Below are positions 1-64,000 of a stretch of DNA of 64,000 nt, piece by piece. The stretch is from positions 49,510-113,509 of the IMG/VR virus record IMGVR_UViG_3300042346_000702; one strand, written 5' to 3'. Numbering within the stretch: the stretch's first letter is position 1; each line of letters begins with the position of its first letter. The notes under the pieces are model-generated. The model saw only the letters and a list, made by a program, of their open reading frames with translations, made no database searches and was not told the origin of the DNA. This DNA comes from a virus. Both the position numbers and the translations under genes were made by a program.

Positions 1-1287
1 ATTGAACCTGGATCATATGCAAGTGACTTTGAGTTCTCTATTAGCATTATTGCTAATAAGTTCAAAATGTGTCATTCGCAAGATGTCTTACTTCTTCCAC
101 ATCAAGTAGGTCCAATCAATACATTACGTGTCAATACTTATCGTGAAGATAACTTGACATTAGAACTTAGAACTAATCATCCTGAACTTGGAAGCTATTC
201 AGAACTTATCCCAACATATCTTGTCGCATCGGATGACTATAATGTTGGCAAAGGATATGATGGACATATCCTTAGACTTGGGTATGACGTCTTTGGACAT
301 ACACTTACTCCACTGAACTATACAAGTCCTGCAACAACACTTATTCAAAATGGTCAAGTTATCTTCAATAGCTTCAACGAAATCAATGTTGACCCTCAAG
401 GTAACGGACCATATGATGCTATCTTTGAGTTTGAACCTTATGACACTACAGGTTACGGAACAGCAAATGACGGTGCGTTTCCTAATAAGCCACATAAGCA
501 GTCGCCAAACATTCCGGACCGAGCTTACATCTATGATGTCTTCTTAAGTAATGTTGCTTATCAATCAGAAGCAAAGCATAACAAAGTTGGAACGATTACT
601 TGGATGGCTGACCCAGTTGATAACGTCTTTAGACAAGTGCTTGATGTTACTCCACATTTTGCTTCTAATTACTTGAAGCTAAACACTGAACTAACTATTC
701 GTGTAGAACAAGCTGATGAATACAATGACTTAGTACGTGTGAAGATGTATGAGCAACTTGAAATGCTTAACATTGAGGTAGAGTCAATCAACGTCAATTT
801 ACCGGATACCGGAGTTCCCGGAACTGATGATGGTGATAACTGGGCAGATACAAAATTTGATGACTTCTCGTTAGATGCAAGGTCTGATTATGAAATACTT
901 GCTTATCATGGATATGATATGTATGGATATGATATGGTTGATTTTGCAATCAATTTAGAAACTGGTCTTCCATACTTACTTGGTGGATATGATGAAGATT
1001 TACCAGACCCATCTAATATTAGAGTATTAGACATCTTATTACAATTACATGATACTTACACTGACACTAGAATAGAACATCCTGTTGCAGAATTGTTACT
1101 TCAGTTAGAAGATGCGACTAATGTTATTGAACTTTATACTAATGCGCCGTCAGTTCCTGGAATTGGAGTTAGAGGATACTTATTACAAGAAGGTCTGGAT
1201 TATACTACAAGTAGTATTCCTGGACAGCCATCGTATAAAGCAATTACCATTCATAGACCTCAACCCTTGCAATTAGTATCTTACTAA
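1..1287 (+). CDS. Virion structural protein, 5' end outside window
   Basis: The reading frame is open from base 1 through the first internal ATG at 67, so the gene starts upstream of the window and only its last 428 codons are seen. I recognise no named family. The product is acidic, rich in Asp, Tyr and beta-branched residues, with no signal peptide or membrane segment in the visible part. It ends 36 bp before another structural-type gene and is followed by the fibre cluster on the same strand, so a baseplate or tail role is likely by position only. Confidence 0.6.
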   Translation: MEPGSYASDFEFSISIIANKFKMCHSQDVLLLPHQVGPINTLRVNTYREDNLTLELRTNHPELGSYSELIPTYLVASDDYNVGKGYDGHILRLGYDVFGHTLTPLNYTSPATTLIQNGQVIFNSFNEINVDPQGNGPYDAIFEFEPYDTTGYGTANDGAFPNKPHKQSPNIPDRAYIYDVFLSNVAYQSEAKHNKVGTITWMADPVDNVFRQVLDVTPHFASNYLKLNTELTIRVEQADEYNDLVRVKMYEQLEMLNIEVESINVNLPDTGVPGTDDGDNWADTKFDDFSLDARSDYEILAYHGYDMYGYDMVDFAINLETGLPYLLGGYDEDLPDPSNIRVLDILLQLHDTYTDTRIEHPVAELLLQLEDATNVIELYTNAPSVPGIGVRGYLLQEGLDYTTSSIPGQPSYKAITIHRPQPLQLVSY

Positions 1288-1323
1288 ATACAACAAACAT
1301 TTACACACGGAGTTATACATACT

Positions 1324-1914
1324 ATGCAAACACAAGATAAAGCAGCTGTTAAGTTTGCTTCACGAGTTATTATCGAAGATACCAATACTGGTGAAATCTT
1401 CTTAGATGATTGTAATGCAGTTCATCCAGAGAACATGGCCTATATCATTGCAAGAGGACTTGCTAACCAGAACAAAAGTCACATTTGGAAAGTAGCAGTT
1501 GGTAATGGTGGAAGCTATGTTGATAGCACTGGAGCATTACACTTCAACATTCCGAATACTATTGGCACTACTGCAAAACTATACAATGAAACCTATTCAG
1601 AATTTGCTGATGCAGCCGGTAATTCAGTAACTGCTATGGCTTCTACGACTGATGTAACTTCATTAGTTGAAGTCATCTTTACGATTGCACCCGATGAACC
1701 GGGTAGTGGCCAATGGCTTACTGATGCGGATGGTGCTGGTAATATCAACGAACCTGGTGGATATGCGTTCGAATTTGATGAACTTGGCTTATTCGCAGAA
1801 AGTGATGATGTCAATCATCCGTACTTACTAACACACATTGTCTTTCATCCAATTGCAAAAACTCAAAATCGTAACTTAAGACTTCGTTATACTTTAACGA
1901 TTAGTGTTTCATAG
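1324..1914 (+). CDS. Putative tail/baseplate structural protein (196 aa)
   Basis: The ATG follows a CGGAG ribosome site. The protein is beta-rich with a central VGNGGSYVD segment and a C-terminal part that reads ELGLF, LLTHIVFHPI and ends in alternating beta residues; this pattern resembles small structural proteins found next to fibres in T4-like phages, but I cannot name the family with certainty. It lies between a structural gene and the giant fibre gene, and a late-promoter sequence sits just after its stop. A virion role is inferred. Confidence 0.55.
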   Translation: MQTQDKAAVKFASRVIIEDTNTGEIFLDDCNAVHPENMAYIIARGLANQNKSHIWKVAVGNGGSYVDSTGALHFNIPNTIGTTAKLYNETYSEFADAAGNSVTAMASTTDVTSLVEVIFTIAPDEPGSGQWLTDADGAGNINEPGGYAFEFDELGLFAESDDVNHPYLLTHIVFHPIAKTQNRNLRLRYTLTISVS

Positions 1915-1926
1915 AAGCCTAGTTTA

Positions 1927-1934
1927 GATAAATA
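1927..1934 (+). promoter_or_regulatory. T4-type late promoter (GATAAATA)
   Basis: GATAAATA matches 7 of 8 bases of the T4 late consensus TATAAATA and lies 45 bp before the 1944-aa fibre gene. Confidence 0.6.
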
Positions 1935-1979
1935 CCTGTATCACTCTTTACATACATTACGATACAGGTATTCATCATT

Positions 1980-4900
1980 ATGGAACTAACTTTTAGACAT
2001 GGCATCATACGTCATCAAATCGATACATCTGGTACTGCAACTTTCTTACGTAAGTCTGGTTCTAATGACGAATTCATTGACTTAGTATGTGATGAAGATA
2101 CTCTTATCTTTGCTATTGCTCATGGTGTCAATGCTGACTATCTTGTAACTGAACCAAGAACTGTCACTCATGCTTGGGGCCCTATGGCGGCTCATGGTGA
2201 AACCCAGTATCTTTACTGGGACATTTCACTTCTCAATGCAACCTTATCTCGTGGCTTTACTTCAGTTTCTCCATATGCTGGTCCTAATGAACCAGCATCT
2301 CCGCAAAACGACCAACACTGGTATGATACTAACATCAACCAAATGAAAGTTTGGAGTGGGGCTAAGTGGATACCAAAGCTTCGTCTTTTTGCGGGAACAT
2401 ACTCAAATAACGCAATAGTCATCCCGTCACCTCGTGGTTCTCAAGCAGGATTGAATGTTGCATGTAAAGCAGGTAGCATCATTTTAGGGTCTTCAGCCCA
2501 ACCTGTGCGTGATAGCGATGGCACATTCATTACATCTGAAAGCAACTTAATCGCTTCTCATACTTCAGGTGAAAATCTTAAGATTGAAGCAATGCAACTA
2601 TTTGGCGAAGCTGTCGAGTTCATCCCTGCATTTTCTTTCGTAACATATGAAATTCCTGGCAAAGTCAAACTTGCATCAAGCAATAGACCGGAAGAAATCA
2701 TTAACGGTATTATGACCAATGAATACTTCCCTGGTCAAATCGGTAATGTTGTTGCTAACGGTCTTGTTCGAAATGAACAGTGGAACTTTGCTCCATCTCA
2801 AGTCAATCATCCTCTTTACATTGGCGTAAATGGGGAACTTTCATTAGTAGAACCTTCATTACAAGATAAGTATGTTGTTGGTTATGTCTATGACAAAACT
2901 TCAATCTTTGTTGATATTCAATGGAGAGGTGGTATTGGACAGATACAAGCAGTTGTCGGTATTACTTTAGCGGGTGATGTATCAGGTGCTGGATTATCTT
3001 CATCTGCAATCAACACCACTCTTGCAAATTCCGGTGTTACCCCAGGTACTTATAACAATGTTACTGTAGATGCTAAAGGTAGAACTACTTCAGGCACAGT
3101 TGAGCCTTACTTGCTTCATAATGAAGTGATTACTCTTAGCGGTGATGCAACCGGAAGTGGTTCAACTTCAATACCTGTTACTCTTACTAATGTTACAACA
3201 CCGGGTACTTATAACTCAGTGACTGTTGATGCTAAAGGTCGTGTCATTAGTGGTTCATTCGTCCCAGACCAAAATGTTGCACCTCTTCTTGTAGATTTTG
3301 TCAATGGCGCGTCTCTTGACGTTACTGCATGGAATACAAAGTTATTGAACTTCGGTTCCGACTTCTTAGGAACTAATTATGGATTAGGAACTATTACCAA
3401 TCCAGGTGATGTCGTTTTTCAACTAAGTAACACTGGAGTAGCACCAGGTAACTATAACCGAGTGACTGTAGATGCTAAAGGTCGTGTGACAGCTGCAACT
3501 TTTGATGTGATTGACCTCTCTTCAACACTGACAGGCGATGTTACTGGAAGTGGTAGTGCAACTATTGCAACAACGCTAAGTAACACTGGAGTTACTCAAG
3601 GTACTTATAACAACGTAACCGTAGATGCTAAAGGTCGTGTGACAAACGGAACAAATGAGCCTTACTTGACAACTGTTACCTTGACCGGAGTAATTACTGG
3701 AAGTGGTTCAAATCTCATCAATACTTCACTTACTCCAACAGGTGTAACACCTGGAACATGGAATAACTTTACTGTCAATGCAGAAGGTCGAATAGTTGGT
3801 GCATCTAATGTTGATTACGATAACGACACTACATTAACTGGTGATGTTCTTGCAAGTGGTCGTGGTATCATTTCAACCGCGCTAAGTCATACTGGTGTTG
3901 TAGCTGGTACTTATAACTCAGTGACTGTTGATGCTAAAGGTCGTGTGACAGCTGCAACTAATGTGCCTACTTCAACAGCAACTACATTGACAGGTGATGT
4001 TACTGGAACAGGAACAGGAACTATTACGACCACTCTTGCAAATTCTGGTGTGACACCAGGTACTTATAACTCCGTTACCGTTGATGCTAAAGGTCGTGTG
4101 ACATCTGCGTCAAACATTGTTGATAATGTTGGAGCTACTAATCTTAATGAACTATCTGATGTTACTTTAACATCTCCATCAAATACTCAAGTACTTCAGT
4201 ATAACGGAAGTCAATGGGTTAATGCTACTCTGTCAATTCCTTCTAGTATTCAGTACTTAGATGATTTACTTGATGTAACTATCACTACTCCAACTGCAAA
4301 TCAATCTTTACTTTGGAATGGAACTGAATGGGTCAATCAACCATTAGACAGAATAGTTAGTCAATACAATAATTTGACAAGCCGCATTTTAGTTGACCAG
4401 ACTGGTGAAATCATTACTCATAATATCAATGATACTACTTTCATCACAACAACTCCAACTATTACTGCAATCGGCAAAAGTGCTCCACCTGAATTTTGGT
4501 ATGCTCTTTTTGATGCTGGAACAGTATTGCAATCTAATGTTGTGTTTCATGCAACATGTATTGATGCTGATACTAATGATGATATCGTTGTTGGTGGATA
4601 TGCAAAAAATGTCAGTGTTGGAGATGCTATTCAGAATAAAGCTTTTGTTGTAAAGTACGATAGCTTAGGAAATATCATTTGGCAAAAGGGATTCCAAGGA
4701 GTTGTAACTCAATCAAGTCCAACATTAACCCCAACAACTATTGAAGCATTAGTCATCAATCAATCTGATACCACAACTTACGTTGGTCTAACATGTGATG
4801 CAGAAAGTTCAATAGTCAAACTTGATGTGCTTGGTAATATAGTATGGCAAACAAAATTTGATACTTACTATGGTACTATTTCTGATATGGTAGTAAGAGC

Positions 4901-7814
4901 TAATGATTCTTCACTATATGTATCAGGTTATCAAGATTCTGATGGTAGAGGTTATATTGGTAAAATCAATATGACAACCGGCGCAGTTGATTTCTTCTAC
5001 GAACTCCAAAGATTTAGAACTTATGCATTAGAACTAAGTTCTTCTGGAAATGAATTGTTTGTAGGTGGTGATTTATTTGATAGTCCATTAGACGATAATT
5101 TTGCAAACATATTCAAATTCAATGTAACCGGAAACAGCTTTACATTTGTTTCTAATGTCACTGTAAATCTTACCGGTGGCAAAAGATATGTTGAACTGAA
5201 AAGGTCAGGAACTTCTATTTACGCATTGGGTACTCAACCAGCTTCTTGGACAATGGGTGATTATTCAATCATCAAATATAATGAAGCTACTTTAGCAGTT
5301 GAAGCTAGCAAACAATTCTATGATGCATTTTTTGTAAGATTTGTCAATGGTGTTGGTATGTCATTAGACATCAATGGTAATGTGTATGTCTTAGGTTATG
5401 AAGGCGATCAATATGCACCTGCTAATAATCAATTATCATTAGTCAAATTCAATTCGTCTTTAGTACTTGAATGGCAAAAAACTTTTGGACATCCTACATT
5501 TGGGGATAGACATTATAATCTAAATGGAATTGTAACAAATGGGAATGCTGTTTATATAACAGGAAGTACTTTTGATATGTATGCTTCATCTGGATTGATA
5601 CTAAAATATCCACAAGATGGTTCAATTACTGGAACTTTTGGAACACATGTTATTGCAAATGATAGCAAATTTGAAGGAACACCAATGCATACTGTTCAAT
5701 CAATCGTTCCGTCTGCAATTACATCGCTAACTCCAAGTACTACATCATCTGTTATTTCAATAGCCCAATCAAATGTTTCTCATTTATCATTTATAAGCAT
5801 AAGTGGTGGTGTTGATTACTATATCGATTTGATAGGACAACTTCAAATTAATGGAAGTCCTGGGCATGCTGGAGAAGTATTAACTTCAAATGGCGCGACT
5901 GCTTTACCATCATGGAACACATTAGCAATTCCTTCAACTTTAGATAATCTTTCTGATGTAAGCATAAATTCTACATTTCCACTTATGGCATCTGATGTTC
6001 TTACCTATCATTTAGGTGAATGGAAAAACTCTCAGCTTCCAATAGCATCTTATATGACAACCGGTGTTGTCAAAATTGGTTCAGGACTTTCAATTGATGG
6101 AAGTGGATTATTATCTGCAACTGCTAGTGCAACAAATTTAGATGGATTATCAGATGTAGTTATTACTTCTCCAACTACTAATCAATTGCTTCAATATAAT
6201 GGAACAAGTTGGGTGAATACAAGTGTGGGTATTAGCTCAACAAATTTAGATGGATTATCAGATGTAGTTATTACTTCTCCAGTTACTAATCAATTGCTTC
6301 AATATAATGGAACAAGCTGGGTGAATACAAGTGGAGGAATTACTTTATCTCAATATAGTACTGATGCTAATTTCGCTTCTATTACTACGCAGAAAGCTCG
6401 AGGAACTTCGACTACTCCAACTGCTATTCTTTCAGGTGATAGAATATTTGGTTTGTATTCTAAAGGTTATCATTCAGGTGCAGCTTTTAGTCCAAACTCT
6501 GCCGCAATTCAATTCATTGCAAGTGAGAATTATACTTCAACTGCTCAAGGAAATTACATATCCTTTGAAACAACTAAGAATACTACAAATGTAAGATTAG
6601 AACAAATTAGAATTACTGACCAAGGACATTTACAGTTTGTTCAATCAGGACAAAGAATCTGGGGTGATTTTGGAAATGCTACTCATGCAAATAGACCATC
6701 GTTCCAATCGAATGTTACTAACAATAACACGATGATTCCAATACTTCCAAATGGAACTTCTACTACTGCTGGTATATTTGCAGCTAATAGTTCAAATGTC
6801 ACAAATTCAGCTTTTGCTCAATTAGTTGTAACATCTACATATGCAGGGTTAGCATCAGGTGCATTGGGAACAGGAACTTTCTTGCCAATATCTTTTCTTA
6901 CAAATAATATTGAACAAGTAAAAATTACAACACAGGGTAATTTACAGTTTGTTCAATTAGGACAAAAGATATTAGGTGAGTTTGGAAATGCTAATCATGC
7001 ACTTAGACCAACATTCCAATCAAGTGTTACTAATACAAATACTGTAATTCCAATCATGCCAAACGGTACATCACAGCAAGCTGGCATAATTGCATTTAAT
7101 AATTCTAACATTGTAAATGCATCAAATATTCAAATTTACACAACTGATGTTGATACTCGTATTAGTTCTGGAGCATTTGGAACAGGAACTTATCTTCCAT
7201 TATCAATTTATACTAATAATACTGAACAAGTAAGAATACTTGAAACTGCATATTCAGTCAATTATCTAACATTGCAGGGTAATATAGCTACTAATCCAGT
7301 ACAAATAGGTGCTAATGGAACTGATACTAACATTACTATAAAAATTGCGCCAAAAGGTACAGGCGAAGTTCAATTTGCTGCAAATAACCTTGCACACAAT
7401 AATGGAAACTTTAGTACTTATGGGGATGCTATTTCTCGTGATTACGTATTACGCAATTCAACTACAACTGCTACTCAAACTGAACTTTTCTTGAATGGAA
7501 GTTCAACCCGTATGGTATTAGCAAATGATTCTACTTGGAAGTTCCAAGTTCAAGTAGTTGCTAGAAGAACTGATGTAAATGATGAAAGCGCTTCATTTAC
7601 GTTAGATGGATGTATTGACCGAAATGCTTCTGCTGCAACAACTGCATTAGTAGGAACGGTTACTCTTTCAAACGTCATCAAAGATTCACCTGCATGGGAT
7701 GTAACTGCATATGCTGATACTACAAATGGCGCTCTTAGAATCTTAGTATCTGGTGAAGCTGGAAAAACAATTAGATGGGTTGCATTTGTCAAAACTATTG
7801 AAGTTATTGGATAG
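1980..7814 (+). CDS. Giant tail fibre protein with beta-propeller-like insert (1944 aa)
   Basis: Residues 1-310 form an N-terminal domain that is repeated as a separate protein at 8530-9489, probably the virion attachment part. Residues about 320-720 hold at least seven copies of a fibre repeat (TLTGDVTGSG, then GTYNxVTVDAKGRV). LSDVxITSPxxxQLLQYNG repeats flank the next part. Residues about 840-1225 contain blades such as VVKYDSLGNIIWQK and VKFNSSLVLEWQKTF, typical of SBBP/delta-60 beta-propeller repeats. Two roughly 100-residue repeats (FVQxGQxIxGxFGNA) follow, then a C-terminal domain ending in GKTIRWVAFVKTIEV. A late promoter precedes it. It overlaps the convergent glycosyltransferase by 11 bp. 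The role is host recognition; the receptor is unknown. Confidence 0.88.
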   Translation: MELTFRHGIIRHQIDTSGTATFLRKSGSNDEFIDLVCDEDTLIFAIAHGVNADYLVTEPRTVTHAWGPMAAHGETQYLYWDISLLNATLSRGFTSVSPYAGPNEPASPQNDQHWYDTNINQMKVWSGAKWIPKLRLFAGTYSNNAIVIPSPRGSQAGLNVACKAGSIILGSSAQPVRDSDGTFITSESNLIASHTSGENLKIEAMQLFGEAVEFIPAFSFVTYEIPGKVKLASSNRPEEIINGIMTNEYFPGQIGNVVANGLVRNEQWNFAPSQVNHPLYIGVNGELSLVEPSLQDKYVVGYVYDKTSIFVDIQWRGGIGQIQAVVGITLAGDVSGAGLSSSAINTTLANSGVTPGTYNNVTVDAKGRTTSGTVEPYLLHNEVITLSGDATGSGSTSIPVTLTNVTTPGTYNSVTVDAKGRVISGSFVPDQNVAPLLVDFVNGASLDVTAWNTKLLNFGSDFLGTNYGLGTITNPGDVVFQLSNTGVAPGNYNRVTVDAKGRVTAATFDVIDLSSTLTGDVTGSGSATIATTLSNTGVTQGTYNNVTVDAKGRVTNGTNEPYLTTVTLTGVITGSGSNLINTSLTPTGVTPGTWNNFTVNAEGRIVGASNVDYDNDTTLTGDVLASGRGIISTALSHTGVVAGTYNSVTVDAKGRVTAATNVPTSTATTLTGDVTGTGTGTITTTLANSGVTPGTYNSVTVDAKGRVTSASNIVDNVGATNLNELSDVTLTSPSNTQVLQYNGSQWVNATLSIPSSIQYLDDLLDVTITTPTANQSLLWNGTEWVNQPLDRIVSQYNNLTSRILVDQTGEIITHNINDTTFITTTPTITAIGKSAPPEFWYALFDAGTVLQSNVVFHATCIDADTNDDIVVGGYAKNVSVGDAIQNKAFVVKYDSLGNIIWQKGFQGVVTQSSPTLTPTTIEALVINQSDTTTYVGLTCDAESSIVKLDVLGNIVWQTKFDTYYGTISDMVVRANDSSLYVSGYQDSDGRGYIGKINMTTGAVDFFYELQRFRTYALELSSSGNELFVGGDLFDSPLDDNFANIFKFNVTGNSFTFVSNVTVNLTGGKRYVELKRSGTSIYALGTQPASWTMGDYSIIKYNEATLAVEASKQFYDAFFVRFVNGVGMSLDINGNVYVLGYEGDQYAPANNQLSLVKFNSSLVLEWQKTFGHPTFGDRHYNLNGIVTNGNAVYITGSTFDMYASSGLILKYPQDGSITGTFGTHVIANDSKFEGTPMHTVQSIVPSAITSLTPSTTSSVISIAQSNVSHLSFISISGGVDYYIDLIGQLQINGSPGHAGEVLTSNGATALPSWNTLAIPSTLDNLSDVSINSTFPLMASDVLTYHLGEWKNSQLPIASYMTTGVVKIGSGLSIDGSGLLSATASATNLDGLSDVVITSPTTNQLLQYNGTSWVNTSVGISSTNLDGLSDVVITSPVTNQLLQYNGTSWVNTSGGITLSQYSTDANFASITTQKARGTSTTPTAILSGDRIFGLYSKGYHSGAAFSPNSAAIQFIASENYTSTAQGNYISFETTKNTTNVRLEQIRITDQGHLQFVQSGQRIWGDFGNATHANRPSFQSNVTNNNTMIPILPNGTSTTAGIFAANSSNVTNSAFAQLVVTSTYAGLASGALGTGTFLPISFLTNNIEQVKITTQGNLQFVQLGQKILGEFGNANHALRPTFQSSVTNTNTVIPIMPNGTSQQAGIIAFNNSNIVNASNIQIYTTDVDTRISSGAFGTGTYLPLSIYTNNTEQVRILETAYSVNYLTLQGNIATNPVQIGANGTDTNITIKIAPKGTGEVQFAANNLAHNNGNFSTYGDAISRDYVLRNSTTTATQTELFLNGSSTRMVLANDSTWKFQVQVVARRTDVNDESASFTLDGCIDRNASAATTALVGTVTLSNVIKDSPAWDVTAYADTTNGALRILVSGEAGKTIRWVAFVKTIEVIG
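2956..4130 (+). repeat. Coding tandem repeats of the fibre (about 7 units)
   Basis: The units encode TLTGDVTGSG...GTYNxVTVDAKGRVT. At DNA level the phrase gttgatgctaaaggtcgtg recurs almost unchanged, so units can recombine. The same protein repeat occurs in the fibre at 44137-48987 on the other strand. Confidence 0.85.
6130..6334 (+). repeat. Near-identical direct repeat, 108-bp period
   Basis: A segment of about 97 bp starting at 6130 reappears at 6238 with only a few mismatches. Each copy encodes the LDGLSDVVITSP...QYNGTSWVNTS fibre unit. The period of 36 codons keeps the frame. This points to a recent in-frame duplication. Confidence 0.85.
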
Positions 7815-8454
7815 CGGCTCTTCTAGCTAAGTAAGACATCAATTGATGGAACTCCGTTATCTTTTTAGCGGAGTATCCATTGTTGTAGCGACCTGCATTT
7901 CCGTCACTTCTCCAATGATATCCTAAATCAGGAAGCGCTTTCCATGGACCTAATAATCCAAGCAAAGTATAACGAAGATGTTCTACATAAGTATCCGAAG
8001 TATAACGACCTTCTTTAGTAAGTAACTCAATTTGTCTATTGATTATATCAGAATACTTTCGTCTAATCACAACTAATTGATGAATCTCAAAATAGTTTTG
8101 AAACATATAATGGTCTCGCCATTCTCGATAGGGTTTCATATAGTCCTTGATAATATTAGCATTTTCATCTATAATACTTGAACGAGTATAAACCCCAACT
8201 AAATGAGGATTCATATCTAATACTTTCTGACACTTAGCAAAAATGTCAGGTTCAATCAAATCATCAGGGTCAACGAAAGACACATATTCAGAAGTTCCAG
8301 TTGAATAACCATTAATGCGAGCTTGTTTGATATTACGAAAGATGCCAGGTAAATGATGAATGGTAATATTAGGTTCTCGTTCTAATATAGTAAGGCATTC
8401 TTGTGCCCATTGTTTGTTGTCACTTTCTAATTGTAACATATGAACGTCTATCAT
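7804..8454 (-). CDS. Family-2-like glycosyltransferase (216 aa)
   Basis: The sequence YVSFVDPDDLIEPDIF (DPDD at residues 62-65) is the metal and nucleotide-sugar binding DxD region of GT-A glycosyltransferases, and the preceding ARINGYSTGTSEY matches the usual N-R-G segment of family 2 enzymes. The open frame extends to 8511, but the ATG at 8454 has an AAGGAAC ribosome site at good spacing and is preferred. It stands alone on the minus strand between two fibre genes. It probably transfers a sugar to a virion or host surface molecule; donor and acceptor cannot be told. Confidence 0.8.
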   Translation of the reverse strand: MIDVHMLQLESDNKQWAQECLTILEREPNITIHHLPGIFRNIKQARINGYSTGTSEYVSFVDPDDLIEPDIFAKCQKVLDMNPHLVGVYTRSSIIDENANIIKDYMKPYREWRDHYMFQNYFEIHQLVVIRRKYSDIINRQIELLTKEGRYTSDTYVEHLRYTLLGLLGPWKALPDLGYHWRSDGNAGRYNNGYSAKKITEFHQLMSYLARRAAIQ

Positions 8455-8477
8455 AAAGTTCCTTCTGTCAGTAAAGC

Positions 8478-8485
8478 TATAAATA
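8478..8485 (+). promoter_or_regulatory. T4-type late promoter (TATAAATA)
   Basis: A perfect TATAAATA lies 44 bp before the gene at 8530 and just outside the chosen start of the divergent glycosyltransferase. Confidence 0.75.
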
Positions 8486-8529
8486 TGTTTAATGCTGTAT
8501 AATAATTTCAATCAAATGGAACACCCATA

Positions 8530-9489
8530 ATGCAACTTAACTTTCGACATGGTATTGTCAGACATCAAACCGATACCTCCGGAACCTCGACATTTATTCG
8601 TAAGTCTGGAAATGGTGATGAACATCTTGATTTAGTATGTGATGAAGCCCCTTTGATTTTTACCGCGGCTCATGCTAATAATAACTATTTAGTACAGTTT
8701 AATAGGACAGTAATTGATGCATGGGGGCCAATGCCACCTTTAGGTCAAACCCAATACTTGTATTGGGATATCTCACTACTCAACGCTGCAGTCACTTTTG
8801 GATATACTACTGTCAATCCATATTTTGGTGTCAATGCTCCGCCTGCTCCAATTCTAAACGACCAACATTGGTATGATACTACTACAATGATTATGAAAGT
8901 TTGGAATGGCTCAAAATGGATTCCAAAGATTAGAGTATTTGCCGCAACATATAACAATTCTGCTGTTATCATACCAAAACCCCGCGGAACACAAATCAAT
9001 AAAAATGAAAGATGTGATGCGGGTAACATCATGATTGGGAAGAATAATACTCCGCTTCGTGATAGTGACGGAACTTTTGTTACAACTGAATGTGACCTTA
9101 GAGTAAGTCATACAACGGGTGAGAATGTTAGATTTGATACCGCTCAATTATTTGCTGAAGCTATAGGTTTTATTCCAGCTTTTTCATTAGTATCATATGT
9201 TTCCCCGCGAAAAGTTCAATTAGCTTCTTATCTCAATGAATCTATTGAAGTTAGTGGAATTATGACTAACGAATACTTTATCGGAGAAGTTGGAAATGTT
9301 ATATCTAATGGCTTAGTAAGAAACGAACAGTGGAACTTTTTACCAAGTCAAGTCAATATGCCGTTATTTTGCGGCCAAAATGGAGAAGTAACTCTAACAC
9401 CTCCACCTGTAGGAATGCTACAAGAAATAGGATATGTATATGATGCAGATACTATCTATCTTCGCATTCAATTACCAATTATCTTGTAA
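8530..9489 (+). CDS. Stand-alone copy of the fibre N-terminal domain (319 aa)
   Basis: The protein aligns along its length with residues 1-310 of the 1944-aa fibre: LNFRHGIVRHQTDTSGTSTF, WGPMPP, QTQYLYWDISLLNA, NDQHWYDT, MTNEYF and NGLVRNEQWNF are shared with small changes. It stops where the fibre repeats would begin. A perfect late promoter precedes it. It could be an adaptor that joins a separate fibre to the virion, a competitor for the same attachment site, or the remnant of a second fibre. No frameshift is visible, so it looks like a working gene. Confidence 0.75.
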   Translation: MQLNFRHGIVRHQTDTSGTSTFIRKSGNGDEHLDLVCDEAPLIFTAAHANNNYLVQFNRTVIDAWGPMPPLGQTQYLYWDISLLNAAVTFGYTTVNPYFGVNAPPAPILNDQHWYDTTTMIMKVWNGSKWIPKIRVFAATYNNSAVIIPKPRGTQINKNERCDAGNIMIGKNNTPLRDSDGTFVTTECDLRVSHTTGENVRFDTAQLFAEAIGFIPAFSLVSYVSPRKVQLASYLNESIEVSGIMTNEYFIGEVGNVISNGLVRNEQWNFLPSQVNMPLFCGQNGEVTLTPPPVGMLQEIGYVYDADTIYLRIQLPIIL

Positions 9490-9514
9490 TCATTTTCTAA
9501 AGGTTCTCTAAGTA

Positions 9515-10255
9515 ATGCCTTCATCTTCAGATATCAAACGTTTAGTTTATCTCAATACCTTAGGTCGTTTACATCGAACTGCTAATGGTGACATTGTCAA
9601 TATTGGCGGAACTTCTCATACTTCATTCACCGTAAATGGAAAAGGGTTATTGTTTGATGATGGGTCATCTACTTCTCCTGGAGGTCCTGGCTCTGGCATT
9701 GGCTCTGTTACTTTACAAAAAGTTTATAACAATCAACTAAATTCAGCAGGAAAAGCAGTAGTTGTTCTAAACACTAACCAAGATATTTCATGGCGAACTA
9801 CTGACCAATTGCACCACTTCTCAATGAGTGCAACAACCGGTGAGCTAACATTCAATGGTCTGTTGAATGGTGTTGATTTCATGGGATTAGTTGATAATGT
9901 TTCAACTCATACAACATTCTCATCTGTCGGGAAACATATGGCTGCAGAGATTGCCATTACTCCAATCTCTGCTGACCCGTCCGCAACAAATGTTCAACAA
10001 GTTTTAGATGAACTTAATAACCTCATTACTAATGTTAGCGGAAATGCTGGCTTTGGCATGGAGCATGTTCAACTTACTGCAGCAACACAATGGATTATAT
10101 CACATAATAAGAATACTAAACGAGTTCATTGGACACTATGGGATGAAAACGATGAAATGGTGATGCCAGATACTGTGAAATTGATAGATACTAATACTAT
10201 GCATGTCTTCTTTGGTTCTCCACAAGCTGGACGTTTAGTTCTAATGACCTTCTAA
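9515..10255 (+). CDS. Fibre-associated protein with C-terminal WxIxH domain (246 aa)
   Basis: The N-terminal half has a low-complexity Gly/Ser/Pro linker (SPGGPGSGIG) and a segment that resembles fibre shafts. The last 65 residues (WIISHNKN...MVMPDTV...AGRLVLMTF) are one copy of the small beta domain repeated in five neighbouring proteins. The start has an AAAGG site. A minor tail-fibre or tip protein is likely. Confidence 0.65.
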   Translation: MPSSSDIKRLVYLNTLGRLHRTANGDIVNIGGTSHTSFTVNGKGLLFDDGSSTSPGGPGSGIGSVTLQKVYNNQLNSAGKAVVVLNTNQDISWRTTDQLHHFSMSATTGELTFNGLLNGVDFMGLVDNVSTHTTFSSVGKHMAAEIAITPISADPSATNVQQVLDELNNLITNVSGNAGFGMEHVQLTAATQWIISHNKNTKRVHWTLWDENDEMVMPDTVKLIDTNTMHVFFGSPQAGRLVLMTF

Positions 10256-10280
10256 TAATAATTTTAAGAGATACTACATA

Positions 10281-10520
10281 ATGAATAATGTTAACGAAAC
10301 TTTTGGCACATCGGATATAGTGCTTGCATCAACTTTAAAAACCCTTGGATATTCAATTAAGCGAATTGAAAAGGTTGGAAATAAAGGGACATTCCATTTT
10401 GAAAATGTTCCGTTAAGTATTATAAACGAATTTGATATGGGGCAATGTAAAGTTGAACCTATATCTTTTAACAATCAAATAAAATCTCTAACAACTGCGG
10501 TAAGAAGACAAGCATCATAA
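10281..10520 (+). CDS. DUF5659-like small protein (79 aa)
   Basis: The pattern TSDIVLASTLKTLGYSI..IEK..NKGTFHFEN followed by a C-terminal helical part (NNQIKSLTTAVRR) resembles DUF5659, a small domain of unknown function common in phages. An AAGAG ribosome site precedes the ATG. It lies among fibre genes, between two late transcripts. Function unknown. Confidence 0.55.
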   Translation: MNNVNETFGTSDIVLASTLKTLGYSIKRIEKVGNKGTFHFENVPLSIINEFDMGQCKVEPISFNNQIKSLTTAVRRQAS

Positions 10521-10543
10521 TATATGAAAAATGGCTTATCAAC

Positions 10544-10551
10544 TATAAATA
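10544..10551 (+). promoter_or_regulatory. T4-type late promoter (TATAAATA)
   Basis: A perfect TATAAATA lies 58 bp before the 828-aa fibre gene in the 89-bp gap after the previous stop. Confidence 0.8.
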
Positions 10552-10609
10552 CCTATAGATTTTAAAACAATCTTTTATTTCAATAACATTCTCATAAGGA
10601 GATATAACT

Positions 10610-13096
10610 ATGCGTGTAAATGGTAACGTATCACTACCTACTGGTGGCCAAGGCGAGTTTCAAAATGCGTTAATTGAACGTGTTTCGGATGTACCTTCAG
10701 TCAATCCAGCCGAAAAAGGTCGTATTGTTTTTAATACGACTAGCAACACTTACTTCTATAACAATGGCACCGTTTGGATGGCATTTGCTACTGGTGGTAA
10801 TGCTACTGCTCTTCAAAACGAAGTTGATGCTCTTGAAGTTGCTTTAGGTTCTTCTATCAATGCTTCTGGACAATTCGTAACTGGTCAATTTACTGGTTAT
10901 GCATCTGGTGCTACTACAATCACTGAAGCTATCAATATGGTTCAACAAGCTGTTACTGCTCATAACACTTTAGGTGAGCTTGATAACGTTGCTGATACTG
11001 CTGACTCTGCTCCAGTAACTGGCAACTTCATCAAATACACTGGTTCTCAATGGGCTAACGTAACTCCAGTTTTAGCTGATATCTCTAATGTAACTGCTAC
11101 TGCTTCTGAAGTTAACGAACTACATACTTCTGGTATCGTAACTGCTGACTTAGTAAAACTTCATGCTGTTACTTCAACTGCTGCTGAGCTTAACATCTTA
11201 ACTGGTGCTACTCTTACAACAACTGAATTGAACTATGTTGATGGTGTTACTTCTTCAATCCAGTCTCAATTAAACAACAAACAACCTCTTGATGATCAAT
11301 TGACATCTTTGGCTGGTTTGACTCCTGATGCAACTTCTGCATTCTTGTTAGGTGGCGCTGGTGGCGTTTATAGCTTACAAGATGCTGCTGGTTTCCGTGC
11401 TGCTCTTGGTGTTTCTTTAGGCTCTAACGTTCAAGCATTTGATGCTGACTTAACCACTTTGGCCGGTTTCGCTCCTGCTGCTGATAGCTCAGAAACTTTG
11501 ACTATTAACACTACTGAAATTACACACTCTGGTCTTAACGATATCATCGTTGGTACTGGTGGTGCTGAAGGTTCACGTTGGACTCTAGAACGTGGTGCAG
11601 TTGCTCGTACTTCTTTAGGTTTGGGCAACATTGCAATCATGGACGAGCATGATTTTATTCGTGCAAATGCTGCTTCTTCTAACATTTCCAATAATGTAGC
11701 ATTCAATGGCTATAAAATCACTAACTTAGCTCCTGGTACTGCTGGTACTGATGCAATCAACTTAAACCAAATGCAATCTTTCATTGCTGGTTTATCTTGG
11801 AAACCAGCTGTTGTTGCAGCTTCTGTTGGTAACTTAACACTTTCTGGCGAACAAACTGTTGATGGTGTTGCTGTTGTTACTGGTAACCGTGTTCTTGTTA
11901 AAAACCAAACCACTGCTTCTGAAAACGGTATCTATGTAGTTGCTTCTAGTGCTTGGGCACGTGCTACTGATTTCGATGCATTAGCTGATAGCATTAACTC
12001 TGCTGCAGTATTCGTACAACAAGGTGCTACTCAAAACGACACTGGTTGGACTCAAACTGCTGAAGTTGTTACTTTCGGTACAGACCCTGTAGTTTGGACT
12101 CAATTTAATGGTGCTGCTGGTATCACTGCTGGTATCGGTCTTGCTAAAGATGGTAACACATTGAATGTAAACCTTGGTGCTGGTATCGTTGAACTTCCAT
12201 CTGATGACGTTGGTATCGACCTTTATGATCCAACTTCTTCTGCTATCATCTTAACAGAAAATGCTACAACTCGTTCAACTGATACAAATGCTAAATTACA
12301 CTTATTGTTAGATTTGACTGGCAATGGTAAATTAGTTCAATCTGTAGCTGGTTTGAAAGTTACTACAAACACTATCACTGAAGCTGAATTGACTGCTTCT
12401 GTAGCTGGTAATGGTTTGACTGGTGGTAATGGTTCAGCTATTGCTGTTGTATCTCATGCCGGTACTGGTACTTCTGGTGCTCAAGATGATCCTGCAAACT
12501 GGGGTGGCGTTGGTCTTGTAACTGTAACTGCTGATAGCGTTGGTGTTACTTTAGGTAATGGTTCAACTCAAGCAGCTCCTGGTACTCACACTCACAAAGC
12601 TGCTGCTATCACTTATTCTGGTGCAACTTCTACTTTGGTTGCTACTACGGTTCAAGGTGCTATCGACGAAGTTGAAGGTCGTGTAGATACTATCGAAACT
12701 AATGCAGGTAACTTACTTACTGAAGTCAATGCAATTGAATCTGCAGTTGGTTTGAACACTGATGGTTCATTGAACAGCTGGTCAGGTACTAACTATGTAA
12801 ATAGTGCTACTACATTCAAAGCTGCAGTTTCTGCTCTTGATACTGCTACTAAAGCTCTTGATACTCAAATTAATAACAAAGTCAACAAAATGTACTATTT
12901 GTACACTGGTGGTGCTGCTACAGGTCATACTGTAACTCACAGCTTGGGTCAAATGTATTGCAACGTAACTGTTATTGATGCTGCTAATAATGAAGTTATC
13001 ATTCCACAATCAATTGTATTTACTGATGCTAATAGCTTGGCAGTTACATTGAATGTGTCACTTGCAGTTAAAGTTGTAGTTATGGGTTTAGCATAA
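10610..13096 (+). CDS. Tail fibre protein, probably abundant (828 aa)
   Basis: Residues 1-60 (MRVNGNVSLP...GRIVFNTTSNTYFYNNGTVW) match the start of the 200-aa protein at 13244. Then come ELNILTGATLTTTELNYVDG repeats typical of phage fibres, a module reading VDGVAVVTGNRVLVKNQT..ENGIYVV..AWARATD that recurs twice in the fibre at 44137-48987, and a C-terminal WxIxH-type domain (HTVTHSLGQ). The ribosome site AAGGAGATATAACT is strong, the late promoter is perfect, codons are strongly biased to GCT, GGT and ACT, and a strong terminator follows. These signs together suggest high expression. Confidence 0.85.
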   Translation: MRVNGNVSLPTGGQGEFQNALIERVSDVPSVNPAEKGRIVFNTTSNTYFYNNGTVWMAFATGGNATALQNEVDALEVALGSSINASGQFVTGQFTGYASGATTITEAINMVQQAVTAHNTLGELDNVADTADSAPVTGNFIKYTGSQWANVTPVLADISNVTATASEVNELHTSGIVTADLVKLHAVTSTAAELNILTGATLTTTELNYVDGVTSSIQSQLNNKQPLDDQLTSLAGLTPDATSAFLLGGAGGVYSLQDAAGFRAALGVSLGSNVQAFDADLTTLAGFAPAADSSETLTINTTEITHSGLNDIIVGTGGAEGSRWTLERGAVARTSLGLGNIAIMDEHDFIRANAASSNISNNVAFNGYKITNLAPGTAGTDAINLNQMQSFIAGLSWKPAVVAASVGNLTLSGEQTVDGVAVVTGNRVLVKNQTTASENGIYVVASSAWARATDFDALADSINSAAVFVQQGATQNDTGWTQTAEVVTFGTDPVVWTQFNGAAGITAGIGLAKDGNTLNVNLGAGIVELPSDDVGIDLYDPTSSAIILTENATTRSTDTNAKLHLLLDLTGNGKLVQSVAGLKVTTNTITEAELTASVAGNGLTGGNGSAIAVVSHAGTGTSGAQDDPANWGGVGLVTVTADSVGVTLGNGSTQAAPGTHTHKAAAITYSGATSTLVATTVQGAIDEVEGRVDTIETNAGNLLTEVNAIESAVGLNTDGSLNSWSGTNYVNSATTFKAAVSALDTATKALDTQINNKVNKMYYLYTGGAATGHTVTHSLGQMYCNVTVIDAANNEVIIPQSIVFTDANSLAVTLNVSLAVKVVVMGLA

Positions 13097-13131
13097 GCTA
13101 AGTCTTAATACTTACAATTAAGTAAAAATAG

Positions 13132-13160
13132 AAAGGGTCTTTTCGGAGACCCTTTTTGTT
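13132..13160 (+). terminator. Rho-independent terminator
   Basis: Stem AAAGGGTCT / AGACCCTTT (9 bp, perfect) with loop TTTCGG, followed by TTTGTT. It closes the 828-aa fibre transcript. Confidence 0.92.
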
Positions 13161-13183
13161 ATCCTATGTTTGTGAGGAAAGTT

Positions 13184-13191
13184 GATAAATA
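13184..13191 (+). promoter_or_regulatory. T4-type late promoter (GATAAATA)
   Basis: 7 of 8 consensus bases, placed after the terminator and 52 bp before the next gene. Confidence 0.6.
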
Positions 13192-13243
13192 CAGATAGTT
13201 TATTATAATCCTCACACCCCCTATTTCAAAAGGAACACTAATC

Positions 13244-13846
13244 ATGAGATTCTATGGCGATATTGCTCTTAACCAAAATGAAATCCAACAGGCAGTAATG
13301 CAAACGGAATATGATTGGCCCGCTAACCCAAAAGTCGGTCAATTAGTATTCAAGAACAGTGTAGTTTATATCTGCATTCAAATTTCTGGTGGTCTTCCAA
13401 TTTGGGTTCCACTTACTCGCGAAATCGAAATGTATGTTCACGTTCAGGATGTCGCAAGTAACGAATGGATTATCAATCACCCTCTGAATACTGCTTATGT
13501 TCTTGTTCAAGTATTTGATGGTAATAGTCAAATGGTTATTCCTAACGTAGTCACTATCAATAGTGCTTCTCAAATCACTATTGACTTTGGTGGTAATGCA
13601 GCAGGTCGTGCAGTTATTCTTTCAGGTTCTTTAGACGGGGCTCAAAAACCAACATATGCTTTAGAGTTTCATCAAACTACTCCTTCTACAAGTTGGGTTA
13701 TTACACATAACTTAGGATACGCACCAATTGCTCGTGTATTCTCTGGTTCGTATGAAATACAACCATCGTCTATTTTCCACAATTCAAGTAATCAAGTTAC
13801 TTTGTCATTCACTACACCACAAACTGGTGTTGCTAAATTGGTGTAA
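13244..13846 (+). CDS. Fibre-type protein with two WxIxH domains (200 aa)
   Basis: The first 58 residues resemble the start of the 828-aa fibre. Residues about 66-125 (EWIINHPLNTAYVLVQVFDG...AGRAVIL) and 139-200 (SWVITHNLGYAPIARVFSG...TGVAKLV) are two copies of the same small beta domain. It is the first gene of a tight run of small domain proteins. A short fibre or fibre-tip subunit is likely. Confidence 0.7.
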   Translation: MRFYGDIALNQNEIQQAVMQTEYDWPANPKVGQLVFKNSVVYICIQISGGLPIWVPLTREIEMYVHVQDVASNEWIINHPLNTAYVLVQVFDGNSQMVIPNVVTINSASQITIDFGGNAAGRAVILSGSLDGAQKPTYALEFHQTTPSTSWVITHNLGYAPIARVFSGSYEIQPSSIFHNSSNQVTLSFTTPQTGVAKLV

Positions 13847-13851
13847 TTTCT

Positions 13852-14085
13852 ATGGGAACTTATACTCTTAAATTGGCAAAAGAATATACCCACACGCAGA
13901 CAACTCCAAGTACAGAGTGGGATATTGACTATAAGATGGATTTTGCACCAATAGTTGATGTAATGATTGACAATAACGGAACTCTTGAAAAGATGTTACC
14001 AATGTCAATTGAACGCATTACTAATAGTCGTGTCAAAATCTTTTTCTCGCAACCGTTTTCAGGTAAAGCACACCTGGTAGGATAA
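13852..14085 (+). CDS. Stand-alone WxIxH-domain protein (77 aa)
   Basis: The whole protein is one copy of the repeated domain: EWDIDYKMDFAPIVDVMID, an LPMSIERIT strand and a SGKAHLVG end. The central His is replaced by Tyr (WDIDY). It starts 5 bp after the previous stop and probably depends on it for translation. No signal peptide. Confidence 0.65.
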   Translation: MGTYTLKLAKEYTHTQTTPSTEWDIDYKMDFAPIVDVMIDNNGTLEKMLPMSIERITNSRVKIFFSQPFSGKAHLVG

Positions 14086-14090
14086 TCAAC

Positions 14091-14324
14091 ATGGTATTTG
14101 TTCCTCAACCTGGTATATTAAGTTTAGCTCATGTGCAGAATACTGCAAGTGATACTTGGACAATTGTTCATAACTTGAACAAGAATCCTGTTGCAGTTGA
14201 TGCAATGGTTTATGTAGATGGAAACCTTGAAACCGTTATCCCTTATAGTGTTGTTTGCACTGATGCTAACACCGTTGTTGTCAGTTGGTCAACTCCTCAA
14301 ACAGGAAAAGCTCGCATCGCATAA
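14091..14324 (+). CDS. Stand-alone WxIxH-domain protein (77 aa)
   Basis: Second single-domain protein: TWTIVHNLNKNPVAVDAMVY, then VIPYSVVCTDANTVVVSWSTP and TGKARIA. It has the same length as its neighbour 5 bp upstream, so the pair arose by duplication. It probably assembles with the fibre proteins as a tip or decorating subunit. Confidence 0.65.
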   Translation: MVFVPQPGILSLAHVQNTASDTWTIVHNLNKNPVAVDAMVYVDGNLETVIPYSVVCTDANTVVVSWSTPQTGKARIA

Positions 14325-14343
14325 CAACTAAGGATAACATCAA

Positions 14344-14889
14344 ATGACTCCAATATCATATGAACAAGCAAGAACTCTCATACAAGATGGAGACATTATT
14401 TCGGTTCTCCGTCGTGAAGACAAAACATCTTTACTTCAAAAGCTAATTACAACTTGGTCTAAGTCTCCTATCTATCATACCTGCATAGCCATTTGGTTAT
14501 CCACTGGACATGGTGAAAAGAGACTTTTTGTTGTAGAAGCTTATGATGCTACTCGTCGCATCACACCTCTTTCAGTCTATCAAAAGCACCCATTACATGT
14601 TCTTGCAAAACCTGAGCATGTAAAGTTCGGACTGTTTTCCGGTTCTCTTGTTGAACGAGTTGGAACTGCAGAATACAGTTACGTAAGAGCATTCATTTCA
14701 GGTGTTAGACAGTACTTGAAACTTCCAAACATTGTACTTGCTACTGGCGAATTCTGTTCAGAACTTGCAGCAAAAGTTTGGAAGATGGGTGGCATGGACA
14801 TCACCGAAACTGGTCTGAACCCAGCAGAACTTGAACGAGTTCTTGTTCAAGAATATGGAGTTCAATATCGCTGTATCATTCAACCATAA
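14344..14889 (+). CDS. YiiX-like permuted papain-fold hydrolase (181 aa)
   Basis: His45 in YHTCIAIW, Glu65 in VVEAYD and Cys138 in GEFCSELAA match the order of catalytic residues in the circularly permuted NlpC/P60 (YiiX/YebB-like) amidase or peptidase group. The start region reads LIQDGDIISVLRR, as in that group. A TAAGGA site precedes it. No signal peptide is seen. It directly precedes the spanins and endolysin, so it may cut peptidoglycan peptides or modify lipids during entry or lysis; the substrate is not known. Confidence 0.7.
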   Translation: MTPISYEQARTLIQDGDIISVLRREDKTSLLQKLITTWSKSPIYHTCIAIWLSTGHGEKRLFVVEAYDATRRITPLSVYQKHPLHVLAKPEHVKFGLFSGSLVERVGTAEYSYVRAFISGVRQYLKLPNIVLATGEFCSELAAKVWKMGGMDITETGLNPAELERVLVQEYGVQYRCIIQP

Positions 14890-14903
14890 CATCATAACAC
14901 TAT

Positions 14904-15395
14904 ATGGACAAAGCACAAGAAAAAGCTGTTGGCTACTTTCGCCAATCATGGGATGCTATCAAACTTTACTGGACTGCAGGCACTGGCATCGTCAAACGAG
15001 GCTGGACAATCGCAGTTCTTGCTGCAGCTCTAACAGGAGCTGGTGGATACATCCTCTATCTAAACCACAAGAACAAGCAAGCAGCTGAAGAAGTTGCTAA
15101 AGCTCAAAGTCAAATCGTTGAAGTTCAGGAACAATCCAAAAGATTGATTGACCAGACAAACGACCTTATCAAGCTCAATCAGGAAAATCAAGCTATCTAT
15201 GAACAGCTTCAACGAGACAGAGAACAAGTAGTTCAATTAGTAGAAGGCTTCAATGCTCAAATGAGAGCTAATGCAAATGCTTTATCTAAGATAGGTAATC
15301 AAGTATCACATCTTGAAGATGGAGAAGTTGCTCCAGTTCTTCGTGAAACTGTTAGACAAGTTCAGGCATTACGTCAATCAAGAGGTGTCAAATGA
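14904..15395 (+). CDS. Putative i-spanin, Rz-like (163 aa)
   Basis: A membrane segment at about residues 35-53 (TIAVLAAALTGAGGYILYL) is followed by a long charged coiled-coil region (AAEEVAKAQSQIVEVQEQSK onward). This is the design of inner-membrane spanin subunits. Its last four bases overlap the start of a small lipoprotein gene, the classic Rz/Rz1 order. The cytoplasmic N-tail of about 34 residues is longer than usual. Confidence 0.75.
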   Translation: MDKAQEKAVGYFRQSWDAIKLYWTAGTGIVKRGWTIAVLAAALTGAGGYILYLNHKNKQAAEEVAKAQSQIVEVQEQSKRLIDQTNDLIKLNQENQAIYEQLQRDREQVVQLVEGFNAQMRANANALSKIGNQVSHLEDGEVAPVLRETVRQVQALRQSRGVK

Positions 15396-15682
15396 AATAC
15401 TTTCTATTGCTTGCTTTAGCATTGAGCGGTTGTGCTTCTAACGGTTCAAACGAAAGTGTTCTTGTTCCTGGTGAAGTTAAGACTGTTGTCAAAGTCGAAC
15501 GAGTTGTGGTCAAACCGCCAGCTGAACTTCTTCTTATGCCAACTCCAGTGATGCCACTAAATGTGAATAGAGCTACTCAACGTGATGTAGCTGAATGGAT
15601 ATTGAAGTCTGAAGAAAGAACACTTCGACTTGAAGAACAACTAAATGCAATCATCAAATGGTCAAATGAGGTACATGAATAA
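15392..15682 (+). CDS. Putative o-spanin lipoprotein, Rz1-like (96 aa)
   Basis: The N-terminus MKYFLLLALALSGC is a lipoprotein signal with a lipobox ending at Cys14. It is followed by a Pro/Val-rich stretch (VVKPPAELLLMPTPVMPL). It overlaps the i-spanin gene by ATGA and the endolysin gene by one base. The pair would fuse inner and outer membrane at lysis. Confidence 0.78.
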   Translation: MKYFLLLALALSGCASNGSNESVLVPGEVKTVVKVERVVVKPPAELLLMPTPVMPLNVNRATQRDVAEWILKSEERTLRLEEQLNAIIKWSNEVHE

Positions 15683-17379
15683 TGGGATGTGGGTGCTCAG
15701 GAGCTAAAGCTTCAGAAAATGTAGATGGAGAATGGACTGATGTTCCGGCAATTCAGCTCAAAGGTGAGACTGATGAATGCTTTGTCAAACGTATAGGACC
15801 ACAGCCTCCCCAACCAGAACCTGGCTCAACTGCGCCAAAAGATCACATCGTTACAGGTTCAATTCCAGTTGATTGTAAGATGAAAGTTGATACGACGTTC
15901 AAAATGTCTGATGGCAGTCACCCAGTTACTTGGGACTTTGTTATCAAAGATGAACAAGGTAATGTCAAAACTCCAGCTGACTTAGGTCTAACTTATGATA
16001 ACTCAACCGGTCATTTGAGCGGAACCGTCAAAGACGAGTTTGAAAAGAAGACTTTTACTGCAACACTCAAAGCACGAGCACAAGCGGATATTCCAGAGCT
16101 GGAAATTGTAGCAAGTGACCCCAACAAGAACACCATTGATGAGAAGACATATCAGATAGTACCAAAGAAGTGTAACGATGATGACCTTCGATTGATACAT
16201 CCTAATCCCAGTGCAGTAATGACATCAGGTTATGGGTGGCGAATTAGAGGAGACACACACGAAAGACAGTTTCATAAAGGGGTTGATTTAGCAACCGGTG
16301 GTAAAGGTAAAATCCTAGCTGCTGCTGATGGTGTTGTTCAGCAGGTCGTTAAACCACGTGCGCCCAACGATAAAAGTTATGGTAATATGATATTGATAAA
16401 GCATGTCAATTCATCAGGCAAATTATTGGCAACAACTCTATACGGTCATCTTAGGGAAATATATGTTGAAAAAGACCAAACTGTAAAAGCAGGCGATGTA
16501 ATTGGCCATGAAGGTAATACTGGAGCTTCACGCGGAAATCATTTACACTTTGAAGTAAAACTTGGTGGTACTACTCATGATGACCCAATGAAGTATATCA
16601 ATGGCAAAATCAAAATTGCAGCTGGAGCAGAACAAGGAGCAACAGACCCTAACGTTCCACCTACAAATGTGCAAACTGTTCAGAACACAGACAAAGGTAT
16701 TACCCAAGAAAAAGTTCAGGCAGCTGAAGACTGTAAGCCAATTCCACTATTGACTGAACCCGCTAATGCTGAAGATAAGGTTGTTGGGGTAAAACCGGGA
16801 AGAGTAATGCCGGGTGGTGATTGTATGCCACCAGGATGGACTCCACCTCCGCAAAATCAAATAGCAAAACAAATCAAAGACGTAGCTTTAGCAAACGGAG
16901 CAACACAAGAAGAAGCACGCTACATGGTTAAGATTGCATTCTTAGAAAGTACCTATAACCAGTATGCTGATGCGCATAAGAAAAACCCTGAATCACATGC
17001 TCTTGGTTTATTTCAAATGCAGCCTGCAACGGCTGGGAAATTTTATGCTGAAATAGGAATAGCTTCGCCTACGTGTGAACAACGATGCAATGTTGAACTT
17101 GCTACTAAAGCAATGTTAAGAATGGTAAAGTATGAAGGTAAAGGTTACGATAGTTTTCATGCAAATGGAACTATCGCCGGTGCTAATAAAGGACAAGTTT
17201 GTAATAATGCATATACTCAAGGGTACTCATCTTTAACCCGTGCAGAGTTCATGTATATGTCACATGGTCAAGGTCAAGAAGGTATGAGGAAAGGAACTCC
17301 CGGTGGTTCAGGTTTTCTTCATCATTTCAGAAAATCTGGTCCGTCAGAACAACAATTAGACCAATACATGGCTTCTTAG
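15682..17379 (+). CDS. Two-domain endolysin: M23 peptidase plus lytic transglycosylase (565 aa)
   Basis: Residues 65-165 look like a beta-sandwich (Ig-like) domain. Residues 175-310 are an M23 metallopeptidase with the zinc ligands His198/Asp202 (HKGVD) and His289 (HLHFEV, 287-289). Residues 395-555 are an SLT/goose-lysozyme-type domain with catalytic Glu422 (FLESTYN) and ALGLFQMQPAT. The protein starts with an odd Cys-rich MGCGCSG and has no normal signal peptide. It follows the spanins. It may be the endolysin, or a virion-borne tail lysin; the lysis context favours the first. Confidence 0.85.
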   Translation: MGCGCSGAKASENVDGEWTDVPAIQLKGETDECFVKRIGPQPPQPEPGSTAPKDHIVTGSIPVDCKMKVDTTFKMSDGSHPVTWDFVIKDEQGNVKTPADLGLTYDNSTGHLSGTVKDEFEKKTFTATLKARAQADIPELEIVASDPNKNTIDEKTYQIVPKKCNDDDLRLIHPNPSAVMTSGYGWRIRGDTHERQFHKGVDLATGGKGKILAAADGVVQQVVKPRAPNDKSYGNMILIKHVNSSGKLLATTLYGHLREIYVEKDQTVKAGDVIGHEGNTGASRGNHLHFEVKLGGTTHDDPMKYINGKIKIAAGAEQGATDPNVPPTNVQTVQNTDKGITQEKVQAAEDCKPIPLLTEPANAEDKVVGVKPGRVMPGGDCMPPGWTPPPQNQIAKQIKDVALANGATQEEARYMVKIAFLESTYNQYADAHKKNPESHALGLFQMQPATAGKFYAEIGIASPTCEQRCNVELATKAMLRMVKYEGKGYDSFHANGTIAGANKGQVCNNAYTQGYSSLTRAEFMYMSHGQGQEGMRKGTPGGSGFLHHFRKSGPSEQQLDQYMAS

Positions 17380-17954
17380 AATTCAGCGTACTCGTCCAAA
17401 TCATTTTCAATTAGTTCTCGTTGACACTGTACAATGTTTCGATTTTTAGGGTCAATATACTTTAGAACAATTTGAAATGCTCTATAAGTATCCATTGACA
17501 TATCAATAGTTTGAAGGTATAAACTTCGTAAGTCTTTGATTTGTAGAACACCAAGCATATGAGATTCAATTGCAGGCATCCACAATGATTTGCATGATTT
17601 GACCTTAGTTCCGATACCTTCAAATGAAGTGATTGGATTGTATCGTAAATCAATCATTTGAGCTCGTGGAGGAATACCTTTAATCGAAGTCAATTCATTA
17701 TGTCTTGCTCTAAAATCACCACAACATTCAAGTGGAAAGTTCTTCATTGACTTCAAATTACAATTAGAAACATCAAAACCGACAACTATACCAAATGGGA
17801 ACTTTAGCTCATTATCTTCTACTAAATATCGCCAATTGATAGATGAAAATTTCAAATCTACTTTTTCACAATCAACTCGACCGTTTGAATTGAGAGAAAG
17901 AAAGGGTGCTAAGCCAGATTCCCCAATCAGTCTTTCAATTTCAGAAGCTTTCAT
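17376..17954 (-). CDS. Leucine-rich-repeat-like protein (192 aa), paralogue A
   Basis: The middle part reads like irregular leucine-rich repeats (FDVSNCNLKSMKNFP, FRARHNELTSIKGIP, MIDLRYNPITSFEGI). The C-terminus CQRELIENDLDEYAEF is nearly the same as that of the protein at 18260-18913, so they are paralogues. The frame opens with TTG at 17990, but the ATG at 17954, four bases after the upstream stop with TAAGGA in front, is more likely. It overlaps the convergent endolysin gene by 4 bp. Function unknown; a protein-binding role is inferred from the repeats. Confidence 0.65.
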   Translation of the reverse strand: MKASEIERLIGESGLAPFLSLNSNGRVDCEKVDLKFSSINWRYLVEDNELKFPFGIVVGFDVSNCNLKSMKNFPLECCGDFRARHNELTSIKGIPPRAQMIDLRYNPITSFEGIGTKVKSCKSLWMPAIESHMLGVLQIKDLRSLYLQTIDMSMDTYRAFQIVLKYIDPKNRNIVQCQRELIENDLDEYAEF

Positions 17955-17958
17955 TTCC

Positions 17959-18195
17959 TTACCAAATACCAATCTTTGGAGAAGCAGCAACTAGCATTAA
18001 AAACACAAAATAGAATGTAAGCAACAAGAAAGCCATATGCCACTTACCACGCATGGTCAATATAGTTCCACAAATTGCAGCAAACATCAAACTGCCAAGA
18101 ATTGCATTTACCCCAATGAAGATTGATGCAATTGCACAACCTAACCAAAACTCTGGCAAGTGATTATAAACTCTTTCCGGTACGTACATCGTCAT
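17959..18195 (-). CDS. Small membrane protein (78 aa)
   Basis: Two to three hydrophobic segments cover residues 17-40, 36-48 and 54-72. The start has an AAAGGAGT ribosome site. It is followed within 4 bp by paralogue A of the LRR pair, so the two are cotranslated. No family recognised. Confidence 0.65.
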   Translation of the reverse strand: MTMYVPERVYNHLPEFWLGCAIASIFIGVNAILGSLMFAAICGTILTMRGKWHMAFLLLTFYFVFLMLVAASPKIGIW

Positions 18196-18220
18196 TACTC
18201 CTTTATCAAATTATAGGTAT

Positions 18221-18240
18221 ATTATACCATACGAAGTATG
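18221..18240 (-). promoter_or_regulatory. Putative promoter with palindromic spacer
   Basis: TATAAT lies at 18226-18221. The DNA just upstream is the perfect inverted repeat CCATAC TTC GTATGG (18227-18241), filling the spacer. The -35 is weak. The palindrome could be an operator. Confidence 0.5.
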
Positions 18241-18259
18241 GTTCATGTTGTGAAGAACT

Positions 18260-18913
18260 TCACATTTCAGCGTATTCATCTAAATCATTTTCAATTAGTT
18301 CTCGTTGGCAATCAATCATGTTAGGGTTTTTAGAAGATAAATGCTTATTGACAATTTTTAGCATTAGAAATAATTCAACTTTATCTTTCGTAAGAAACTC
18401 TGTTGTTACAACAGTTTTCAAACCTTTGACTTTTAGCAGACCTAAGATATGACTTCTGACAGTGTCAGGAATTGCGAGGAGTGTACATTCGGTTAGCTTA
18501 CCTGCAATACCGTGTAGAGAAGTGATTGGATTTTTTGAAAGGTTCAATGTCTTGTATTTGCACATTGGCAATTCATTGATAGATGAGATGTTGTTCTCGC
18601 TAGCATCGACCATATTAGCTAAGTATGGAAAAGCATAAAGCGAGTCTAATCCTAATCTTTTAAAGGAGATGTTACGAACTGCACCAAAGTGAAAACCTAA
18701 CTTACGATGGTCAATATCTCCAGTAGTCAGTTCTTTTTCAACTGTAAATTCTACTACATTCAGATTGACAAAACCATAACTATCAACTGTTAGTTCACGT
18801 TTGTCAGTTCTTAGTGCTCGTGTTGCAATGAAACGATGAACTCTTTCACGTTCGTCTTGTATTTGTTTATCTTTTTGGGAGTAGCCACCAACGTTATTCA
18901 TCGAGTTCAACAT
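18260..18913 (-). CDS. Leucine-rich-repeat-like protein (217 aa), paralogue B
   Basis: Repeats ISFKRLGLDSLYAFP, MVDASENNISSINELP and TLNLSKNPITSLHGI resemble leucine-rich repeats. The C-terminus CQRELIENDLDEYAEM matches paralogue A. The ATG at 18913 sits downstream of an early-type promoter with a large inverted repeat, whose right arm overlaps the ribosome site (GTAGGG). Function unknown. Confidence 0.65.
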   Translation of the reverse strand: MLNSMNNVGGYSQKDKQIQDERERVHRFIATRALRTDKRELTVDSYGFVNLNVVEFTVEKELTTGDIDHRKLGFHFGAVRNISFKRLGLDSLYAFPYLANMVDASENNISSINELPMCKYKTLNLSKNPITSLHGIAGKLTECTLLAIPDTVRSHILGLLKVKGLKTVVTTEFLTKDKVELFLMLKIVNKHLSSKNPNMIDCQRELIENDLDEYAEM

Positions 18914-18916
18914 TTG

Positions 18917-18973
18917 ACATTTACCCTACATGTTAGAATATGATTTTATTATACTCTAATGTAGGGCAAATGT
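18917..18973. repeat. 15-bp inverted repeat around the early promoter
   Basis: acatttaccctacat at 18917-18931 pairs with atgtagggcaaatgt at 18959-18973 with one mismatch. The arms cover the -35/spacer and the leader next to the start codon. It could be an operator pair or an RNA hairpin hiding the ribosome site. Confidence 0.8.
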
Positions 18974-18976
18974 AAA
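18948..18976 (-). promoter_or_regulatory. T4-like early promoter
   Basis: TTTACA (18976-18971), 17-bp spacer, TATAAT (18953-18948). It drives LRR paralogue B. Confidence 0.8.
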
Positions 18977-18992
18977 CAACTTTTACAATTTT

Positions 18993-21857
18993 TTATGCAT
19001 CTGGCAATTCATCAGATTTTGCAAGACGTTTTGTGATTTTAGATGCCATGATTTGCAACTTAGATATTTCACTTTCAATGCCATCTTCTTCCTCTTGATC
19101 AGTCTTGAAGTTTTTGTGGATAACTCCAGCTGCATCTAATGCGGCGATCAATATGACATTAATCCTATCGTTCGCAATCGAATGTATCTGTAATGAAAAC
19201 GCAACACCTCTAAAAAAGTTTTCAAGTAAAGATACTTTTTTAGACTCATCTAATATAATCCCGTTGGGAAGTACATCGTTACTCAAATCTTTTTTAGTAA
19301 ACAGTTTATCATTAACAGCAAGTCTTAGTACAGGGTGGTCATGATCAAAGATAAATTTCTTTACTGATGCATCATTATCAATTTTACTAGTAAGTACGTC
19401 TGCTAAATTTTCTCTAAGTGTTTGAATGTCAGCATTTTGCAAATAAACTAAAAACGAATCATTTTCAGCTATTTTATCTGAACCACCTTCTAAATATTTT
19501 CCGATTACTTTGTCTAATGAAATTTCTTTAACATTGACTGCTTTTCTATAAAAGAAATTTTCACCTAAATCAATATCATCACTATGCATAATATATGCTT
19601 CTAAATCATGATAGAAGAAATCTTCAACTGCGTTATGTTTAAACAAAATAAATTTGGTATTTTTCTTTATTGCTTTAAAAATCTTTGCACGTACTTTACC
19701 TTCTAATTGCATCAATTCTTCTTGCTTCATCGAATTAAGATCAAGTTTTTTAATCTTATTCATTTGTCGATTAATAGATCTCCCCATACCAACATATAAC
19801 TGATTATATTCACGCGGCGAAATATAAATTTCTTGACCTTCACCATGTTTTCCAAGGTCCCAAAAGAACGGACGATGATCTGCCGCAACTTCTGGCGATT
19901 TAGTTTCAAATTTGTTAGCCAATAATTTAACAATTGCTAAAGACAATTGATGTATTTCTTTAGGCGCATCTGGTATTTCGTTTTTCTCATGAGATAAATA
20001 ACTTAAAGTATCTTTCCAAGAACTTTTTGCATCCATGATATCAAGAACATCTTGCATATGTTTAGTAAGACGTTCAGCTCCAGTATCATCAGGGTTAATA
20101 GCACCTAGCATAATAGCAGAAGATGGAAGTTCTAATAATTTTCCGTTTCCTTTATCACTTGGTCCAAAGTTCTTTTCAAGCAATACTCGTCTAATGCCGT
20201 TGAATACTTTTGGAGAATTTCTATTCAACTCGTCAAAGAAAATAAGATATTTATATTGTCTAGATTCATATTCTTTTTTCTTTTCATTAAAATCTTTTGG
20301 AAATTCTTTTTCTAGTTTCTTCAAATACTTTTTATCTTCTTCCTTGATTTTTTGCATCAATAGCTGATATAAAGATGGCATTGAAAAAATTGTTTCAATG
20401 CCATCTGGATCATCTTCATTTGAAGATGGTAATGGTAAACCTGAAACATCTTCAGAAGTAAGTGTTGAACAATCAAGGTCAATAAAGCGAAGATCTAATT
20501 CTTTAGCCAAATCATATGCTTGTGCAGTTTTACCGATACCTGGAAGACCAGCAATAATAGGAACATACTTACGCATATCACCAAGTTTCATCTTGGTTTC
20601 AATTTGATGTTTTAAGGTATTTCGCCAATCAGATGCAGAGTTTTGAGCTGTAGCTGAAACTTCAAATCCAGAAGTTTCATGTATCAAAGTTGCTGTAGCT
20701 TCAAGAACTTTTTTAGCTAAACTTGAATGATCACCTTCAAGATAATTTCTAAAATTAGTTTTAACGTTTGTCATCAAATTAATTGCATCTTTTTCATCTT
20801 TTGCCGGAAGCGATGCATTGATATAAAGTAATAACTGTTCCCAACGACGTGGCGAAGTTCTAACATCAGACGCAATATCGTTATGGCTCATGTCTTCATC
20901 ATCTAAAATATGATGAAATCTATTGATTAAAGCAGGTTTCAATCTAATGTGTTTATCATCTTCAAACTTATTGACTAACCAAGTAAACCATTCGTCTTTT
21001 GATGGGTTTTTAATTTCAACATTTTCAAACTGGAAGTTCTTTTGTATTTCTGAAAGACCTTCGTCATGCATATTAGAAGCGTAAACAACATAAGCACTTT
21101 TTGGGATGTCATGATTACCAATCTTACCATTTAGAATGCCACGTAACATATTTTTAATACGCGGAGAATTTTGACGAAAATATTCATCAAGAAAAAGAAT
21201 AACCTTGAATTGTTTACGAATATCTGAAATCTCTTCTGGTAATTCAGTTGGAGTTCCACCTAAAGCTTCATATGTCGCAATTACATCTTTAGAGTTTTTG
21301 TATATATTTTTCAAATGTTCATTATCTGAAACAATATTAACTTTTTTCAATGCAGTATATAAATTGCTATCAGCTAATACTACTTTATATAAATTATTTT
21401 CTTTATCTTTTGATCGTTTCAGTGAAGTAGATTCAGCAGTTTCTTTATTTTTTGAAGTATCAAAAACAATAAATGGAATATTGATAATATGTTCTTCAAC
21501 AATATGTGGTGCTTCAACAGTAATAAGGTCAATACCTAATACTTTTGCAAGTAAGTTAATACGTTGTGTTTTACCTGTTCCTGGGTCACCGGTCAAAAGC
21601 ATACCAGCGTACTGTTTAAAGTCACGCTTATTTGCCATGTTTTCGAGAATGTCTTCAAACAATTCAACAGTTTGTTCAAGTGATGAACTTTTCGGTTTGA
21701 ACTCTGGAATTTTTTCAGAAACCGCTTCAGGTCCATTACCCAAAGCATTTCCACCGGGTTGAACACTTTTGTTTTTTCTTGGTGCTGCCATTTCCAATAT
21801 AGTCATATCGACGGTGTCAGTAGAAGATTTTTTAGGTGTGAGGTGTGAGAACTTCAT
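18993..21857 (-). CDS. Double-AAA MoxR-like ATPase (954 aa)
   Basis: Two AAA+ modules are visible. Module 1 has Walker A GDPGTGKT (90-97) and Walker B VILFLDEY (D224, E225). Module 2 has GLPGIGKT (437-444) and LIFFDELNR (D542, E543). Sequence around them (DEYFRQNSPRIKNMLRGIL; DELNRNSPKVFNGIRRVLL) is MoxR/AAA_5-like. The last 300 residues have no recognised domain. MoxR ATPases usually act with vWA proteins, and a vWA gene lies 5 kb away in the same Ter region. Late promoters, not early ones, lie upstream of its small neighbours. Likely role: ATP-driven protein remodelling. Confidence 0.85.
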   Translation of the reverse strand: MKFSHLTPKKSSTDTVDMTILEMAAPRKNKSVQPGGNALGNGPEAVSEKIPEFKPKSSSLEQTVELFEDILENMANKRDFKQYAGMLLTGDPGTGKTQRINLLAKVLGIDLITVEAPHIVEEHIINIPFIVFDTSKNKETAESTSLKRSKDKENNLYKVVLADSNLYTALKKVNIVSDNEHLKNIYKNSKDVIATYEALGGTPTELPEEISDIRKQFKVILFLDEYFRQNSPRIKNMLRGILNGKIGNHDIPKSAYVVYASNMHDEGLSEIQKNFQFENVEIKNPSKDEWFTWLVNKFEDDKHIRLKPALINRFHHILDDEDMSHNDIASDVRTSPRRWEQLLLYINASLPAKDEKDAINLMTNVKTNFRNYLEGDHSSLAKKVLEATATLIHETSGFEVSATAQNSASDWRNTLKHQIETKMKLGDMRKYVPIIAGLPGIGKTAQAYDLAKELDLRFIDLDCSTLTSEDVSGLPLPSSNEDDPDGIETIFSMPSLYQLLMQKIKEEDKKYLKKLEKEFPKDFNEKKKEYESRQYKYLIFFDELNRNSPKVFNGIRRVLLEKNFGPSDKGNGKLLELPSSAIMLGAINPDDTGAERLTKHMQDVLDIMDAKSSWKDTLSYLSHEKNEIPDAPKEIHQLSLAIVKLLANKFETKSPEVAADHRPFFWDLGKHGEGQEIYISPREYNQLYVGMGRSINRQMNKIKKLDLNSMKQEELMQLEGKVRAKIFKAIKKNTKFILFKHNAVEDFFYHDLEAYIMHSDDIDLGENFFYRKAVNVKEISLDKVIGKYLEGGSDKIAENDSFLVYLQNADIQTLRENLADVLTSKIDNDASVKKFIFDHDHPVLRLAVNDKLFTKKDLSNDVLPNGIILDESKKVSLLENFFRGVAFSLQIHSIANDRINVILIAALDAAGVIHKNFKTDQEEEDGIESEISKLQIMASKITKRLAKSDELPDA

Positions 21858-21877
21858 TTTGGTTTAACTCCCTGTAG

Positions 21878-22093
21878 TTAAAGTCCTAGCATTATTTTTC
21901 TAAACAAATCTGGACGAGATATTTTCATTTCTTTAAGATCTTCTATAAATTCTTCAGTCCATCTTTCATCAGATATACCTAAAGGTTTTCTAATGTCAAT
22001 GTCTTCAACTGGGATATTTAGAGGATTACGCTCAAATAAAATATTTTCAGTTGGTAGTTCAATATTGTCAGACGATAATTGATTTAGTCTCAT
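21878..22093 (-). CDS. Hypothetical protein (71 aa)
   Basis: Acidic, with a helical C-terminal half (DERWTEEFIEDLKEM). It ends 20 bp before the AAA ATPase start and shares its transcript, so it may be a small partner. A late-type promoter lies 46 bp upstream. No family recognised. Confidence 0.55.
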   Translation of the reverse strand: MRLNQLSSDNIELPTENILFERNPLNIPVEDIDIRKPLGISDERWTEEFIEDLKEMKISRPDLFRKIMLGL

Positions 22094-22138
22094 ACTATTA
22101 CTCTCTTGCTTGTATTTTAGTTTATGATAAAGATAAAC

Positions 22139-22146
22139 TATTTATT
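22139..22146 (-). promoter_or_regulatory. T4-type late promoter (AATAAATA)
   Basis: 7 of 8 consensus bases, upstream of the 71-aa gene and the AAA ATPase. Confidence 0.55.
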
Positions 22147-22155
22147 GAGTAATAG

Positions 22156-22186
22156 AATATGAGAGTTAGGTTATAACTCTCATATT
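22156..22186 (-). terminator. Hairpin terminator-like element
   Basis: Perfect 13-bp inverted repeat AATATGAGAGTTA / TAACTCTCATATT with a 5-nt loop, just after the 65-aa gene. The T-run is weak on the minus strand, so it may act in both directions or protect RNA ends. Confidence 0.65.
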
Positions 22187-22197
22187 GCTTTATAATA

Positions 22198-22395
22198 TTA
22201 TACTGCTTCCGGAATAATTACTTCAGGTTCAGGAACTACAACTGGAGCTGGAACTACAACTGGTTCAGGAACTACAACTGGTTCAGGAACTACAACAGGA
22301 GCAGGTACTGGGGCTTCTTCTGAAGAAAGTTTGAAATCTATACGATAGTCTTTTTTAGAAGCAGCATTTAGAAAAATTGATAAATCGTCTTGCAT
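22198..22395 (-). CDS. Small protein with Pro-Val repeat tail (65 aa)
   Basis: Residues 1-25 are ordinary and partly helical. The rest is a run of PEPVVV/PAPVVV units that must form an extended, possibly polyproline-like tail. A perfect late promoter and a good ribosome site precede it, and a hairpin follows, so it is its own late transcription unit. It could be a spacer or a surface protein of the virion. No family recognised. Confidence 0.6.
   Translation of the reverse strand: MQDDLSIFLNAASKKDYRIDFKLSSEEAPVPAPVVVPEPVVVPEPVVVPAPVVVPEPEVIIPEAV
22210..22306 (-). repeat. Tandem repeat coding for PEPVVV units
   Basis: About five 18-bp units of the type ggttcaggaactacaact repeat almost exactly inside the 65-aa gene; copy number could vary between isolates. 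Confidence 0.75.
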
Positions 22396-22425
22396 TGGTT
22401 ATTCTCCTTACATAAAAGTGTATTG

Positions 22426-22433
22426 TATTTATA
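22426..22433 (-). promoter_or_regulatory. T4-type late promoter (TATAAATA)
   Basis: Perfect consensus 30 bp before the 65-aa gene. Confidence 0.75.
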
Positions 22434-23208
22434 CAATTTGAAGAGAAGTTCCACAATTACTACAAAACTTTGATGTAGCTTTATTCAACTTTCCACAAGT
22501 CTTGCAAGTCGGTTTAGCTTTTACGGTGATAGGCTTTTCAACTCTTACCCCACTTTGTGCTACTTCTCCAACTAGCTGAAGTGTCATTGCATGAACTTCA
22601 TCTTCTAACCAAAGTGGCAGACAGGTTTCAAATGCTTGGTCAGAGATACTACCTTCAACAGTGATACCGACATTTGATACCGATGCTACTGACGAGTGAG
22701 CGTTACAAGCTAAAATTTCTGATACTTGGCCACCAAAAAATCCTTCATCACCAATTGATTGACCTGGTACCATTCCACGAACAGTTGATGTCCAAACAGG
22801 TGGATAATGACGATAAGTTGGTTGCATCATTGGTGTCGGAATTGGCTGCACTTGTCTTTCGAACTGGTATTCAATTCGAACAAGACCATCATCAATCTTA
22901 ATGCCGCGATGATTTTCAATTGATTCAGTTCTTTCAATGAACTTGAATCGATTGCCAACTGAAGTAAGATTACCATTTCTAATGAATCGTTCTAAGTCAA
23001 TAGATTCATTTGGTTTGATGATTAGCGAACAGCCTTCAGTGACTAACTGTCCATCAATCCAAACCTTGACAGAAGCTTTTTTGGAATGTAGATTTTTGAG
23101 AACGATAGAGTATTCGCAACCATAAGGTAGGAAGACTTGTTCTCCACTTTCACGTAGGATTTTGCCGTGTGCTTTTATCGCAAGAGCGAAGTTCTTTTTA
23201 TAGACCAT
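22429..23208 (-). CDS. Beta-domain protein with C-terminal zinc ribbon (259 aa)
   Basis: The N-terminal 115 residues form a beta-rich domain (EYSIVLKNLHSKKASVKVWIDG, PNESIDLERFI, LVRIEYQFE). A Pro-rich linker follows. The last 25 residues are a CxxC...CxxC zinc ribbon (CKTCGKL...FCSNCGTS). The frame begins with TTG at 23238, but the ATG at 23208 has AAGGAG at 9 bp and is chosen. A weak late-like sequence (CAAATAAAT) lies near 23265. Function unknown; binding to nucleic acid or protein through the ribbon is possible. Confidence 0.65.
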   Translation of the reverse strand: MVYKKNFALAIKAHGKILRESGEQVFLPYGCEYSIVLKNLHSKKASVKVWIDGQLVTEGCSLIIKPNESIDLERFIRNGNLTSVGNRFKFIERTESIENHRGIKIDDGLVRIEYQFERQVQPIPTPMMQPTYRHYPPVWTSTVRGMVPGQSIGDEGFFGGQVSEILACNAHSSVASVSNVGITVEGSISDQAFETCLPLWLEDEVHAMTLQLVGEVAQSGVRVEKPITVKAKPTCKTCGKLNKATSKFCSNCGTSLQIV

Positions 23209-23290
23209 GAGATGATACTCCTTTGTCGATTTTGACAAGACGACTGGCTAACGTCTTAGAAATTTATTTGAGCCAATAGAAAAGAGTTGT

Positions 23291-23325
23291 GCTGCCGTGA
23301 CGTTTTAAGGATGAAACCCGGCAGC
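23291..23325 (-). terminator. Stem-loop between genes, possible terminator or structured leader
   Basis: GCTGCCG (23291-23297) pairs with CGGCAGC (23319-23325) across a 21-nt loop. On the minus strand the stem is followed by CTCTTTTCT. It is GC-rich compared with its surroundings and lies in the 140-bp gap between two minus-strand genes. Confidence 0.5.
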
Positions 23326-23348
23326 CCTGTATAACCTTTAGTCTTTAC

Positions 23349-23531
23349 TTAGATGATAATGAATAACATTATTACTAAAGCTGTTCCCCAAACAATCCAT
23401 GGATGTATTGCTCCACAACAAAGACTTCCATCATTAGAAGGCATTGCAGGTTGGTTTACATTGGTTGCGGTATCAATCTTTGATACTTTTCTGGCTGCTG
23501 CCTTTAGACGGTCTGATTCTTTTTTGTTCAT
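23349..23531 (-). CDS. Tail-anchored small membrane protein (60 aa)
   Basis: A basic N-terminus (MNKKESDRLKAAARK) is followed by a linker and one hydrophobic segment at the very C-terminus (WIVWGTALVIMLFIII). It lies 21 bp after the 97-aa gene and shares its transcript. It may be a holin-like or membrane-tethering protein; no family recognised. Confidence 0.55.
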   Translation of the reverse strand: MNKKESDRLKAAARKVSKIDTATNVNQPAMPSNDGSLCCGAIHPWIVWGTALVIMLFIII

Positions 23532-23552
23532 AATACTTTGTAGAGAATATGG

Positions 23553-23846
23553 TTATTTGGTAGGAGCTGCATCCAAGAATTTTTGGTATGCTAACTCGAT
23601 TGCAAGATTAACAAGCGAACGGCCAATTGCTGATTGTTGGCTTCCAAGTTCTTTTCCAATGATATCAAAAGCGGCATTGAACTTAGCATCGCCGGTCACT
23701 AATGTGATATCAGATGCTACTTCTTTTACAGCTTTTAGAGCAATTGGTAAAAGAATCTTGAGTTCTTTTTGAATACCAGATTTGAAAAGAACGGCTAAAA
23801 AGTCGCCAAGTTCGCCAAGTAGTTTTAGTATTGCAGTTTTGAACAT
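23553..23846 (-). CDS. Hypothetical protein (97 aa)
   Basis: Mostly helical, with an amphipathic N-terminus (FKTAILKLLGELGDFLAVLF) and two further helices. It is late-expressed judging from GATAAATA 35 bp upstream. It pairs with the membrane protein that follows. It could be part of a holin or head-internal set, but nothing is diagnostic. Confidence 0.5.
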   Translation of the reverse strand: MFKTAILKLLGELGDFLAVLFKSGIQKELKILLPIALKAVKEVASDITLVTGDAKFNAAFDIIGKELGSQQSAIGRSLVNLAIELAYQKFLDAAPTK

Positions 23847-23881
23847 TGTAGTTCTCCTATAATTGTGTTTGATTCAATCTG

Positions 23882-23889
23882 TATTTATC
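23882..23889 (-). promoter_or_regulatory. T4-type late promoter (GATAAATA)
   Basis: 7 of 8 consensus bases, 35 bp before the 97-aa gene. Confidence 0.6.
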
Positions 23890-23944
23890 AAACAATTTTT
23901 TACGTTTATAGGAAAACCAACAAATGACATTATTCGAAAGAACA

Positions 23945-24003
23945 AAGGATGGACTTTCATCCATCCTTACGTTTCTATTCAGTTTTGATTTTGGAAACTG
24001 AAT
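23945..24003 (-). terminator. Two tandem hairpins ending the Ter operon
   Basis: ATTCAGTTT / AAACTGAAT (23977-24003) and AAGGATGGA / TCCATCCTT (23945-23968) follow the stop of terD. On the minus strand the second stem is followed by TGTTCTTTCG. Confidence 0.7.
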
Positions 24004-24014
24004 GATCATTCTTA

Positions 24015-24581
24015 TTAGCTATAGCCACCGACAAATTCACCCAAACCGATGTCAAACATAGCACCAACACCAGCGAAAGTAAATTCACCATTTTGTTTGA
24101 AGAATGAACCGACTTGGCAAGCAGTAGCACCAGCACCTTGTTCGTCAAGGTCATAGAATGCAATTTCTTCACCTGTATCAGCATTCAGGATTTTAATACC
24201 AGCTTCAGTAATTTGACCAAAAGTATGGCCACGTTCTTTAGCTTTGTCGATTGTTACGACAATCGACACTTCATCAGCATTGGCTTGAGCAGCCAACTTA
24301 TCGATATTGATGTAGAGTTCTTCAACACCACTACCACGTTCGTCTTTGGTTTTCCATGCAATGCCATGAGCCGGTGTTTCATTGTTGAAGAAGACCAAGT
24401 ATTCATCGCCAATCAGCTTAGGGCCATTTGGAGTATTGGTCAAAATGAAAGCAGATACATCCAGGTCAATTGGATTGACGTTGCCATTCCACCACAAATG
24501 AACCGTAATGTTTTTTAGAGCTGGAGCAGATTTGGTCAAATTGATTGAACTGCCTTCAGATTTGTTCAGATTTATAGCCAT
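24015..24581 (-). CDS. terD: TerD-family tellurium resistance protein 1 (188 aa)
   Basis: The sequence follows the TerD/TerE pattern along its length: INLTKSAPALKNITVHLWW, then DLDVSAFIL with the calcium-binding acidic residues, FFNNETP, a GSGVEELYINIDKL turn, VVTIDKAKERGHTFGQ and YDLDEQG. TerD proteins are calcium-binding, membrane-associated stress proteins. The length is normal for the family. The leader is long (about 130 bp from a possible own promoter). It is the last gene of the Ter group, and two hairpins follow. Confidence 0.88.
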   Translation of the reverse strand: MAINLNKSEGSSINLTKSAPALKNITVHLWWNGNVNPIDLDVSAFILTNTPNGPKLIGDEYLVFFNNETPAHGIAWKTKDERGSGVEELYINIDKLAAQANADEVSIVVTIDKAKERGHTFGQITEAGIKILNADTGEEIAFYDLDEQGAGATACQVGSFFKQNGEFTFAGVGAMFDIGLGEFVGGYS

Positions 24582-24655
24582 ATGAGTATTTCCTCGTTTT
24601 TATGTTTTATCAAAATTTTATGTTTTGTACGAAAAATCAATTAGAGTATTACATA

Positions 24656-24666
24656 ACGGTCACCGT
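24656..24666. repeat. Small palindrome in the terD leader
   Basis: ACGGT C ACCGT lies in the leader between the putative terD promoter and its start, beside a direct repeat of TTTTATGTTTT. It may be an operator or RNA hairpin. Confidence 0.4.
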
Positions 24667-24710
24667 GTTTATTATTCAGTATAGTTAGAACAATGTTTCA
24701 TTGAAGTTAT

Positions 24711-24741
24711 ATTATACTCTAAACTTTTGTCATTGTGCCAA
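24711..24741 (-). promoter_or_regulatory. Putative promoter of terD 1
   Basis: TATAAT (24716-24711) is preceded by TTGGCA at 19 bp. The -35 is less good than in the early promoter set. Confidence 0.45.
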
Positions 24742-24748
24742 GTTAGAC

Positions 24749-25315
24749 TTACTTGTAGCCTTCAAAAAATGCTACAAGTTCCAGCTGAAAACCTTGACCT
24801 ATACCTTGGAAAGTAAAGCCTTCATCAGTTTGATAGAAAGAACCGACTTGAATTGCCCAAGAACCAGGAGCTAAGGTGTCAAGGTTGAACAACGCAATTG
24901 GTTGATCATTTTGGTCAAAGATTTCCAACTTTGCATCTTTGACCTGATCAAATGATTGCTTGCGGGGTTCAGCTTTATGAATGGTTGATACCAAGCTAAT
25001 TTCTTTGACCGCTTCAGAAAGCTTTTTGATGTCGATATAAAGCTCTTCGAAACCGCCTGACAGTTCATCTTCAGTTTTCCACACTGAACGGTCTGGTGTA
25101 GCTTCTTGATTGAAGAAGACGAAACCTTCTTCAGATAAAAGCTTACCATCAGCACCCAATAGAAAGGCTGAGATATCTAAGTCATACTTAGGGAAGACAT
25201 TAGTAGGGGTGACCCATGACATCCTAACCTTTACTTTTGAAAGATAGTCAGATGCTTTAGTTAGATTGACTGTTTGTTTCTTTTCGAGCGAAATTACATT
25301 TTTACTTGTTGTCAT
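24749..25315 (-). CDS. terD: TerD-family tellurium resistance protein 2 (188 aa)
   Basis: It has the same length and plan as its neighbour: VNLTKASDYLSKVKVRMSW, YDLDISAFLLG, FVFFNQEATPDRSVWKTEDE, FEELYIDIKKL, STIHKAEPRKQSFDQ, LFNLDTLAPG. Identity to protein 1 is moderate, so the duplication is not recent. Acidic calcium-site residues (DLD; E-E after the glycines) are kept. It starts inside the end of the protease-like gene (14-bp overlap), so it belongs to the Ter operon. Confidence 0.87.
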   Translation of the reverse strand: MTTSKNVISLEKKQTVNLTKASDYLSKVKVRMSWVTPTNVFPKYDLDISAFLLGADGKLLSEEGFVFFNQEATPDRSVWKTEDELSGGFEELYIDIKKLSEAVKEISLVSTIHKAEPRKQSFDQVKDAKLEIFDQNDQPIALFNLDTLAPGSWAIQVGSFYQTDEGFTFQGIGQGFQLELVAFFEGYK

Positions 25316-25724
25316 TGTTTTTACCTATTTTTGAAAAAGACCAATCAGGTTCTGAAATTGCAGCTATTCCCGTTAGACGAAAATCATCACCAACAATACC
25401 ATCAGTTGAAGTTGTTGCAACACCAATACTTGAATATGCTAACGGTATTTTTTGAGCCATATCTTCAAACAATTTACCATGAAAAGTATCAAGTGATTCA
25501 ATATCGCATTTCAATTCATTTCCGTCCATTCTAAAGTTTTCACATTTGAATGCTGCTCTATCTAAATCAACTGAAGTCTTTGGCCAATATGGCATTCCAA
25601 GCTGGCCAAGCATTGGTTTATCTTTACACTCTTCAACTATCTTTTCAAGAACTGATTTTGGATAAATTCGCTGATTACTATTGACTTCATCAGCGATTAA
25701 GATTCTTCCTGTTAGTTTAACCAT
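25302..25724 (-). CDS. Short prohead-protease-like protein inside the Ter operon (140 aa)
   Basis: RIYPKSVLEKIVEECKDKPM, LGQL, VDLDRAAFKCENFRMDG, GKLFEDMAQKIPLAYSSIGV and DDFRLTGIAAISEPDW follow the order of motifs in T4 gp21-type prohead proteases, where a His in an ELDHP-like segment and a Ser in SSRG are catalytic. Here the first segment reads LGMPYWP and has no His, while the Ser pair (SS) stays. It is also shorter than gp21. So it is either a degraded enzyme or a reused binding domain. It overlaps both neighbours, so it is translated with TerC-like and TerD proteins. Confidence 0.6.
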   Translation of the reverse strand: MVKLTGRILIADEVNSNQRIYPKSVLEKIVEECKDKPMLGQLGMPYWPKTSVDLDRAAFKCENFRMDGNELKCDIESLDTFHGKLFEDMAQKIPLAYSSIGVATTSTDGIVGDDFRLTGIAAISEPDWSFSKIGKNNDNK

Positions 25725-26751
25725 TAGTAACTATTCCGCCAATTGCAGATTTGTTGTGTTTGACTGAAGATAGAATTGAAGCACCAATAAACGCAGCACC
25801 TATCAAACCAGTGATTGTTTCAGGGATTTCGAATACAGTATTGATGAACATAATGACCGCCAATCCTAAGATTGCCCAGAAGGCACCGTGTTCCAAATAA
25901 CGATACTGATCAACTGTACCTTTATCAACCATTAGCAATGTCAAGCTTCGGACAAACATAGCACCAATACCTAAACCAATCATAATGATAAAGATGTTGT
26001 TAGATAAAGCAAGAGCACCAAGAACACCATCAAATGAGAAGCTAGCATCTAACACTTCAAGATATAAGAAGCTTGCTAACCCAGATTTTGCAACTGCCAT
26101 AGTTGCATCACCTTCTTCAACGCCAATGAATGCTTCAATACCATCAACCAAAATGTAAGTCACTAAGCCCCAAATACTTGCTATTAAGAATGACAATTCA
26201 TCTTCAGAACCGTGTAAGTACCCAATGATTTTAGAAGTAAAGAATACTAAGACTAATGTCATTGCAGCTTGTACAGCTTCAATCTTTCCAAGAAAAGTCA
26301 GCTTTGATTCTACTTGACGTAACCAATGAACTTCTTTTTCATCGTCAATAAAGAACTTGAAGGCGACCATCATGAGGAATGTTCCACCAAAACCCATGAC
26401 CGATGTATGCACTGATTCGAGAGCATGAGCATATTGTTCAGGTTCAGCTACTGCTAACAAGAAAGATGCTATTGGATTGATACCTAATGCAATCGATACA
26501 ATGATAAGTGGGAAGAGCATTCGCATACCAAATACTGCAATAGCCATACCCCACGTAATGAAGCGATGTCGCCATACTGCATCCATATCCTTAAGCACCT
26601 GAGCATTGACAACCGCGTTATCAAAACTCAAACTTACTTCAAGAACTGATAGAACTGTAGCAATCCAAAGAGCTTGAACGCCACCAATCCAAAAAGCCAG
26701 ACCTAAACCGATTCCAGCAACCCAAAACGAACTCGTAAAATATTTCAACAT
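25717..26751 (-). CDS. DUF475/TerC-superfamily integral membrane protein (344 aa)
   Basis: About nine hydrophobic segments are seen. The motif LEVSLSFDNAVVNAQVL near residue 40, RFITWGMAIAVFGMRMLFPL, and the second half LDASFSFDGVLGALALSNN are the two acidic repeats of the DUF475 branch of the TerC superfamily, often found beside ter genes. Acidic residues inside the membrane suggest metal-ion binding or transport. It is in the middle of the Ter operon and overlaps the protease-like gene. Confidence 0.85.
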   Translation of the reverse strand: MLKYFTSSFWVAGIGLGLAFWIGGVQALWIATVLSVLEVSLSFDNAVVNAQVLKDMDAVWRHRFITWGMAIAVFGMRMLFPLIIVSIALGINPIASFLLAVAEPEQYAHALESVHTSVMGFGGTFLMMVAFKFFIDDEKEVHWLRQVESKLTFLGKIEAVQAAMTLVLVFFTSKIIGYLHGSEDELSFLIASIWGLVTYILVDGIEAFIGVEEGDATMAVAKSGLASFLYLEVLDASFSFDGVLGALALSNNIFIIMIGLGIGAMFVRSLTLLMVDKGTVDQYRYLEHGAFWAILGLAVIMFINTVFEIPETITGLIGAAFIGASILSSVKHNKSAIGGIVTNG

Positions 26752-26778
26752 CAGATTTTCCTCTTTTATTTGTAAAAA

Positions 26779-27045
26779 TTAAATTGGTAATAGCGTATAA
26801 AGTAAAGCTAAAATAACAATCATCGAAATAACTGTCACCATCAAACCAAAAGTAGTTATCAACACCATCCACGCTAATACTGAAATAGCAAGAATGAAAG
26901 CAAACTTCGCCTTCATCAAAACTCCAGCTGTTATTCCAACAATAATACTCAACAAACTACCGATAAGCGGGTCGAGTGAAAATGCCAGAATAAAAGCTGA
27001 TAGCGAAGATAGACCTAGTTCAAAACGTCTATCTGAATTAGTCAT
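26779..27045 (-). CDS. Small membrane protein of the Ter operon (88 aa)
   Basis: Three hydrophobic segments occupy most of the chain (LSSLSAFILAF, LLSIIVGITAGVLM, ILAISVLAWMVLITTFGLMV onward). It lies 3 bp after the vWA gene and 27 bp before the DUF475 gene, so it is cotranscribed with both. It may be a partner of the DUF475 protein. No family recognised. Confidence 0.65.
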   Translation of the reverse strand: MTNSDRRFELGLSSLSAFILAFSLDPLIGSLLSIIVGITAGVLMKAKFAFILAISVLAWMVLITTFGLMVTVISMIVILALLYTLLPI

Positions 27046-27048
27046 AAA

Positions 27049-28044
27049 TTATTTTTTGAATTTTTGAAACCATGTTGCAAGTTCTTCATTCAACATCGCT
27101 TCAAATAAATCGTCATCATCAATAGCACTGATGTCATTGACTGGAACAAAACCAGCATTGGGATATTTGTCGCCGAGTTGTTCGATGAACCTAAAGTTTG
27201 CACTACCAATACCCATCAACAACCAATAGATGTTTTCAGATTGTGAATCTTTGATGACTTTTTCAGCTTCACGAGCATCATCATTTTCGCCATCAGTAAT
27301 GAAGATAGCCAGAGTAGGATCAGCAGGTTTAGCACCAAAGCCGAACAAACCTTTCTTACCTTTAGAAGAATTGACGATTGCTTCAAAGGCCGGTGCATAA
27401 GAAGTACCACCCCAACCCATCTTGTCTTCGATTTCTTTTTTGACATAGTTTTCCATCAAAGGAAGTGTCACCGCTTTGACAGCTTGAGTTTTGTTGTGGA
27501 ATGCAAATACATCAACAGTTCCGTCTTGGTCAACTTTGAGTGAAATCGCAAGAACTCGTTCAACCACATCTTGTACCGTGCCATCGTTATACAAGTTTTG
27601 CATTGAACCAGATTTGTCAATGCAAAGTTTGACTTGACACGGAATGTTGTTCATCTTGCGTTTTTCAAGAACAATGCCGACAGATGCAACACGTTTGTTT
27701 ATATCAATAGCCATATGTTTATACCTTATGTTTATAAAATTACTGCATTGAGGTTGAATACAACCTAACTTCTTCCCATACCAATTATGCTTGATAGAAC
27801 TTCCACATATTTGGCAAGTATCAATACACCCTTCTCGTAAGATACGACAAGGTGGTGGTTCTGGTGGAGCAAGAACAACTTCTGAAAATTGTGATTCCAA
27901 TTTGACAAATTGTCGAACAATTTGTTTGAATGCATCTCGTTCTGATTGAGGACGATTCTTCCAATCGCCATAACCTTTGCGTGCTGCATCAAAATCCCAA
28001 AATGACTGTTCAAGCATGTCTTCTATTTTAGTATGATTTTGCAT
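27049..28044 (-). CDS. Zinc-ribbon plus vWA protein, TerF-like (331 aa)
   Basis: Residues 77-100 (CQIC...CIQPQC) form a zinc ribbon. Residues 136-331 are a von Willebrand A domain of the kind found in TerF/TerY proteins, with a full MIDAS: D143, S145, S147 (DKSGSM), T214 (GGTSY) and D251 (ITDGEND). It overlaps the upstream 119-aa gene by 22 bp and is followed by the membrane genes. vWA proteins of this type work with MoxR ATPases, here the 954-aa protein. An internal ATG just before the vWA domain could give a shorter form. Confidence 0.82.
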   Translation of the reverse strand: MQNHTKIEDMLEQSFWDFDAARKGYGDWKNRPQSERDAFKQIVRQFVKLESQFSEVVLAPPEPPPCRILREGCIDTCQICGSSIKHNWYGKKLGCIQPQCSNFINIRYKHMAIDINKRVASVGIVLEKRKMNNIPCQVKLCIDKSGSMQNLYNDGTVQDVVERVLAISLKVDQDGTVDVFAFHNKTQAVKAVTLPLMENYVKKEIEDKMGWGGTSYAPAFEAIVNSSKGKKGLFGFGAKPADPTLAIFITDGENDDAREAEKVIKDSQSENIYWLLMGIGSANFRFIEQLGDKYPNAGFVPVNDISAIDDDDLFEAMLNEELATWFQKFKK

Positions 28045-28382
28045 TTATGAGTTTTTAGATATGTTAGAACTTCATCGTATTGTTCCTTGGGAACATCTAT
28101 CACCAGTGTTTGATTTGTTTGTTGTTGTAACCATTTCTTGATAAACGGTTGATATGATTTGAACTGCCATGCTTTTGCTTTATCTGATGCATTATCATCA
28201 CAGTTCAAAAAGCCATCTTCAATAGTTATGATTGCACTATCGCTAAGATCCTCTTCATCAATTTCTCTAACAGGTTCATCATCAACCGAAAGAATGTCTT
28301 CTTCAACCCATAAACCTTCTGGCCAAAAGACATTGTCCTTCATGAATTCTTTGTATTGCTTACCTGATAGTTTGACTTTCAT
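28023..28382 (-). CDS. Hypothetical acidic protein of the Ter operon (119 aa)
   Basis: The N-terminal part is very acidic (WVEEDILSVDDEPVREIDEED), the C-terminal part helical and basic. The early promoter's TATAAT ends only 6 bp before the ATG, so the messenger would have almost no leader; another start at residue 14 is possible but has no ribosome site either. It overlaps the vWA gene by 22 bp. No family recognised. Confidence 0.6.
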   Translation of the reverse strand: MKVKLSGKQYKEFMKDNVFWPEGLWVEEDILSVDDEPVREIDEEDLSDSAIITIEDGFLNCDDNASDKAKAWQFKSYQPFIKKWLQQQTNQTLVIDVPKEQYDEVLTYLKTHKCKIILK

Positions 28383-28388
28383 ATGTCT

Positions 28389-28417
28389 ATTATACTACAA
28401 AAGATGGCAAAAGTAAA
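28389..28417 (-). promoter_or_regulatory. T4-like early promoter touching the start codon
   Basis: TTTACT (28417-28412), 17-bp spacer, TATAAT (28394-28389), preceded by the conserved CTTCACAAAA block. The start codon lies at the expected +1. Confidence 0.75.
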
Positions 28418-28420
28418 TGG

Positions 28421-29698
28421 TTAGTTTTGTGAAGACGGTAACACTTTCCCACGTGCATCCGATACAGATGTTTGACCTGATGCAATAGACGCATACAGTC
28501 GTTTCATTTCATCCATACGGTCAGAACTTTCGATACGTTGCTTACGGCCAGCTGCATTGATGTTAGAGACTTCTTCTAGTGTAGCAAGTAAGTTCTCATG
28601 AACCTGTTCTGCAGTCTGCATATCGACAATGCCACGTTGATTCAATCGAGTAGTTTCGATTGCATTCTGCTTGTTAGCAGTCGAGTTCGCAGAAATCATA
28701 GCATTGTTTGCATCATCAACAGCAGATGCAAGCTTTGCCGCACGATTGAGTTCTTGCCCGTCGATAAACATCCTAATCTGCTTCTTCCAAAGTGGGATAG
28801 TCATTGTCTTGATGGTATCAAACTTTTCAAGCAACGTAACCGCATTGTCTTCCATTTGAGCCAGATTAGGAGCATCTTGCAAGCACATCAATTGAAAGCT
28901 TTTCATGTTAGCAATCTTCTTGTCTAACCTGTCAAGATTACTACCCATACGTTGTAAAGTTTGAGCTTGAAGAGCATCAGTCACTTGAGCTTGCAACTTG
29001 TCATATTCAGCGACTTTGATATTGTATGCTTCAGTAGCATCCTTTATCAATTGGTCCAGGTTCTTGTAGTCTTGCAAGTTTGATTGATACATCGTCTGCA
29101 AACCTTTGACTTTGTCAATGATACGACGGTTTGCTTGATCGACTTCACCAATCACTCGGTCCATTTGGGTCGATACATTGTTGAATTCAGATAACAATTG
29201 CTCTTTAGTATCAACGAAGTTTTCTTTGACTTTTGCAACTAAACCAGTCAGCCAACCGCCGGCACCATCTTTTGAATGGTCACCAGCTTTTGGAAGATGT
29301 AAAGATTTGGCCATTGTCAAAATGCTTCGCATTTGGGTTTCGACAAAATCAACATCAGCATCTTTGACTTCTTTGAGCATTTCGTCAGACTTAGAAGAAA
29401 TAGTCGCCATGACATCTTTACCAAAATCCAAGATACCTGTTGAACTGTCAAACGTTGAAAGCAAATTGACTACTCGATGTGATGAAGCACCCGTTTCTGC
29501 AATTGCTTTTGGAGACACTGGATTGAATGCTTGTTGCACATTAGATATTGGCACCGTTGGTGCTGTCACTGGAGCAAATGTCTTGACTACAGGAGTTGTT
29601 GGTGTTTGTGGTTTATTGATTACGAACTGATTATCTTTCATCTGTTGTTGAACAAAATCTGACGTTGCTTGTTTAGGGGTAAAAGGAGAAGCGGCCAT
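28421..29698 (-). CDS. telA: TelA-family toxic-anion resistance protein (425 aa)
   Basis: Long helical coiled-coil protein. The C-terminal half follows the TelA (PF05816) signature: DAPNLAQMEDNAVTLLEKF, TIPLWKKQIRMFI, AIETTRLNQRGIVDMQTAEQ, NLLATLEEVSNI. The first 80 residues are low-complexity Pro/Thr-rich and not part of the family. TelA proteins are cytoplasmic partners of Ter systems. Its own early promoter lies 34 bp upstream. Length is normal. Confidence 0.88.
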   Translation of the reverse strand: MAASPFTPKQATSDFVQQQMKDNQFVINKPQTPTTPVVKTFAPVTAPTVPISNVQQAFNPVSPKAIAETGASSHRVVNLLSTFDSSTGILDFGKDVMATISSKSDEMLKEVKDADVDFVETQMRSILTMAKSLHLPKAGDHSKDGAGGWLTGLVAKVKENFVDTKEQLLSEFNNVSTQMDRVIGEVDQANRRIIDKVKGLQTMYQSNLQDYKNLDQLIKDATEAYNIKVAEYDKLQAQVTDALQAQTLQRMGSNLDRLDKKIANMKSFQLMCLQDAPNLAQMEDNAVTLLEKFDTIKTMTIPLWKKQIRMFIDGQELNRAAKLASAVDDANNAMISANSTANKQNAIETTRLNQRGIVDMQTAEQVHENLLATLEEVSNINAAGRKQRIESSDRMDEMKRLYASIASGQTSVSDARGKVLPSSQN

Positions 29699-29731
29699 CG
29701 TGTTAGTCTTCCTGTTGAAGTAAGTGAAGTA

Positions 29732-29760
29732 ATTATACTACAGTTTCATCTGTTTGTAAA
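29732..29760 (-). promoter_or_regulatory. T4-like early promoter of telA
   Basis: TTTACA (29760-29755), 17-bp spacer, TATAAT (29737-29732). It overlaps the last codons of the upstream gene. Confidence 0.8.
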
Positions 29761-30050
29761 TGTGTTTTGAGATAGAACTTTCTTGCATTATAGACTGCAA
29801 GTTCTAAAACTCCAGTGGTTGGATTGGTCGTAATGGCATGAACCTCCCATTCTTTTGGAATGCTAACCTGAGTAGCATAACCATTTTCAGAACAGTACTG
29901 GAAAAGATGTCGTCTAAGAGCACCTTGAGAAGACCAGGTCTTACCTTTCTTACCCCAATGACATGGAGATAATGATTGACAATAAGTTCCGCCTTTAGAA
30001 TAGAGTCGAATGCCAGGATGAAAGACTTTGTAAGTTTCAATAGTAATCAT
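29733..30050 (-). CDS. Hypothetical protein (105 aa)
   Basis: The frame runs up to 30149, but the ATG at 30050 lies one base after the upstream stop with ACGGAG in front, and is preferred. The protein is basic with CQSLSPCHWGKKGKTW and HLFQYC. No domain recognised. The gene's 3' end carries the telA promoter. Confidence 0.6.
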   Translation of the reverse strand: MITIETYKVFHPGIRLYSKGGTYCQSLSPCHWGKKGKTWSSQGALRRHLFQYCSENGYATQVSIPKEWEVHAITTNPTTGVLELAVYNARKFYLKTHLQTDETVV

Positions 30051-30051
30051 T

Positions 30052-30456
30052 TTACGAAAACTCCGTAGAAGAAAAAGACCAACCTTCATCATCTTTCCAT
30101 TCATGCTCAGATGAAATATGTTCTGGGTGGTGAATGACACAATAATCATAATGATTGAATGGAGTTACCATATCATTAGTGAACATATGACGGTAAGGAA
30201 CTTTTGTGTTTTCAACTTTTTCAATGAAAGTATCAGCATCAAATAGATTGCCATATTCATCATACACAAAACCAATGTTCATAATGTGTTCTTTCCATTG
30301 AGCCCAGCTTCCGATTTCTTTCCCGAACTTAGAACTTTTTGACCAACCTCTAAAACCGAATTCCCAACCCGCTGAGTTTTTGCCAATATGAAACCGATGT
30401 TTAGCAGAAGAGGTTTTGAACCTTGGACTATCATCAACGTAGTAGTTTGTGCCCAT
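30052..30456 (-). CDS. MGTNYY-type conserved phage protein (134 aa)
   Basis: The start MGTNYYVDDS followed by HRFHIGKNSAGWEFGFR is the mark of a small conserved family seen in phages and bacteria, with no known function. It is rich in aromatic residues and His. An early promoter lies just upstream, and the next gene starts one base after its stop. Confidence 0.65.
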   Translation of the reverse strand: MGTNYYVDDSPRFKTSSAKHRFHIGKNSAGWEFGFRGWSKSSKFGKEIGSWAQWKEHIMNIGFVYDEYGNLFDADTFIEKVENTKVPYRHMFTNDMVTPFNHYDYCVIHHPEHISSEHEWKDDEGWSFSSTEFS

Positions 30457-30484
30457 GACACTTTACCTCCCTTCAACTTTTGAT

Positions 30485-30925
30485 TTATTCTACCACACTT
30501 TCATGGTCGTGTAAATGGTCAGAATGTGAAGCGGTTCGCATTTTGACATTGTAACTAATGCGGTCTTTAGCGTTGGCAACAGTTGTTAGATAGTCATCAA
30601 TCTGTTCTTCGCCATGGAATTCGAAAGAAGTCTCGACTTGGATGTAACCTTTGAACACAATGTCCATTATCCAGCTTAGTCTTTGACGCTTATCTTTGTA
30701 CCAATAGACAAAGTGTTCCCAAAAGCCTTTGCAATGGAAGTTGTCTTTATATGGAGTGAATGCTTTAGCATAGATGATAAGGTCAATGATATCAAGGTCA
30801 TCATCGTAGTCAATCATCAGTGTATGAATATGGTCATCGTCAAGACATGAGCAATGAGCCTTTAGAAAAGCAGCATTGCTGTATTCGTTCATTCGACAAA
30901 TGTTCTTAGAACCAATTTTGCTCAT
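30485..30925 (-). CDS. Hypothetical protein (146 aa)
   Basis: Rich in Asp, His, Tyr and Trp, with no membrane segment. It has a C-terminal His/Asp cluster (HSDHLHDHE). It lies one base after the upstream gene and its last codons overlap the -10 of the next early promoter. No family recognised. Confidence 0.55.
   Translation of the reverse strand: MSKIGSKNICRMNEYSNAAFLKAHCSCLDDDHIHTLMIDYDDDLDIIDLIIYAKAFTPYKDNFHCKGFWEHFVYWYKDKRQRLSWIMDIVFKGYIQVETSFEFHGEEQIDDYLTTVANAKDRISYNVKMRTASHSDHLHDHESVVE
30487..30515 (-). promoter_or_regulatory. T4-like early promoter
   Basis: TTTACA (30515-30510), 17-bp spacer, TAGAAT (30492-30487), upstream of the MGTNYY gene. Confidence 0.7.
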
Positions 30926-30926
30926 T

Positions 30927-31268
30927 TTACACGTACCTTTCTGGAAATAGAAGTTCTTTCAAATCGTCGCGAAGCTTCTTCTTACCTTGCTCCATTCCAG
31001 CTTGTCGTACTTCGGCCATCATCAATTTTACGATGTCAGGAATATCAAGCTGTCTAAACCTCCACAAGAGTTGCCAACAATCAAAGTCAGATGATACTCG
31101 AAGTTCTCCTTGTATCATGACATTGTATTGTTCTGCATATCGTATTTCAAGAACTGATACATTTGGACCAGTTCGAAATCCAAAGACATCAGAAGAATAG
31201 CTTTGAGTCGCCCCAAAGCTATAGCTACCGTTTGGAATGAATTCTTGTAGAAGTTTTGTTTCAATCAT
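30927..31268 (-). CDS. Hypothetical protein (113 aa)
   Basis: Mixed alpha/beta, with YAEQYNVMIQGELRVSSDFDC and a basic C-terminus (KKLRDDLKELLFPERYV). It overlaps the lipoprotein gene by 8 bp, so the two are cotranslated. No family recognised. Confidence 0.55.
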   Translation of the reverse strand: MIETKLLQEFIPNGSYSFGATQSYSSDVFGFRTGPNVSVLEIRYAEQYNVMIQGELRVSSDFDCWQLLWRFRQLDIPDIVKLMMAEVRQAGMEQGKKKLRDDLKELLFPERYV

Positions 31269-31602
31269 TTGAATAAGGGTTCATTGTTCGTTCATAAAAA
31301 GAATTGCATGCATTACCTTTATAAGAAGTTCCAATAATCATATTATCAGAATTGACTTCTATAAAGATTTCGCATGGAAATCTTTTGTTATTATTTACTT
31401 GAATAGACAAGTTATTGGATTCAGTAGAATGTGGTGAATAAACATATACTGTATTCCCATTGATAGCTGTCATCTGTCGAACAGGATGAGATCTTATAAT
31501 ACTAATAGATTGCCCTGAAACCTGATTGAATGAATGCTTCAATTCTTCAGCACTACTACATCCAATCAATGCTAATAGATTTAGAATTAGTATCTTTTTC
31601 AT
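31261..31602 (-). CDS. Small lipoprotein (113 aa)
   Basis: From the ATG at 31602 the protein starts MKKILILNLLALIGC, a clear lipoprotein signal with lipobox Cys15. An ATG 12 bp upstream is possible, but AGGATGG suits the chosen start. The mature part is beta-rich. A lipoprotein among early genes could modify the cell surface, for example to exclude other phages; this is a guess. Confidence 0.65.
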   Translation of the reverse strand: MKKILILNLLALIGCSSAEELKHSFNQVSGQSISIIRSHPVRQMTAINGNTVYVYSPHSTESNNLSIQVNNNKRFPCEIFIEVNSDNMIIGTSYKGNACNSFYERTMNPYSND

Positions 31603-31621
31603 TTTATTTGCCATCCTATTT

Positions 31622-31801
31622 CTATAGAGGTGTCAAGTTCCGTTCAAACATTAGTTTATCGTGTGCAAATCCGCAATGAGAAAAACTTACGCGGACTTTC
31701 TTATTAGTAAATCCAGTGACTGTTCCAACCTTGATTGCATCACCAAATGAATCACTAATACGAAATGAAACTTTATCGCCTTTTGAAAGTTTAGTATACA
31801 T
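31622..31801 (-). CDS. Small basic protein (59 aa)
   Basis: An open frame of 59 codons not usually reported because of its length. It starts MYTKLSKGDKVSFRISDSFG and ends FERNLTPL. It looks like a small SH3-like beta barrel (KGDKVSF, KVGTVTGFTNKKVRVSF). It overlaps the upstream gene by 11 bp and fills an otherwise empty 176-bp gap. Confidence 0.65.
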   Translation of the reverse strand: MYTKLSKGDKVSFRISDSFGDAIKVGTVTGFTNKKVRVSFSHCGFAHDKLMFERNLTPL

Positions 31802-32102
31802 TTTTCACCTCATAAACCATGCCACGTTGTTTCCCTAACCATTTCCAATTATTACCATATCGTATGTCAATCAAGTCTTGTCTTGGAACTTCATACACTT
31901 CATAAGTCCATTGATTAGCTCTAATGACATTCAATTTTTTCACAACATAAACTTTAGCATCGGGCCATTCAGATGGTCTAAAATCTATCCAACTAAACTT
32001 TCTACCATCTTGGGTTTCATACCATAAATATGGTCCTTTATGATTAGGATGTTTTCGCCAATCAAGTCGAACTACTTTTGCCAAATGTTTTTGAGTACTC
32101 AC
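31791..32102 (-). CDS. Hypothetical protein (103 aa)
   Basis: Basic and rich in Trp and Tyr (YLWYETQDGRKFSWIDFRP, WTYEVYEVP). First gene behind an early promoter. No family recognised. Confidence 0.6.
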   Translation of the reverse strand: MSTQKHLAKVVRLDWRKHPNHKGPYLWYETQDGRKFSWIDFRPSEWPDAKVYVVKKLNVIRANQWTYEVYEVPRQDLIDIRYGNNWKWLGKQRGMVYEVKNVY

Positions 32103-32132
32103 ATCATCACCTTTTTACTAGATTATGTATCT

Positions 32133-32161
32133 ATTATACTTAGAAGTCTAACAAATGTAAA
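32133..32161 (-). promoter_or_regulatory. T4-like early promoter
   Basis: TTTACA (32161-32156), 17-bp spacer, TATAAT (32138-32133). Confidence 0.8.
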
Positions 32162-32193
32162 TAGGTGATGACACAAATACTGTTATCAGGTTA

Positions 32194-33393
32194 TCAGTTG
32201 TAATCAGTATGATTGCCTTTGCGAGTCATGTAAGCATCAGAACGAGTCTTCACTACTACACGACCAAGCACTGGGTCTCGACGTTCTACAACAGGTTTGA
32301 TAACCACACCTTCACGAACATGCTTGACATTTGGCAATGCACTTTCAGGGTCATTAGCAAGCTTACGTGCTAACTCTCTAGAGTATGGACCACGATACAC
32401 AAGAGGCACTCGAGTAATACCAGTCAAATTGCAAAAGTTATCAAGTACCTTATCGTCCAACCAGAAACCACGACCGCGATAGCCAATATAGACATCAAAC
32501 ACTCGGAACTCTGGAGCTTTTAGACCATAGTCAAAACCGGTTTGAACAGCACCACCAAAGACTTCGCCAACGACAGTGATACATTCAAAGTTTCCATCGG
32601 TACCCATTACTAATGCATAGTTAGTAATAGCTTCCCAGTATTGACGAGTACCATTCAAGTACAAATTACCAGCATTAGCTTCATTGTTCTTGAAGAACAG
32701 ACCTTGAGCACTCAAGCCTTTAGAACCAACAGCAATAGCTCCAGCACCAACTTCAGTCCATTCATTGATGTTATGACGATTTAGACCATCGCCAACCACA
32801 CAAGTCACAGAGCAGTTAGTACCGTGCAACTTGACAGTCATTTGAACTTCTTCGTCTTCAATCAGAACATGTGGATATTTAGCAAGGTCTTCAATGTCGT
32901 AATTGACACCTACATCCTGACCAGCATTGAACACTTCACCAGACATATGCACAGGGATTGGTGGCTCATACTTAGTGACACCTAAGATTTCGGCAACATC
33001 TTGGCCTTCTTCAACGATACAGACTTCGCCGTCTTCATCGCTAATAGCATATGCGTTATTAGTACCAGGAACATCATCCATTAGTACAACAGGAATGCAA
33101 ATCCCGAGACTAAAAGCATCGCGAAGTTTGACAGCTTTGACACGGTCACCTTTCGAACCGGCCAGCAAGCCTTTGTCTTTTTCTTCGTTCCAAAATCCGT
33201 ACTTCTTCAGTACCCATTCAGGGACGACAGAATTTTCACCGATGTATGCGACTAAATCGCCAGTCTTATAGAGACCTTTACGACATACAACTTGATTGCC
33301 TTCAGGGTCGCCAATGTGGCCGATTTCAAGAGCATCCGCATTTGGATGCTCAGAGATAAAGATTTTTTGTACAAGGACTTCAAAGTTACTCAT
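32194..33393 (-). CDS. RNA ligase, DraRnl/Rnl5-like (399 aa)
   Basis: Residues 1-170 form an OB-fold-type domain (SEHPNADALEIGHI at the start). The ligase domain has motif I KLHGTN with the nucleotidyl-accepting Lys188, motif IIIa/IV (GEVFGG; EGVVIKP near 366) and motif V (VVVKTRSDAY). This order of N-terminal OB domain then Rnl2-like catalytic domain is that of the Deinococcus DraRnl (Rnl5) group. It would seal nicked or broken RNA. It follows an own ATG with an AGAAAT site and is one of two RNA ligases in the window. Confidence 0.85.
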   Translation of the reverse strand: MSNFEVLVQKIFISEHPNADALEIGHIGDPEGNQVVCRKGLYKTGDLVAYIGENSVVPEWVLKKYGFWNEEKDKGLLAGSKGDRVKAVKLRDAFSLGICIPVVLMDDVPGTNNAYAISDEDGEVCIVEEGQDVAEILGVTKYEPPIPVHMSGEVFNAGQDVGVNYDIEDLAKYPHVLIEDEEVQMTVKLHGTNCSVTCVVGDGLNRHNINEWTEVGAGAIAVGSKGLSAQGLFFKNNEANAGNLYLNGTRQYWEAITNYALVMGTDGNFECITVVGEVFGGAVQTGFDYGLKAPEFRVFDVYIGYRGRGFWLDDKVLDNFCNLTGITRVPLVYRGPYSRELARKLANDPESALPNVKHVREGVVIKPVVERRDPVLGRVVVKTRSDAYMTRKGNHTDYN

Positions 33394-33395
33394 TG

Positions 33396-34112
33396 TTATT
33401 TCTCCATAGTTACTTTCGTGATAGAACCAGCACCACGAAGTTTTTGATATTTTTCAGCAGCTTCTTTAGTCAGAAATGTTTTGGATTCGAAACAAGTTGG
33501 ACTTGCTACTGGAACTACTACAATCCAAACATCTTGTTCTCTCCACAAATCAACAATATCATAGTTTTTATCATTACCGTGTGAAAGCAGTGTGCCTGAA
33601 CTGCTATAACGAATTGTATTCAATCTGTCAATCTTATACACTCCAACAAAAACTTCATCATCAGTATAATCTTTATCAGATATGCATGCAACAATCTTCA
33701 TCCTCATACCATTTCGCAACTTGTATTCTTCGTCGACTTTCAATAGAATTCCTTTGATTGTAGGTCCTAATGGCGAAGGAATAACGTTTTCAAACATAAT
33801 GATGTCGTCTTCATATATCCGAATAGGTGTTGCACCACCGAGATTTAGAGTTTGATATGGACGTCCATATTTAGGTTTAGTTATTGCATACTTGGATGCA
33901 CCGTTGTCATTACGATTTTTATACCAAAAACTTTTATCATCTTGGTCAATAAACAAAGTTCGATTGAGATTGTCTATAGAATAATGTTTATTGTCATGAT
34001 CGTCTTCAATTTTGATAGATGTGATACATTTAGTAAATATTCCATTGCCAAGAAGATAACGTCTAACTGGTTTGTCTAAAGGCTTTTGATATATTGTAAT
34101 AACTTTGCTCAT
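33396..34112 (-). CDS. Hypothetical protein with repeated beta domain (238 aa)
   Basis: The segment LRNGMRMKIVAC....DEVFVGVYK....SGTLLSHGNDKNYDIV matches one in the 264-aa protein at 37095-37889 (NNGRVKLIAF...EPMFIGLIK...GKTLSHGGNSHYDIV), so both carry the same small domain. The start has AGGAGAAG. It is 2 bp upstream of the RNA ligase gene, so it may be expressed with it. Function unknown. Confidence 0.6.
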   Translation of the reverse strand: MSKVITIYQKPLDKPVRRYLLGNGIFTKCITSIKIEDDHDNKHYSIDNLNRTLFIDQDDKSFWYKNRNDNGASKYAITKPKYGRPYQTLNLGGATPIRIYEDDIIMFENVIPSPLGPTIKGILLKVDEEYKLRNGMRMKIVACISDKDYTDDEVFVGVYKIDRLNTIRYSSSGTLLSHGNDKNYDIVDLWREQDVWIVVVPVASPTCFESKTFLTKEAAEKYQKLRGAGSITKVTMEK

Positions 34113-34123
34113 TTGAACTTCTC

Positions 34124-34225
34124 CTACTTCGTAGCGTTTTCAGCTATTACCAAAACCAATGCCATAAAGACGCATAGCATTACACCCAATTCAATAACTC
34201 TAATAATGACTTCTGTAGGTGCCAT
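34124..34225 (-). CDS. Single-span membrane microprotein (33 aa)
   Basis: The frame starts with ATG at 34225 behind GGAGATAGT, encodes VIELGVMLCVFMALVLVIA as one hydrophobic span, and stops 11 bp before the next gene. It fills the gap between two genes of one transcript. Short, but the ribosome site and the hydrophobic pattern support it. Confidence 0.6.
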   Translation of the reverse strand: MAPTEVIIRVIELGVMLCVFMALVLVIAENATK

Positions 34226-34237
34226 AATACTATCTCC

Positions 34238-34651
34238 TTATTTCAGAAATTTTGCAACAACTGAAGCTTCTTGAACATTGAAGCCGCCATTTGGATTTTG
34301 CAATACTATATTTTGTTTTGCTCTTGGGCGAGCACCAACGATCACATATGTAAAAGCACCAATCGTCACGGTTTTACCTAAGTCAGTATGTTTCATACCG
34401 AATAACGAAGCATGTGATTTGAAGTCTTGAGCCCATTTCATTTGTTTACCAGACATAACACCATCGCTATCATCACCTTCAGCAACAGTTGCAGCAGTGA
34501 TTTTAGCTGAAAATGAATCAGCTCTAAATGAGATGTTGCCAACACCTAAAGTGATACCATGTTTTTTGGCAACTTCAGCCAATGCAGCTTCAATATCACT
34601 ACGTAAGGTTTTCAGGTTTTGTTTGTCGAATTCTTTGATTTGGTTAGTCAT
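34238..34651 (-). CDS. Conserved phage protein of unknown function (137 aa)
   Basis: The start MTNQIKEFDKQNLKTLRSDI and AALAEVAKKHGITLGVGNIS resemble a small family widely found in phages, with unknown role. Helical N-terminus, beta C-terminus. First gene after an early promoter. Confidence 0.65.
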   Translation of the reverse strand: MTNQIKEFDKQNLKTLRSDIEAALAEVAKKHGITLGVGNISFRADSFSAKITAATVAEGDDSDGVMSGKQMKWAQDFKSHASLFGMKHTDLGKTVTIGAFTYVIVGARPRAKQNIVLQNPNGGFNVQEASVVAKFLK

Positions 34652-34700
34652 CGTAGGTTCCTCTCTCTCATCATTGTGTGGTTTGTTTGAATATGTGTCT

Positions 34701-34728
34701 ATTATAAACTCTCTACTTTAGATGTAAA
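34701..34728 (-). promoter_or_regulatory. T4-like early promoter
   Basis: TTTACA (34728-34723), 16-bp spacer, TATAAT (34706-34701), preceded upstream by CTTCACAAAAAT. Confidence 0.8.
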
Positions 34729-34760
34729 TAGCCACTATGTCAATTTTTGTGAAGTACTTA

Positions 34761-35177
34761 TCAGTTTTCTAATTTGAGAACAACACCTTCGTCACGAACT
34801 CCATACGATGCGTATTGAGCAAAGACTTGAGCACCATCAATCATTTCAATTCGATGACCTGGAATTCGTATCGCCAATTGAATATTCACAGTTTCCAAAT
34901 CAACACCATTAGCTTCAATTTGTTCAATCAAGCGTTTGATTTGTTTTGCATTCACGAACATTGTCTTATCAGCTCGAACTTGGTCAAACTTTCTTGTTTG
35001 TCCATACACTGAAATCTCAATGTCATTCTTTGAATATAAATGAGGCTTGTTATCGTCTGGGTCATAGTGCGAAAAGATACCTTTAACATCAGGTTGTTCA
35101 ACAAACATATCCCATGTTGAGCCAATGACTTTATCACCTTTTTCGAATACTTCTTTACCATCGTTGTCTTTATACAT
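34761..35177 (-). CDS. Hypothetical protein (138 aa)
   Basis: The frame runs to 35252, but the ATG at 35177 behind GGGGAAAG, overlapping the upstream stop by 8 bp, is preferred. The product is mixed alpha/beta with a central helix (NAKQIKRLIEQIEANG). No family recognised. Confidence 0.6.
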   Translation of the reverse strand: MYKDNDGKEVFEKGDKVIGSTWDMFVEQPDVKGIFSHYDPDDNKPHLYSKNDIEISVYGQTRKFDQVRADKTMFVNAKQIKRLIEQIEANGVDLETVNIQLAIRIPGHRIEMIDGAQVFAQYASYGVRDEGVVLKLEN

Positions 35178-35694
35178 TTGCTTTCCCCATAGAAAGATTT
35201 CGTTCGTGATGACTTGGCCAAAAGTAATTGCACTTTCCAACACAGCATACAAGTTCTTTAGCGGGTTCTACCCATTGTTCATATTTTGCATAATGAACCG
35301 GGTCTTTTACAAACAGTCGAGCACGATGAGTCATAATCACTCGATTTCGTAATGTTTCATCAGACCACCACAAAGGAGGGTCTTGACACATATCCGGCGA
35401 GTCAATTAGATGGATATGCTTATTGACAGCGTCAGTGTTCTTTTCGACTTTGATGCCACGATAGATACATTCTTCTCTCATTCGTTTGATGTACAACCAT
35501 AAGTAGTATTCATGTCCTTTCCACATCAACACAGCAGGATGATTTTGCCATGCAATCTTTTTACCATCTTCACGAGGTTTAGCAAAAAGAACGTCCATGA
35601 TTTGACGAGCTTCTTTGAACTGACTATTGAGCCGACGTTTGTCAAGAACTTCAGCAGAACCGCTAAAAGTTGTTTCACTTAGAAATGTTTGCAT
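35170..35694 (-). CDS. MSMEG_6728-like / pyrimidine-dimer glycosylase-like protein (174 aa)
   Basis: From the ATG at 35694 the protein reads MQTFLSETTF..SAEVLDKRRL..Q..EARQI, then WQNHPAVLMWKGHEYYLWLY, SDETLRNRVIMTHRARLFVKDPVHY and YFWPS. These match the MSMEG_6728 family, which databases link to pyrimidine-dimer DNA glycosylases (the T4 denV superfamily). Enzyme activity is not proven for most members. It overlaps neighbours on both sides. Confidence 0.7.
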   Translation of the reverse strand: MQTFLSETTFSGSAEVLDKRRLNSQFKEARQIMDVLFAKPREDGKKIAWQNHPAVLMWKGHEYYLWLYIKRMREECIYRGIKVEKNTDAVNKHIHLIDSPDMCQDPPLWWSDETLRNRVIMTHRARLFVKDPVHYAKYEQWVEPAKELVCCVGKCNYFWPSHHERNLSMGKANV

Positions 35695-35840
35695 ATTATT
35701 GTAGCAAGAGCTAAACGTACAAGCGGGACCAATGCAAGAATTACAATTATCCAAATTGCCCATATGAGCATATGTGGAAAAAATTTATCAACCATAGTTA
35801 TAGCTATTTGTGCGCTAATCATAAACATAACTGCATTCAT
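35679..35840 (-). CDS. Small membrane protein (53 aa)
   Basis: A frame of 53 codons from the ATG at 35840 behind GGAGAAATACG. It encodes MNAVMFMISAQIAITM and a second span LIWAIWIIVILALVPLV. It is the first gene behind an early promoter and overlaps the glycosylase-like gene by 16 bp. Confidence 0.65.
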   Translation of the reverse strand: MNAVMFMISAQIAITMVDKFFPHMLIWAIWIIVILALVPLVRLALATIICKHF

Positions 35841-35873
35841 CGTATTTCTCCTCTTTCATCAGAATATGGGTCT

Positions 35874-35902
35874 ATTGTATCTAGACTTAGAAGCAATGTA
35901 AA
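35874..35902 (-). promoter_or_regulatory. T4-like early promoter
   Basis: TTTACA (35902-35897), 17-bp spacer, TACAAT (35879-35874). The palindrome TGATAAC TG GTTATCA lies at 35913-35928, just upstream. Confidence 0.75.
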
Positions 35903-35912
35903 TGGTTAGAAG

Positions 35913-35928
35913 TGATAACTGGTTATCA
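35913..35928. repeat. Palindrome upstream of early promoter
   Basis: TGATAAC TG GTTATCA. The same palindrome with the central bases CA is found at 63650-63665, also directly upstream of an early promoter. Confidence 0.7.
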
Positions 35929-35976
35929 GAATTGAACTTTGGTCCATACCGCTTACATAAGGATGCTTTATGGTCT

Positions 35977-36189
35977 CTATATGGACCACTTCCCGGCATC
36001 GCATTCAGAAGAACGGTATTTCGTTTTGAGGTCAAGAAAACACCCGCATAGGCCACATTGTCGAGTAAGCTTTGTCTTATGTTCGCATTCATTACAAACA
36101 TCAAGGCGAAGTTTTTGTTCTTGTTTGGTTAGTTTATCTGCAGTGCCTTTTAGCTCGTCTTTGACGACATCAATAACGTTGTATGACAT
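35977..36189 (-). CDS. Small zinc-binding protein (70 aa)
   Basis: Five Cys in the pattern CNECEH...CGLCGCFLDLKTKY...ECDAGKW form a compact zinc site with an acidic helical N-terminus. Such proteins are common in phages; the role is unknown. Confidence 0.65.
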   Translation of the reverse strand: MSYNVIDVVKDELKGTADKLTKQEQKLRLDVCNECEHKTKLTRQCGLCGCFLDLKTKYRSSECDAGKWSI

Positions 36190-36219
36190 ATAGAGAGTAT
36201 TTCATGAAGAAGTGAGTGA

Positions 36220-36243
36220 ATGGAGGGGATTTCTCCCCTCCAT
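36220..36243 (-). terminator. Strong hairpin after hsp20
   Basis: ATGGAGGGGA / TCCCCTCCAT, a perfect 10-bp stem with a 4-nt loop, just after the Hsp20 stop. There is no long T-run, so it may be a weak terminator or an RNA end protector. Confidence 0.6.
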
Positions 36244-36256
36244 CTCTATGACACGA

Positions 36257-36715
36257 TTAGCCTATTGCAATAAGCTTTGGTTCTGGTTCAAGTTTGACAG
36301 GTTTAGACACATCAACGATTAGTAATCCATTGATAAGTTGGACTGCCAGTTCTGAGCCTTCTGGGATAGTGATTTCATTACGAAAATCACGTAAGCCAAT
36401 TCCACGATGCAAGTAGTAAGCAGGGTCAAGTTCAGTTTTATTGACTTTCTTGCCTTCTACGACAAGCAACGATTCACGTTCAACACTAACTGTCAAATCT
36501 TCTCGTGCAAAACCAGCAACTGCGTATTCAATACGGAAATGATTTTCATCTAATCGAATGATGTTGCGTGGTGGGAAGTTTGGAGTGGTGTTGATAGATT
36601 TGTTCAAAACCTTTTCAAATGTATCAAAGATGTCATCAAATCCAACAAGGTATTGTGACAACTGTTTTGAAAAGTTTGTAGGGATGCCACGAATAGGCGC
36701 ATTGATGTTACTCAT
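36257..36715 (-). CDS. Small heat-shock protein Hsp20/IbpA-like (152 aa)
   Basis: The alpha-crystallin domain is visible from residue 48: RIEYAVAGFAREDLTVSVER, LLVVEGKK, YLHRGIGLRDFRNEITIPEG, LINGLLIVDV. The N-terminal GFDDIFDTF matches the IbpA class. It holds unfolding proteins in a refoldable state. The start has AAGGAGAGA. A perfect late promoter lies 119 bp upstream. It may help late virion assembly. Confidence 0.88.
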   Translation of the reverse strand: MSNINAPIRGIPTNFSKQLSQYLVGFDDIFDTFEKVLNKSINTTPNFPPRNIIRLDENHFRIEYAVAGFAREDLTVSVERESLLVVEGKKVNKTELDPAYYLHRGIGLRDFRNEITIPEGSELAVQLINGLLIVDVSKPVKLEPEPKLIAIG

Positions 36716-36832
36716 AATTCTCTCTCCTTATAATAAGCGTTTGAGATATTTCTAAAAATTCGCTTCTACTACAATAGTCAGAAGCTAAGTGATTGACAGA
36801 ATAAAGAACCCTTGTTCAATGTTCTATCAAAT

Positions 36833-37090
36833 CTATTTATAGAAAATTTCTGGGTCAATAAAGGGGAGAATGTCAGATAAGTCCATCACTTTTTCTTGGT
36901 GCATATATATCAGAACATTCATAAAGAATTGACATTCTTCATCGTTAGTCATATCACAGTAAAATTTGACGCCAATATTTGCATATTGAGCAAGATAGTG
37001 GTTCAATAGAACTAATCGTTGAACCGCAAACACTGCATATGCTGCTCTATCTTCAGAAGCATTTTGAAAGATTTCGTCAAAAGATGACAT
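36833..37090 (-). CDS. Hypothetical protein (85 aa)
   Basis: The frame can start at 37126, overlapping the upstream gene by 32 bp; the ATG at 37090, 4 bp after the upstream stop, is more natural, but neither has a good ribosome site. The protein is helical with aromatic residues. Its 3' end carries a late promoter. Confidence 0.5.
   Translation of the reverse strand: MSSFDEIFQNASEDRAAYAVFAVQRLVLLNHYLAQYANIGVKFYCDMTNDEECQFFMNVLIYMHQEKVMDLSDILPFIDPEIFYK
36834..36841 (-). promoter_or_regulatory. T4-type late promoter (TATAAATA)
   Basis: Perfect consensus, 118 bp before the hsp20 start and inside the last codons of the upstream gene. Confidence 0.6.
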
Positions 37091-37094
37091 ATGA

Positions 37095-37889
37095 TTAGAG
37101 CTCGAATGTCCCAATTGAAACTTCATACTTTACTCTTGGGTTATCTTCAAGAAAACGTGGAATTACATCTGAATCAATCACACTTGAAGTATAGACTTTT
37201 TTAGATTCTAATCCTAACCATGCATAAGTATAGACTCTATATCTTCGTTTTGGTTCAACAATATCATAATGACTATTACCGCCATGAGATAAAGTTTTTC
37301 CATTGATATCACATCTATACGCAACATTTGTGGGTTCTCCATCATTTCGTTTTATCAGGCCAATAAACATTGGTTCTGTAGCAAAATCGCTTTTATCTTC
37401 AAAAGCAATTAGTTTGACACGACCGTTATTAGCAGTTTGATATTCTTTACCGACTTCTAATGAAAATGACAATTTACCTGCCTTCAGTTCAACAGAAGTC
37501 TGTGCTTGGATTTGTTCTAAATCCAAATAAGTAGTATGAATAAATCTCGACATTCCTTGGTCAAGGATTCTTTTAGTTTCCGACGTAGTATCTTTTTCTA
37601 ATTGCTTAGGAAAGATAACATATTTTAGGCTGTTTACTGTAATTTCAACTCTACCATCAGATGATTTTTTATCATATACAAAAATATGCGAATCATTCGC
37701 AAATGAAAAACCTATCATATCCATATTCTTACTCAAGAATATGTCGCGGCGAGTACTATAAACATTTGCCTGACCAATTTGAATTATCTTATATGGCCAA
37801 TGCTCTCGATAATCATCATTGAGTCTAGTCAAAATATTTGGAACCGCAATTAATGCTGGTCTATAGATTTTACCTTTTATTGCACCCAT
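37095..37889 (-). CDS. Hypothetical protein with repeated beta domain (264 aa)
   Basis: The ATG at 37889 follows the upstream stop directly, with GAGGAAAA in front; the frame extends to 37931 but overlaps the upstream gene. The C-terminal half shares the LSHGG..HYDIV domain with the protein at 33396-34112. The N-terminal half is not shared. Function unknown. Confidence 0.6.
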   Translation of the reverse strand: MGAIKGKIYRPALIAVPNILTRLNDDYREHWPYKIIQIGQANVYSTRRDIFLSKNMDMIGFSFANDSHIFVYDKKSSDGRVEITVNSLKYVIFPKQLEKDTTSETKRILDQGMSRFIHTTYLDLEQIQAQTSVELKAGKLSFSLEVGKEYQTANNGRVKLIAFEDKSDFATEPMFIGLIKRNDGEPTNVAYRCDINGKTLSHGGNSHYDIVEPKRRYRVYTYAWLGLESKKVYTSSVIDSDVIPRFLEDNPRVKYEVSIGTFEL

Positions 37890-37890
37890 T

Positions 37891-38202
37891 TTATTTTCCT
37901 CGTCTTTTTGATTTACGTTCAACAGTATCATCGATACTTATGTAGAAGTCTAACGGCTTTTTCTTTACCCATTCAACAAATCGCTGCATCTTTTCATCTG
38001 AAAGAAGTCGTTCAATTGTATGATAGTACTTTTGAAGTTCTCTTTCAGAAAAAGTAGCATGTATCATTCGATGACACACTTTATGAAGTGTTATTGTTTC
38101 TTTACCTTTGAAAGTCTTGGGAATTAGATGATGTTCATCTACCATCACATCCCCAAGAAGTCTTCCGCAAATTGAACAAACTTCATCGTCATGGCTTGAC
38201 AT
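37891..38202 (-). CDS. HNH-type nuclease-like protein (103 aa)
   Basis: Cys9/Cys12 (CSIC), DEHHLIPK (His24, His25) and LHKVCHRMIH (Cys43, His44, His48) form the zinc site and catalytic strand of an HNH domain. The ATG at 38202, 2 bp after the upstream stop, is chosen over the longer frame to 38256. The C-terminal tail is basic (RKSKRRGK). It could be a free-standing homing or DNA-processing nuclease. Confidence 0.75.
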   Translation of the reverse strand: MSSHDDEVCSICGRLLGDVMVDEHHLIPKTFKGKETITLHKVCHRMIHATFSERELQKYYHTIERLLSDEKMQRFVEWVKKKPLDFYISIDDTVERKSKRRGK

Positions 38203-38204
38203 GA

Positions 38205-38513
38205 TTATCCATTCAATTGGGTTGTCAATATGAAACCTGATGTTTGTTCCAACCAAGTATCAGCAAGTTCTTTAGAAGCTCGTATTGGTGCAACAAGCAA
38301 TTGGTTCACATACACACTCACTTCTTCAGTTTCAGGAGCTAACATTATCCATTCCATCAGTGCTTTACCAGGTTGCCCAGTTGATGGGTCACGAACAAGT
38401 GCCAATCGTAACGGACGTCTAAGTGTTATAACATCTTGCGGACCATTGATATGTTGGCCAACAACTTCATCACCATTCGCTAACTTTAGAACTAAGACTG
38501 TTTTTTGACTCAT
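38205..38513 (-). CDS. Sm/LSm-like protein (102 aa)
   Basis: VLVLKLANGDEVVGQ..GPQDVITLRRPLRL is an Sm1-like strand pattern, followed by WIMLAPETEEVSVYVNQLLVA. Similar small Sm-like proteins occur in T4-like phages. It could bind RNA, but this is inferred. First gene after an early promoter, and it begins a four-gene operon with the HNH gene. Confidence 0.6.
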   Translation of the reverse strand: MSQKTVLVLKLANGDEVVGQHINGPQDVITLRRPLRLALVRDPSTGQPGKALMEWIMLAPETEEVSVYVNQLLVAPIRASKELADTWLEQTSGFILTTQLNG

Positions 38514-38543
38514 AAAAATCCTCTATGTAAATTGATTGAAGTA

Positions 38544-38572
38544 ATTATACTCTATGTATGTAGCAATGTAAA
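38544..38572 (-). promoter_or_regulatory. T4-like early promoter
   Basis: TTTACA (38572-38567), 17-bp spacer, TATAAT (38549-38544), 31 bp before the Sm-like gene. Confidence 0.8.
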
Positions 38573-38596
38573 TGGTGTTTTGACATGTAGATATTT

Positions 38597-38622
38597 AGAC
38601 AAACCAGAAGTTTGTCTTTTTC
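38597..38622 (+). terminator. Orphan rho-independent terminator
   Basis: AGACAAAC / GTTTGTCT, 8-bp perfect stem with 5-nt loop, followed by TTTTTC on the plus strand. No plus-strand gene lies upstream of it. Confidence 0.8.
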
Positions 38623-38729
38623 TAAGTAGTTGATTTTATTACTGTTTTTATTTATCATTATCTTCGTAACTTATTGATTTATATACTGTTTTTCAAATGC
38701 ATCATTTTCCATGACTAATCACTCGGCAA

Positions 38730-38761
38730 TTTTTGAAGAAAAATGATGATTTCTTCAAAAA
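38730..38761. repeat. 12-bp perfect inverted repeat
   Basis: TTTTTGAAGAAA / TTTCTTCAAAAA with an 8-nt loop, in the middle of the non-coding region. Confidence 0.85.
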
Positions 38762-38920
38762 CTTATAAAATTAATTGAACAATGTTTTTCTTATGTGGAG
38801 GAAATACTAAAATATGTCATTTTTATGACATTTATGTGGAAGAAAAAACTGACAGACTAAGGGTATTATATATATGCAGATTTCTCTCCCATGTAGATGA
38901 TAGTCTTCTTTTATGTAGTT

Positions 38921-38928
38921 CATAAATA
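38921..38928 (+). promoter_or_regulatory. T4-type late promoter (CATAAATA)
   Basis: 7 of 8 consensus bases, 29 bp before the 84-aa gene. Confidence 0.6.
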
Positions 38929-38957
38929 TTTTATTATTACACACTTTACATAATCAT

Positions 38958-39212
38958 ATGAACACTTTATTAAATCAACAACCTCCTGATGTACTTGACA
39001 TTACACAAGAGAAGAAGTCAATCATTCCTCGCGAACAGTGGCCTGAGTTATCAATAGATGACTTGATTGCACAAAAGAACATCTTATATGATAGATGGGA
39101 ATTCCTTCATAGTAAGGGGAACATTGGAGCAAAACAGTTTGTTGAGGCTATCGAGAAACTTGATGAATTGATTCAATCTAAATTAGTTCCAAATGAGATT
39201 TCATATTTCTAA
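38958..39212 (+). CDS. Hypothetical protein (84 aa)
   Basis: Acidic, mostly helical (SIDDLIAQKNILYDRWEFLH, FVEAIEKLDELIQS). It has a late promoter and starts a two-gene plus-strand island. No family recognised. Confidence 0.6.
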   Translation: MNTLLNQQPPDVLDITQEKKSIIPREQWPELSIDDLIAQKNILYDRWEFLHSKGNIGAKQFVEAIEKLDELIQSKLVPNEISYF

Positions 39213-39223
39213 ATTAGTTATAG

Positions 39224-39231
39224 TATAAATA
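39224..39231 (+). promoter_or_regulatory. T4-type late promoter (TATAAATA)
   Basis: Perfect consensus 44 bp before the nucleotidyltransferase gene. Confidence 0.75.
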
Positions 39232-39275
39232 GCATTACTATTATAAGTAATGTTCAATGTGGAGAACTAATACAA

Positions 39276-40037
39276 GTGGGAACTTCTTTCAAACAATATC
39301 TTCATGAAAAGCAAGATTATGCTAAAATTAAAACACATCTTGAATATCATGATACATTGAACCCAAAGTTATGGGAACAGAATAAACTTAATGAACGAGT
39401 TGCAGAAGCACTTGAAAGAATTGCTCAAGAGTTTATCGAATTCTTGTCAATCCCATCAAGTTCAGTATCAGATATCATTATCACTGGTTCGAATTGTTCT
39501 TTCAACTATTCAAAACTTTCAGACATTGATTTGCATTTGATAGTCAATGAAAAGAAAGCATGTCCAGATTGTCCTGGAAGTTTCATAGAAGATTGCTTCA
39601 AAGCTAAGAAGAACTTGTGGAATAAAGATCATGATATCAAAATTCATGGTTATCCAGTAGAACTATACGCACAACCTGAAGGCGATAAACTTGTTGCTGC
39701 TGGCATTTACAGTGTTAGAAAGAAAAAGTGGATAAAGCAACCATCGTTTGGTAATCCGGTTCCACCGACATATGATGATACTTCAGTAAAGTCTAAAGCG
39801 GGTGAAATCATGGACCAAATTACTTCATTGATAGATGATAAAGTAACTGACCGTGATAGTGTGCAGATACTAAAAGACCGCATCAAACGATTACGTCAGA
39901 GCGGTCTTGAGAAAAACTCGGGCGAGTTTAGTGTTGAAAATCTTGCATGGAAAACTATTCGTAATAATGGATTTCTTGATAAGTTAGACAACTATGTCAA
40001 AAATCTAGATGACGCCAGCTTATCAGTAGAAAATTAA
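39276..40037 (+). CDS. Nucleotidyltransferase-fold protein with possible capsid-targeting peptide (253 aa)
   Basis: ITGSNCSFNYSKLSDIDLHLIV (GS at 71-72, Asp83, Asp85) is the GSxxx...SDID signature of the polymerase-beta-like nucleotidyltransferase fold, and Glu129 may be the third metal ligand. The start is GTG with GGAGAA at 9 bp. The N-terminus MGTSFKQYLHEK resembles the T4 capsid-targeting peptide MKTYQEFIAE and has a possible prohead-protease site (LHE). It overlaps the convergent rnlA gene by 4 bp. The substrate is unknown. Confidence 0.72.
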   Translation: MGTSFKQYLHEKQDYAKIKTHLEYHDTLNPKLWEQNKLNERVAEALERIAQEFIEFLSIPSSSVSDIIITGSNCSFNYSKLSDIDLHLIVNEKKACPDCPGSFIEDCFKAKKNLWNKDHDIKIHGYPVELYAQPEGDKLVAAGIYSVRKKKWIKQPSFGNPVPPTYDDTSVKSKAGEIMDQITSLIDDKVTDRDSVQILKDRIKRLRQSGLEKNSGEFSVENLAWKTIRNNGFLDKLDNYVKNLDDASLSVEN

Positions 40038-41137
40038 AGAGTTAACACTTCCCAATCATTTTTCAAATGATGACGGGCATAGAACTCTAAGTAGTTAGGT
40101 TCTTTGCCTTCATAAGCTTTCATAAGTAATCCAAAGCCAGGTAGTTCTTTGAACTTCATAGCAAACTCTTTACGTTCAAGATGACGTTCATTTCGAACAA
40201 TCGTTTCTACAAAGTCAGCCATTTCAGAAACTTGACGAGTGATTTCATGTTCGATATGTTCAATCTTTTCAAGCAAATCAGGTTCGCCCATTTCTACAAT
40301 GTGAGACTTCAAATCGTCAATACCTTCAGCAACAACCAGCTCTGCTACATTGCGATAAGTTAGTGCAGTCATTGCATGATGACGGTCAAGATACCATTTA
40401 GACTTTGCTTTGACCATGTCTCCATTTTCAAACTGATACACATAGCCTTCAATACCTTCAACAGATTCAAGATAAGCTTTGTCTTCAGCCCAAGTCCAAT
40501 TTGTTGGAGAGTATTCACTGACTAAGTCAATTTGAAACTCTTCAGCTAAAGTCATCAAGCTCATTTTGTCTAAGTATCGACCAGTAGTATTTTCACGAAC
40601 ATGTAACAAAGTCAATTTGCTAGTAGGATACTTCATGACAATACGAGCATAAGGAGAAGTCAATTCAAATGTTGGCGTAAAGCCATTTGATAACATTTCC
40701 CAGCTAAATCTTCTGTCGTTTAGTGATGCAAATTGTTCAGCTTGGACTGCTCGCTCAGAAGTAAATGACTTCTTGGATTTGAACTTCATCGCGCCATTCA
40801 CGATAACAGGATTGATGACAGAACCATCACGTTTGTCCATTTTGCGAACTGTAGCATTCCAAGGCAATACTTGATGATGAGTGTCAGGACGTTCGCCAAC
40901 ATTGAAGAACTTGTGAATTGGACGAGCAATCAATTTGCCTCGTGCATCAAAAACGATACCACGGCATTCACGAGCCCAAGGACCAGCATCGCCAGAATAA
41001 GTATCACTGTCAGAAATCATAGCACAAACAACAGTAGTGCCATTTTCTTGTAATGCAAAGCGGATTTCAGGTAAGTGTTCTACTTTTTCTCGTAGTTCAT
41101 CAATGTGAGTGATAATTGGAAAGTGCATCATCGTCAT
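40034..41137 (-). CDS. rnlA: RNA ligase 1, T4 RnlA-like (367 aa)
   Basis: The order of motifs follows T4 Rnl1: ECRGIVFD near 57, ARPIHKFFNVGE, motif I KRDGSV with the adenylated Lys102, then MKFKSKKSFTSE, FELTSPYARIVMKY and LLHVRENTTGRYLDK. Length is close to T4 Rnl1 (374 aa). The enzyme repairs tRNAs cut by host nucleases. No polynucleotide kinase partner is in this window. It overlaps the upstream gene by ATGA. Confidence 0.88.
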   Translation of the reverse strand: MTMMHFPIITHIDELREKVEHLPEIRFALQENGTTVVCAMISDSDTYSGDAGPWARECRGIVFDARGKLIARPIHKFFNVGERPDTHHQVLPWNATVRKMDKRDGSVINPVIVNGAMKFKSKKSFTSERAVQAEQFASLNDRRFSWEMLSNGFTPTFELTSPYARIVMKYPTSKLTLLHVRENTTGRYLDKMSLMTLAEEFQIDLVSEYSPTNWTWAEDKAYLESVEGIEGYVYQFENGDMVKAKSKWYLDRHHAMTALTYRNVAELVVAEGIDDLKSHIVEMGEPDLLEKIEHIEHEITRQVSEMADFVETIVRNERHLERKEFAMKFKELPGFGLLMKAYEGKEPNYLEFYARHHLKNDWEVLTL

Positions 41138-41397
41138 GGCAAAGGCCTATCTCTATAATCGGGTTGGTGGTGTGGAAATGGTTCATCATCTGGGTTTTCA
41201 TAGTTTGCTACGATTTCTTCAGATGGTCCATAACCGTTTTCTCGTGCCCATTGACGAGCACGAAGGATTTTGATTGCTAGTTCTTTTTGTTTATGGTTTG
41301 AACGGGAAAAGGTTCGTCCTACTTGAACACTATCACCAGTCTTTTCATTGGTGACTACTGTTCCTTCAAATCTAAACCCAAACCCTGAAGCTACCAT
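41134..41397 (-). CDS. Hypothetical protein (87 aa)
   Basis: Begins with an alternating beta segment (FGFRFEGTVVTNEKTGDSVQVG), then a basic helix (QKELAIKILRARQWARENG) and a His/Pro tail. It shares overlaps of 4 bp and 1 bp with its neighbours, so it is cotranslated with rnlA. No family recognised. Confidence 0.55.
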   Translation of the reverse strand: MVASGFGFRFEGTVVTNEKTGDSVQVGRTFSRSNHKQKELAIKILRARQWARENGYGPSEEIVANYENPDDEPFPHHQPDYRDRPLP

Positions 41398-41579
41398 TAT
41401 CTAAAAACCAAATAGTCTTCATCAAGTTCAACTTGTTCTGGATAGGTTTCAAGGTCTTCACCTTGACCTAAACCATCATAAGTAGTTGAACGAGTCATAA
41501 CTTCAAATTCACGAAGATTGACACCTGCATTAGCAGCGGCAAGTAGGAAGTTCAATAGGTGTTGTGCGTTCATCTTCAT
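41397..41579 (-). CDS. Hypothetical protein (60 aa)
   Basis: Short, acidic at its end. It is the first gene after an early promoter and overlaps the next gene by one base. The ATG is followed by MNAQHLLNFLLAAANAG, and starts at codon 1 or 3 are both possible. Confidence 0.5.
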   Translation of the reverse strand: MKMNAQHLLNFLLAAANAGVNLREFEVMTRSTTYDGLGQGEDLETYPEQVELDEDYLVFR

Positions 41580-41608
41580 TCACTCTACATTTGTTTGAAC
41601 ATGTGTCT

Positions 41609-41636
41609 ATTATACAACATCAATGTCAGATGTAAA
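41609..41636 (-). promoter_or_regulatory. T4-like early promoter
   Basis: TTTACA (41636-41631), 16-bp spacer, TATAAT (41614-41609), with CTTCACAAAAAT upstream. It drives the rnlA operon. Confidence 0.82.
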
Positions 41637-41669
41637 CGGTTATTTTTGTGAAGTGGGTATCAGATTTGA

Positions 41670-41876
41670 CTATTCGTCACACATTTCATTCAACTTTGTC
41701 TTGAAGGCTTGATAAGCTTCTTGTCTTTGCAATCGACCTTTATTGTTTGAATAGTCACGTGAAAAAGGTTCATCTTCTTTCGAGAACTCATAAGTTCTAA
41801 ATGACATAAGGTGTTTTAGTTTTTCTAAATCTTCTTCAGAATATGAACGTTGTAAGAGTGATGATTGATTAGACAT
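41670..41876 (-). CDS. Hypothetical protein (68 aa)
   Basis: Charged and helical (YSEEDLEKLKHLM, QEAYQAFKTKLNEM). It starts 1 bp after a small membrane-protein gene. Last gene before an early promoter. No family recognised. Confidence 0.5.
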   Translation of the reverse strand: MSNQSSLLQRSYSEEDLEKLKHLMSFRTYEFSKEDEPFSRDYSNNKGRLQRQEAYQAFKTKLNEMCDE

Positions 41877-41877
41877 A

Positions 41878-42066
41878 TTAGTTGAATACGCTGTAAATTG
41901 AAATGCCTAAGCTGATTGAAGCCAGAATGACTGAAGCATATGCAAGAACAACCGCTATTCTGGCTTTACGTTTGACGTATTCTTGGTTAGAAAATGTTGT
42001 AGCAGCTACATTTTCAAGTGCTTCAAATTGTTCTTTAGATATTGCGTTATCGCTATAACTTCTCAT
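41878..42066 (-). CDS. Tail-anchored small membrane protein (62 aa)
   Basis: A charged N-terminal half is followed by one hydrophobic span (IAVVLAYASVILASISLGI). Located 8 bp after the 240-aa gene in the same late operon. No family recognised. Confidence 0.6.
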   Translation of the reverse strand: MRSYSDNAISKEQFEALENVAATTFSNQEYVKRKARIAVVLAYASVILASISLGISIYSVFN

Positions 42067-42074
42067 ATATGGTA

Positions 42075-42797
42075 TTATCTCTCTACTATTTTAGTTTTTG
42101 AAAGTTTGAACAGTGACGAAGTTTGCTCCTTCACTATTTTGATTGGTTTGTCTATTGTAACACTTTGTTTGACTTTTGGTTTAGTTTCATTCAATTTAGC
42201 TTCGGCTACATTCACTAAAGTCTCTAAGTCAATTGATGGTGCTGGTGCTTTACGTTCTTGACGAACAGGCTTAGTAAATTGGATTTGCTTTTTAGGAGTA
42301 GGTGTAGCTTTTTCCTCAATAACTTTTTCCTCTTTATCTAATTGAATAAGGTCTTCAAACGAAAAGATTGAACTAGGCGGCTTAGGTTGTTCAACATAAC
42401 GTTGAGCAGCTTGACGTAATTCATCTTGAGTAATGAAGTTTGATGTATCAGTTCTAATAGCATTATCAGAAGGAGGAGTATCAGACGTCACTTCAACTGA
42501 TGGTGAATTCAAATCAATCGTTTGCGAATATGGAGTAATCACTTTACCATTCAGTACAACTTCAATTGATAGCTTTGCAGAAGTCTTACCACTAAACAGA
42601 CTTGTCAAAATGGGAATAGAAGTTTCATATTCATTCGAACCACTATTCAATGTAGCGATACTGCAAAGTCTAATGGATTCACAGCAAGATAAGAATACTC
42701 GCACTTCACTTGGAGTTGCTGATGTTCCAGCAATGCTTAGACCAAATGAGACTTTGAAATCTTCACCAAGTTCTATGTTATTAGAGGCGACATTCAT
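42075..42797 (-). CDS. Putative virion protein (240 aa)
   Basis: The N-terminal 95 residues look like one Ig-like beta domain (FKVSFGLSIAGTSATPSEVRV). The rest is a long Pro/Lys/Thr-rich, probably disordered tail. It overlaps the 122-aa gene by ATGA. Its place in a late operon with structural genes suggests a virion role. Confidence 0.55.
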   Translation of the reverse strand: MNVASNNIELGEDFKVSFGLSIAGTSATPSEVRVFLSCCESIRLCSIATLNSGSNEYETSIPILTSLFSGKTSAKLSIEVVLNGKVITPYSQTIDLNSPSVEVTSDTPPSDNAIRTDTSNFITQDELRQAAQRYVEQPKPPSSIFSFEDLIQLDKEEKVIEEKATPTPKKQIQFTKPVRQERKAPAPSIDLETLVNVAEAKLNETKPKVKQSVTIDKPIKIVKEQTSSLFKLSKTKIVER

Positions 42798-43162
42798 TCT
42801 TTACGTTCCCTTCTTAGTTTTAGATTGTTTAGTTTGATATTAGGTATTGTTTGTTCAAATTGTAGATTAGTCAATGCAATCATTGGTACAACATTATTAG
42901 CTGGATTATTCTCAATAGTTTGGCTAAAAGTTTGTCCATTCATTGTAACCGAAACGGAAATGTTGAATCCTTCTAAGTTCTGAAGAGTATCTTCTTGTTC
43001 TTCATCATCATCATCAGGTCTTCCAAACCAGTTTTGATAACGATAATGCTGAACATTCCCACCGCCAGTAACAGGTTGCGGTGGAATTGGGTTACCAAAT
43101 CTTCTCCTGCAAGCCAGGCCATTGATTGTGAAAGCATTGATTGAACAAGAATTGATAGACAT
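42794..43162 (-). CDS. Putative virion protein (122 aa)
   Basis: A Cys-containing N-terminus (SINSCSINAFTINGLACRRR), an acidic linker (RPDDDDEEQED) and a beta-rich C-terminus. It overlaps its downstream neighbour by ATGA and starts 3 bp after the 312-aa gene. No family recognised. Confidence 0.5.
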   Translation of the reverse strand: MSINSCSINAFTINGLACRRRFGNPIPPQPVTGGGNVQHYRYQNWFGRPDDDDEEQEDTLQNLEGFNISVSVTMNGQTFSQTIENNPANNVVPMIALTNLQFEQTIPNIKLNNLKLRRERKE

Positions 43163-43165
43163 TTA

Positions 43166-44104
43166 TTATGGCTTATAAGTTCTTTCGCGATAAACAGTAA
43201 TAAAGAATGCGGCTGCCCATGTGCTATCTGAAACGTTCACGCATTCCAATCGTAAGAAGTATCCATGAGGAAGTTTGAATGTATCTTCGGATGCTAAACG
43301 AACTGGATGACCATTGGTTCCAAGCACTGGCATTCTATTAATGAACCGGTGGATTATCGATTCATTGACAGACATCTTATACCCACCTGTCTTAGTAAAA
43401 TTAGGACGTAACCCATTAGTTTCATCATAATCCCAATCGCCATCTTTGCTAAAAGTTCTCGGAAGCAAATAAGGTGCTGATGCAAACCCATGCGTTCCAG
43501 TTCCAGGTCCTCCAGTCGAATATGTAATGTAACCGTCTTCGTCAATGACTAAATCTAAATCTTGAACTTGTTGTAAATGACAACCTTCTGCACAAATCAA
43601 AGCATTGACATAATCACCAATTTTTGCATCTTGCCACATTGCATATCCTTCATGAACATAAGTATCTCCGAAATTACTATCAAACAATAAATCTACATGA
43701 GAACGCGGAGTACCTGGAGTGTTTTGAATAGCGGCTATAGGACCTTGTCCAAGTAATCCATTTTGCTCATCATCTCCAGCTCCTATCCATTGGCTGTAAA
43801 ACATCTTGCCATCAATAACGGGTTTAGCTGATGAATGCACCCAAACTTTGTTACCAACTTCTGACATTGGAAATCCACCATTGCCAAGTATCCATTTCCA
43901 ACCTTCAGTCGGATTAAGGTCTTTGATACCATCATTGACAATAATATCAAAACAGCCTATCATATCAAAGAGCTCAGTATCTTCTTTGTAATACGATTGT
44001 ATTGATGGAGTGACATCAAGTTCTTCACCCACTTGTAAATCCTTACCAGCAAAAGATAAGATACGTTGTGTATTGTTTTTGAGTTTGATAATTTGTGTTG
44101 CCAT
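43166..44104 (-). CDS. Putative virion structural protein (312 aa)
   Basis: Begins MATQIIKLKNNTQRILSFAG, then a beta-rich body with many Gly, Trp and aromatic residues and LVIDEDGYITYSTGGPGTG. This looks like a head- or tail-surface protein. A late promoter lies 30 bp upstream, and it follows a fibre gene. No family named. Confidence 0.55.
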   Translation of the reverse strand: MATQIIKLKNNTQRILSFAGKDLQVGEELDVTPSIQSYYKEDTELFDMIGCFDIIVNDGIKDLNPTEGWKWILGNGGFPMSEVGNKVWVHSSAKPVIDGKMFYSQWIGAGDDEQNGLLGQGPIAAIQNTPGTPRSHVDLLFDSNFGDTYVHEGYAMWQDAKIGDYVNALICAEGCHLQQVQDLDLVIDEDGYITYSTGGPGTGTHGFASAPYLLPRTFSKDGDWDYDETNGLRPNFTKTGGYKMSVNESIIHRFINRMPVLGTNGHPVRLASEDTFKLPHGYFLRLECVNVSDSTWAAAFFITVYRERTYKP

Positions 44105-44133
44105 GTTCTTAATTGTTTCCTAAAGGTTTAGTC

Positions 44134-44141
44134 TATTTATG
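44134..44141 (-). promoter_or_regulatory. T4-type late promoter (CATAAATA)
   Basis: 7 of 8 consensus bases, 29 bp before the 312-aa gene and overlapping the end of the fibre gene. Confidence 0.6.
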
Positions 44142-47100
44142 AACTCATATTACCAGTCCAAGTTTCAGTTACATCTTCTTGAGTATCTGAAGTAATCATA
44201 AAGTGTAATACTGCAAAGCACGCAGATGGATTAGTTTGACCTGCAACACTTCGTAAGTAGATACCAACATGGTCGCCAGCGGCAAAAGTGATAGGTGAAG
44301 TAAATGTTGTCTTTCTTGCTGCTCTTGCATTACGAAGTGGAACAGTAAGTTGTAATGTTGAAGTTTGATTTCCAGCATTCCATGCAACTTTACGAAGCTC
44401 AATATCACAACCTGAGTTTGCGACAGTATTAGAGAAAGTAAGTCCAACTAATTGACAATCCCATGGCATAATATGCGGTGTTGCATTTGAAGGAACGATA
44501 ACGTCGTCGCACCCAAGCCAAATGTTAGTACCTGCATTAGCTTGACTTCCAAAGTCTAACGTAAAGGTTTTTCCGACTGGCGAAAGAACCGTCAAGAATG
44601 CATTTTCCCAATTAGATGTCACTGAATTATAGACAAGTAATTGACCATGTTGTGGTGAAGTAATAGTTACATCAGAAAGAGCATCAACATTAGCATTCAC
44701 GTTGATTTGACCAACACCTGAACCAGCATTAGTTGCACTTACCAATGGACCAGTAAAGTTCAATTGAGTAAATGGACCACCTGATACAATCACACCTTCA
44801 TCTTGAAGATTGATAGAACTTCCTGAACCCGCAGGACCCATTGGGCCAGAAACACCTTGAGGACCTTGAGGACCAACTTCACCTTGAATACCTTGAATAC
44901 CTTGCGGACCAACAGGGCCAGTAGCACCTGAAAGACGGGTCACTGTTAGACAAGCTCCAATTGCAAGAGTGTCTGTTCCAGTTGAAGTTCTTACTTGAAC
45001 CGTGATAAAGTCACCTGATACTAAGTCAGCCGCAAACACATTCTCTAAAGAACCTGTTGTATTTGATGCAAAAGTAAATGCTGAGGTAGAACCATTTAGA
45101 ACAGTGGTTCCATTCTTCAACATTTGAACACTGATAGTACGTGTAGCATTTCTTGAAACTATTGGAATGCTATAACCAAGTTCATAAAGACCAGTTTGTC
45201 CAACTGTGACTGGAGCTCCTGATGCCCATACGATAACTGATGCGTTATTCTCAATATGTTGAGTTTGCCAAGTAACGTTTGCAAAAGTAGTGGTAATCGA
45301 GCTTGTGGCAGTGTTAGCAACTTGACAGACTGCTTGGTCAGCAGATGTCATTGTACTTGCAATCGTTAGAGTTTCGTTAGCTCCTGAGTTATTGACTGTT
45401 AGCGAAATGCCAGAACCGGCTACTACTTTAGATGCAAGATAGTCTGAAGTAGTATCATTTGCAGTAATCTTCGTAAATCTATCAGTCGTAATCACCGGTT
45501 GATAAGATAGCCCTGTCACTGAGGTATCGTCAGACATCAAGAAGTAGCCATTAGTTCCAACAGGCTGTCTAACATTGTTCGCACCAGTATGGGCAAGTAT
45601 ATCACCTTTAGTTGTGAGTGGAGACAATGCATTGAAACCGGCAAGAGCAGTCGTTTGACCAGTACCACCTTTGATAATTGGCACGACATTCAATGTCAAT
45701 GGAATGGAAGTAGTTCCTGAACCAGTTGCATCACCTGTAATCGTAATCGTTTGATTAGCAGTCAAGTAGTTTTGATTGACCGCATTAGTCACAATACCCT
45801 TAGCATTGACAGTGATACCATTGTAAGTACCAGCCACAACACCAGAGTTTGCAAGAGTTGCCGTAATAGCAGTCGTTCCAGAACCAGATACATCACCCGA
45901 TAAAGTGATGTTTTGATTGCTTGTCAAATAAGCTACATTAGAACCAGCCCAAGCTAATCCTCTCGCATCAACCGTAATGTTATTGTAAGTTCCAGCAACA
46001 ATACCAGAGTTTATGAGGTCAATATTATCGGCATTGACTTGAATAGGACTTCCACCTGCTGCATTTACGTTAAGAGTATTCCCAGTCTTAGTTAGGCCAT
46101 TACCTGCAATCAATTGAGCAAGTCCATTGAACTGAGTAAATGTAAGAGATGTAGTTCCAACCGTGATAGGATTAGATGTAGATAGCACCCAACCAGACCC
46201 AGCATTGTTAGTTCCTTGTTCAACGTATGTGTAAAGACCTGATGTCACTTCTGCATTGCTATCTGCATCTGTAGAACGTGTCCAAGCACCAGAAGCAATC
46301 ACATAGATGCCATTTTGAGAAGCTGTCGTTTGGTCTTTCACTAAGATGCGGTCACCAATAACTGAGACTATGCCATCAATCGTTTGAAGTCCTGAAAGAG
46401 TTAGGTTTCCAGTTGAAGCTATTCGTACAGAGTTCTTGAAATCAAGTCCTGTGACTACATTATCAACATACTGCTTAGTTGCCGCATGAAGCGGTAATGT
46501 TGGGTCACCTGATAAAGTAATAGCACCAGTCATACTATCACCAGCTTTATTGACTGGAGTATAGCCTAAAGCTGTCGTAATGTCAGAAGAAGTCACCGAG
46601 CTTGTGGCAGATACACGACCTTTAGTATCGGTTGTGATTTTGACAAAGCTATTCGAAACTGGAGTTCCAATCGTCGCAAGTGTCAATGTTGTATTGCCTG
46701 CAGATGAATTGACATCACCTGAAAGAGCTGGAAGTATTAGGTCCCAAGATGAACCATTGTCACGATAAAGTCCAGCAGTATCAGTCGTCACATAGAAACG
46801 ATTTGCTGTTCCTGCTGACGGTCTTGATACTAAAGTTCCAGATGCAAGAGATGTAGCACCACCAGCATTGATAACTTGAAGAGCATTTTGAACACTTCCA
46901 AGTCCAACATTAGATGATGTTAGTGTTACTGTTCCAGTCATACCTGCAACTGAAGTCACTGGGAAAGCAATCGAAGTATTAGTAACCGCAGTCACCAAAC
47001 CTTTAGCATTCACTGTCAATTGAGGAACAGCTGTTGAGCTTCCGAAAGAACCAACATTTCCATTGACAGTATTAAGAGTGAATGGAATTGAAGTAGTTCC

Positions 47101-48987
47101 TGAACCATTACCATCACCAGTGATAGTGATACTTTGATTTCCAGTAAGATATGCAACATTAGAACCAGAAGATACACGGCCATACACATCAACTGTTACG
47201 TTGTTGTAAGTTCCTGCAGTTCCAAAGAAAGGCAAATCAACTGTTGGGTTTCCACTAATGCCATCAGCAAATACAACGTCAAGAGTGTTGGAATGAAGTA
47301 TGCGGGAATCTACTACGTTTCCTGGAAGATTGACAATAAGTCCAAACACTGCATTTGTCGCTAAGCTTGTTAGTCTTGGGCTAAGTGGTTGTGCATCCGT
47401 GATACCATAACCAGCAAGAGTTGTTGGTTTGCCAGTCGTAATCTTAGACCAATCAAGTGATGGAATGTCAGATGCAATCAGCGAAGTTCCACCAGTTACT
47501 AAACCCTTAGCATTGTAAGTCACTTTTGGAGATGTTCCTGCAGTTACCACATTTGCAAGTGTCACTGGGATTGAAGTCGTTCCTGAACCTGTTGCATCAC
47601 CTGTCAAACTGATTGATTGATTACCTGTTAGATATGCAGTATTTGCTCCAACTGTTGCACGTCCATAAGCATCAACAGTAATCGTATTGTACGTTCCGGC
47701 AGTTACACCTGACGTTGCAAGGTCGATAGTATCAGTTCCAACAACAATGCGAGTGCTTGAACCGGTTCCAACGTTCAGAGTATTGCCTGTCTTAGAAAGA
47801 CCATTTCCTGCCGTGATTTGACCTAAACCATTGAACTGAGTAAAGACAAGACCTGTTGTTCCAAGAGTGATAGTTCCAGTTGTAGTTAGTGTCCAACCAG
47901 AAGAAGCTTGAGTTGAACCTTGATCAACATAGCAATACATTCCTGTTGTTACTTCAGCACCATTACCAGAATTGTCCGCATCAGTTGCACGAGACCAAGC
48001 TCCAGTTGCAACGACATAGATGCCATTTTGCGAAGTAGTTGTCTGATTTTTGACAAGCACTCTATCCCCAGCTACAAGAGCAATTCCGTCAATTGTTTGA
48101 GCACCTGATAAAGTGATGTTAGCAGTCGTCGCAGCTTTTACTGAGGTCTTGAAGTCAAGACCAGTGATTGCATTATCAACATATTGCTTAGTCGTAGCAT
48201 GAAGTGGATTTGTTGGGTCACCTGAAAGTGTCAATAAGCCAGTCATGCTATCACCAGCATTATTCACTGGAGTATAGCCTAAAGAGGTTATGATGTCAGA
48301 AGAAGTAACTGATGACGTAGCTGATACACGGCCAAAGTTGTCAGTTGTGATTTTGACAAAGCTATTCGAAACTGGGAGACCTATTGCAGCCAAATCAATT
48401 GAAGCATTACCAGCAGTTCCTGATGGATTGACAATGTCTAAGGTTGAAGTAGTAAGAGAACGAGTAACAATAGTTCCTGGAGCAGTTCTTGTTAGAAAGC
48501 CTAAGGTTGAACTTCCACTAATTGATGTTAGATTAGCATTCAGTGGTTGAGCATCAACTATTCCATATCCAGCAAGTGTAGTAGGATTAGTTCCTGAAGT
48601 AGCACGTCCTTTGCTATCAATTACTAAGCGAGTATAAGAACCTGCTGCGATACCAGTATTTGCTAAGTCTAATTGAAGTTGTTCATTACCACTTGCATTT
48701 AGCAATGCTACTTGCAAGTTAGATGCTGGAACTATCTTATCTTGAAGATATCCTGGAGTACTATCGGCTGAACTAATTGCTGATAGTCTATCAATGATTG
48801 AAAGTGTTGTCCAATCAGCGTTATTAGGACCAGTCTTTAGAAAGATATGACCTGTAGTACGTAAGAACAACGAACCTTTTGGTGCTTCTTCCTGTGTAAC
48901 TGACGGGTCTTGGTCTCCACCGAAAATAAGCAATTGGTCATTTATGCTTAGGTCAGAAACAGTGAATGAATTGTCAATGATAGTCAT
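44137..48987 (-). CDS. Large tail fibre with collagen-like segment (1616 aa)
   Basis: The frame extends to 49035, but a late promoter lies within that extension, so the ATG at 48987 (MTIIDNSFTVSD) is chosen. Two copies of the module DGI..GDR.LVK.QTT.QNGIYV...WSRATDAD..., each introduced by KQYVDN, are joined by GTYNxITVDA.G repeats like those of the 1944-aa fibre. Residues about 1350-1388 are Gly-X-Y collagen-like (GPVGPQGIQGIQG). A VDALSDVTITSP unit precedes the globular C-terminal domain. Receptor-binding or whisker function is likely. Confidence 0.85.
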   Translation of the reverse strand: MTIIDNSFTVSDLSINDQLLIFGGDQDPSVTQEEAPKGSLFLRTTGHIFLKTGPNNADWTTLSIIDRLSAISSADSTPGYLQDKIVPASNLQVALLNASGNEQLQLDLANTGIAAGSYTRLVIDSKGRATSGTNPTTLAGYGIVDAQPLNANLTSISGSSTLGFLTRTAPGTIVTRSLTTSTLDIVNPSGTAGNASIDLAAIGLPVSNSFVKITTDNFGRVSATSSVTSSDIITSLGYTPVNNAGDSMTGLLTLSGDPTNPLHATTKQYVDNAITGLDFKTSVKAATTANITLSGAQTIDGIALVAGDRVLVKNQTTTSQNGIYVVATGAWSRATDADNSGNGAEVTTGMYCYVDQGSTQASSGWTLTTTGTITLGTTGLVFTQFNGLGQITAGNGLSKTGNTLNVGTGSSTRIVVGTDTIDLATSGVTAGTYNTITVDAYGRATVGANTAYLTGNQSISLTGDATGSGTTSIPVTLANVVTAGTSPKVTYNAKGLVTGGTSLIASDIPSLDWSKITTGKPTTLAGYGITDAQPLSPRLTSLATNAVFGLIVNLPGNVVDSRILHSNTLDVVFADGISGNPTVDLPFFGTAGTYNNVTVDVYGRVSSGSNVAYLTGNQSITITGDGNGSGTTSIPFTLNTVNGNVGSFGSSTAVPQLTVNAKGLVTAVTNTSIAFPVTSVAGMTGTVTLTSSNVGLGSVQNALQVINAGGATSLASGTLVSRPSAGTANRFYVTTDTAGLYRDNGSSWDLILPALSGDVNSSAGNTTLTLATIGTPVSNSFVKITTDTKGRVSATSSVTSSDITTALGYTPVNKAGDSMTGAITLSGDPTLPLHAATKQYVDNVVTGLDFKNSVRIASTGNLTLSGLQTIDGIVSVIGDRILVKDQTTASQNGIYVIASGAWTRSTDADSNAEVTSGLYTYVEQGTNNAGSGWVLSTSNPITVGTTSLTFTQFNGLAQLIAGNGLTKTGNTLNVNAAGGSPIQVNADNIDLINSGIVAGTYNNITVDARGLAWAGSNVAYLTSNQNITLSGDVSGSGTTAITATLANSGVVAGTYNGITVNAKGIVTNAVNQNYLTANQTITITGDATGSGTTSIPLTLNVVPIIKGGTGQTTALAGFNALSPLTTKGDILAHTGANNVRQPVGTNGYFLMSDDTSVTGLSYQPVITTDRFTKITANDTTSDYLASKVVAGSGISLTVNNSGANETLTIASTMTSADQAVCQVANTATSSITTTFANVTWQTQHIENNASVIVWASGAPVTVGQTGLYELGYSIPIVSRNATRTISVQMLKNGTTVLNGSTSAFTFASNTTGSLENVFAADLVSGDFITVQVRTSTGTDTLAIGACLTVTRLSGATGPVGPQGIQGIQGEVGPQGPQGVSGPMGPAGSGSSINLQDEGVIVSGGPFTQLNFTGPLVSATNAGSGVGQINVNANVDALSDVTITSPQHGQLLVYNSVTSNWENAFLTVLSPVGKTFTLDFGSQANAGTNIWLGCDDVIVPSNATPHIMPWDCQLVGLTFSNTVANSGCDIELRKVAWNAGNQTSTLQLTVPLRNARAARKTTFTSPITFAAGDHVGIYLRSVAGQTNPSACFAVLHFMITSDTQEDVTETWTGNMSS

Positions 48988-49022
48988 GCTTGCCTGTTGA
49001 TTGTGTATGATATGCCATAAGC

Positions 49023-49030
49023 TATTTATG
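49023..49030 (-). promoter_or_regulatory. T4-type late promoter (CATAAATA)
   Basis: 7 of 8 consensus bases, 36 bp before the chosen start of the 1616-aa fibre; it decides that start. Confidence 0.65.
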
Positions 49031-49048
49031 GTCATAACACCAATACTA

Positions 49049-49085
49049 AGAAGGAGGATACACCATTTCTGATGCTCCTCCTTCT
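49049..49085 (-). terminator. Hairpin after the 513-aa structural gene
   Basis: AGAAGGAGGA / TCCTCCTTCT, a perfect 10-bp stem with a 17-nt loop, between two minus-strand structural genes; T-run weak. Confidence 0.6.
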
Positions 49086-49110
49086 AGTTTATTGTACTAC
49101 TACTAAGAAA

Positions 49111-50652
49111 TTAGATGCTTGACACTCTACGAGCAGTTACATTGACAGCTGCAGTAGAAGCAACTGAAAGTTGTAAGTTAGCACCTGAAAGAGCAACTGC
49201 AATTGAAAGACCTGGAATAGTTGAACCAAGTTTCAATGTAGCAAATTTGGTAAAGTCAGCAGTAAGACCATTGCTTGCACCAAATACTTCGTAAGCAGTA
49301 ACGTTTGCAGAGTTAGCAGCATCAGTTACTTTGACAATCCATTTAGCAACAGTAGCAGCTACAGTATCAACAGCAGTTGAAGTAGTTACGTTAGTAACAG
49401 TGCTTTCTTTGCTGATTTCAGTAAGAGCTACATCAATCGCTTGAACGTTTTGGTTGATGCTGTTAGTATTCAGGATGTAAGTACCTGAAGTAACTTGAGC
49501 ACCAATTTCGGTATCAAGAGCTTGAATGTTGTTGTTGATTTTGTTGGTTGATAAGATGAAGTTACCAGAAGTTACATTCACACCAAGAGCAGTATCTAAT
49601 GCTTGAACATTAGTGTTTGTGCTATTGCTGTTGATGATGTAGTTTCCAGAAGTAACTGTAGCACCTAAGCTAGTATCAAGTTCTTGGATGTTTTCATTGA
49701 TGGTATTGATCGCAAGAATGTGATTACCATTAGAAACGTTAGCACCGATTTCAGTATCAAGAGCAAGTAAGTTGCCATTGACATGTTGTGCATTAGAAAT
49801 CCAGTTACCAGTTCCGGTTGGAGCGCCAAAAGCTGTATCAAGAGCTTGAATGTTGCCATTCATTTTGTTAGCAGCTAAGATGTAGTTACCATTAGTAACA
49901 TTAGCACCTAATTCAGTATCAAGAGATTGAACATTTGTGTTCAAACTGTCTGATGCAGAAATGAAGTTACCAGTTGAAACACCAGCACCAAGTTCAGCAT
50001 CTAATGCACTGATTGCAACAGTAAGGTTAGAACCTTGTGTTACAATAGTAGTAGAAGTATAAACAGGAGCTAAGTTACCAGCTGCAGGTTTGCCATCATA
50101 AGCACGGATGTAAGCAAGTTCGTCAAGTGAAGCACTATCAAAACGAACCCAAGCTGTACCATTGTAGGTCCAACGAGTACCGCCGTTTGTACCACTATCG
50201 ATGTAGATAGTATCACCTTGAGACAATGAATTGTTGTCTTGGGTAAATGACTCGGTTGTAGTATCATAGATATAGACGTTAGGAACGCCAGATAATCCAG
50301 AGAAAAGAACACGATCGCCATCAACAAGTGTTACACCATCAACAACTGCAGAAGCAGGACCAGAAGGTAAAGTAGTAGAAGTTGTATCAATTACAACTGC
50401 AGGCTCTCTCCATGAAATAGTGCCAGAGATGTTGTTATTGACCCAAGTTTCTGAAGCCATTTTTGACCAATGTTGAACACCAACACCAGCTGTGATTTTG
50501 GTCCAAATGTCGCCATTCAAGTTGTCAGTATAAACTGAACCAACTAATGCATTACCAGAATCACCGGCACCAGGTGCGCCTGCACCTTGAAGATATTGGA
50601 CGGTCTCGTCAATTTCTAGACCGCGATAGATTTGAAAGAAACTTTCACTCAT
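49111..50652 (-). CDS. Fibre or whisker protein with about 32-residue repeats (513 aa)
   Basis: The N-terminus (GNALVGSVYTDNLNGDIWTK) matches the attachment part of the other fibres. Residues 88-170 contain an AVVDGVTLVDGDRVLFSG module related to the one in the two larger fibres. Residues about 195-425 hold eight copies of a repeat LDTELGANVTNGNYILAANK. A beta C-terminal domain follows. A late promoter lies 44 bp upstream. Long thin fibre is likely. Confidence 0.8.
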   Translation of the reverse strand: MSESFFQIYRGLEIDETVQYLQGAGAPGAGDSGNALVGSVYTDNLNGDIWTKITAGVGVQHWSKMASETWVNNNISGTISWREPAVVIDTTSTTLPSGPASAVVDGVTLVDGDRVLFSGLSGVPNVYIYDTTTESFTQDNNSLSQGDTIYIDSGTNGGTRWTYNGTAWVRFDSASLDELAYIRAYDGKPAAGNLAPVYTSTTIVTQGSNLTVAISALDAELGAGVSTGNFISASDSLNTNVQSLDTELGANVTNGNYILAANKMNGNIQALDTAFGAPTGTGNWISNAQHVNGNLLALDTEIGANVSNGNHILAINTINENIQELDTSLGATVTSGNYIINSNSTNTNVQALDTALGVNVTSGNFILSTNKINNNIQALDTEIGAQVTSGTYILNTNSINQNVQAIDVALTEISKESTVTNVTTSTAVDTVAATVAKWIVKVTDAANSANVTAYEVFGASNGLTADFTKFATLKLGSTIPGLSIAVALSGANLQLSVASTAAVNVTARRVSSI

Positions 50653-50695
50653 TGTTATTACTCCTTGTAATAGATTTAGTTAGATAATTATTCTG

Positions 50696-50703
50696 TATTT
50701 ATT
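50696..50703 (-). promoter_or_regulatory. T4-type late promoter (AATAAATA)
   Basis: 7 of 8 consensus bases, 44 bp before the 513-aa gene. Confidence 0.6.
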
Positions 50704-50704
50704 C

Positions 50705-51364
50705 TCAATAGTTCAATCTTATGCAATTTATGCGAAAATCGACAGTATCTGTATTATTTACAACCAATCTCATTTCAGAACCACTTGAAACTACACTCAT
50801 CGTATATTTGAGATTATCTCCAGTCTTTGCATAGACAGTATATGATGGAGTAAGTGGAGCAGGTCGGTATGCAGCAAGAACTTCAGCAATTGAAATACGA
50901 CCCGTAGGTTCATGAAGAACAGTGACAATCCATTTACATGAAAGATTGTTTGGAAATACGACTTCATACGTATCACTTATTAGCGATTGATTTGATTGAA
51001 CAATGTTAGGGTCGTCAGGATTAGTAACTGCTCCTTTGACTTGTTCAATCTTGCGAAGAGTATAAGCAGTAATGCGATGATCGACTAGAACATCAGGAGC
51101 CCAAGCTCTAGCAGTCGTATCATCAAAACCTCTGCCAAAAATCGGGTCAATGTAAAGAGCGTCACCAATTCGCTGAATGATTTTGACAATCTCAGTTTGA
51201 CCTGCATTATGAGGGTCTTCTAAAGTAACAAGAAAGAAGTCACCAGGATTGGTCGGTTGGGGGTATAATACCCCGTCCCCAGGAATAACATGTATTTCTA
51301 GCCCTGACGACGTAAGCGAATTTTCTAATAATGATAAGGCATTATTAGTGTATAATTGAGTCAT
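50705..51364 (-). CDS. Tail structural protein, fibre-base type (219 aa)
   Basis: MTQLYTNNALSLLENSLTSS, FFLVTLEDP..AGQTEIVKI and GFDDTTARAW make up a pattern frequent in proteins that lie at the base of phage fibres. The C-terminal 90 residues are a separate beta domain related to the end of the 513-aa protein (KWIVTVLHEPTGRISI; KWIVKVTDAANSANVTAYEV). It is 4 bp after a small gene. Confidence 0.65.
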   Translation of the reverse strand: MTQLYTNNALSLLENSLTSSGLEIHVIPGDGVLYPQPTNPGDFFLVTLEDPHNAGQTEIVKIIQRIGDALYIDPIFGRGFDDTTARAWAPDVLVDHRITAYTLRKIEQVKGAVTNPDDPNIVQSNQSLISDTYEVVFPNNLSCKWIVTVLHEPTGRISIAEVLAAYRPAPLTPSYTVYAKTGDNLKYTMSVVSSGSEMRLVVNNTDTVDFRINCIRLNY

Positions 51365-51367
51365 AGT

Positions 51368-51601
51368 TTAGATTGCCTCTTCGCTTAGAATACCATCATA
51401 CTTTTGAACAATTGCTTTCAGTTCTTTAATGAAAGACGGAGCTTCAGTAATAGCTTCTTTTTCGAAGTCTTTTGCTTTGCTGACTGGTATTAGAACTTTT
51501 ACTTTCTCAATTCCCATTTCAGCGATAAACTCTTGATATCTTGTCTTAGAAGAACTTTCAATTAGCTGAGCAAAAAAATCGTTATTATTTATGTTTGCCA
51601 T
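51368..51601 (-). CDS. Hypothetical late protein with YQEFIAE motif (77 aa)
   Basis: The ATG at 51601 is used; the frame opens with a TTG 9 bp earlier. The segment KTRYQEFIAEMG at residues 19-30 is almost the T4 capsid-targeting peptide (MKTYQEFIAE), though it is internal. The rest is helical and charged. A perfect late promoter lies 78 bp upstream, inside the previous gene. Confidence 0.6.
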   Translation of the reverse strand: MANINNNDFFAQLIESSSKTRYQEFIAEMGIEKVKVLIPVSKAKDFEKEAITEAPSFIKELKAIVQKYDGILSEEAI

Positions 51602-52115
51602 TGTATCCAAGATAGTCTTTATAAAGTTTTAGGAATTGACTTTTGTCAAAAAAGCTATCACCATGAGAACGCTTTATCCTATTTATACTTTCAAGGGAAT
51701 AGATGACCGCATCATCTCCAAGTATAACTAATCCTCGCGATAAGCCAATGTTTTTATTGTGAAGTTTAAGTTCTTTTACCTTTACCTTTTTAGTTGATGT
51801 ATCCGTATCTTCTTCTTTGTCATCATCGTCAATTTCAATAATGATGTAATCATCTTTTTGGGGTAAATGAAGCTTTCTCTTCAACATCCCAAGAGCATTC
51901 AATACTTTAGAAGAATTGTTGAACTCTACTTTGATACCGTTTAGATTTTTGATATCAAAAAAGTAAATAGGTAAAGTAGATTTAGATTCTGAATCAGGAT
52001 TACTCTTTACATAAACTGCCGGACCTTTATCTCTAAAGTTTGTAAATCCTGCAACGGTAAATTCATCACCATCTTCTGTCGTTATGATATCTCCCTTTAT
52101 TGGAACGACTAACAT
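51585..52115 (-). CDS. Hypothetical protein (176 aa)
   Basis: Starts MLVVPIKGDIITTEDGDEFT, an SH3-like beta segment, then a central strand (KDDYIIIEIDDDDKEED) and a basic helical end. It overlaps the 77-aa gene by 17 bp. Its neighbours are late genes, so virion or assembly role is possible. No family recognised. Confidence 0.55.
   Translation of the reverse strand: MLVVPIKGDIITTEDGDEFTVAGFTNFRDKGPAVYVKSNPDSESKSTLPIYFFDIKNLNGIKVEFNNSSKVLNALGMLKRKLHLPQKDDYIIIEIDDDDKEEDTDTSTKKVKVKELKLHNKNIGLSRGLVILGDDAVIYSLESINRIKRSHGDSFFDKSQFLKLYKDYLGYNGKHK
51680..51687 (-). promoter_or_regulatory. T4-type late promoter (TATAAATA)
   Basis: Perfect consensus inside the 176-aa gene, placed to drive the 77-aa gene and the 219-aa structural gene. 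Confidence 0.6.
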
Positions 52116-52139
52116 ATCAAACTTTCTCCCTTTATTGAT

Positions 52140-52346
52140 TTATAAGTAATCTAAAGATTCATCTTCATCATCTAAATGTTCTTCAAGATAATGTTTGAAA
52201 TGCGTCTTAGGTTTTTTGTATGGTTCTGAACCAGGACGCTTATCTTCAAAAACAACGGAATCTTTATTCCCGTTTCCTTTCTTTTTCGCAGAAAAATCTT
52301 TACGAATCGATTTTGCAGCGAAATCGCTAGGTGTTTCCTTTTTCAT
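52140..52346 (-). CDS. Hypothetical basic protein (68 aa)
   Basis: Strongly basic N-terminal half (SIRKDFSAKKKGNGNK) and acidic C-terminus (EEHLDDEDESLDYL), no hydrophobic core, so probably unfolded alone. It shares one base with its upstream neighbour. It could be a small internal head protein. Confidence 0.5.
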   Translation of the reverse strand: MKKETPSDFAAKSIRKDFSAKKKGNGNKDSVVFEDKRPGSEPYKKPKTHFKHYLEEHLDDEDESLDYL

Positions 52347-52777
52347 TATTTATCTTTTGCCTCAATTGTAGTAAAATAATCTTTTTTGAAATACGTATCT
52401 TGATATTCTGGTCCAAAGGCATTTGATATTTTGATATCTCCTGACTTTTCATCTATATCGATAATAGAAAAAGTTTCTCCAATGGTTGCATCGGGAATAT
52501 CTTTTATTGCTTTACAGAGTTTTACAACTTGTCCAATTTTAAAGGGTTCTTTTTTATCTTCATTCAAAATAATAGAACAATAGTCTCTAAATGAAAGCGA
52601 TTCTTTTGCTAAACCTAACTTATGTTGAACTGTTTTATTTACATAAGCCCAATATGCAGAAGTTTTGAACTTGAACTTATCTTTGACTTCTTCTTCGGTT
52701 TCTTTCCAAAGTTTTTCTACTTCAGATTCTGATTTATTTGCACGTTTGGCAAAAGACTTAACGACTGAGTTTGGCAT
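52346..52777 (-). CDS. Putative head-region protein (143 aa)
   Basis: The start MPNSVVKSFAKRANKSESEV, EKLWKETEE and SAYWAYVNKTVQHKLGL belong to a small helical family seen in head gene regions of T4-like phages. After that comes SLSFRDYCSIILNE, similar to the N-terminal peptides of other possible packaged proteins here, and a beta domain. It lies 13 bp downstream of the 487-aa gene. Confidence 0.55.
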   Translation of the reverse strand: MPNSVVKSFAKRANKSESEVEKLWKETEEEVKDKFKFKTSAYWAYVNKTVQHKLGLAKESLSFRDYCSIILNEDKKEPFKIGQVVKLCKAIKDIPDATIGETFSIIDIDEKSGDIKISNAFGPEYQDTYFKKDYFTTIEAKDK

Positions 52778-52790
52778 ATTATTGTTTTCC

Positions 52791-54254
52791 CTAACTTACT
52801 TTAGCATAAACGGAAGATAAATCACTTTTGCTTGCTGCAATAGTAATAGCATTTAGAACAAAATCGATTTGAGTTTGTTCTGATTCTTTTTTCAATATAC
52901 TTATTAGCTGAACTGCTTGAAGTTTTGAAATAACCCAACCATCGCTTTCAGTATTTTTACTTGCTAAAAATTGTTCTTCAATATAATCGATTGAATAATG
53001 ATTTGAAATACTCTTGACATATTGTGTCATCTTTGGAATCAATTTGATATAACGTTTCTTTTTATCAAGAGTTGAATTATCTATCAAACTTTTTAGTTCT
53101 GCAGCAGATTCTAATTGAGATAGATTTAGATTTTTTAGAATCTTTTGAATGTTTCCAAATCCGATTTTTCCGTGAGCCGCTTTAGTTCCTTTTATTTCAC
53201 CTTGAATATTGACAGGTTTATCTTTTTGGTCAGTTCTTAATTGAAGTTTATCTTCATCAAAAACTATATAAGCATCTTTAGCTCTAAAGATATCATTTCG
53301 AGATTCAATCATAAACTTAATACCATCAATCTTAGCAATATCTTCAATTGCATTATCAAGATTGATTTCTTTGACGGAAGCATCTTCGGTTTTTTTCAGT
53401 GATACTCCGATTACTGTGCGGTCTTTGAACTTATCAATAAGCCATTGATTGAGTTCTAATAAAGATGTCATATCATGGGGAACTTTGATAGAATCTTTTA
53501 CTAACCATATATCTGCAGGATTCCATTTGTTAAAGTTAGAAAAAGTAGAATTGTCATTCTTATCAAGTTTCTTAGCTAAATCATATAAAGATTTAACCCA
53601 TGAATTACCTCTATAAAAGTTTAGAGTTTCATCTAGTTTCAAATAAGAAAATAGTTTATTTGCAGTATTGACATACACTTTAGACCACGTTTCATTTGAA
53701 ACTAATTCATCTGCTAATTCTTGAGGATTACTATAAGTAAATGAAATATCGAAATACTTATCAGATTCTTTGATATCATCTTCATTGAAATCATCAATGT
53801 CAATTTTTTTGTTTTTATTCTGACGTAATGCAAGAGCAACGCATTGTAAGCTTTCATTCTTTTCAGTATCAGCTGCTCCACCACCTGAACCTTTAGTGCC
53901 ACCACCAAATGCTTCAGACTTTTTGATATCTGATAACTTATATGCAGTTCCACTTTTATCAACGAATGGTTTTTCTTTCTTGAGAAAGTCTTTTAGCTCA
54001 TTGGCTTTATCTCCAATAAGCTTTTCATTTTTATCTGGAATAAGAGCTAATAAATGTTTGACTAATGCATTTTCAGTATCAATAACAATCTTTGTCCCAT
54101 CTTTCAATTCAAGAGGTTCATGTTTATTGATAAGCTTTTTTAGGATATAGGTTCGCCACTTAGAATCATATTCTCCTGAACGAGCAGTCTTTTCAATAAG
54201 CTCGGATGTATCGAATTGAGTTTCTAGTAAGAATGATTTGAACGATATACTCAT
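52791..54254 (-). CDS. Possible capsid-packaged nuclease-like protein (487 aa)
   Basis: The N-terminus MSISFKSFLLET resembles T4 capsid-targeting peptides with a prohead-protease site (LLE). Residues 243-253 read KWNPADIWLVK and residues 281-288 VIGVSLKK; an Asp followed about 37 residues later by SxK fits a PD-(D/E)XK nuclease-like core in which Ser replaces the usual Glu. A Gly-rich linker (GGGTKGSGGG) and ESLQCVALALR lie before it. The C-terminal 150 residues are helical. The late promoter lies 49 bp upstream. Nuclease function is a tentative call. Confidence 0.55.
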   Translation of the reverse strand: MSISFKSFLLETQFDTSELIEKTARSGEYDSKWRTYILKKLINKHEPLELKDGTKIVIDTENALVKHLLALIPDKNEKLIGDKANELKDFLKKEKPFVDKSGTAYKLSDIKKSEAFGGGTKGSGGGAADTEKNESLQCVALALRQNKNKKIDIDDFNEDDIKESDKYFDISFTYSNPQELADELVSNETWSKVYVNTANKLFSYLKLDETLNFYRGNSWVKSLYDLAKKLDKNDNSTFSNFNKWNPADIWLVKDSIKVPHDMTSLLELNQWLIDKFKDRTVIGVSLKKTEDASVKEINLDNAIEDIAKIDGIKFMIESRNDIFRAKDAYIVFDEDKLQLRTDQKDKPVNIQGEIKGTKAAHGKIGFGNIQKILKNLNLSQLESAAELKSLIDNSTLDKKKRYIKLIPKMTQYVKSISNHYSIDYIEEQFLASKNTESDGWVISKLQAVQLISILKKESEQTQIDFVLNAITIAASKSDLSSVYAKVS

Positions 54255-54303
54255 ATAAAGTTGATATTGAAATGTTTGTGTAGATTACTTATAATGTAAA
54301 ATC

Positions 54304-54311
54304 TATTTATG
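54304..54311 (-). promoter_or_regulatory. T4-type late promoter (CATAAATA)
   Basis: 7 of 8 consensus bases, 49 bp before the 487-aa gene. Confidence 0.6.
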
Positions 54312-54334
54312 ACTTTTTCAAAAACTTATAGAGT

Positions 54335-54367
54335 AAAATCTAGCAAGACATTTCCTATCTTGCTAGA
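54335..54367 (-). terminator. Rho-independent terminator
   Basis: TCTAGCAAGA / TCTTGCTAGA, perfect 10-bp stem, followed on the minus strand by TTTTAC. It ends the thymidylate-synthase operon. Confidence 0.88.
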
Positions 54368-54385
54368 TTTATAAGGAGGGGGAGG

Positions 54386-54775
54386 TTATTCTGCTTCTTG
54401 AGCAAATGACAATTGGATTTGTTTGATTAGTGTTTCTTCTAGAACTTTAATGTCTTTAAGAACCAATTGTTCAAGTGAAATGTAATATGTCAAATCTTGT
54501 TCAGCTGATTTATCAATGTTCGTATAGAACTGAGCAGATTGTTCATCAGTATCGTGGGACCACCAAATCTTGACAATACCATCAGGATGATTGATTGTCA
54601 AACCTGGAACAACATCAGTATCAGATACATCCCAGATAAAGTTTTCAGATTCAAAGAAAGTAAATGGTTCATCATTGTTATCATTCAACTGATTAAGCCA
54701 ATAGTCAATCTTACGAACCATTGAATTAATGATTGCATGTGTGAGTGGAGTTTGAGCTTTGATTCTAGTATTCAT
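54386..54775 (-). CDS. Hypothetical protein (129 aa)
   Basis: Two parts: a helical N-terminus (LTHAIINSMVRKIDYWLNQL), a beta middle and a long C-terminal helix (LEQLVLKDIKVLEETLIKQI). It begins 2 bp after thyA and ends before a strong terminator. No family recognised. Confidence 0.55.
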   Translation of the reverse strand: MNTRIKAQTPLTHAIINSMVRKIDYWLNQLNDNNDEPFTFFESENFIWDVSDTDVVPGLTINHPDGIVKIWWSHDTDEQSAQFYTNIDKSAEQDLTYYISLEQLVLKDIKVLEETLIKQIQLSFAQEAE

Positions 54776-54777
54776 TA

Positions 54778-55662
54778 TTAGACTGCAATAGGGAAGTTGA
54801 TTTTGTCATAGGATTCATATCCTTCTAAAGTGAAGTCATCTATAGTATAATCATAGATGCTATCACGTTTATTTATGACCATGACTGGTGACTCAAATGC
54901 AATCAAGTTTTCAACTCTATCAAAAAGATATTCTTCTGTTTCTTTCAAAGCATTATGGTAGATATGAGCATGAGAAGCAGAATGAATCAACTCGCCTGGA
55001 ACCATATCCAATTGTTGAGCAATCAAATAGGTAAAGACTGCACCCATAAAGATGTTGGCAGGAACACCAATAGGATAATCTGCAGAGCGTTGAAAGATTT
55101 CGCAGTTCAAAACTTTCATTTCGCCGGCTTCATTTGGAGAGACCATAAAGTGATAAGCAAAATGACAAGCCGGTAATAAGACTTGATTGAACCTGTCAGG
55201 TCGCCACATCACAAACATTGCCTGTCTTGAGCCTGGGCTAGTTTTGAGGGTATTGATGACGTAGTCCAATTGATTGAATCCGCCACGAAGTGGATGAATA
55301 CTGCTAAACTCTGCACCATAATGAATCAGGTTAGGTCCATAACCAAAACCTATTGAACCTTGTTTCAATCCAGCTCTTTGAGTAAATTCATCATTTATCC
55401 AAGGAGTCCAAACATTGCAACCCATCTTTTCAAGGTCGTGAATGTTATCGCTACCTGAAATGTACCACAGGACTTCTTTGACAAATGATTTCCAAGCCAT
55501 CTTTCGATATGACAATACTGGAAACTGTTTGCTAATGTCATAACGTGTAGTAATACCTAACTTGACACGACATCCTTTACCTGTTCTTTCAACTGGCATT
55601 TCCCAACCAGTATTGTAAATGGAAGCAAGTGCGTCGTCATATTCTTTTAGTATGTATGTCAT
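54778..55662 (-). CDS. thyA: Thymidylate synthase (294 aa)
   Basis: Catalytic Cys166 lies in LPACHFAYHF; QRSADYPIGVPANI (Arg192, Ser193, Asp195, Asn203) is the phosphate- and base-binding motif. Asn203 points to dUMP rather than the dCMP of hydroxymethylases, in which Asp takes its place. The N-terminal ITTRYDISKQFPVLSYRKM and WYISGSDNI are also typical. The length is slightly longer than E. coli ThyA (264 aa). It makes dTMP from dUMP with methylene-THF. It shares one base with the upstream gene. Confidence 0.93.
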   Translation of the reverse strand: MTYILKEYDDALASIYNTGWEMPVERTGKGCRVKLGITTRYDISKQFPVLSYRKMAWKSFVKEVLWYISGSDNIHDLEKMGCNVWTPWINDEFTQRAGLKQGSIGFGYGPNLIHYGAEFSSIHPLRGGFNQLDYVINTLKTSPGSRQAMFVMWRPDRFNQVLLPACHFAYHFMVSPNEAGEMKVLNCEIFQRSADYPIGVPANIFMGAVFTYLIAQQLDMVPGELIHSASHAHIYHNALKETEEYLFDRVENLIAFESPVMVINKRDSIYDYTIDDFTLEGYESYDKINFPIAV

Positions 55663-56429
55663 TATTGAACTCGTTGTATGTTAGTGATTCTTTCTTTTTC
55701 CGCCCACTTCTTGAATGTATCAAGTGGAGTTGTTAGACTTTCTATTGGGGTGCATAACGAACATACTCCACCTTTGTAAGAGCCTTGTTCCTTGCCAGCT
55801 TCTCGGTCAAATTCAACATCAAGATATCTTTGAACATTTGGCTTATTGAACAGTCGTAACCACTTCCACAATTTACTTCTACCTTTTCGCCATTCACGTT
55901 CTTCCATATAACACACTGCTCGATTTTCAGAACCATCCGCATCAGTGAAAGTGTAAATCATTTTAGGCACTTGCTTTTCAAACTCTTCACGTTGGGGAAA
56001 TGACCAGCCAACTAGATTAGTTTGAATTGTCGTATAGTCAGGATTGAGCAGTGTAATGCGAACAAGCTCTTCATCAAGCCATGGTAAGGTAAAACCTATA
56101 CGTTGTTCAAGAACAGATGAATCCGACATACGACCATAACGAAGATTGAAATGGTCGTCAAAGATTGAAAACCCATAAGAACGTTCATCACATTGAGTAT
56201 AGCCTCTTCCTGGTTCGCAACCAGGATATGAGACATTCACCCATTCTTCATATGGTTGTAAAAGCCAGCTTGGCAATCTGCTTATCTCAAACACATAATC
56301 AAATGCTCGAAAGGTTATGTATGGCGAAGTATTGTAGTCACTATCTGGAGTTCCAGAATTCAACGTTACTTCTATCCATCGACTAACTCGAGCATTCATC
56401 TTTTCAAAGCGGAAGTGTTTAGTCTTCAT
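55662..56429 (-). CDS. Hypothetical protein (255 aa)
   Basis: Rich in Trp, Tyr and Arg. A CSLC pair near the C-terminus and SYPGCEPGRGYTQC are possible metal ligands. The ATG at 56429 overlaps the upstream stop (TAATG); a GTG start nine bases earlier is less likely. It sits between nucleotide-metabolism genes. No family recognised. Confidence 0.55.
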   Translation of the reverse strand: MKTKHFRFEKMNARVSRWIEVTLNSGTPDSDYNTSPYITFRAFDYVFEISRLPSWLLQPYEEWVNVSYPGCEPGRGYTQCDERSYGFSIFDDHFNLRYGRMSDSSVLEQRIGFTLPWLDEELVRITLLNPDYTTIQTNLVGWSFPQREEFEKQVPKMIYTFTDADGSENRAVCYMEEREWRKGRSKLWKWLRLFNKPNVQRYLDVEFDREAGKEQGSYKGGVCSLCTPIESLTTPLDTFKKWAEKERITNIQRVQ

Positions 56430-56719
56430 TATTTCCACTGTTCGTGTTCATTGAAATACTTTTGATGATCAGCTGTAATTGCATTTAGAATATGCACAAC
56501 ATGATTACCTGTTGCACCACAATAGCCCTCATAAGCTCCCGGCACATTGATATCCCAAGTCTTGATAGCATCCCAAATACGATTGAACCATAATGCATTC
56601 AATTGTTCTGGAGTCGGATCAGGCCAAGGAATTGAAGGTTCAAAACCGGAAGTAGGTTGAAGAGCATCTGGTTCTTCAAAGACATCAGGCTCATCACCGG
56701 CATAAGGAATGGCATTCAT
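56429..56719 (-). CDS. Hypothetical protein (96 aa)
   Basis: An acidic Pro-rich start (GDEPDVFEEPDALQP) and a C-terminal Trp/His-rich helical part. It shares bases with its downstream gene and lies 15 bp after the MazG-like gene. No family recognised. Confidence 0.5.
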   Translation of the reverse strand: MNAIPYAGDEPDVFEEPDALQPTSGFEPSIPWPDPTPEQLNALWFNRIWDAIKTWDINVPGAYEGYCGATGNHVVHILNAITADHQKYFNEHEQWK

Positions 56720-56734
56720 AGGTTTATAACCTCA

Positions 56735-57142
56735 TTATTCAGCTTTGTATTTTTCAATGATTGGCGTATGAGAAGGTTTCACCCACCCAGCAGGCTTGCG
56801 AATATCTAAAGACGTTCCACGTTTTGATTGTGAAGCATCAGTACAACGTTCTTTTGCCATGTTAGCAGTATGAACTTCTTCCCAATGTTCTTCGTAAGCT
56901 TCAGGTGAAATACCCATAAATTGAGCAGTTCCGAGCAGCACAACTTCAAGGTCAATCAATGCGTCAACTGCATCATCAAGATTACCTTCATCATGTGCTT
57001 TACGTAATTCATCAAGTTCTTCTTGTAAGAAGTTTAGACGAAACTCTAAAGCTTCACCTTCAAGAAGAGTATGAGTTGGAGCAAGAGGCACTCCAAATTT
57101 GTTGTGAAAATCCAGAATGTCTTGGTAATGATTTGTGCTCAT
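56735..57142 (-). CDS. MazG-like nucleotide pyrophosphohydrolase (135 aa)
   Basis: LQEELDELRKA (ExxE) and VDALIDLEVVLLG (ExxxD-type Asp pair) are the metal-binding helices of the all-alpha NTP pyrophosphohydrolase superfamily, in the variant often seen in phages. The length is normal for single-domain members. It would hydrolyse nucleotide triphosphates or signal nucleotides; the substrate is unknown. It has its own promoter with a palindrome. Confidence 0.78.
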   Translation of the reverse strand: MSTNHYQDILDFHNKFGVPLAPTHTLLEGEALEFRLNFLQEELDELRKAHDEGNLDDAVDALIDLEVVLLGTAQFMGISPEAYEEHWEEVHTANMAKERCTDASQSKRGTSLDIRKPAGWVKPSHTPIIEKYKAE

Positions 57143-57215
57143 ATTGAGTATTTCCTATTTTAGTGTTGATTCATATGATTAGTCCTCGTATGTGTATGTC
57201 ATCAGATTAGATAAA

Positions 57216-57230
57216 GTGATATTATATCAC
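57216..57230 (-). promoter_or_regulatory. Promoter with palindrome before the mazG-like gene
   Basis: Extended -10 TGATATAAT (TATAAT at 57226-57221) sits inside the perfect palindrome GTGATAT T ATATCAC (57216-57230), which also overlaps the upstream stop codon. It may be an operator. The -35 is not clear. Confidence 0.55.
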
Positions 57231-57688
57231 ACTTTCGTCTCAGTAGTAGAAACAGTTTCAGTATTGTTGAAATAGACTCCACCAGGATGCTGGCCATTAG
57301 ACGTCTTACCAACCGTAACATATGGATGTCCAAAGACTTTACCAACTAATTGCTCTACGACCATGCAGCGTTGATTTGCTGCATCAAGTTTGATTGTCAT
57401 TTTGTCAATTTCAATCGTTTGAAGCTTTTCACGTAGTTCTTTTTCAAGTTCTTCAACTCGTTCAGCTTTAGCTTCTAGATATTCAACTTGAGTTTTGAGT
57501 TGATAAACTTCTTGTTGAAGAGACTTGGCCTGTGCAATCTCTTTCTTCAATTCAGTTTCTAACCAAGCTCTATTTTCAGCATCTTCAGATGCTTTGTTGA
57601 GCACTTCTTTGAGTTGTGATGCAGCAAGTGATGGTAGGTTAGCTTCAATAGCTGATAAGATATCTTGTGCTAATGGATTTGGTTTCAT
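57227..57688 (-). CDS. Coiled-coil protein (153 aa)
   Basis: Residues 25-110 are a long heptad coiled coil (KKEIAQAKSLQQEVYQLKTQ onward). The end is a small Gly/Thr-rich part. It overlaps the J-protein gene by ATGA, so it is translated with it and may be a partner or client of it. Confidence 0.65.
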   Translation of the reverse strand: MKPNPLAQDILSAIEANLPSLAASQLKEVLNKASEDAENRAWLETELKKEIAQAKSLQQEVYQLKTQVEYLEAKAERVEELEKELREKLQTIEIDKMTIKLDAANQRCMVVEQLVGKVFGHPYVTVGKTSNGQHPGGVYFNNTETVSTTETKV

Positions 57689-58503
57689 ATGAGTATTTCC
57701 TTCAGTTTGTCGATTTGTTCTTCAGTTAGTGGTGGTAAATCAGGTTTGATGATTACGTATAGATTCCCTCTTTGTTTAGACACTTTATCAATAAAGCCTT
57801 TCCCCTTGATACGTAAAGTCGTTTCGCCCAATGAGTTTGGTGGAAGTTTGACATTGAGCTTTCCACCTTCAATCGTTGGAACAGTCAAAGATGCTCCAGT
57901 ATAGAAGTCAATCATTGGACCGTTCATTGTCACTTTTAGATTGATGCCATCAAGTTCAAAGACCTCATGAGGCTTGACAACAATCATTAGATGTACTCTA
58001 ACCATGTTGTCAAGAGCTACATGTATTATATCACCATCTTTCGTTCCAGGTGTAGCATTTGCAATGATTTGATGGTCAAGTCCGGGAATATTGACTCGCT
58101 TTGTAACTCCCTCAAAAGCTTCTTCAAGAGTGATGCTAATCTTTGCATTGATTTGAGAGGCCGATGATTGTTGTTTAGGCTGTTCGTAATTGAAGAAATC
58201 ATGATAGACTTTTGAATTGCTTCCACTCATTCGTTCACGAGCCTTACGAAGCATCTCTTCTAAATCAGACTGGGTATAAGTTCCATGGGTTGAATGAGTT
58301 CCCCCGCCTCCTCCACTTCGAGTTGAAAACTTCGCAGGGTCACTAATCAATTCATAAGCTTCTTTGATACGTTTGAAGTCTTCTTCTTTACCACCTTTGT
58401 CAGGATGATGCTTTGCTGCCATCTTACGATAAGCTTTCTTGACTTCAGCTTCAGATGCAGTTGGTGGAATGCCTAAATGTTGAAATGCTTCTTGTCTATT
58501 CAT
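57685..58503 (-). CDS. DnaJ/CbpA-type J-domain co-chaperone (272 aa)
   Basis: The J domain fills residues 5-60 with HPD at 33-35 (AKHHPDKGG). A Gly/Ser-rich linker follows, then the two C-terminal substrate domains (SITLEEAFEGVTKRVNIPG, TLRIKGKGF, LPPLTEEQ). There is no zinc-finger, so it is of the CbpA class. It would recruit host DnaK. It overlaps both neighbours by ATGA. Confidence 0.88.
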   Translation of the reverse strand: MNRQEAFQHLGIPPTASEAEVKKAYRKMAAKHHPDKGGKEEDFKRIKEAYELISDPAKFSTRSGGGGGTHSTHGTYTQSDLEEMLRKARERMSGSNSKVYHDFFNYEQPKQQSSASQINAKISITLEEAFEGVTKRVNIPGLDHQIIANATPGTKDGDIIHVALDNMVRVHLMIVVKPHEVFELDGINLKVTMNGPMIDFYTGASLTVPTIEGGKLNVKLPPNSLGETTLRIKGKGFIDKVSKQRGNLYVIIKPDLPPLTEEQIDKLKEILI

Positions 58504-58982
58504 CTATCATTATCTTTTGTTTGAGTGGGTTTCTTCTTCTTAACATAATCACCGGAAAATTCAGAACCTATGAAATCATCGCTCTTCTTTTCAAATCGGG
58601 CAACTTCCCAATCACTGTCTAATGATGACATCCCGTTCCACTTTGGAATATTCTGCGGATAGACATATGGCTTTTTTGGGCCATAAGATTGTTGAGCCGA
58701 TGACCTTTGTTGCTTCATTGGATTTGGCTTATCACTAAAGGAAGACCAATACACCTGACCAGAGGAAGGTTCTGTTTTAGGTGGTGGGTTCAATACAACC
58801 TCAAGATTTGCATCTAACCATTCGTAAGAAGCTTTGATACGTTTGAACCAAGTATCATCCCCTTTTGTTCTATCAGGATGATACTTCATTGCCAAACGGC
58901 GATAAGACTTCTTTAGCGAAGCTTCATTCAGTTCGCTGAGTGTTAGTTCAAGATTTGATAAGTGCTGCTCTATAGAGGACAT
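58500..58982 (-). CDS. J-domain-only protein (160 aa)
   Basis: The J domain is at residues 11-65, with HPD at 35-37 (MKYHPDRTKG). The rest is low-complexity Pro/Ser/Lys-rich without the C-terminal chaperone domains. It may bring DnaK to a special partner through its tail. It overlaps the CbpA-like gene by ATGA. Confidence 0.82.
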   Translation of the reverse strand: MSSIEQHLSNLELTLSELNEASLKKSYRRLAMKYHPDRTKGDDTWFKRIKASYEWLDANLEVVLNPPPKTEPSSGQVYWSSFSDKPNPMKQQRSSAQQSYGPKKPYVYPQNIPKWNGMSSLDSDWEVARFEKKSDDFIGSEFSGDYVKKKKPTQTKDNDR

Positions 58983-59215
58983 TAATTACGTTCGTCGTAT
59001 TCACGCTTCCACTTATCAGCAAGTTCTTGTGTCCAAAGGTCTCGTTCATCAGAACGACCTAATAAATAGCACTGATGAAGGGCCATTCGAATTTGCATTG
59101 ACAATTCTCGAGCATCGGCTAAATGCCAATCGCCTTGAGCATTGATAGCATCAAGAACTGCAGGACAGTCTTTTTCAAGAGTCTTCAGAAAGATTTCGTC
59201 TGGTTTTAGTTGCAT
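58982..59215 (-). CDS. Hypothetical protein (77 aa)
   Basis: The ATG at 59215 overlaps the upstream gene by 41 bp; a GTG at 59254 would overlap by 80 bp. Neither has a clear ribosome site. The protein is helical (SMQIRMALHQCYLLGRSDER). It shares one base with the J-domain-only gene. No family recognised. Confidence 0.5.
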   Translation of the reverse strand: MQLKPDEIFLKTLEKDCPAVLDAINAQGDWHLADARELSMQIRMALHQCYLLGRSDERDLWTQELADKWKREYDERN

Positions 59216-59474
59216 GATGTGGATGTCTAAAAAGTGGAACGTTAAAGGTTGCACGAGTTGCTTTGAACAGCGGGTTATTACGAGTCTTATCGGTAATCAC
59301 TCGTTCATCAGTTTCACATTGCCATGCAGTTACAGGTTGCTCTTCAGCTACCCAACGAAGAGCTGCATACCAAGCAGCTTTAGCACATTGATACGCATCG
59401 GCATCTATGATAGATGCATCATTCTCGTTGAACCATTGGTCAAATGGTAGAAGTTCTTGTTGGCTGTCACTCAT
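59175..59474 (-). CDS. Hypothetical protein (99 aa)
   Basis: Begins MSDSQQELLPFDQWF; an Ala/Trp-rich middle (AKAAWYAALRWVAEE) of a type found in many small phage proteins; its last 14 codons overlap the next gene. It overlaps the upstream gene by ATGA. No family named. Confidence 0.5.
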   Translation of the reverse strand: MSDSQQELLPFDQWFNENDASIIDADAYQCAKAAWYAALRWVAEEQPVTAWQCETDERVITDKTRNNPLFKATRATFNVPLFRHPHHATKTRRNLSEDS

Positions 59475-60037
59475 ATCTTTTTGAACGAAAGAGTACGACG
59501 AACTGTTGCTGGGTATTGATTTGATAACGAACCAACTCTATTTGAAAGTTGAATTGATTTGAGCCAGTTATAGGCTAATTGAATCCATTCACTTTTTTCA
59601 AGTATTCGAACATCAATTTCAGGAAGAGAACTTGATACATTAGCCGTAGATGTGTAATCTTCAGCACCACCATATGTCAAACCACTATACATATCAGCAT
59701 AAACATAGCATTTACCATAATCAATAGTTTTGAGTATGTTGTTCCCATCATCCAACAATAGAACTTCAATATCTAATGCAATACGTTGTTTATGTATCTT
59801 TGCCAAAATCGCATCAAGTAATCCACCTTTATCGTCTTCCATTTCAATTCGAATACCATCACCAGATTTTGGAAATGCATCAAAAGTACTTACTGAAAGT
59901 ACTTGAGACGATAATCGTTCAAGCTCTGGTGGTGTTAATTTTCCAGAAAACTCATTGAACTTGACATAAAAATGTCGTGATTGCTTTGGGTATAAAATGC
60001 CAATCGGTGCAGTAGAATGTTCTGATATTGTAGCCAT
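59471..60037 (-). CDS. Hypothetical beta-rich protein (188 aa)
   Basis: HFYVKFNEFSGKLTP, RLSSQVLSVSTFDAF, GIRIEMEDDKGGLLDAILA and IALDIEVLLLDDGNNILKTI give a strand order like that of phage tail-tube proteins, but the similarity is not strong enough to name. It lies 16 bp after the topoisomerase subunit gene. Confidence 0.5.
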   Translation of the reverse strand: MATISEHSTAPIGILYPKQSRHFYVKFNEFSGKLTPPELERLSSQVLSVSTFDAFPKSGDGIRIEMEDDKGGLLDAILAKIHKQRIALDIEVLLLDDGNNILKTIDYGKCYVYADMYSGLTYGGAEDYTSTANVSSSLPEIDVRILEKSEWIQLAYNWLKSIQLSNRVGSLSNQYPATVRRTLSFKKI

Positions 60038-60053
60038 GATATGTTTATTCCTC

Positions 60054-61424
60054 TTATAGTTTCAGTTCGCTGATTTCTTTAGCATACATTGCAACCGGTG
60101 TATCACCTTGTAATTGCTCTAAGTATGCAAGCTTAGCTTCAAGCTCTTTTTCAAGCTCTTCAATCTTGTCCTTAGTTAGATACCAAATGCTCAAGTTCAA
60201 TAATGCTTCAGGACGAGTAAAGTCTTCTTGTATTGACAAGAGTTCAAGCAAGTCTTTCTTACCAGTATTACGGAACTTTTCAGTATTTACTAAGTAGAAA
60301 TTGATGAACCGAATACGTTCATCTAACCATAAGATGTCTTCTTCAGTTAGTTTGATAAGAGCTTGTCGTCTATCTTCATAACGAGCAATTCGCCATTCAA
60401 CGAATTCTTCAATGATTTGTTCAACATTATCAAATCGACGTAAAGCACCATTCGTATCCCATAATGTCAAGTTCTCAGTTTCTTTAGAGACCAACTTAAG
60501 GAGCTTCATTAGTTCTTCAGGGTCTTTAGAAGTAGTAGAACGAGGAGCAGTAATAAGATAATCGAAACCTTCTTCATCAGACTGATTGACAAAGTTCTTG
60601 ATGATTTCTTTGTCCATTAGCTTATGTAGATGAGCCTCGTAATGTTCATCTTGAACACCGACCGGTAACTCGGTCACACGAATGGTAAGGTTACCTTCCT
60701 CTTGATAGACACCTCTAATCTCTACTTGATTTGTAACAGGGTCACGTTCAATTGTACCTTTGTAACCATCATACCAAGGTTTCAACGTGCCGGGTTTCAG
60801 CTTTTTACCTTTCAAGACCTGTTGAATTGCGGACTTAAGGTCATTAGGATTGTAACCAAGGATGTATGTAGAGTGTCCTGTACCTATACCGTCAGCACCG
60901 TTAAGCAAACACACTGGAAGTATCGGGATGAAGTAGAGAGGCTCTATCTTATCGCCATTGGAGTAATGATGTTGTAAGATGAGGTCATCTTCTTTACGAA
61001 AGACCTTACGAAAGTTCGGTGAAATCTTTGCTTTGATGTAGCGAGCAGAAGCAGACTTACGCGATAGTCGATTACCGAATTGCCCAAAGCCTTCAACTAA
61101 AGGCATGTTGTTAGAGCCGATGAACTTTTGAGCCAATGTGACCAAAGTTCCTTCCATACTTGCCGCGCCGTGATGATAGTCCGTATCAGAGCAAGCTCTT
61201 GCAGCAAGTCGTTCAATCGTATCTTTATCAGCACCTTCACCTCGACATAGCATACCCCAAATTGCTTTACGATGAGATTGCTTGAACCCATCTCCTAAGA
61301 AGGGAATACCACGCACGTTAGAATGCGCGGAAAACAACTTTAGCTTAGTATCTATAAACTCTTTACATGTGAGTTCATCGGTCTGACCTAAAGTGTAGTT
61401 GATAATAGTTGCGGTTTTAGCCAT
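60054..61424 (-). CDS. DNA topoisomerase II subunit, T4 gp52-like (456 aa)
   Basis: The breakage-rejoining domain of GyrA/ParC type: CSDTDYHHGAASMEGTLV, VEGFGQFGNRLS, catalytic Tyr129 in SASARYIKAKIS, and LNGADGIGTGHSTYI. The length fits T4 gp52 (442 aa) and lacks the GyrA C-terminal domain. It would pair with the gene upstream for DNA passage. A coiled coil closes the C-terminus. An extended -10 promoter lies in the 37-bp gap upstream. Confidence 0.92.
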   Translation of the reverse strand: MAKTATIINYTLGQTDELTCKEFIDTKLKLFSAHSNVRGIPFLGDGFKQSHRKAIWGMLCRGEGADKDTIERLAARACSDTDYHHGAASMEGTLVTLAQKFIGSNNMPLVEGFGQFGNRLSRKSASARYIKAKISPNFRKVFRKEDDLILQHHYSNGDKIEPLYFIPILPVCLLNGADGIGTGHSTYILGYNPNDLKSAIQQVLKGKKLKPGTLKPWYDGYKGTIERDPVTNQVEIRGVYQEEGNLTIRVTELPVGVQDEHYEAHLHKLMDKEIIKNFVNQSDEEGFDYLITAPRSTTSKDPEELMKLLKLVSKETENLTLWDTNGALRRFDNVEQIIEEFVEWRIARYEDRRQALIKLTEEDILWLDERIRFINFYLVNTEKFRNTGKKDLLELLSIQEDFTRPEALLNLSIWYLTKDKIEELEKELEAKLAYLEQLQGDTPVAMYAKEISELKL

Positions 61425-61449
61425 AGTGTTCCTTTATGAATATGGTATT

Positions 61450-61455
61450 ATTATA
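61450..61455 (-). promoter_or_regulatory. Putative extended -10 promoter
   Basis: TGTTATAAT in the 37-bp gap between the two topoisomerase genes; no clear -35. Confidence 0.45.
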
Positions 61456-61461
61456 ACACAA

Positions 61462-63366
61462 TTAGTCGTATGAGTGAAAATAACTAGCACTCATTAGCCA
61501 TTCCTTTCTGTTATCAGCTTCACGATTTGAGAAAGCCAAGTTCAATCCTTCAACATCTTCGTTCTGCAAAGCTGAGATTTTGACTAAGTACTTTTCACGG
61601 TTATCGATAATCTTTTTGAACTGATGTGACTCGAATGTTCCTAAACCTTTGAAGTATTCAAACTTGTGCTTGATGCCTTGTTGAGCCCATGCTTTGTAGT
61701 CTTCATCGCTGAAGAACTCAAGTGGTTCATCACCTTTCTTAGCACCAGTGACAGTGACAATGTAAAGAGGGGTTCTTAGACGATAGATAGCACCAAGTTC
61801 AAATAGCTCTGGCCAGAAGCGAGCGAAGAAGTTATGGAGCAGTGAAGTGATATGCATGCCGTCAAGGTCTTCATCAGTCATAGTCACAATCTTACCAAAC
61901 CGCAAGTCTTCAAGTGACTCGACTTTCTTACCGATTTCAAGTCCGGTGATAGTCATAATGTTCTTAATTTCCGCGTTTCCAACAATGTCTTTATTGTCAG
62001 CATCCATCACGTTAAGTGGTTTCCCACGAAGTGAGAATGAGCCGATGTAAGGGTTCTTACCGCGAGCAGCTTGGATTGAAGTACGAGCAGAGTCCCCTTC
62101 AGCTAGATAGAGTTCGCATTGATGACGGTCTTTACGTTCGTTTGCATCAGAGAACTTTGGAACCTTACGTGGGTCAGACTTATTGACATCCTTATTCATC
62201 TTACGAAGTTCAGCAAGTTCGTTTGCTTTTTCCTTCGCTTCAACCCAGTCAAGAACTGATTGGATAATAGATGATTGAGTCAATTGCTTGACAAACTTGT
62301 CAGATACTCGCCATGTAGTTTTCCATTCGCTAACAGGAGAAATCATGTTCTCTTTAGTCTGCGAGCTAAACTTGGGACGATTGACAGTGCCGGAGATATA
62401 GACTCGCATATGAGCACGAAGGTCACCAGGTTTCACTTCGACTTTATGTTTCTTTTTGAAGAACTCGCGAAGTCTATCAACGATTTGCCACATAACATAA
62501 TCGATATGTGTGCCACCTTGATAAGTTTCGACTGAATTGATAAAGCTTATTTGGTCAAATCCGTCAGATGCAGAAATACCAACTTTCCAATCTTCAGTGG
62601 ATTCAAAGACGTACTGTTCATCATAAAGAGCAATATAATCTGCAAAGCTCTTCATTACTATACGTTCGCCATTGACATAGAACTTAACACCTACATTATT
62701 AGCTGCAGCATCAACAACTTTTTTGATGAGCTTCAACTTATGGTCTTCGTCCAACCCGCCTTTTAGGTTGAAGAATTCGTAATCAGGTTTGAATGTAATC
62801 TTAGTATGGTTCTTGCTACTTGATGTAACCTTGGCTTCTGATTTCTCACGTAAGCCATTCCAGAACTCCATACGAAACAACTTATTCCCATCGCAGCTTT
62901 CAATTTTGAACTCTGAACTCAAGATATTGGTTAGTGTGCTACCAACACCATTTGTACCAATTAGAGATTGGTCTTCATCATCGTTGAAGTTTGAACCAGC
63001 TCGCAGGTTAGAGAAGATGGTTTCAGCGACATATGTTCCAGTCTCAGGATGTATTTCAACGGGGATGCCTCGGCCATTATCATGAACCGAAATGTAGCCA
63101 TCATCACGAAGTTCTACCTTGATTGTATCAAGAACTTCAGGTGCTCGCTTAGCTTCGTCGATTGCGTTGTCAAGGATTTCAGAAAAGATTTTGACAAAAG
63201 CAGGAATGTAAGTAATTTCTTGTTGCACCATCCTTTTATCTTCAGGTTGATAAACCCATTCTTTTGATGTTTGTAAAGAAGTAGAACCGCAATACATGCC
63301 AGTTCTTTTTCTTACGTGGTCAATCTCATCAAGAACTTGATAAGTTTGTGCAATATGTTTTGTCAT
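61462..63366 (-). CDS. DNA topoisomerase II large subunit, T4 gp39/60-like (634 aa)
   Basis: The GHKL ATPase part has EILDNAIDE (Glu63, Asn67), DNGRG (96-100) and GTNGVG (137-142). The TOPRIM domain has EGDSA (423-427) and DEDLDG (498-503). Both are on one chain, unlike T4, where gp39 and gp60 are separate. It lacks GyrB's long insert. Together with the downstream gene it forms a topoisomerase for replication. Confidence 0.93.
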   Translation of the reverse strand: MTKHIAQTYQVLDEIDHVRKRTGMYCGSTSLQTSKEWVYQPEDKRMVQQEITYIPAFVKIFSEILDNAIDEAKRAPEVLDTIKVELRDDGYISVHDNGRGIPVEIHPETGTYVAETIFSNLRAGSNFNDDEDQSLIGTNGVGSTLTNILSSEFKIESCDGNKLFRMEFWNGLREKSEAKVTSSSKNHTKITFKPDYEFFNLKGGLDEDHKLKLIKKVVDAAANNVGVKFYVNGERIVMKSFADYIALYDEQYVFESTEDWKVGISASDGFDQISFINSVETYQGGTHIDYVMWQIVDRLREFFKKKHKVEVKPGDLRAHMRVYISGTVNRPKFSSQTKENMISPVSEWKTTWRVSDKFVKQLTQSSIIQSVLDWVEAKEKANELAELRKMNKDVNKSDPRKVPKFSDANERKDRHQCELYLAEGDSARTSIQAARGKNPYIGSFSLRGKPLNVMDADNKDIVGNAEIKNIMTITGLEIGKKVESLEDLRFGKIVTMTDEDLDGMHITSLLHNFFARFWPELFELGAIYRLRTPLYIVTVTGAKKGDEPLEFFSDEDYKAWAQQGIKHKFEYFKGLGTFESHQFKKIIDNREKYLVKISALQNEDVEGLNLAFSNREADNRKEWLMSASYFHSYD

Positions 63367-63401
63367 ATGATTTGTTTTTCACGAGTTATAATGGAATCTA
63401 T

Positions 63402-63569
63402 TTACAACTTGACAATATAGCCTAAATTGTTTAGCAACATAAAAGAGCTAAACAGGGCCATCACAAAAAGAGAAAATTTGAAAGACGAATTTCGCAAATT
63501 TCTTGAAGACCAAATATAAGCCAAAAAGAAAAAGAAAAAAGTTGAAATTGCCAGGTAAATTGTCATCAT
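63402..63569 (-). CDS. Small membrane protein (55 aa)
   Basis: A frame of 55 codons from ATG at 63569, with AGGAG at 9 bp. It encodes YLAISTFFFFFLAYIW and a second hydrophobic part (FVMALFSSFMLLNN). It is the first gene behind an early promoter and fills the gap between the topoisomerase gene and the next gene. Confidence 0.7.
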   Translation of the reverse strand: MMTIYLAISTFFFFFLAYIWSSRNLRNSSFKFSLFVMALFSSFMLLNNLGYIVKL

Positions 63570-63610
63570 TATAAAATACTCCTCTCGTATCAGTTTGTTT
63601 GTATGTGTCC

Positions 63611-63639
63611 ATTATACATCACTTGCCGCAACTTGTAAA
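63611..63639 (-). promoter_or_regulatory. T4-like early promoter with flanking inverted repeats
   Basis: TTTACA (63639-63634), 17-bp spacer, TATAAT (63616-63611). CACTTGCC at 63620-63627 pairs with GGCAAGTG at 63644-63651, around the -35. The palindrome TGATAAC CA GTTATCA follows at 63650-63665. Confidence 0.8.
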
Positions 63640-63676
63640 TAGTGGCAAGTGATAACCAGTTATCAGATTTACGATT

Positions 63677-63901
63677 TTAAGACTCAAGTTGTGAAGCTAC
63701 TTCCGGTTTATATGACGGGTCCCAAGACATTTCAATTTCAAAAGCTTCATTGAGACTAACTTCAACATTTGAACCTTGCGTCAATGTCGCACCAACTTCA
63801 CAAAGTTCAGATGGGTCCATATTGACTGCACGTTCAATGCTTTCATGAGTTAGGCCTAAGCCACCAAGCAATGCACGTAATTGAGCTTCTTTTGTGTTCA
63901 T
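63677..63901 (-). CDS. Hypothetical protein (74 aa)
   Basis: Acidic and helical at the start (KEAQLRALLGGLGLTHESIE), ending in a beta part. It overlaps the partial upstream gene by ATGA and ends before an early promoter. No family recognised. Confidence 0.6.
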   Translation of the reverse strand: MNTKEAQLRALLGGLGLTHESIERAVNMDPSELCEVGATLTQGSNVEVSLNEAFEIEMSWDPSYKPEVASQLES

Positions 63902-64000
63902 GATCGTTTCACCTTTACATTGAGTTGTCTATCTAAAGATACATCAAACAGTCGGCCATCAGAAATTGCTTTACCGACATCACGTATTTGCTCTGCATTA
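63898..64000 (-). CDS. C-terminal end of a gene running out of the window
   Basis: The frame is open to the window edge and encodes AEQIRDVGKAISDGRLFDVS and a basic tail VKVKRS, then TGA overlapping the next ATG. Too short to identify. Confidence 0.55.
   Translation of the reverse strand, partial: NAEQIRDVGKAISDGRLFDVSLDRQLNVKVKRS

Follow-up and report, generated by a model that had tools for sequence, protein, structure and literature searches.

A candidate early Ter operon with an embedded, predicted-inactive prohead-protease homologue in a large T4-type phage

The compact minus-strand gene set at positions 23945-29760 of the window (the whole 64,000-nt stretch of viral DNA analysed here, positions 49,510 to 113,509 of IMG/VR record IMGVR_UViG_3300042346_000702) is, as judged from its genes, an abbreviated phage Ter system. 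Its order is telA, a 119-aa gene, a TerF-type vWA gene, an 88-aa gene, DUF475/TerC, a 140-aa homologue of the T4 prohead protease (S77L), terD and terD, and the stretch from telA to the second terD probably constitutes one early operon. We estimate a probability of roughly 0.55 that this operon provides a membrane-linked complex for envelope protection and superinfection exclusion, with S77L as a binding subunit. The phage is incomplete, its record being a 113.5-kb linear fragment; T4-type portal and Gp23 capsid genes are present, and by this gene content the source is a large T4-type phage. Many large phages carry Ter genes, and phage-borne Ter sets are already known: such systems have been described in jumbo phages, with a suggested action against superinfecting phages (Iyer et al. 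2021, PMC7824862).

All named genes of the region lie on the minus strand within positions 18993-29698, and all promoter and terminator elements given below are on the same strand. The families originally predicted here, namely TelA, vWA, DUF475/TerC, two TerD proteins and a double-AAA ATPase, are each supported by Pfam at the expected locations, and profile searches for TerD, TelA, DUF475 and vWA-TerF returned matches for all of them. TelA (425 aa, 28421..29698; PF05816, 3.5e-49) is 53% identical to its counterpart in the nearest relative, the L006 phage. It is followed by a 119-aa protein of unknown function (28023..28382; phrog_4254) with relatives in T4-like phages, whose gene overlaps the vWA gene by 22 nt. 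The TerF-type vWA protein (331 aa, 27049..28044; vWA-TerF-like PF10138, 6e-42) has a complete MIDAS, all five residues (D-S-S-T-D) being present in 46/46 relatives compared, the present protein included. Its residues 1-110 (27715-28044) form a zinc-ribbon-like extension that is missing in 45 relatives, and this 110-aa extension appears to be unique. An 88-aa hydrophobic membrane protein without an assigned family (26779..27045) precedes the DUF475/TerC-superfamily membrane protein (344 aa, 25717..26751; PF04332, 7.5e-102; TerC, 8.7e-18), which is 75% identical to that of the L006 phage and retains the conserved DUF475 residues. The two TerD proteins, both of 188 aa, are encoded at 24749..25315 (PF02342, 4.1e-41) and 24015..24581 (PF02342, 5.1e-37), the second copy being 59% identical to the single TerD of the L006 phage. 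Phosphoribosyltransferase and HAD enzymes of the full Ter system were not found beside the operon in this 113-kb fragment, and none of the Ter proteins matched a PADLOC defence model.

The Ter core is kept together in many other phages, as a neighbourhood comparison proposed with the original prediction revealed: all four core genes (telA, vWA, DUF475 and terD) occur in 29 of the 55 IMG/VR DUF475 loci, in the order telA-vWA-DUF475-terD in 16. Phages infecting Caulobacter, Rhizobium, Acinetobacter and Klebsiella also share this core. The same order is found in Caulobacter phage CcrColossus (gp219-222) and Rhizobium phage RHph_Y65 (EVB97_228-231), whose abbreviated jumbo-phage Ter operons (PMC7824862) share with the present locus the four core families, their compactness and their location on a single strand. 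Unlike these operons, the present locus has two terD copies, the zinc-ribbon extension of the vWA protein, the additional 119- and 88-aa genes, and S77L between DUF475 and terD, and it belongs to a phage with a T4-type head. Acinetobacter phage ME3 has a fuller Ter system with adjoining vWA, DUF475 and TerD genes and, as here, a small gene overlapping the end of DUF475; however, it adds phosphoribosyltransferases and a HAD enzyme, and the small gene located between its DUF475 and terD does not visibly resemble S77L. Nor was an S77L homologue seen between DUF475 and terD in other phages.

S77L (140 aa, 25302..25724; Peptidase_S77 PF03420, 1.3e-7; phrog_207, 2e-13) has overlaps of 8 nt with DUF475 and of 14 nt with terD. 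Its sequence is homologous to T4 gp21 (E 1.7e-6), and its predicted model matches the T4 gp21 structure 5JBL (Foldseek E 2.4e-8, TM 0.73), a construct in which the catalytic His was mutated to Ala. The position of this residue (His85 in T4 gp21) is occupied by Met in S77L and by His in 60/60 homologues, namely the phage's own gp21, the proteins of 52 IMG/VR loci and seven more drawn from phage records; the sole other His of S77L lies far along the chain. The catalytic Ser is kept (AYSSIG as against GVSSRG), but the Arg of the SSR motif is replaced by Ile, and the N- and C-terminal parts of gp21 are missing. As the catalytic His is absent, S77L should not be an ordinary His-Ser protease, and it is predicted to be catalytically inactive. 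That it serves as an active second maturation protease, as the clear homology, the fold match and the retained SS of the Ser motif might suggest, is scarcely credible given the loss of an invariant His, of the SSR Arg and of the N-terminal part. T4 gp21 is encoded in the head gene cluster, whereas S77L is located in a Ter operon, and the phage also encodes an intact gp21 of its own. Duplication of that gene is an unsupported origin for S77L, since in the tree the phage's own gp21 groups with those of XaC1, RAS14 and XacN1 (97/93), and S77L joins the Straboviridae gp21 proteins (82/95) on a long branch. A decayed sequence was likewise rejected, as the frame is open and the codon usage is genome-like (0.33 bits/codon, near telA and DUF475). 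An IMG/VR scan with S77L alone yielded no orthologues, and one with S77L plus Ac42 gp21 kept 80 loci; more divergent gp21 alignments were too weakly conserved for scanning. To judge by these searches, translational coupling of Ter genes to a catalytically dead maturation protease has not been reported before.

The transcriptional signals divide the region into two putative units, with promoter classes assigned from motif and position. An early-class promoter, TTTACA-N17-TATAAT (29732..29760), is located 34 nt upstream of telA, and a second, TTTACT-N17-TATAAT (28389..28417), just upstream of the 119-aa gene. The sigma70-type motif TTTAC[AT]-N16-18-TATAAT precedes 10 of 128 genes, telA and the 119-aa gene among them, against an expectation of 0.12 and a maximum of 2 in 300 simulations; the opposite-strand control gave 1. 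In the L006 phage only a sigma70-like site was found, ~580 nt upstream of telA. A probable intrinsic terminator with a 10-bp stem and a T-rich tail (23945..23968) follows the second terD and is the proposed end of the Ter operon. Outside it, T4-like late-class motifs occur 36 nt upstream of a 97-aa gene (GATAAATA, 23882..23889), before a neighbouring 65-aa gene (TATAAATA, 22426..22433) and 46 nt before the 71-aa gene directly preceding the ATPase gene (AATAAATA, 22139..22146). The late motif NATAAATA was identified upstream of 15 genes (expected 2.7, maximum 7), among which are baseplate, scaffold-position and tail genes, and no gene has both early and late motifs. Counted over the whole window, TATAAATA is not enriched, so that only the upstream-position test is informative. 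Past the terminator, the holin-like, 65-aa, 71-aa and double-AAA ATPase genes would form a separate unit following T4-like late motifs. The 97-aa protein (23553..23846; phrog_2609, 9e-5) is weakly holin-like and is probably a late gene rather than a Ter gene. The original prediction had treated the small genes as unknown and possibly phage-specific parts; family matches exist for this protein, for the 119-aa phrog_4254 member and for the 140-aa S77L. A 269-aa zinc-ribbon protein (22429..23238, probable start 23208) and the 65-aa gene were omitted from the earlier gene list; relatives of the former occur in the jumbo phages CM1, RAS14 and XacN1, in the last of which the gene adjoins that for the tail sheath.

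The double-AAA MoxR-like ATPase (954 aa, 18993..21857), which begins 20 nt after the 71-aa gene, had also been counted within a single Ter module. It contains two P-loop stretches (PF00004, 1.6e-13) and matches phrog_1297 (4e-33), the MoxR-specific bpMoxR match being weak (E 0.03); in PADLOC it matches only the P-loop regions of IetA/PtuA. Because this ATPase is absent from every Ter locus examined, and because the gene upstream of it carries a late-type motif, the Ter core stands as a module and the ATPase is very probably a late neighbour rather than part of it. No ATPase orthologues were found in phage or plasmid collections, or in IMG/VR with the patterns used, and tandem-AAA proteins of RHph_Y65 and XaC1 resemble it weakly. 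It is conceivable that all 11 kb belong to a single virion-assembly module, with the MoxR-like ATPase and the vWA protein paired as chaperones and the S77 protein as the processing enzyme for structural proteins, since a chaperone function in assembly has been proposed for the MoxR-vWA pairs of group 2.2 jumbo phages (PMC7824862), the gene before the ATPase has a late-type motif, and the XaC1 tandem-AAA protein sits among virion genes. The present ATPase resembles the MoxR-vWA/metallopeptidase pair of group 2.2 in being an AAA ATPase, putatively MoxR-like, of a large T4-type phage and probably late; it differs in its double AAA and in the lack of an adjoining DUF2201-type vWA or metallopeptidase partner, PF13203 having no match in the record, itself a fragment. 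The nearby vWA gene and S77L, however, fall within the early-promoter-headed, terminator-ended stretch, S77L has no catalytic His in a phage with an intact gp21, and a second vWA-like protein (record positions 33155-34288) with an upstream late motif would be a better partner for the ATPase, all of which make a single assembly module very improbable. The ATPase may plausibly serve virion assembly, a role also raised by the original prediction; for the Ter genes, with an early-type promoter before telA, such a role is unlikely.

For the Ter operon itself, we favor expression early in infection, with products that would assemble as a membrane-linked Ter complex. In this complex DUF475 may handle metals at the membrane in the manner of TerC, while TelA and the zinc-ribbon vWA protein would provide a submembrane scaffold and TerD a Ca2+-dependent sensor or effector; S77L is most likely a binding subunit. 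The complex would shield the infected cell's envelope and keep out superinfecting phages over a long infection. Deletion of terC in K. pneumoniae lowers phage resistance, and phage inhibition is weakened or lost in terC, terD or terZ insertion mutants (PMC12054061). In Jug phages, terD regions are highly transcribed and structural genes rank low (PMC12363816). The early-type promoter and the clean separation from probable late genes disfavor a virion role and make the idea of superinfection exclusion and envelope protection testable.

Another possible, if doubtful, role is that of an auxiliary set for host tolerance to metals or oxyanions (Mn, Zn, tellurite) while a long infection or pseudolysogeny lasts. 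Proteins of the TerC family supply exported enzymes with metal (PMC10550928) and act in Mn/Zn homeostasis (PMC12054061), and xenobiotic resistance has also been suggested for Ter systems (PMC7824862). However, the surroundings of the operon, DUF475 included, yielded neither a metal riboswitch nor a match to any other Rfam family, and a similar partial set in phiPsa374 was judged by its authors an unlikely source of tellurium resistance (PMC9796965); tellurite resistance is unlikely for the present genes as well. The phage proteins might instead be decoy or dominant-negative subunits that disarm Ter-type phage inhibition by the host, in line with the promoter before telA, the core subset without signal-synthesis enzymes and the influence of host terC on phage resistance. 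We consider such decoys unlikely, as the proteins look complete, with intact MIDAS and DUF475 residues, and the core recurs in phages of diverse hosts. It is also imaginable, though quite improbable, that S77L is an early, dead gp21 relative from another T4-like lineage that poisons the protease pentamers of a rival T4-like phage and blocks its head maturation; if so, the operon would couple Ter-based exclusion with sabotage of competitor capsid assembly. S77L hints at a possible new use of the capsid-protease fold.

The Ter genes of this phage belong to a set already known in phages rather than a new one, Ter operons of this kind having been described by Iyer et al. 2021 with superinfecting phages as the suggested target (PMC7824862). 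Every family named in the original prediction is supported by Pfam. In tblastn searches of phage records, TelA was identified in 268, the TerF-type vWA protein in 269, TerD in 110 and DUF475 in 37, and the gene order telA-vWA-DUF475-terD occurs in CcrColossus and RHph_Y65. A DUF475 alignment scanned against IMG/VR retrieved 55 loci, whose ORFs were then profile-searched; by our own count, in which some records represent the same cultured phages and several contigs are incomplete, all four core genes are present in 29 loci and in exactly this order in 16. The nearest Ter-carrying phage contig is IMGVR_UViG_3300042317_001647, with the same gene order and identities of 75% (DUF475), 59% (TerD), 53% (TelA) and 46% (vWA). 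By eye, this contig also codes for CHASE2-type adenylate cyclase-like, ATP-grasp-like and curlin-repeat-like proteins.

The proposed single module including the double-AAA MoxR-like ATPase (954 aa; 18993..21857, minus strand) was not borne out. No relative of the ATPase was found in any of the 55 DUF475 loci, and a late motif precedes the 71-aa gene lying directly upstream of it (gap 20 nt); the ATPase is very probably not part of the Ter set. Weakly similar tandem-AAA proteins are encoded in RHph_Y65, about 28 kb from its Ter genes, and in XaC1, where the distance is about 110 kb and the neighbors are virion genes. The neighboring 269-aa zinc-ribbon protein (22429-23238, minus strand) was found only in the jumbo phages XacN1, CM1 and RAS14, not near Ter genes, and adjoins the tail sheath gene in XacN1. 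A second vWA-like protein (record 33155-34288, L004:13655-14788; 377 aa, phrog_26613, visible DxSxS motif), whose gene is preceded at 38 nt by a late-type motif, is a candidate partner of the ATPase.

Two promoter classes were distinguished. The early sigma70-type motif (TTTAC[AT]-N16-18-TA[TC][AG]AT, TTCAC also permitted) occurs 16 times in the record versus 2.4 expected and upstream of 10 of the 128 genes versus 0.12 expected (opposite-strand control, 1), seven aligned sites sharing the core TTTAC...TATAAT. The T4-like late motif NATAAATA precedes 15 genes, including baseplate, scaffold-position and tail genes, where 2.7 would be expected (300 simulations reached at most 7, and the opposite strand gave 3), and none of the 128 genes has both. 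The early motif, seen phage-wide as ATTTACATTTG...GTATAATAGA (minus strand; 29760-29732, 32161-32133, 18976-18948 and others), precedes telA and the 119-aa gene, the late motif precedes the 97-aa holin-like, 65-aa and 71-aa genes, and downstream of the second terD lies a terminator-like hairpin whose tail is T-rich (23968-23945). Judged from these motifs, the 11 kb splits into two groups, the Ter genes probably forming an early operon (23945-29760) and 18993-23889 a probable late gene group. In the stretch 28382-28417 (minus strand), the early promoter before the 119-aa gene ends 7 nt from the ATG, and transcription from it may yield a leaderless mRNA.

The small genes of the region had been regarded as possibly phage-specific. 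The 119-aa, 88-aa and 140-aa proteins have no relatives in the 55 loci; the 140-aa protein (S77L; 25302..25724, minus strand) is a prohead protease (gp21/S77) homologue. Its gene shares 8 nt with DUF475 and 14 nt with terD and has codon usage resembling that of the genome. The protein matches PF03420 and phrog_207 and is alignable to T4 gp21 (5JBL), which its best AlphaFold model (mean pLDDT 83; other four, 48-59) also matches (E 2.4e-8, TM 0.73). Because Ala replaces the His of GELxHP and the first Ser of GVSSRG in the 5JBL construct, these two residues are taken as the catalytic pair. Across 61 aligned sequences the Ser is invariant, S77L included, whereas the His, kept in all 60 others, is changed in S77L (GQLGMP), which alone also lacks the Arg of SSR. 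S77L has no counterpart of the gp21 N-terminal region; in T4 the active site is blocked by the first residues of this region (PMC9958956). In a tree, S77L groups on a very long branch with Straboviridae gp21, making an origin in another T4-like lineage likely but not certain, and the phage's own gp21 (record 21062-21682) groups with XaC1, RAS14 and XacN1. As gp21 functions as a pentamer (PMC9958956), a dominant-negative role of S77L is conceivable, though speculative.

The MIDAS of the vWA protein is conserved in 46 of 46 sequences. This phage's protein alone carries a 110-aa N-terminal extension (CxxC...CxxxxC; next longest, 28 extra residues), whose weaker coding signal (0.07 bits/codon) means that the putative start codon needs confirming.

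As in the TerD family generally, the TerD proteins here would have a Ca2+-dependent role. Insertions in terC, terD or terZ lower or abolish phage inhibition, and terC deletion in K. pneumoniae reduces phage resistance and Zn/Mn tolerance (PMC12054061). TerC proteins of B. subtilis serve Mn loading of exported enzymes at the translocon (PMC10550928), tellurite resistance was considered unlikely for the similar partial Ter set of phiPsa374 (PMC9796965), and terD regions of Jug phages are strongly transcribed in samples with low-ranking structural genes (PMC12363816). The published phenotypes, the Jug transcription and the early-type promoter favor early membrane protection or exclusion over virion assembly; sequence alone does not discriminate among superinfection exclusion, metal homeostasis and countering of host Ter.

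The linear 113.5-kb IMG/VR record, of which the window covers 49510-113509, is an incomplete record of a large T4-type phage, since its remainder holds T4-type head genes: Portal_T4 (3e-73), gp21, a gp22-position protein and the Gp23 major capsid protein (3.6e-96). No DNA-level relative was found in the phage collection; the gp21 grouping and the zinc-ribbon protein hint at its lineage. Five otherwise unlike proteins, encoded at 17376-17990 and 18260-18913 in the window (minus strand) and just after gp21 at record 22187-22813, 22813-23406 and 23406-24008 (plus strand), share the C-terminal tag ~CQRELIEnDLDEYAE, which did not turn up in the other loci retrieved and whose LIE fits the gp21 cleavage consensus. 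Several proteins begin with an MK..ELFEIAGIKDIDKA-like stretch similar to T4 capsid-targeting peptides, and proteins with either feature may be capsid-internal or injected.
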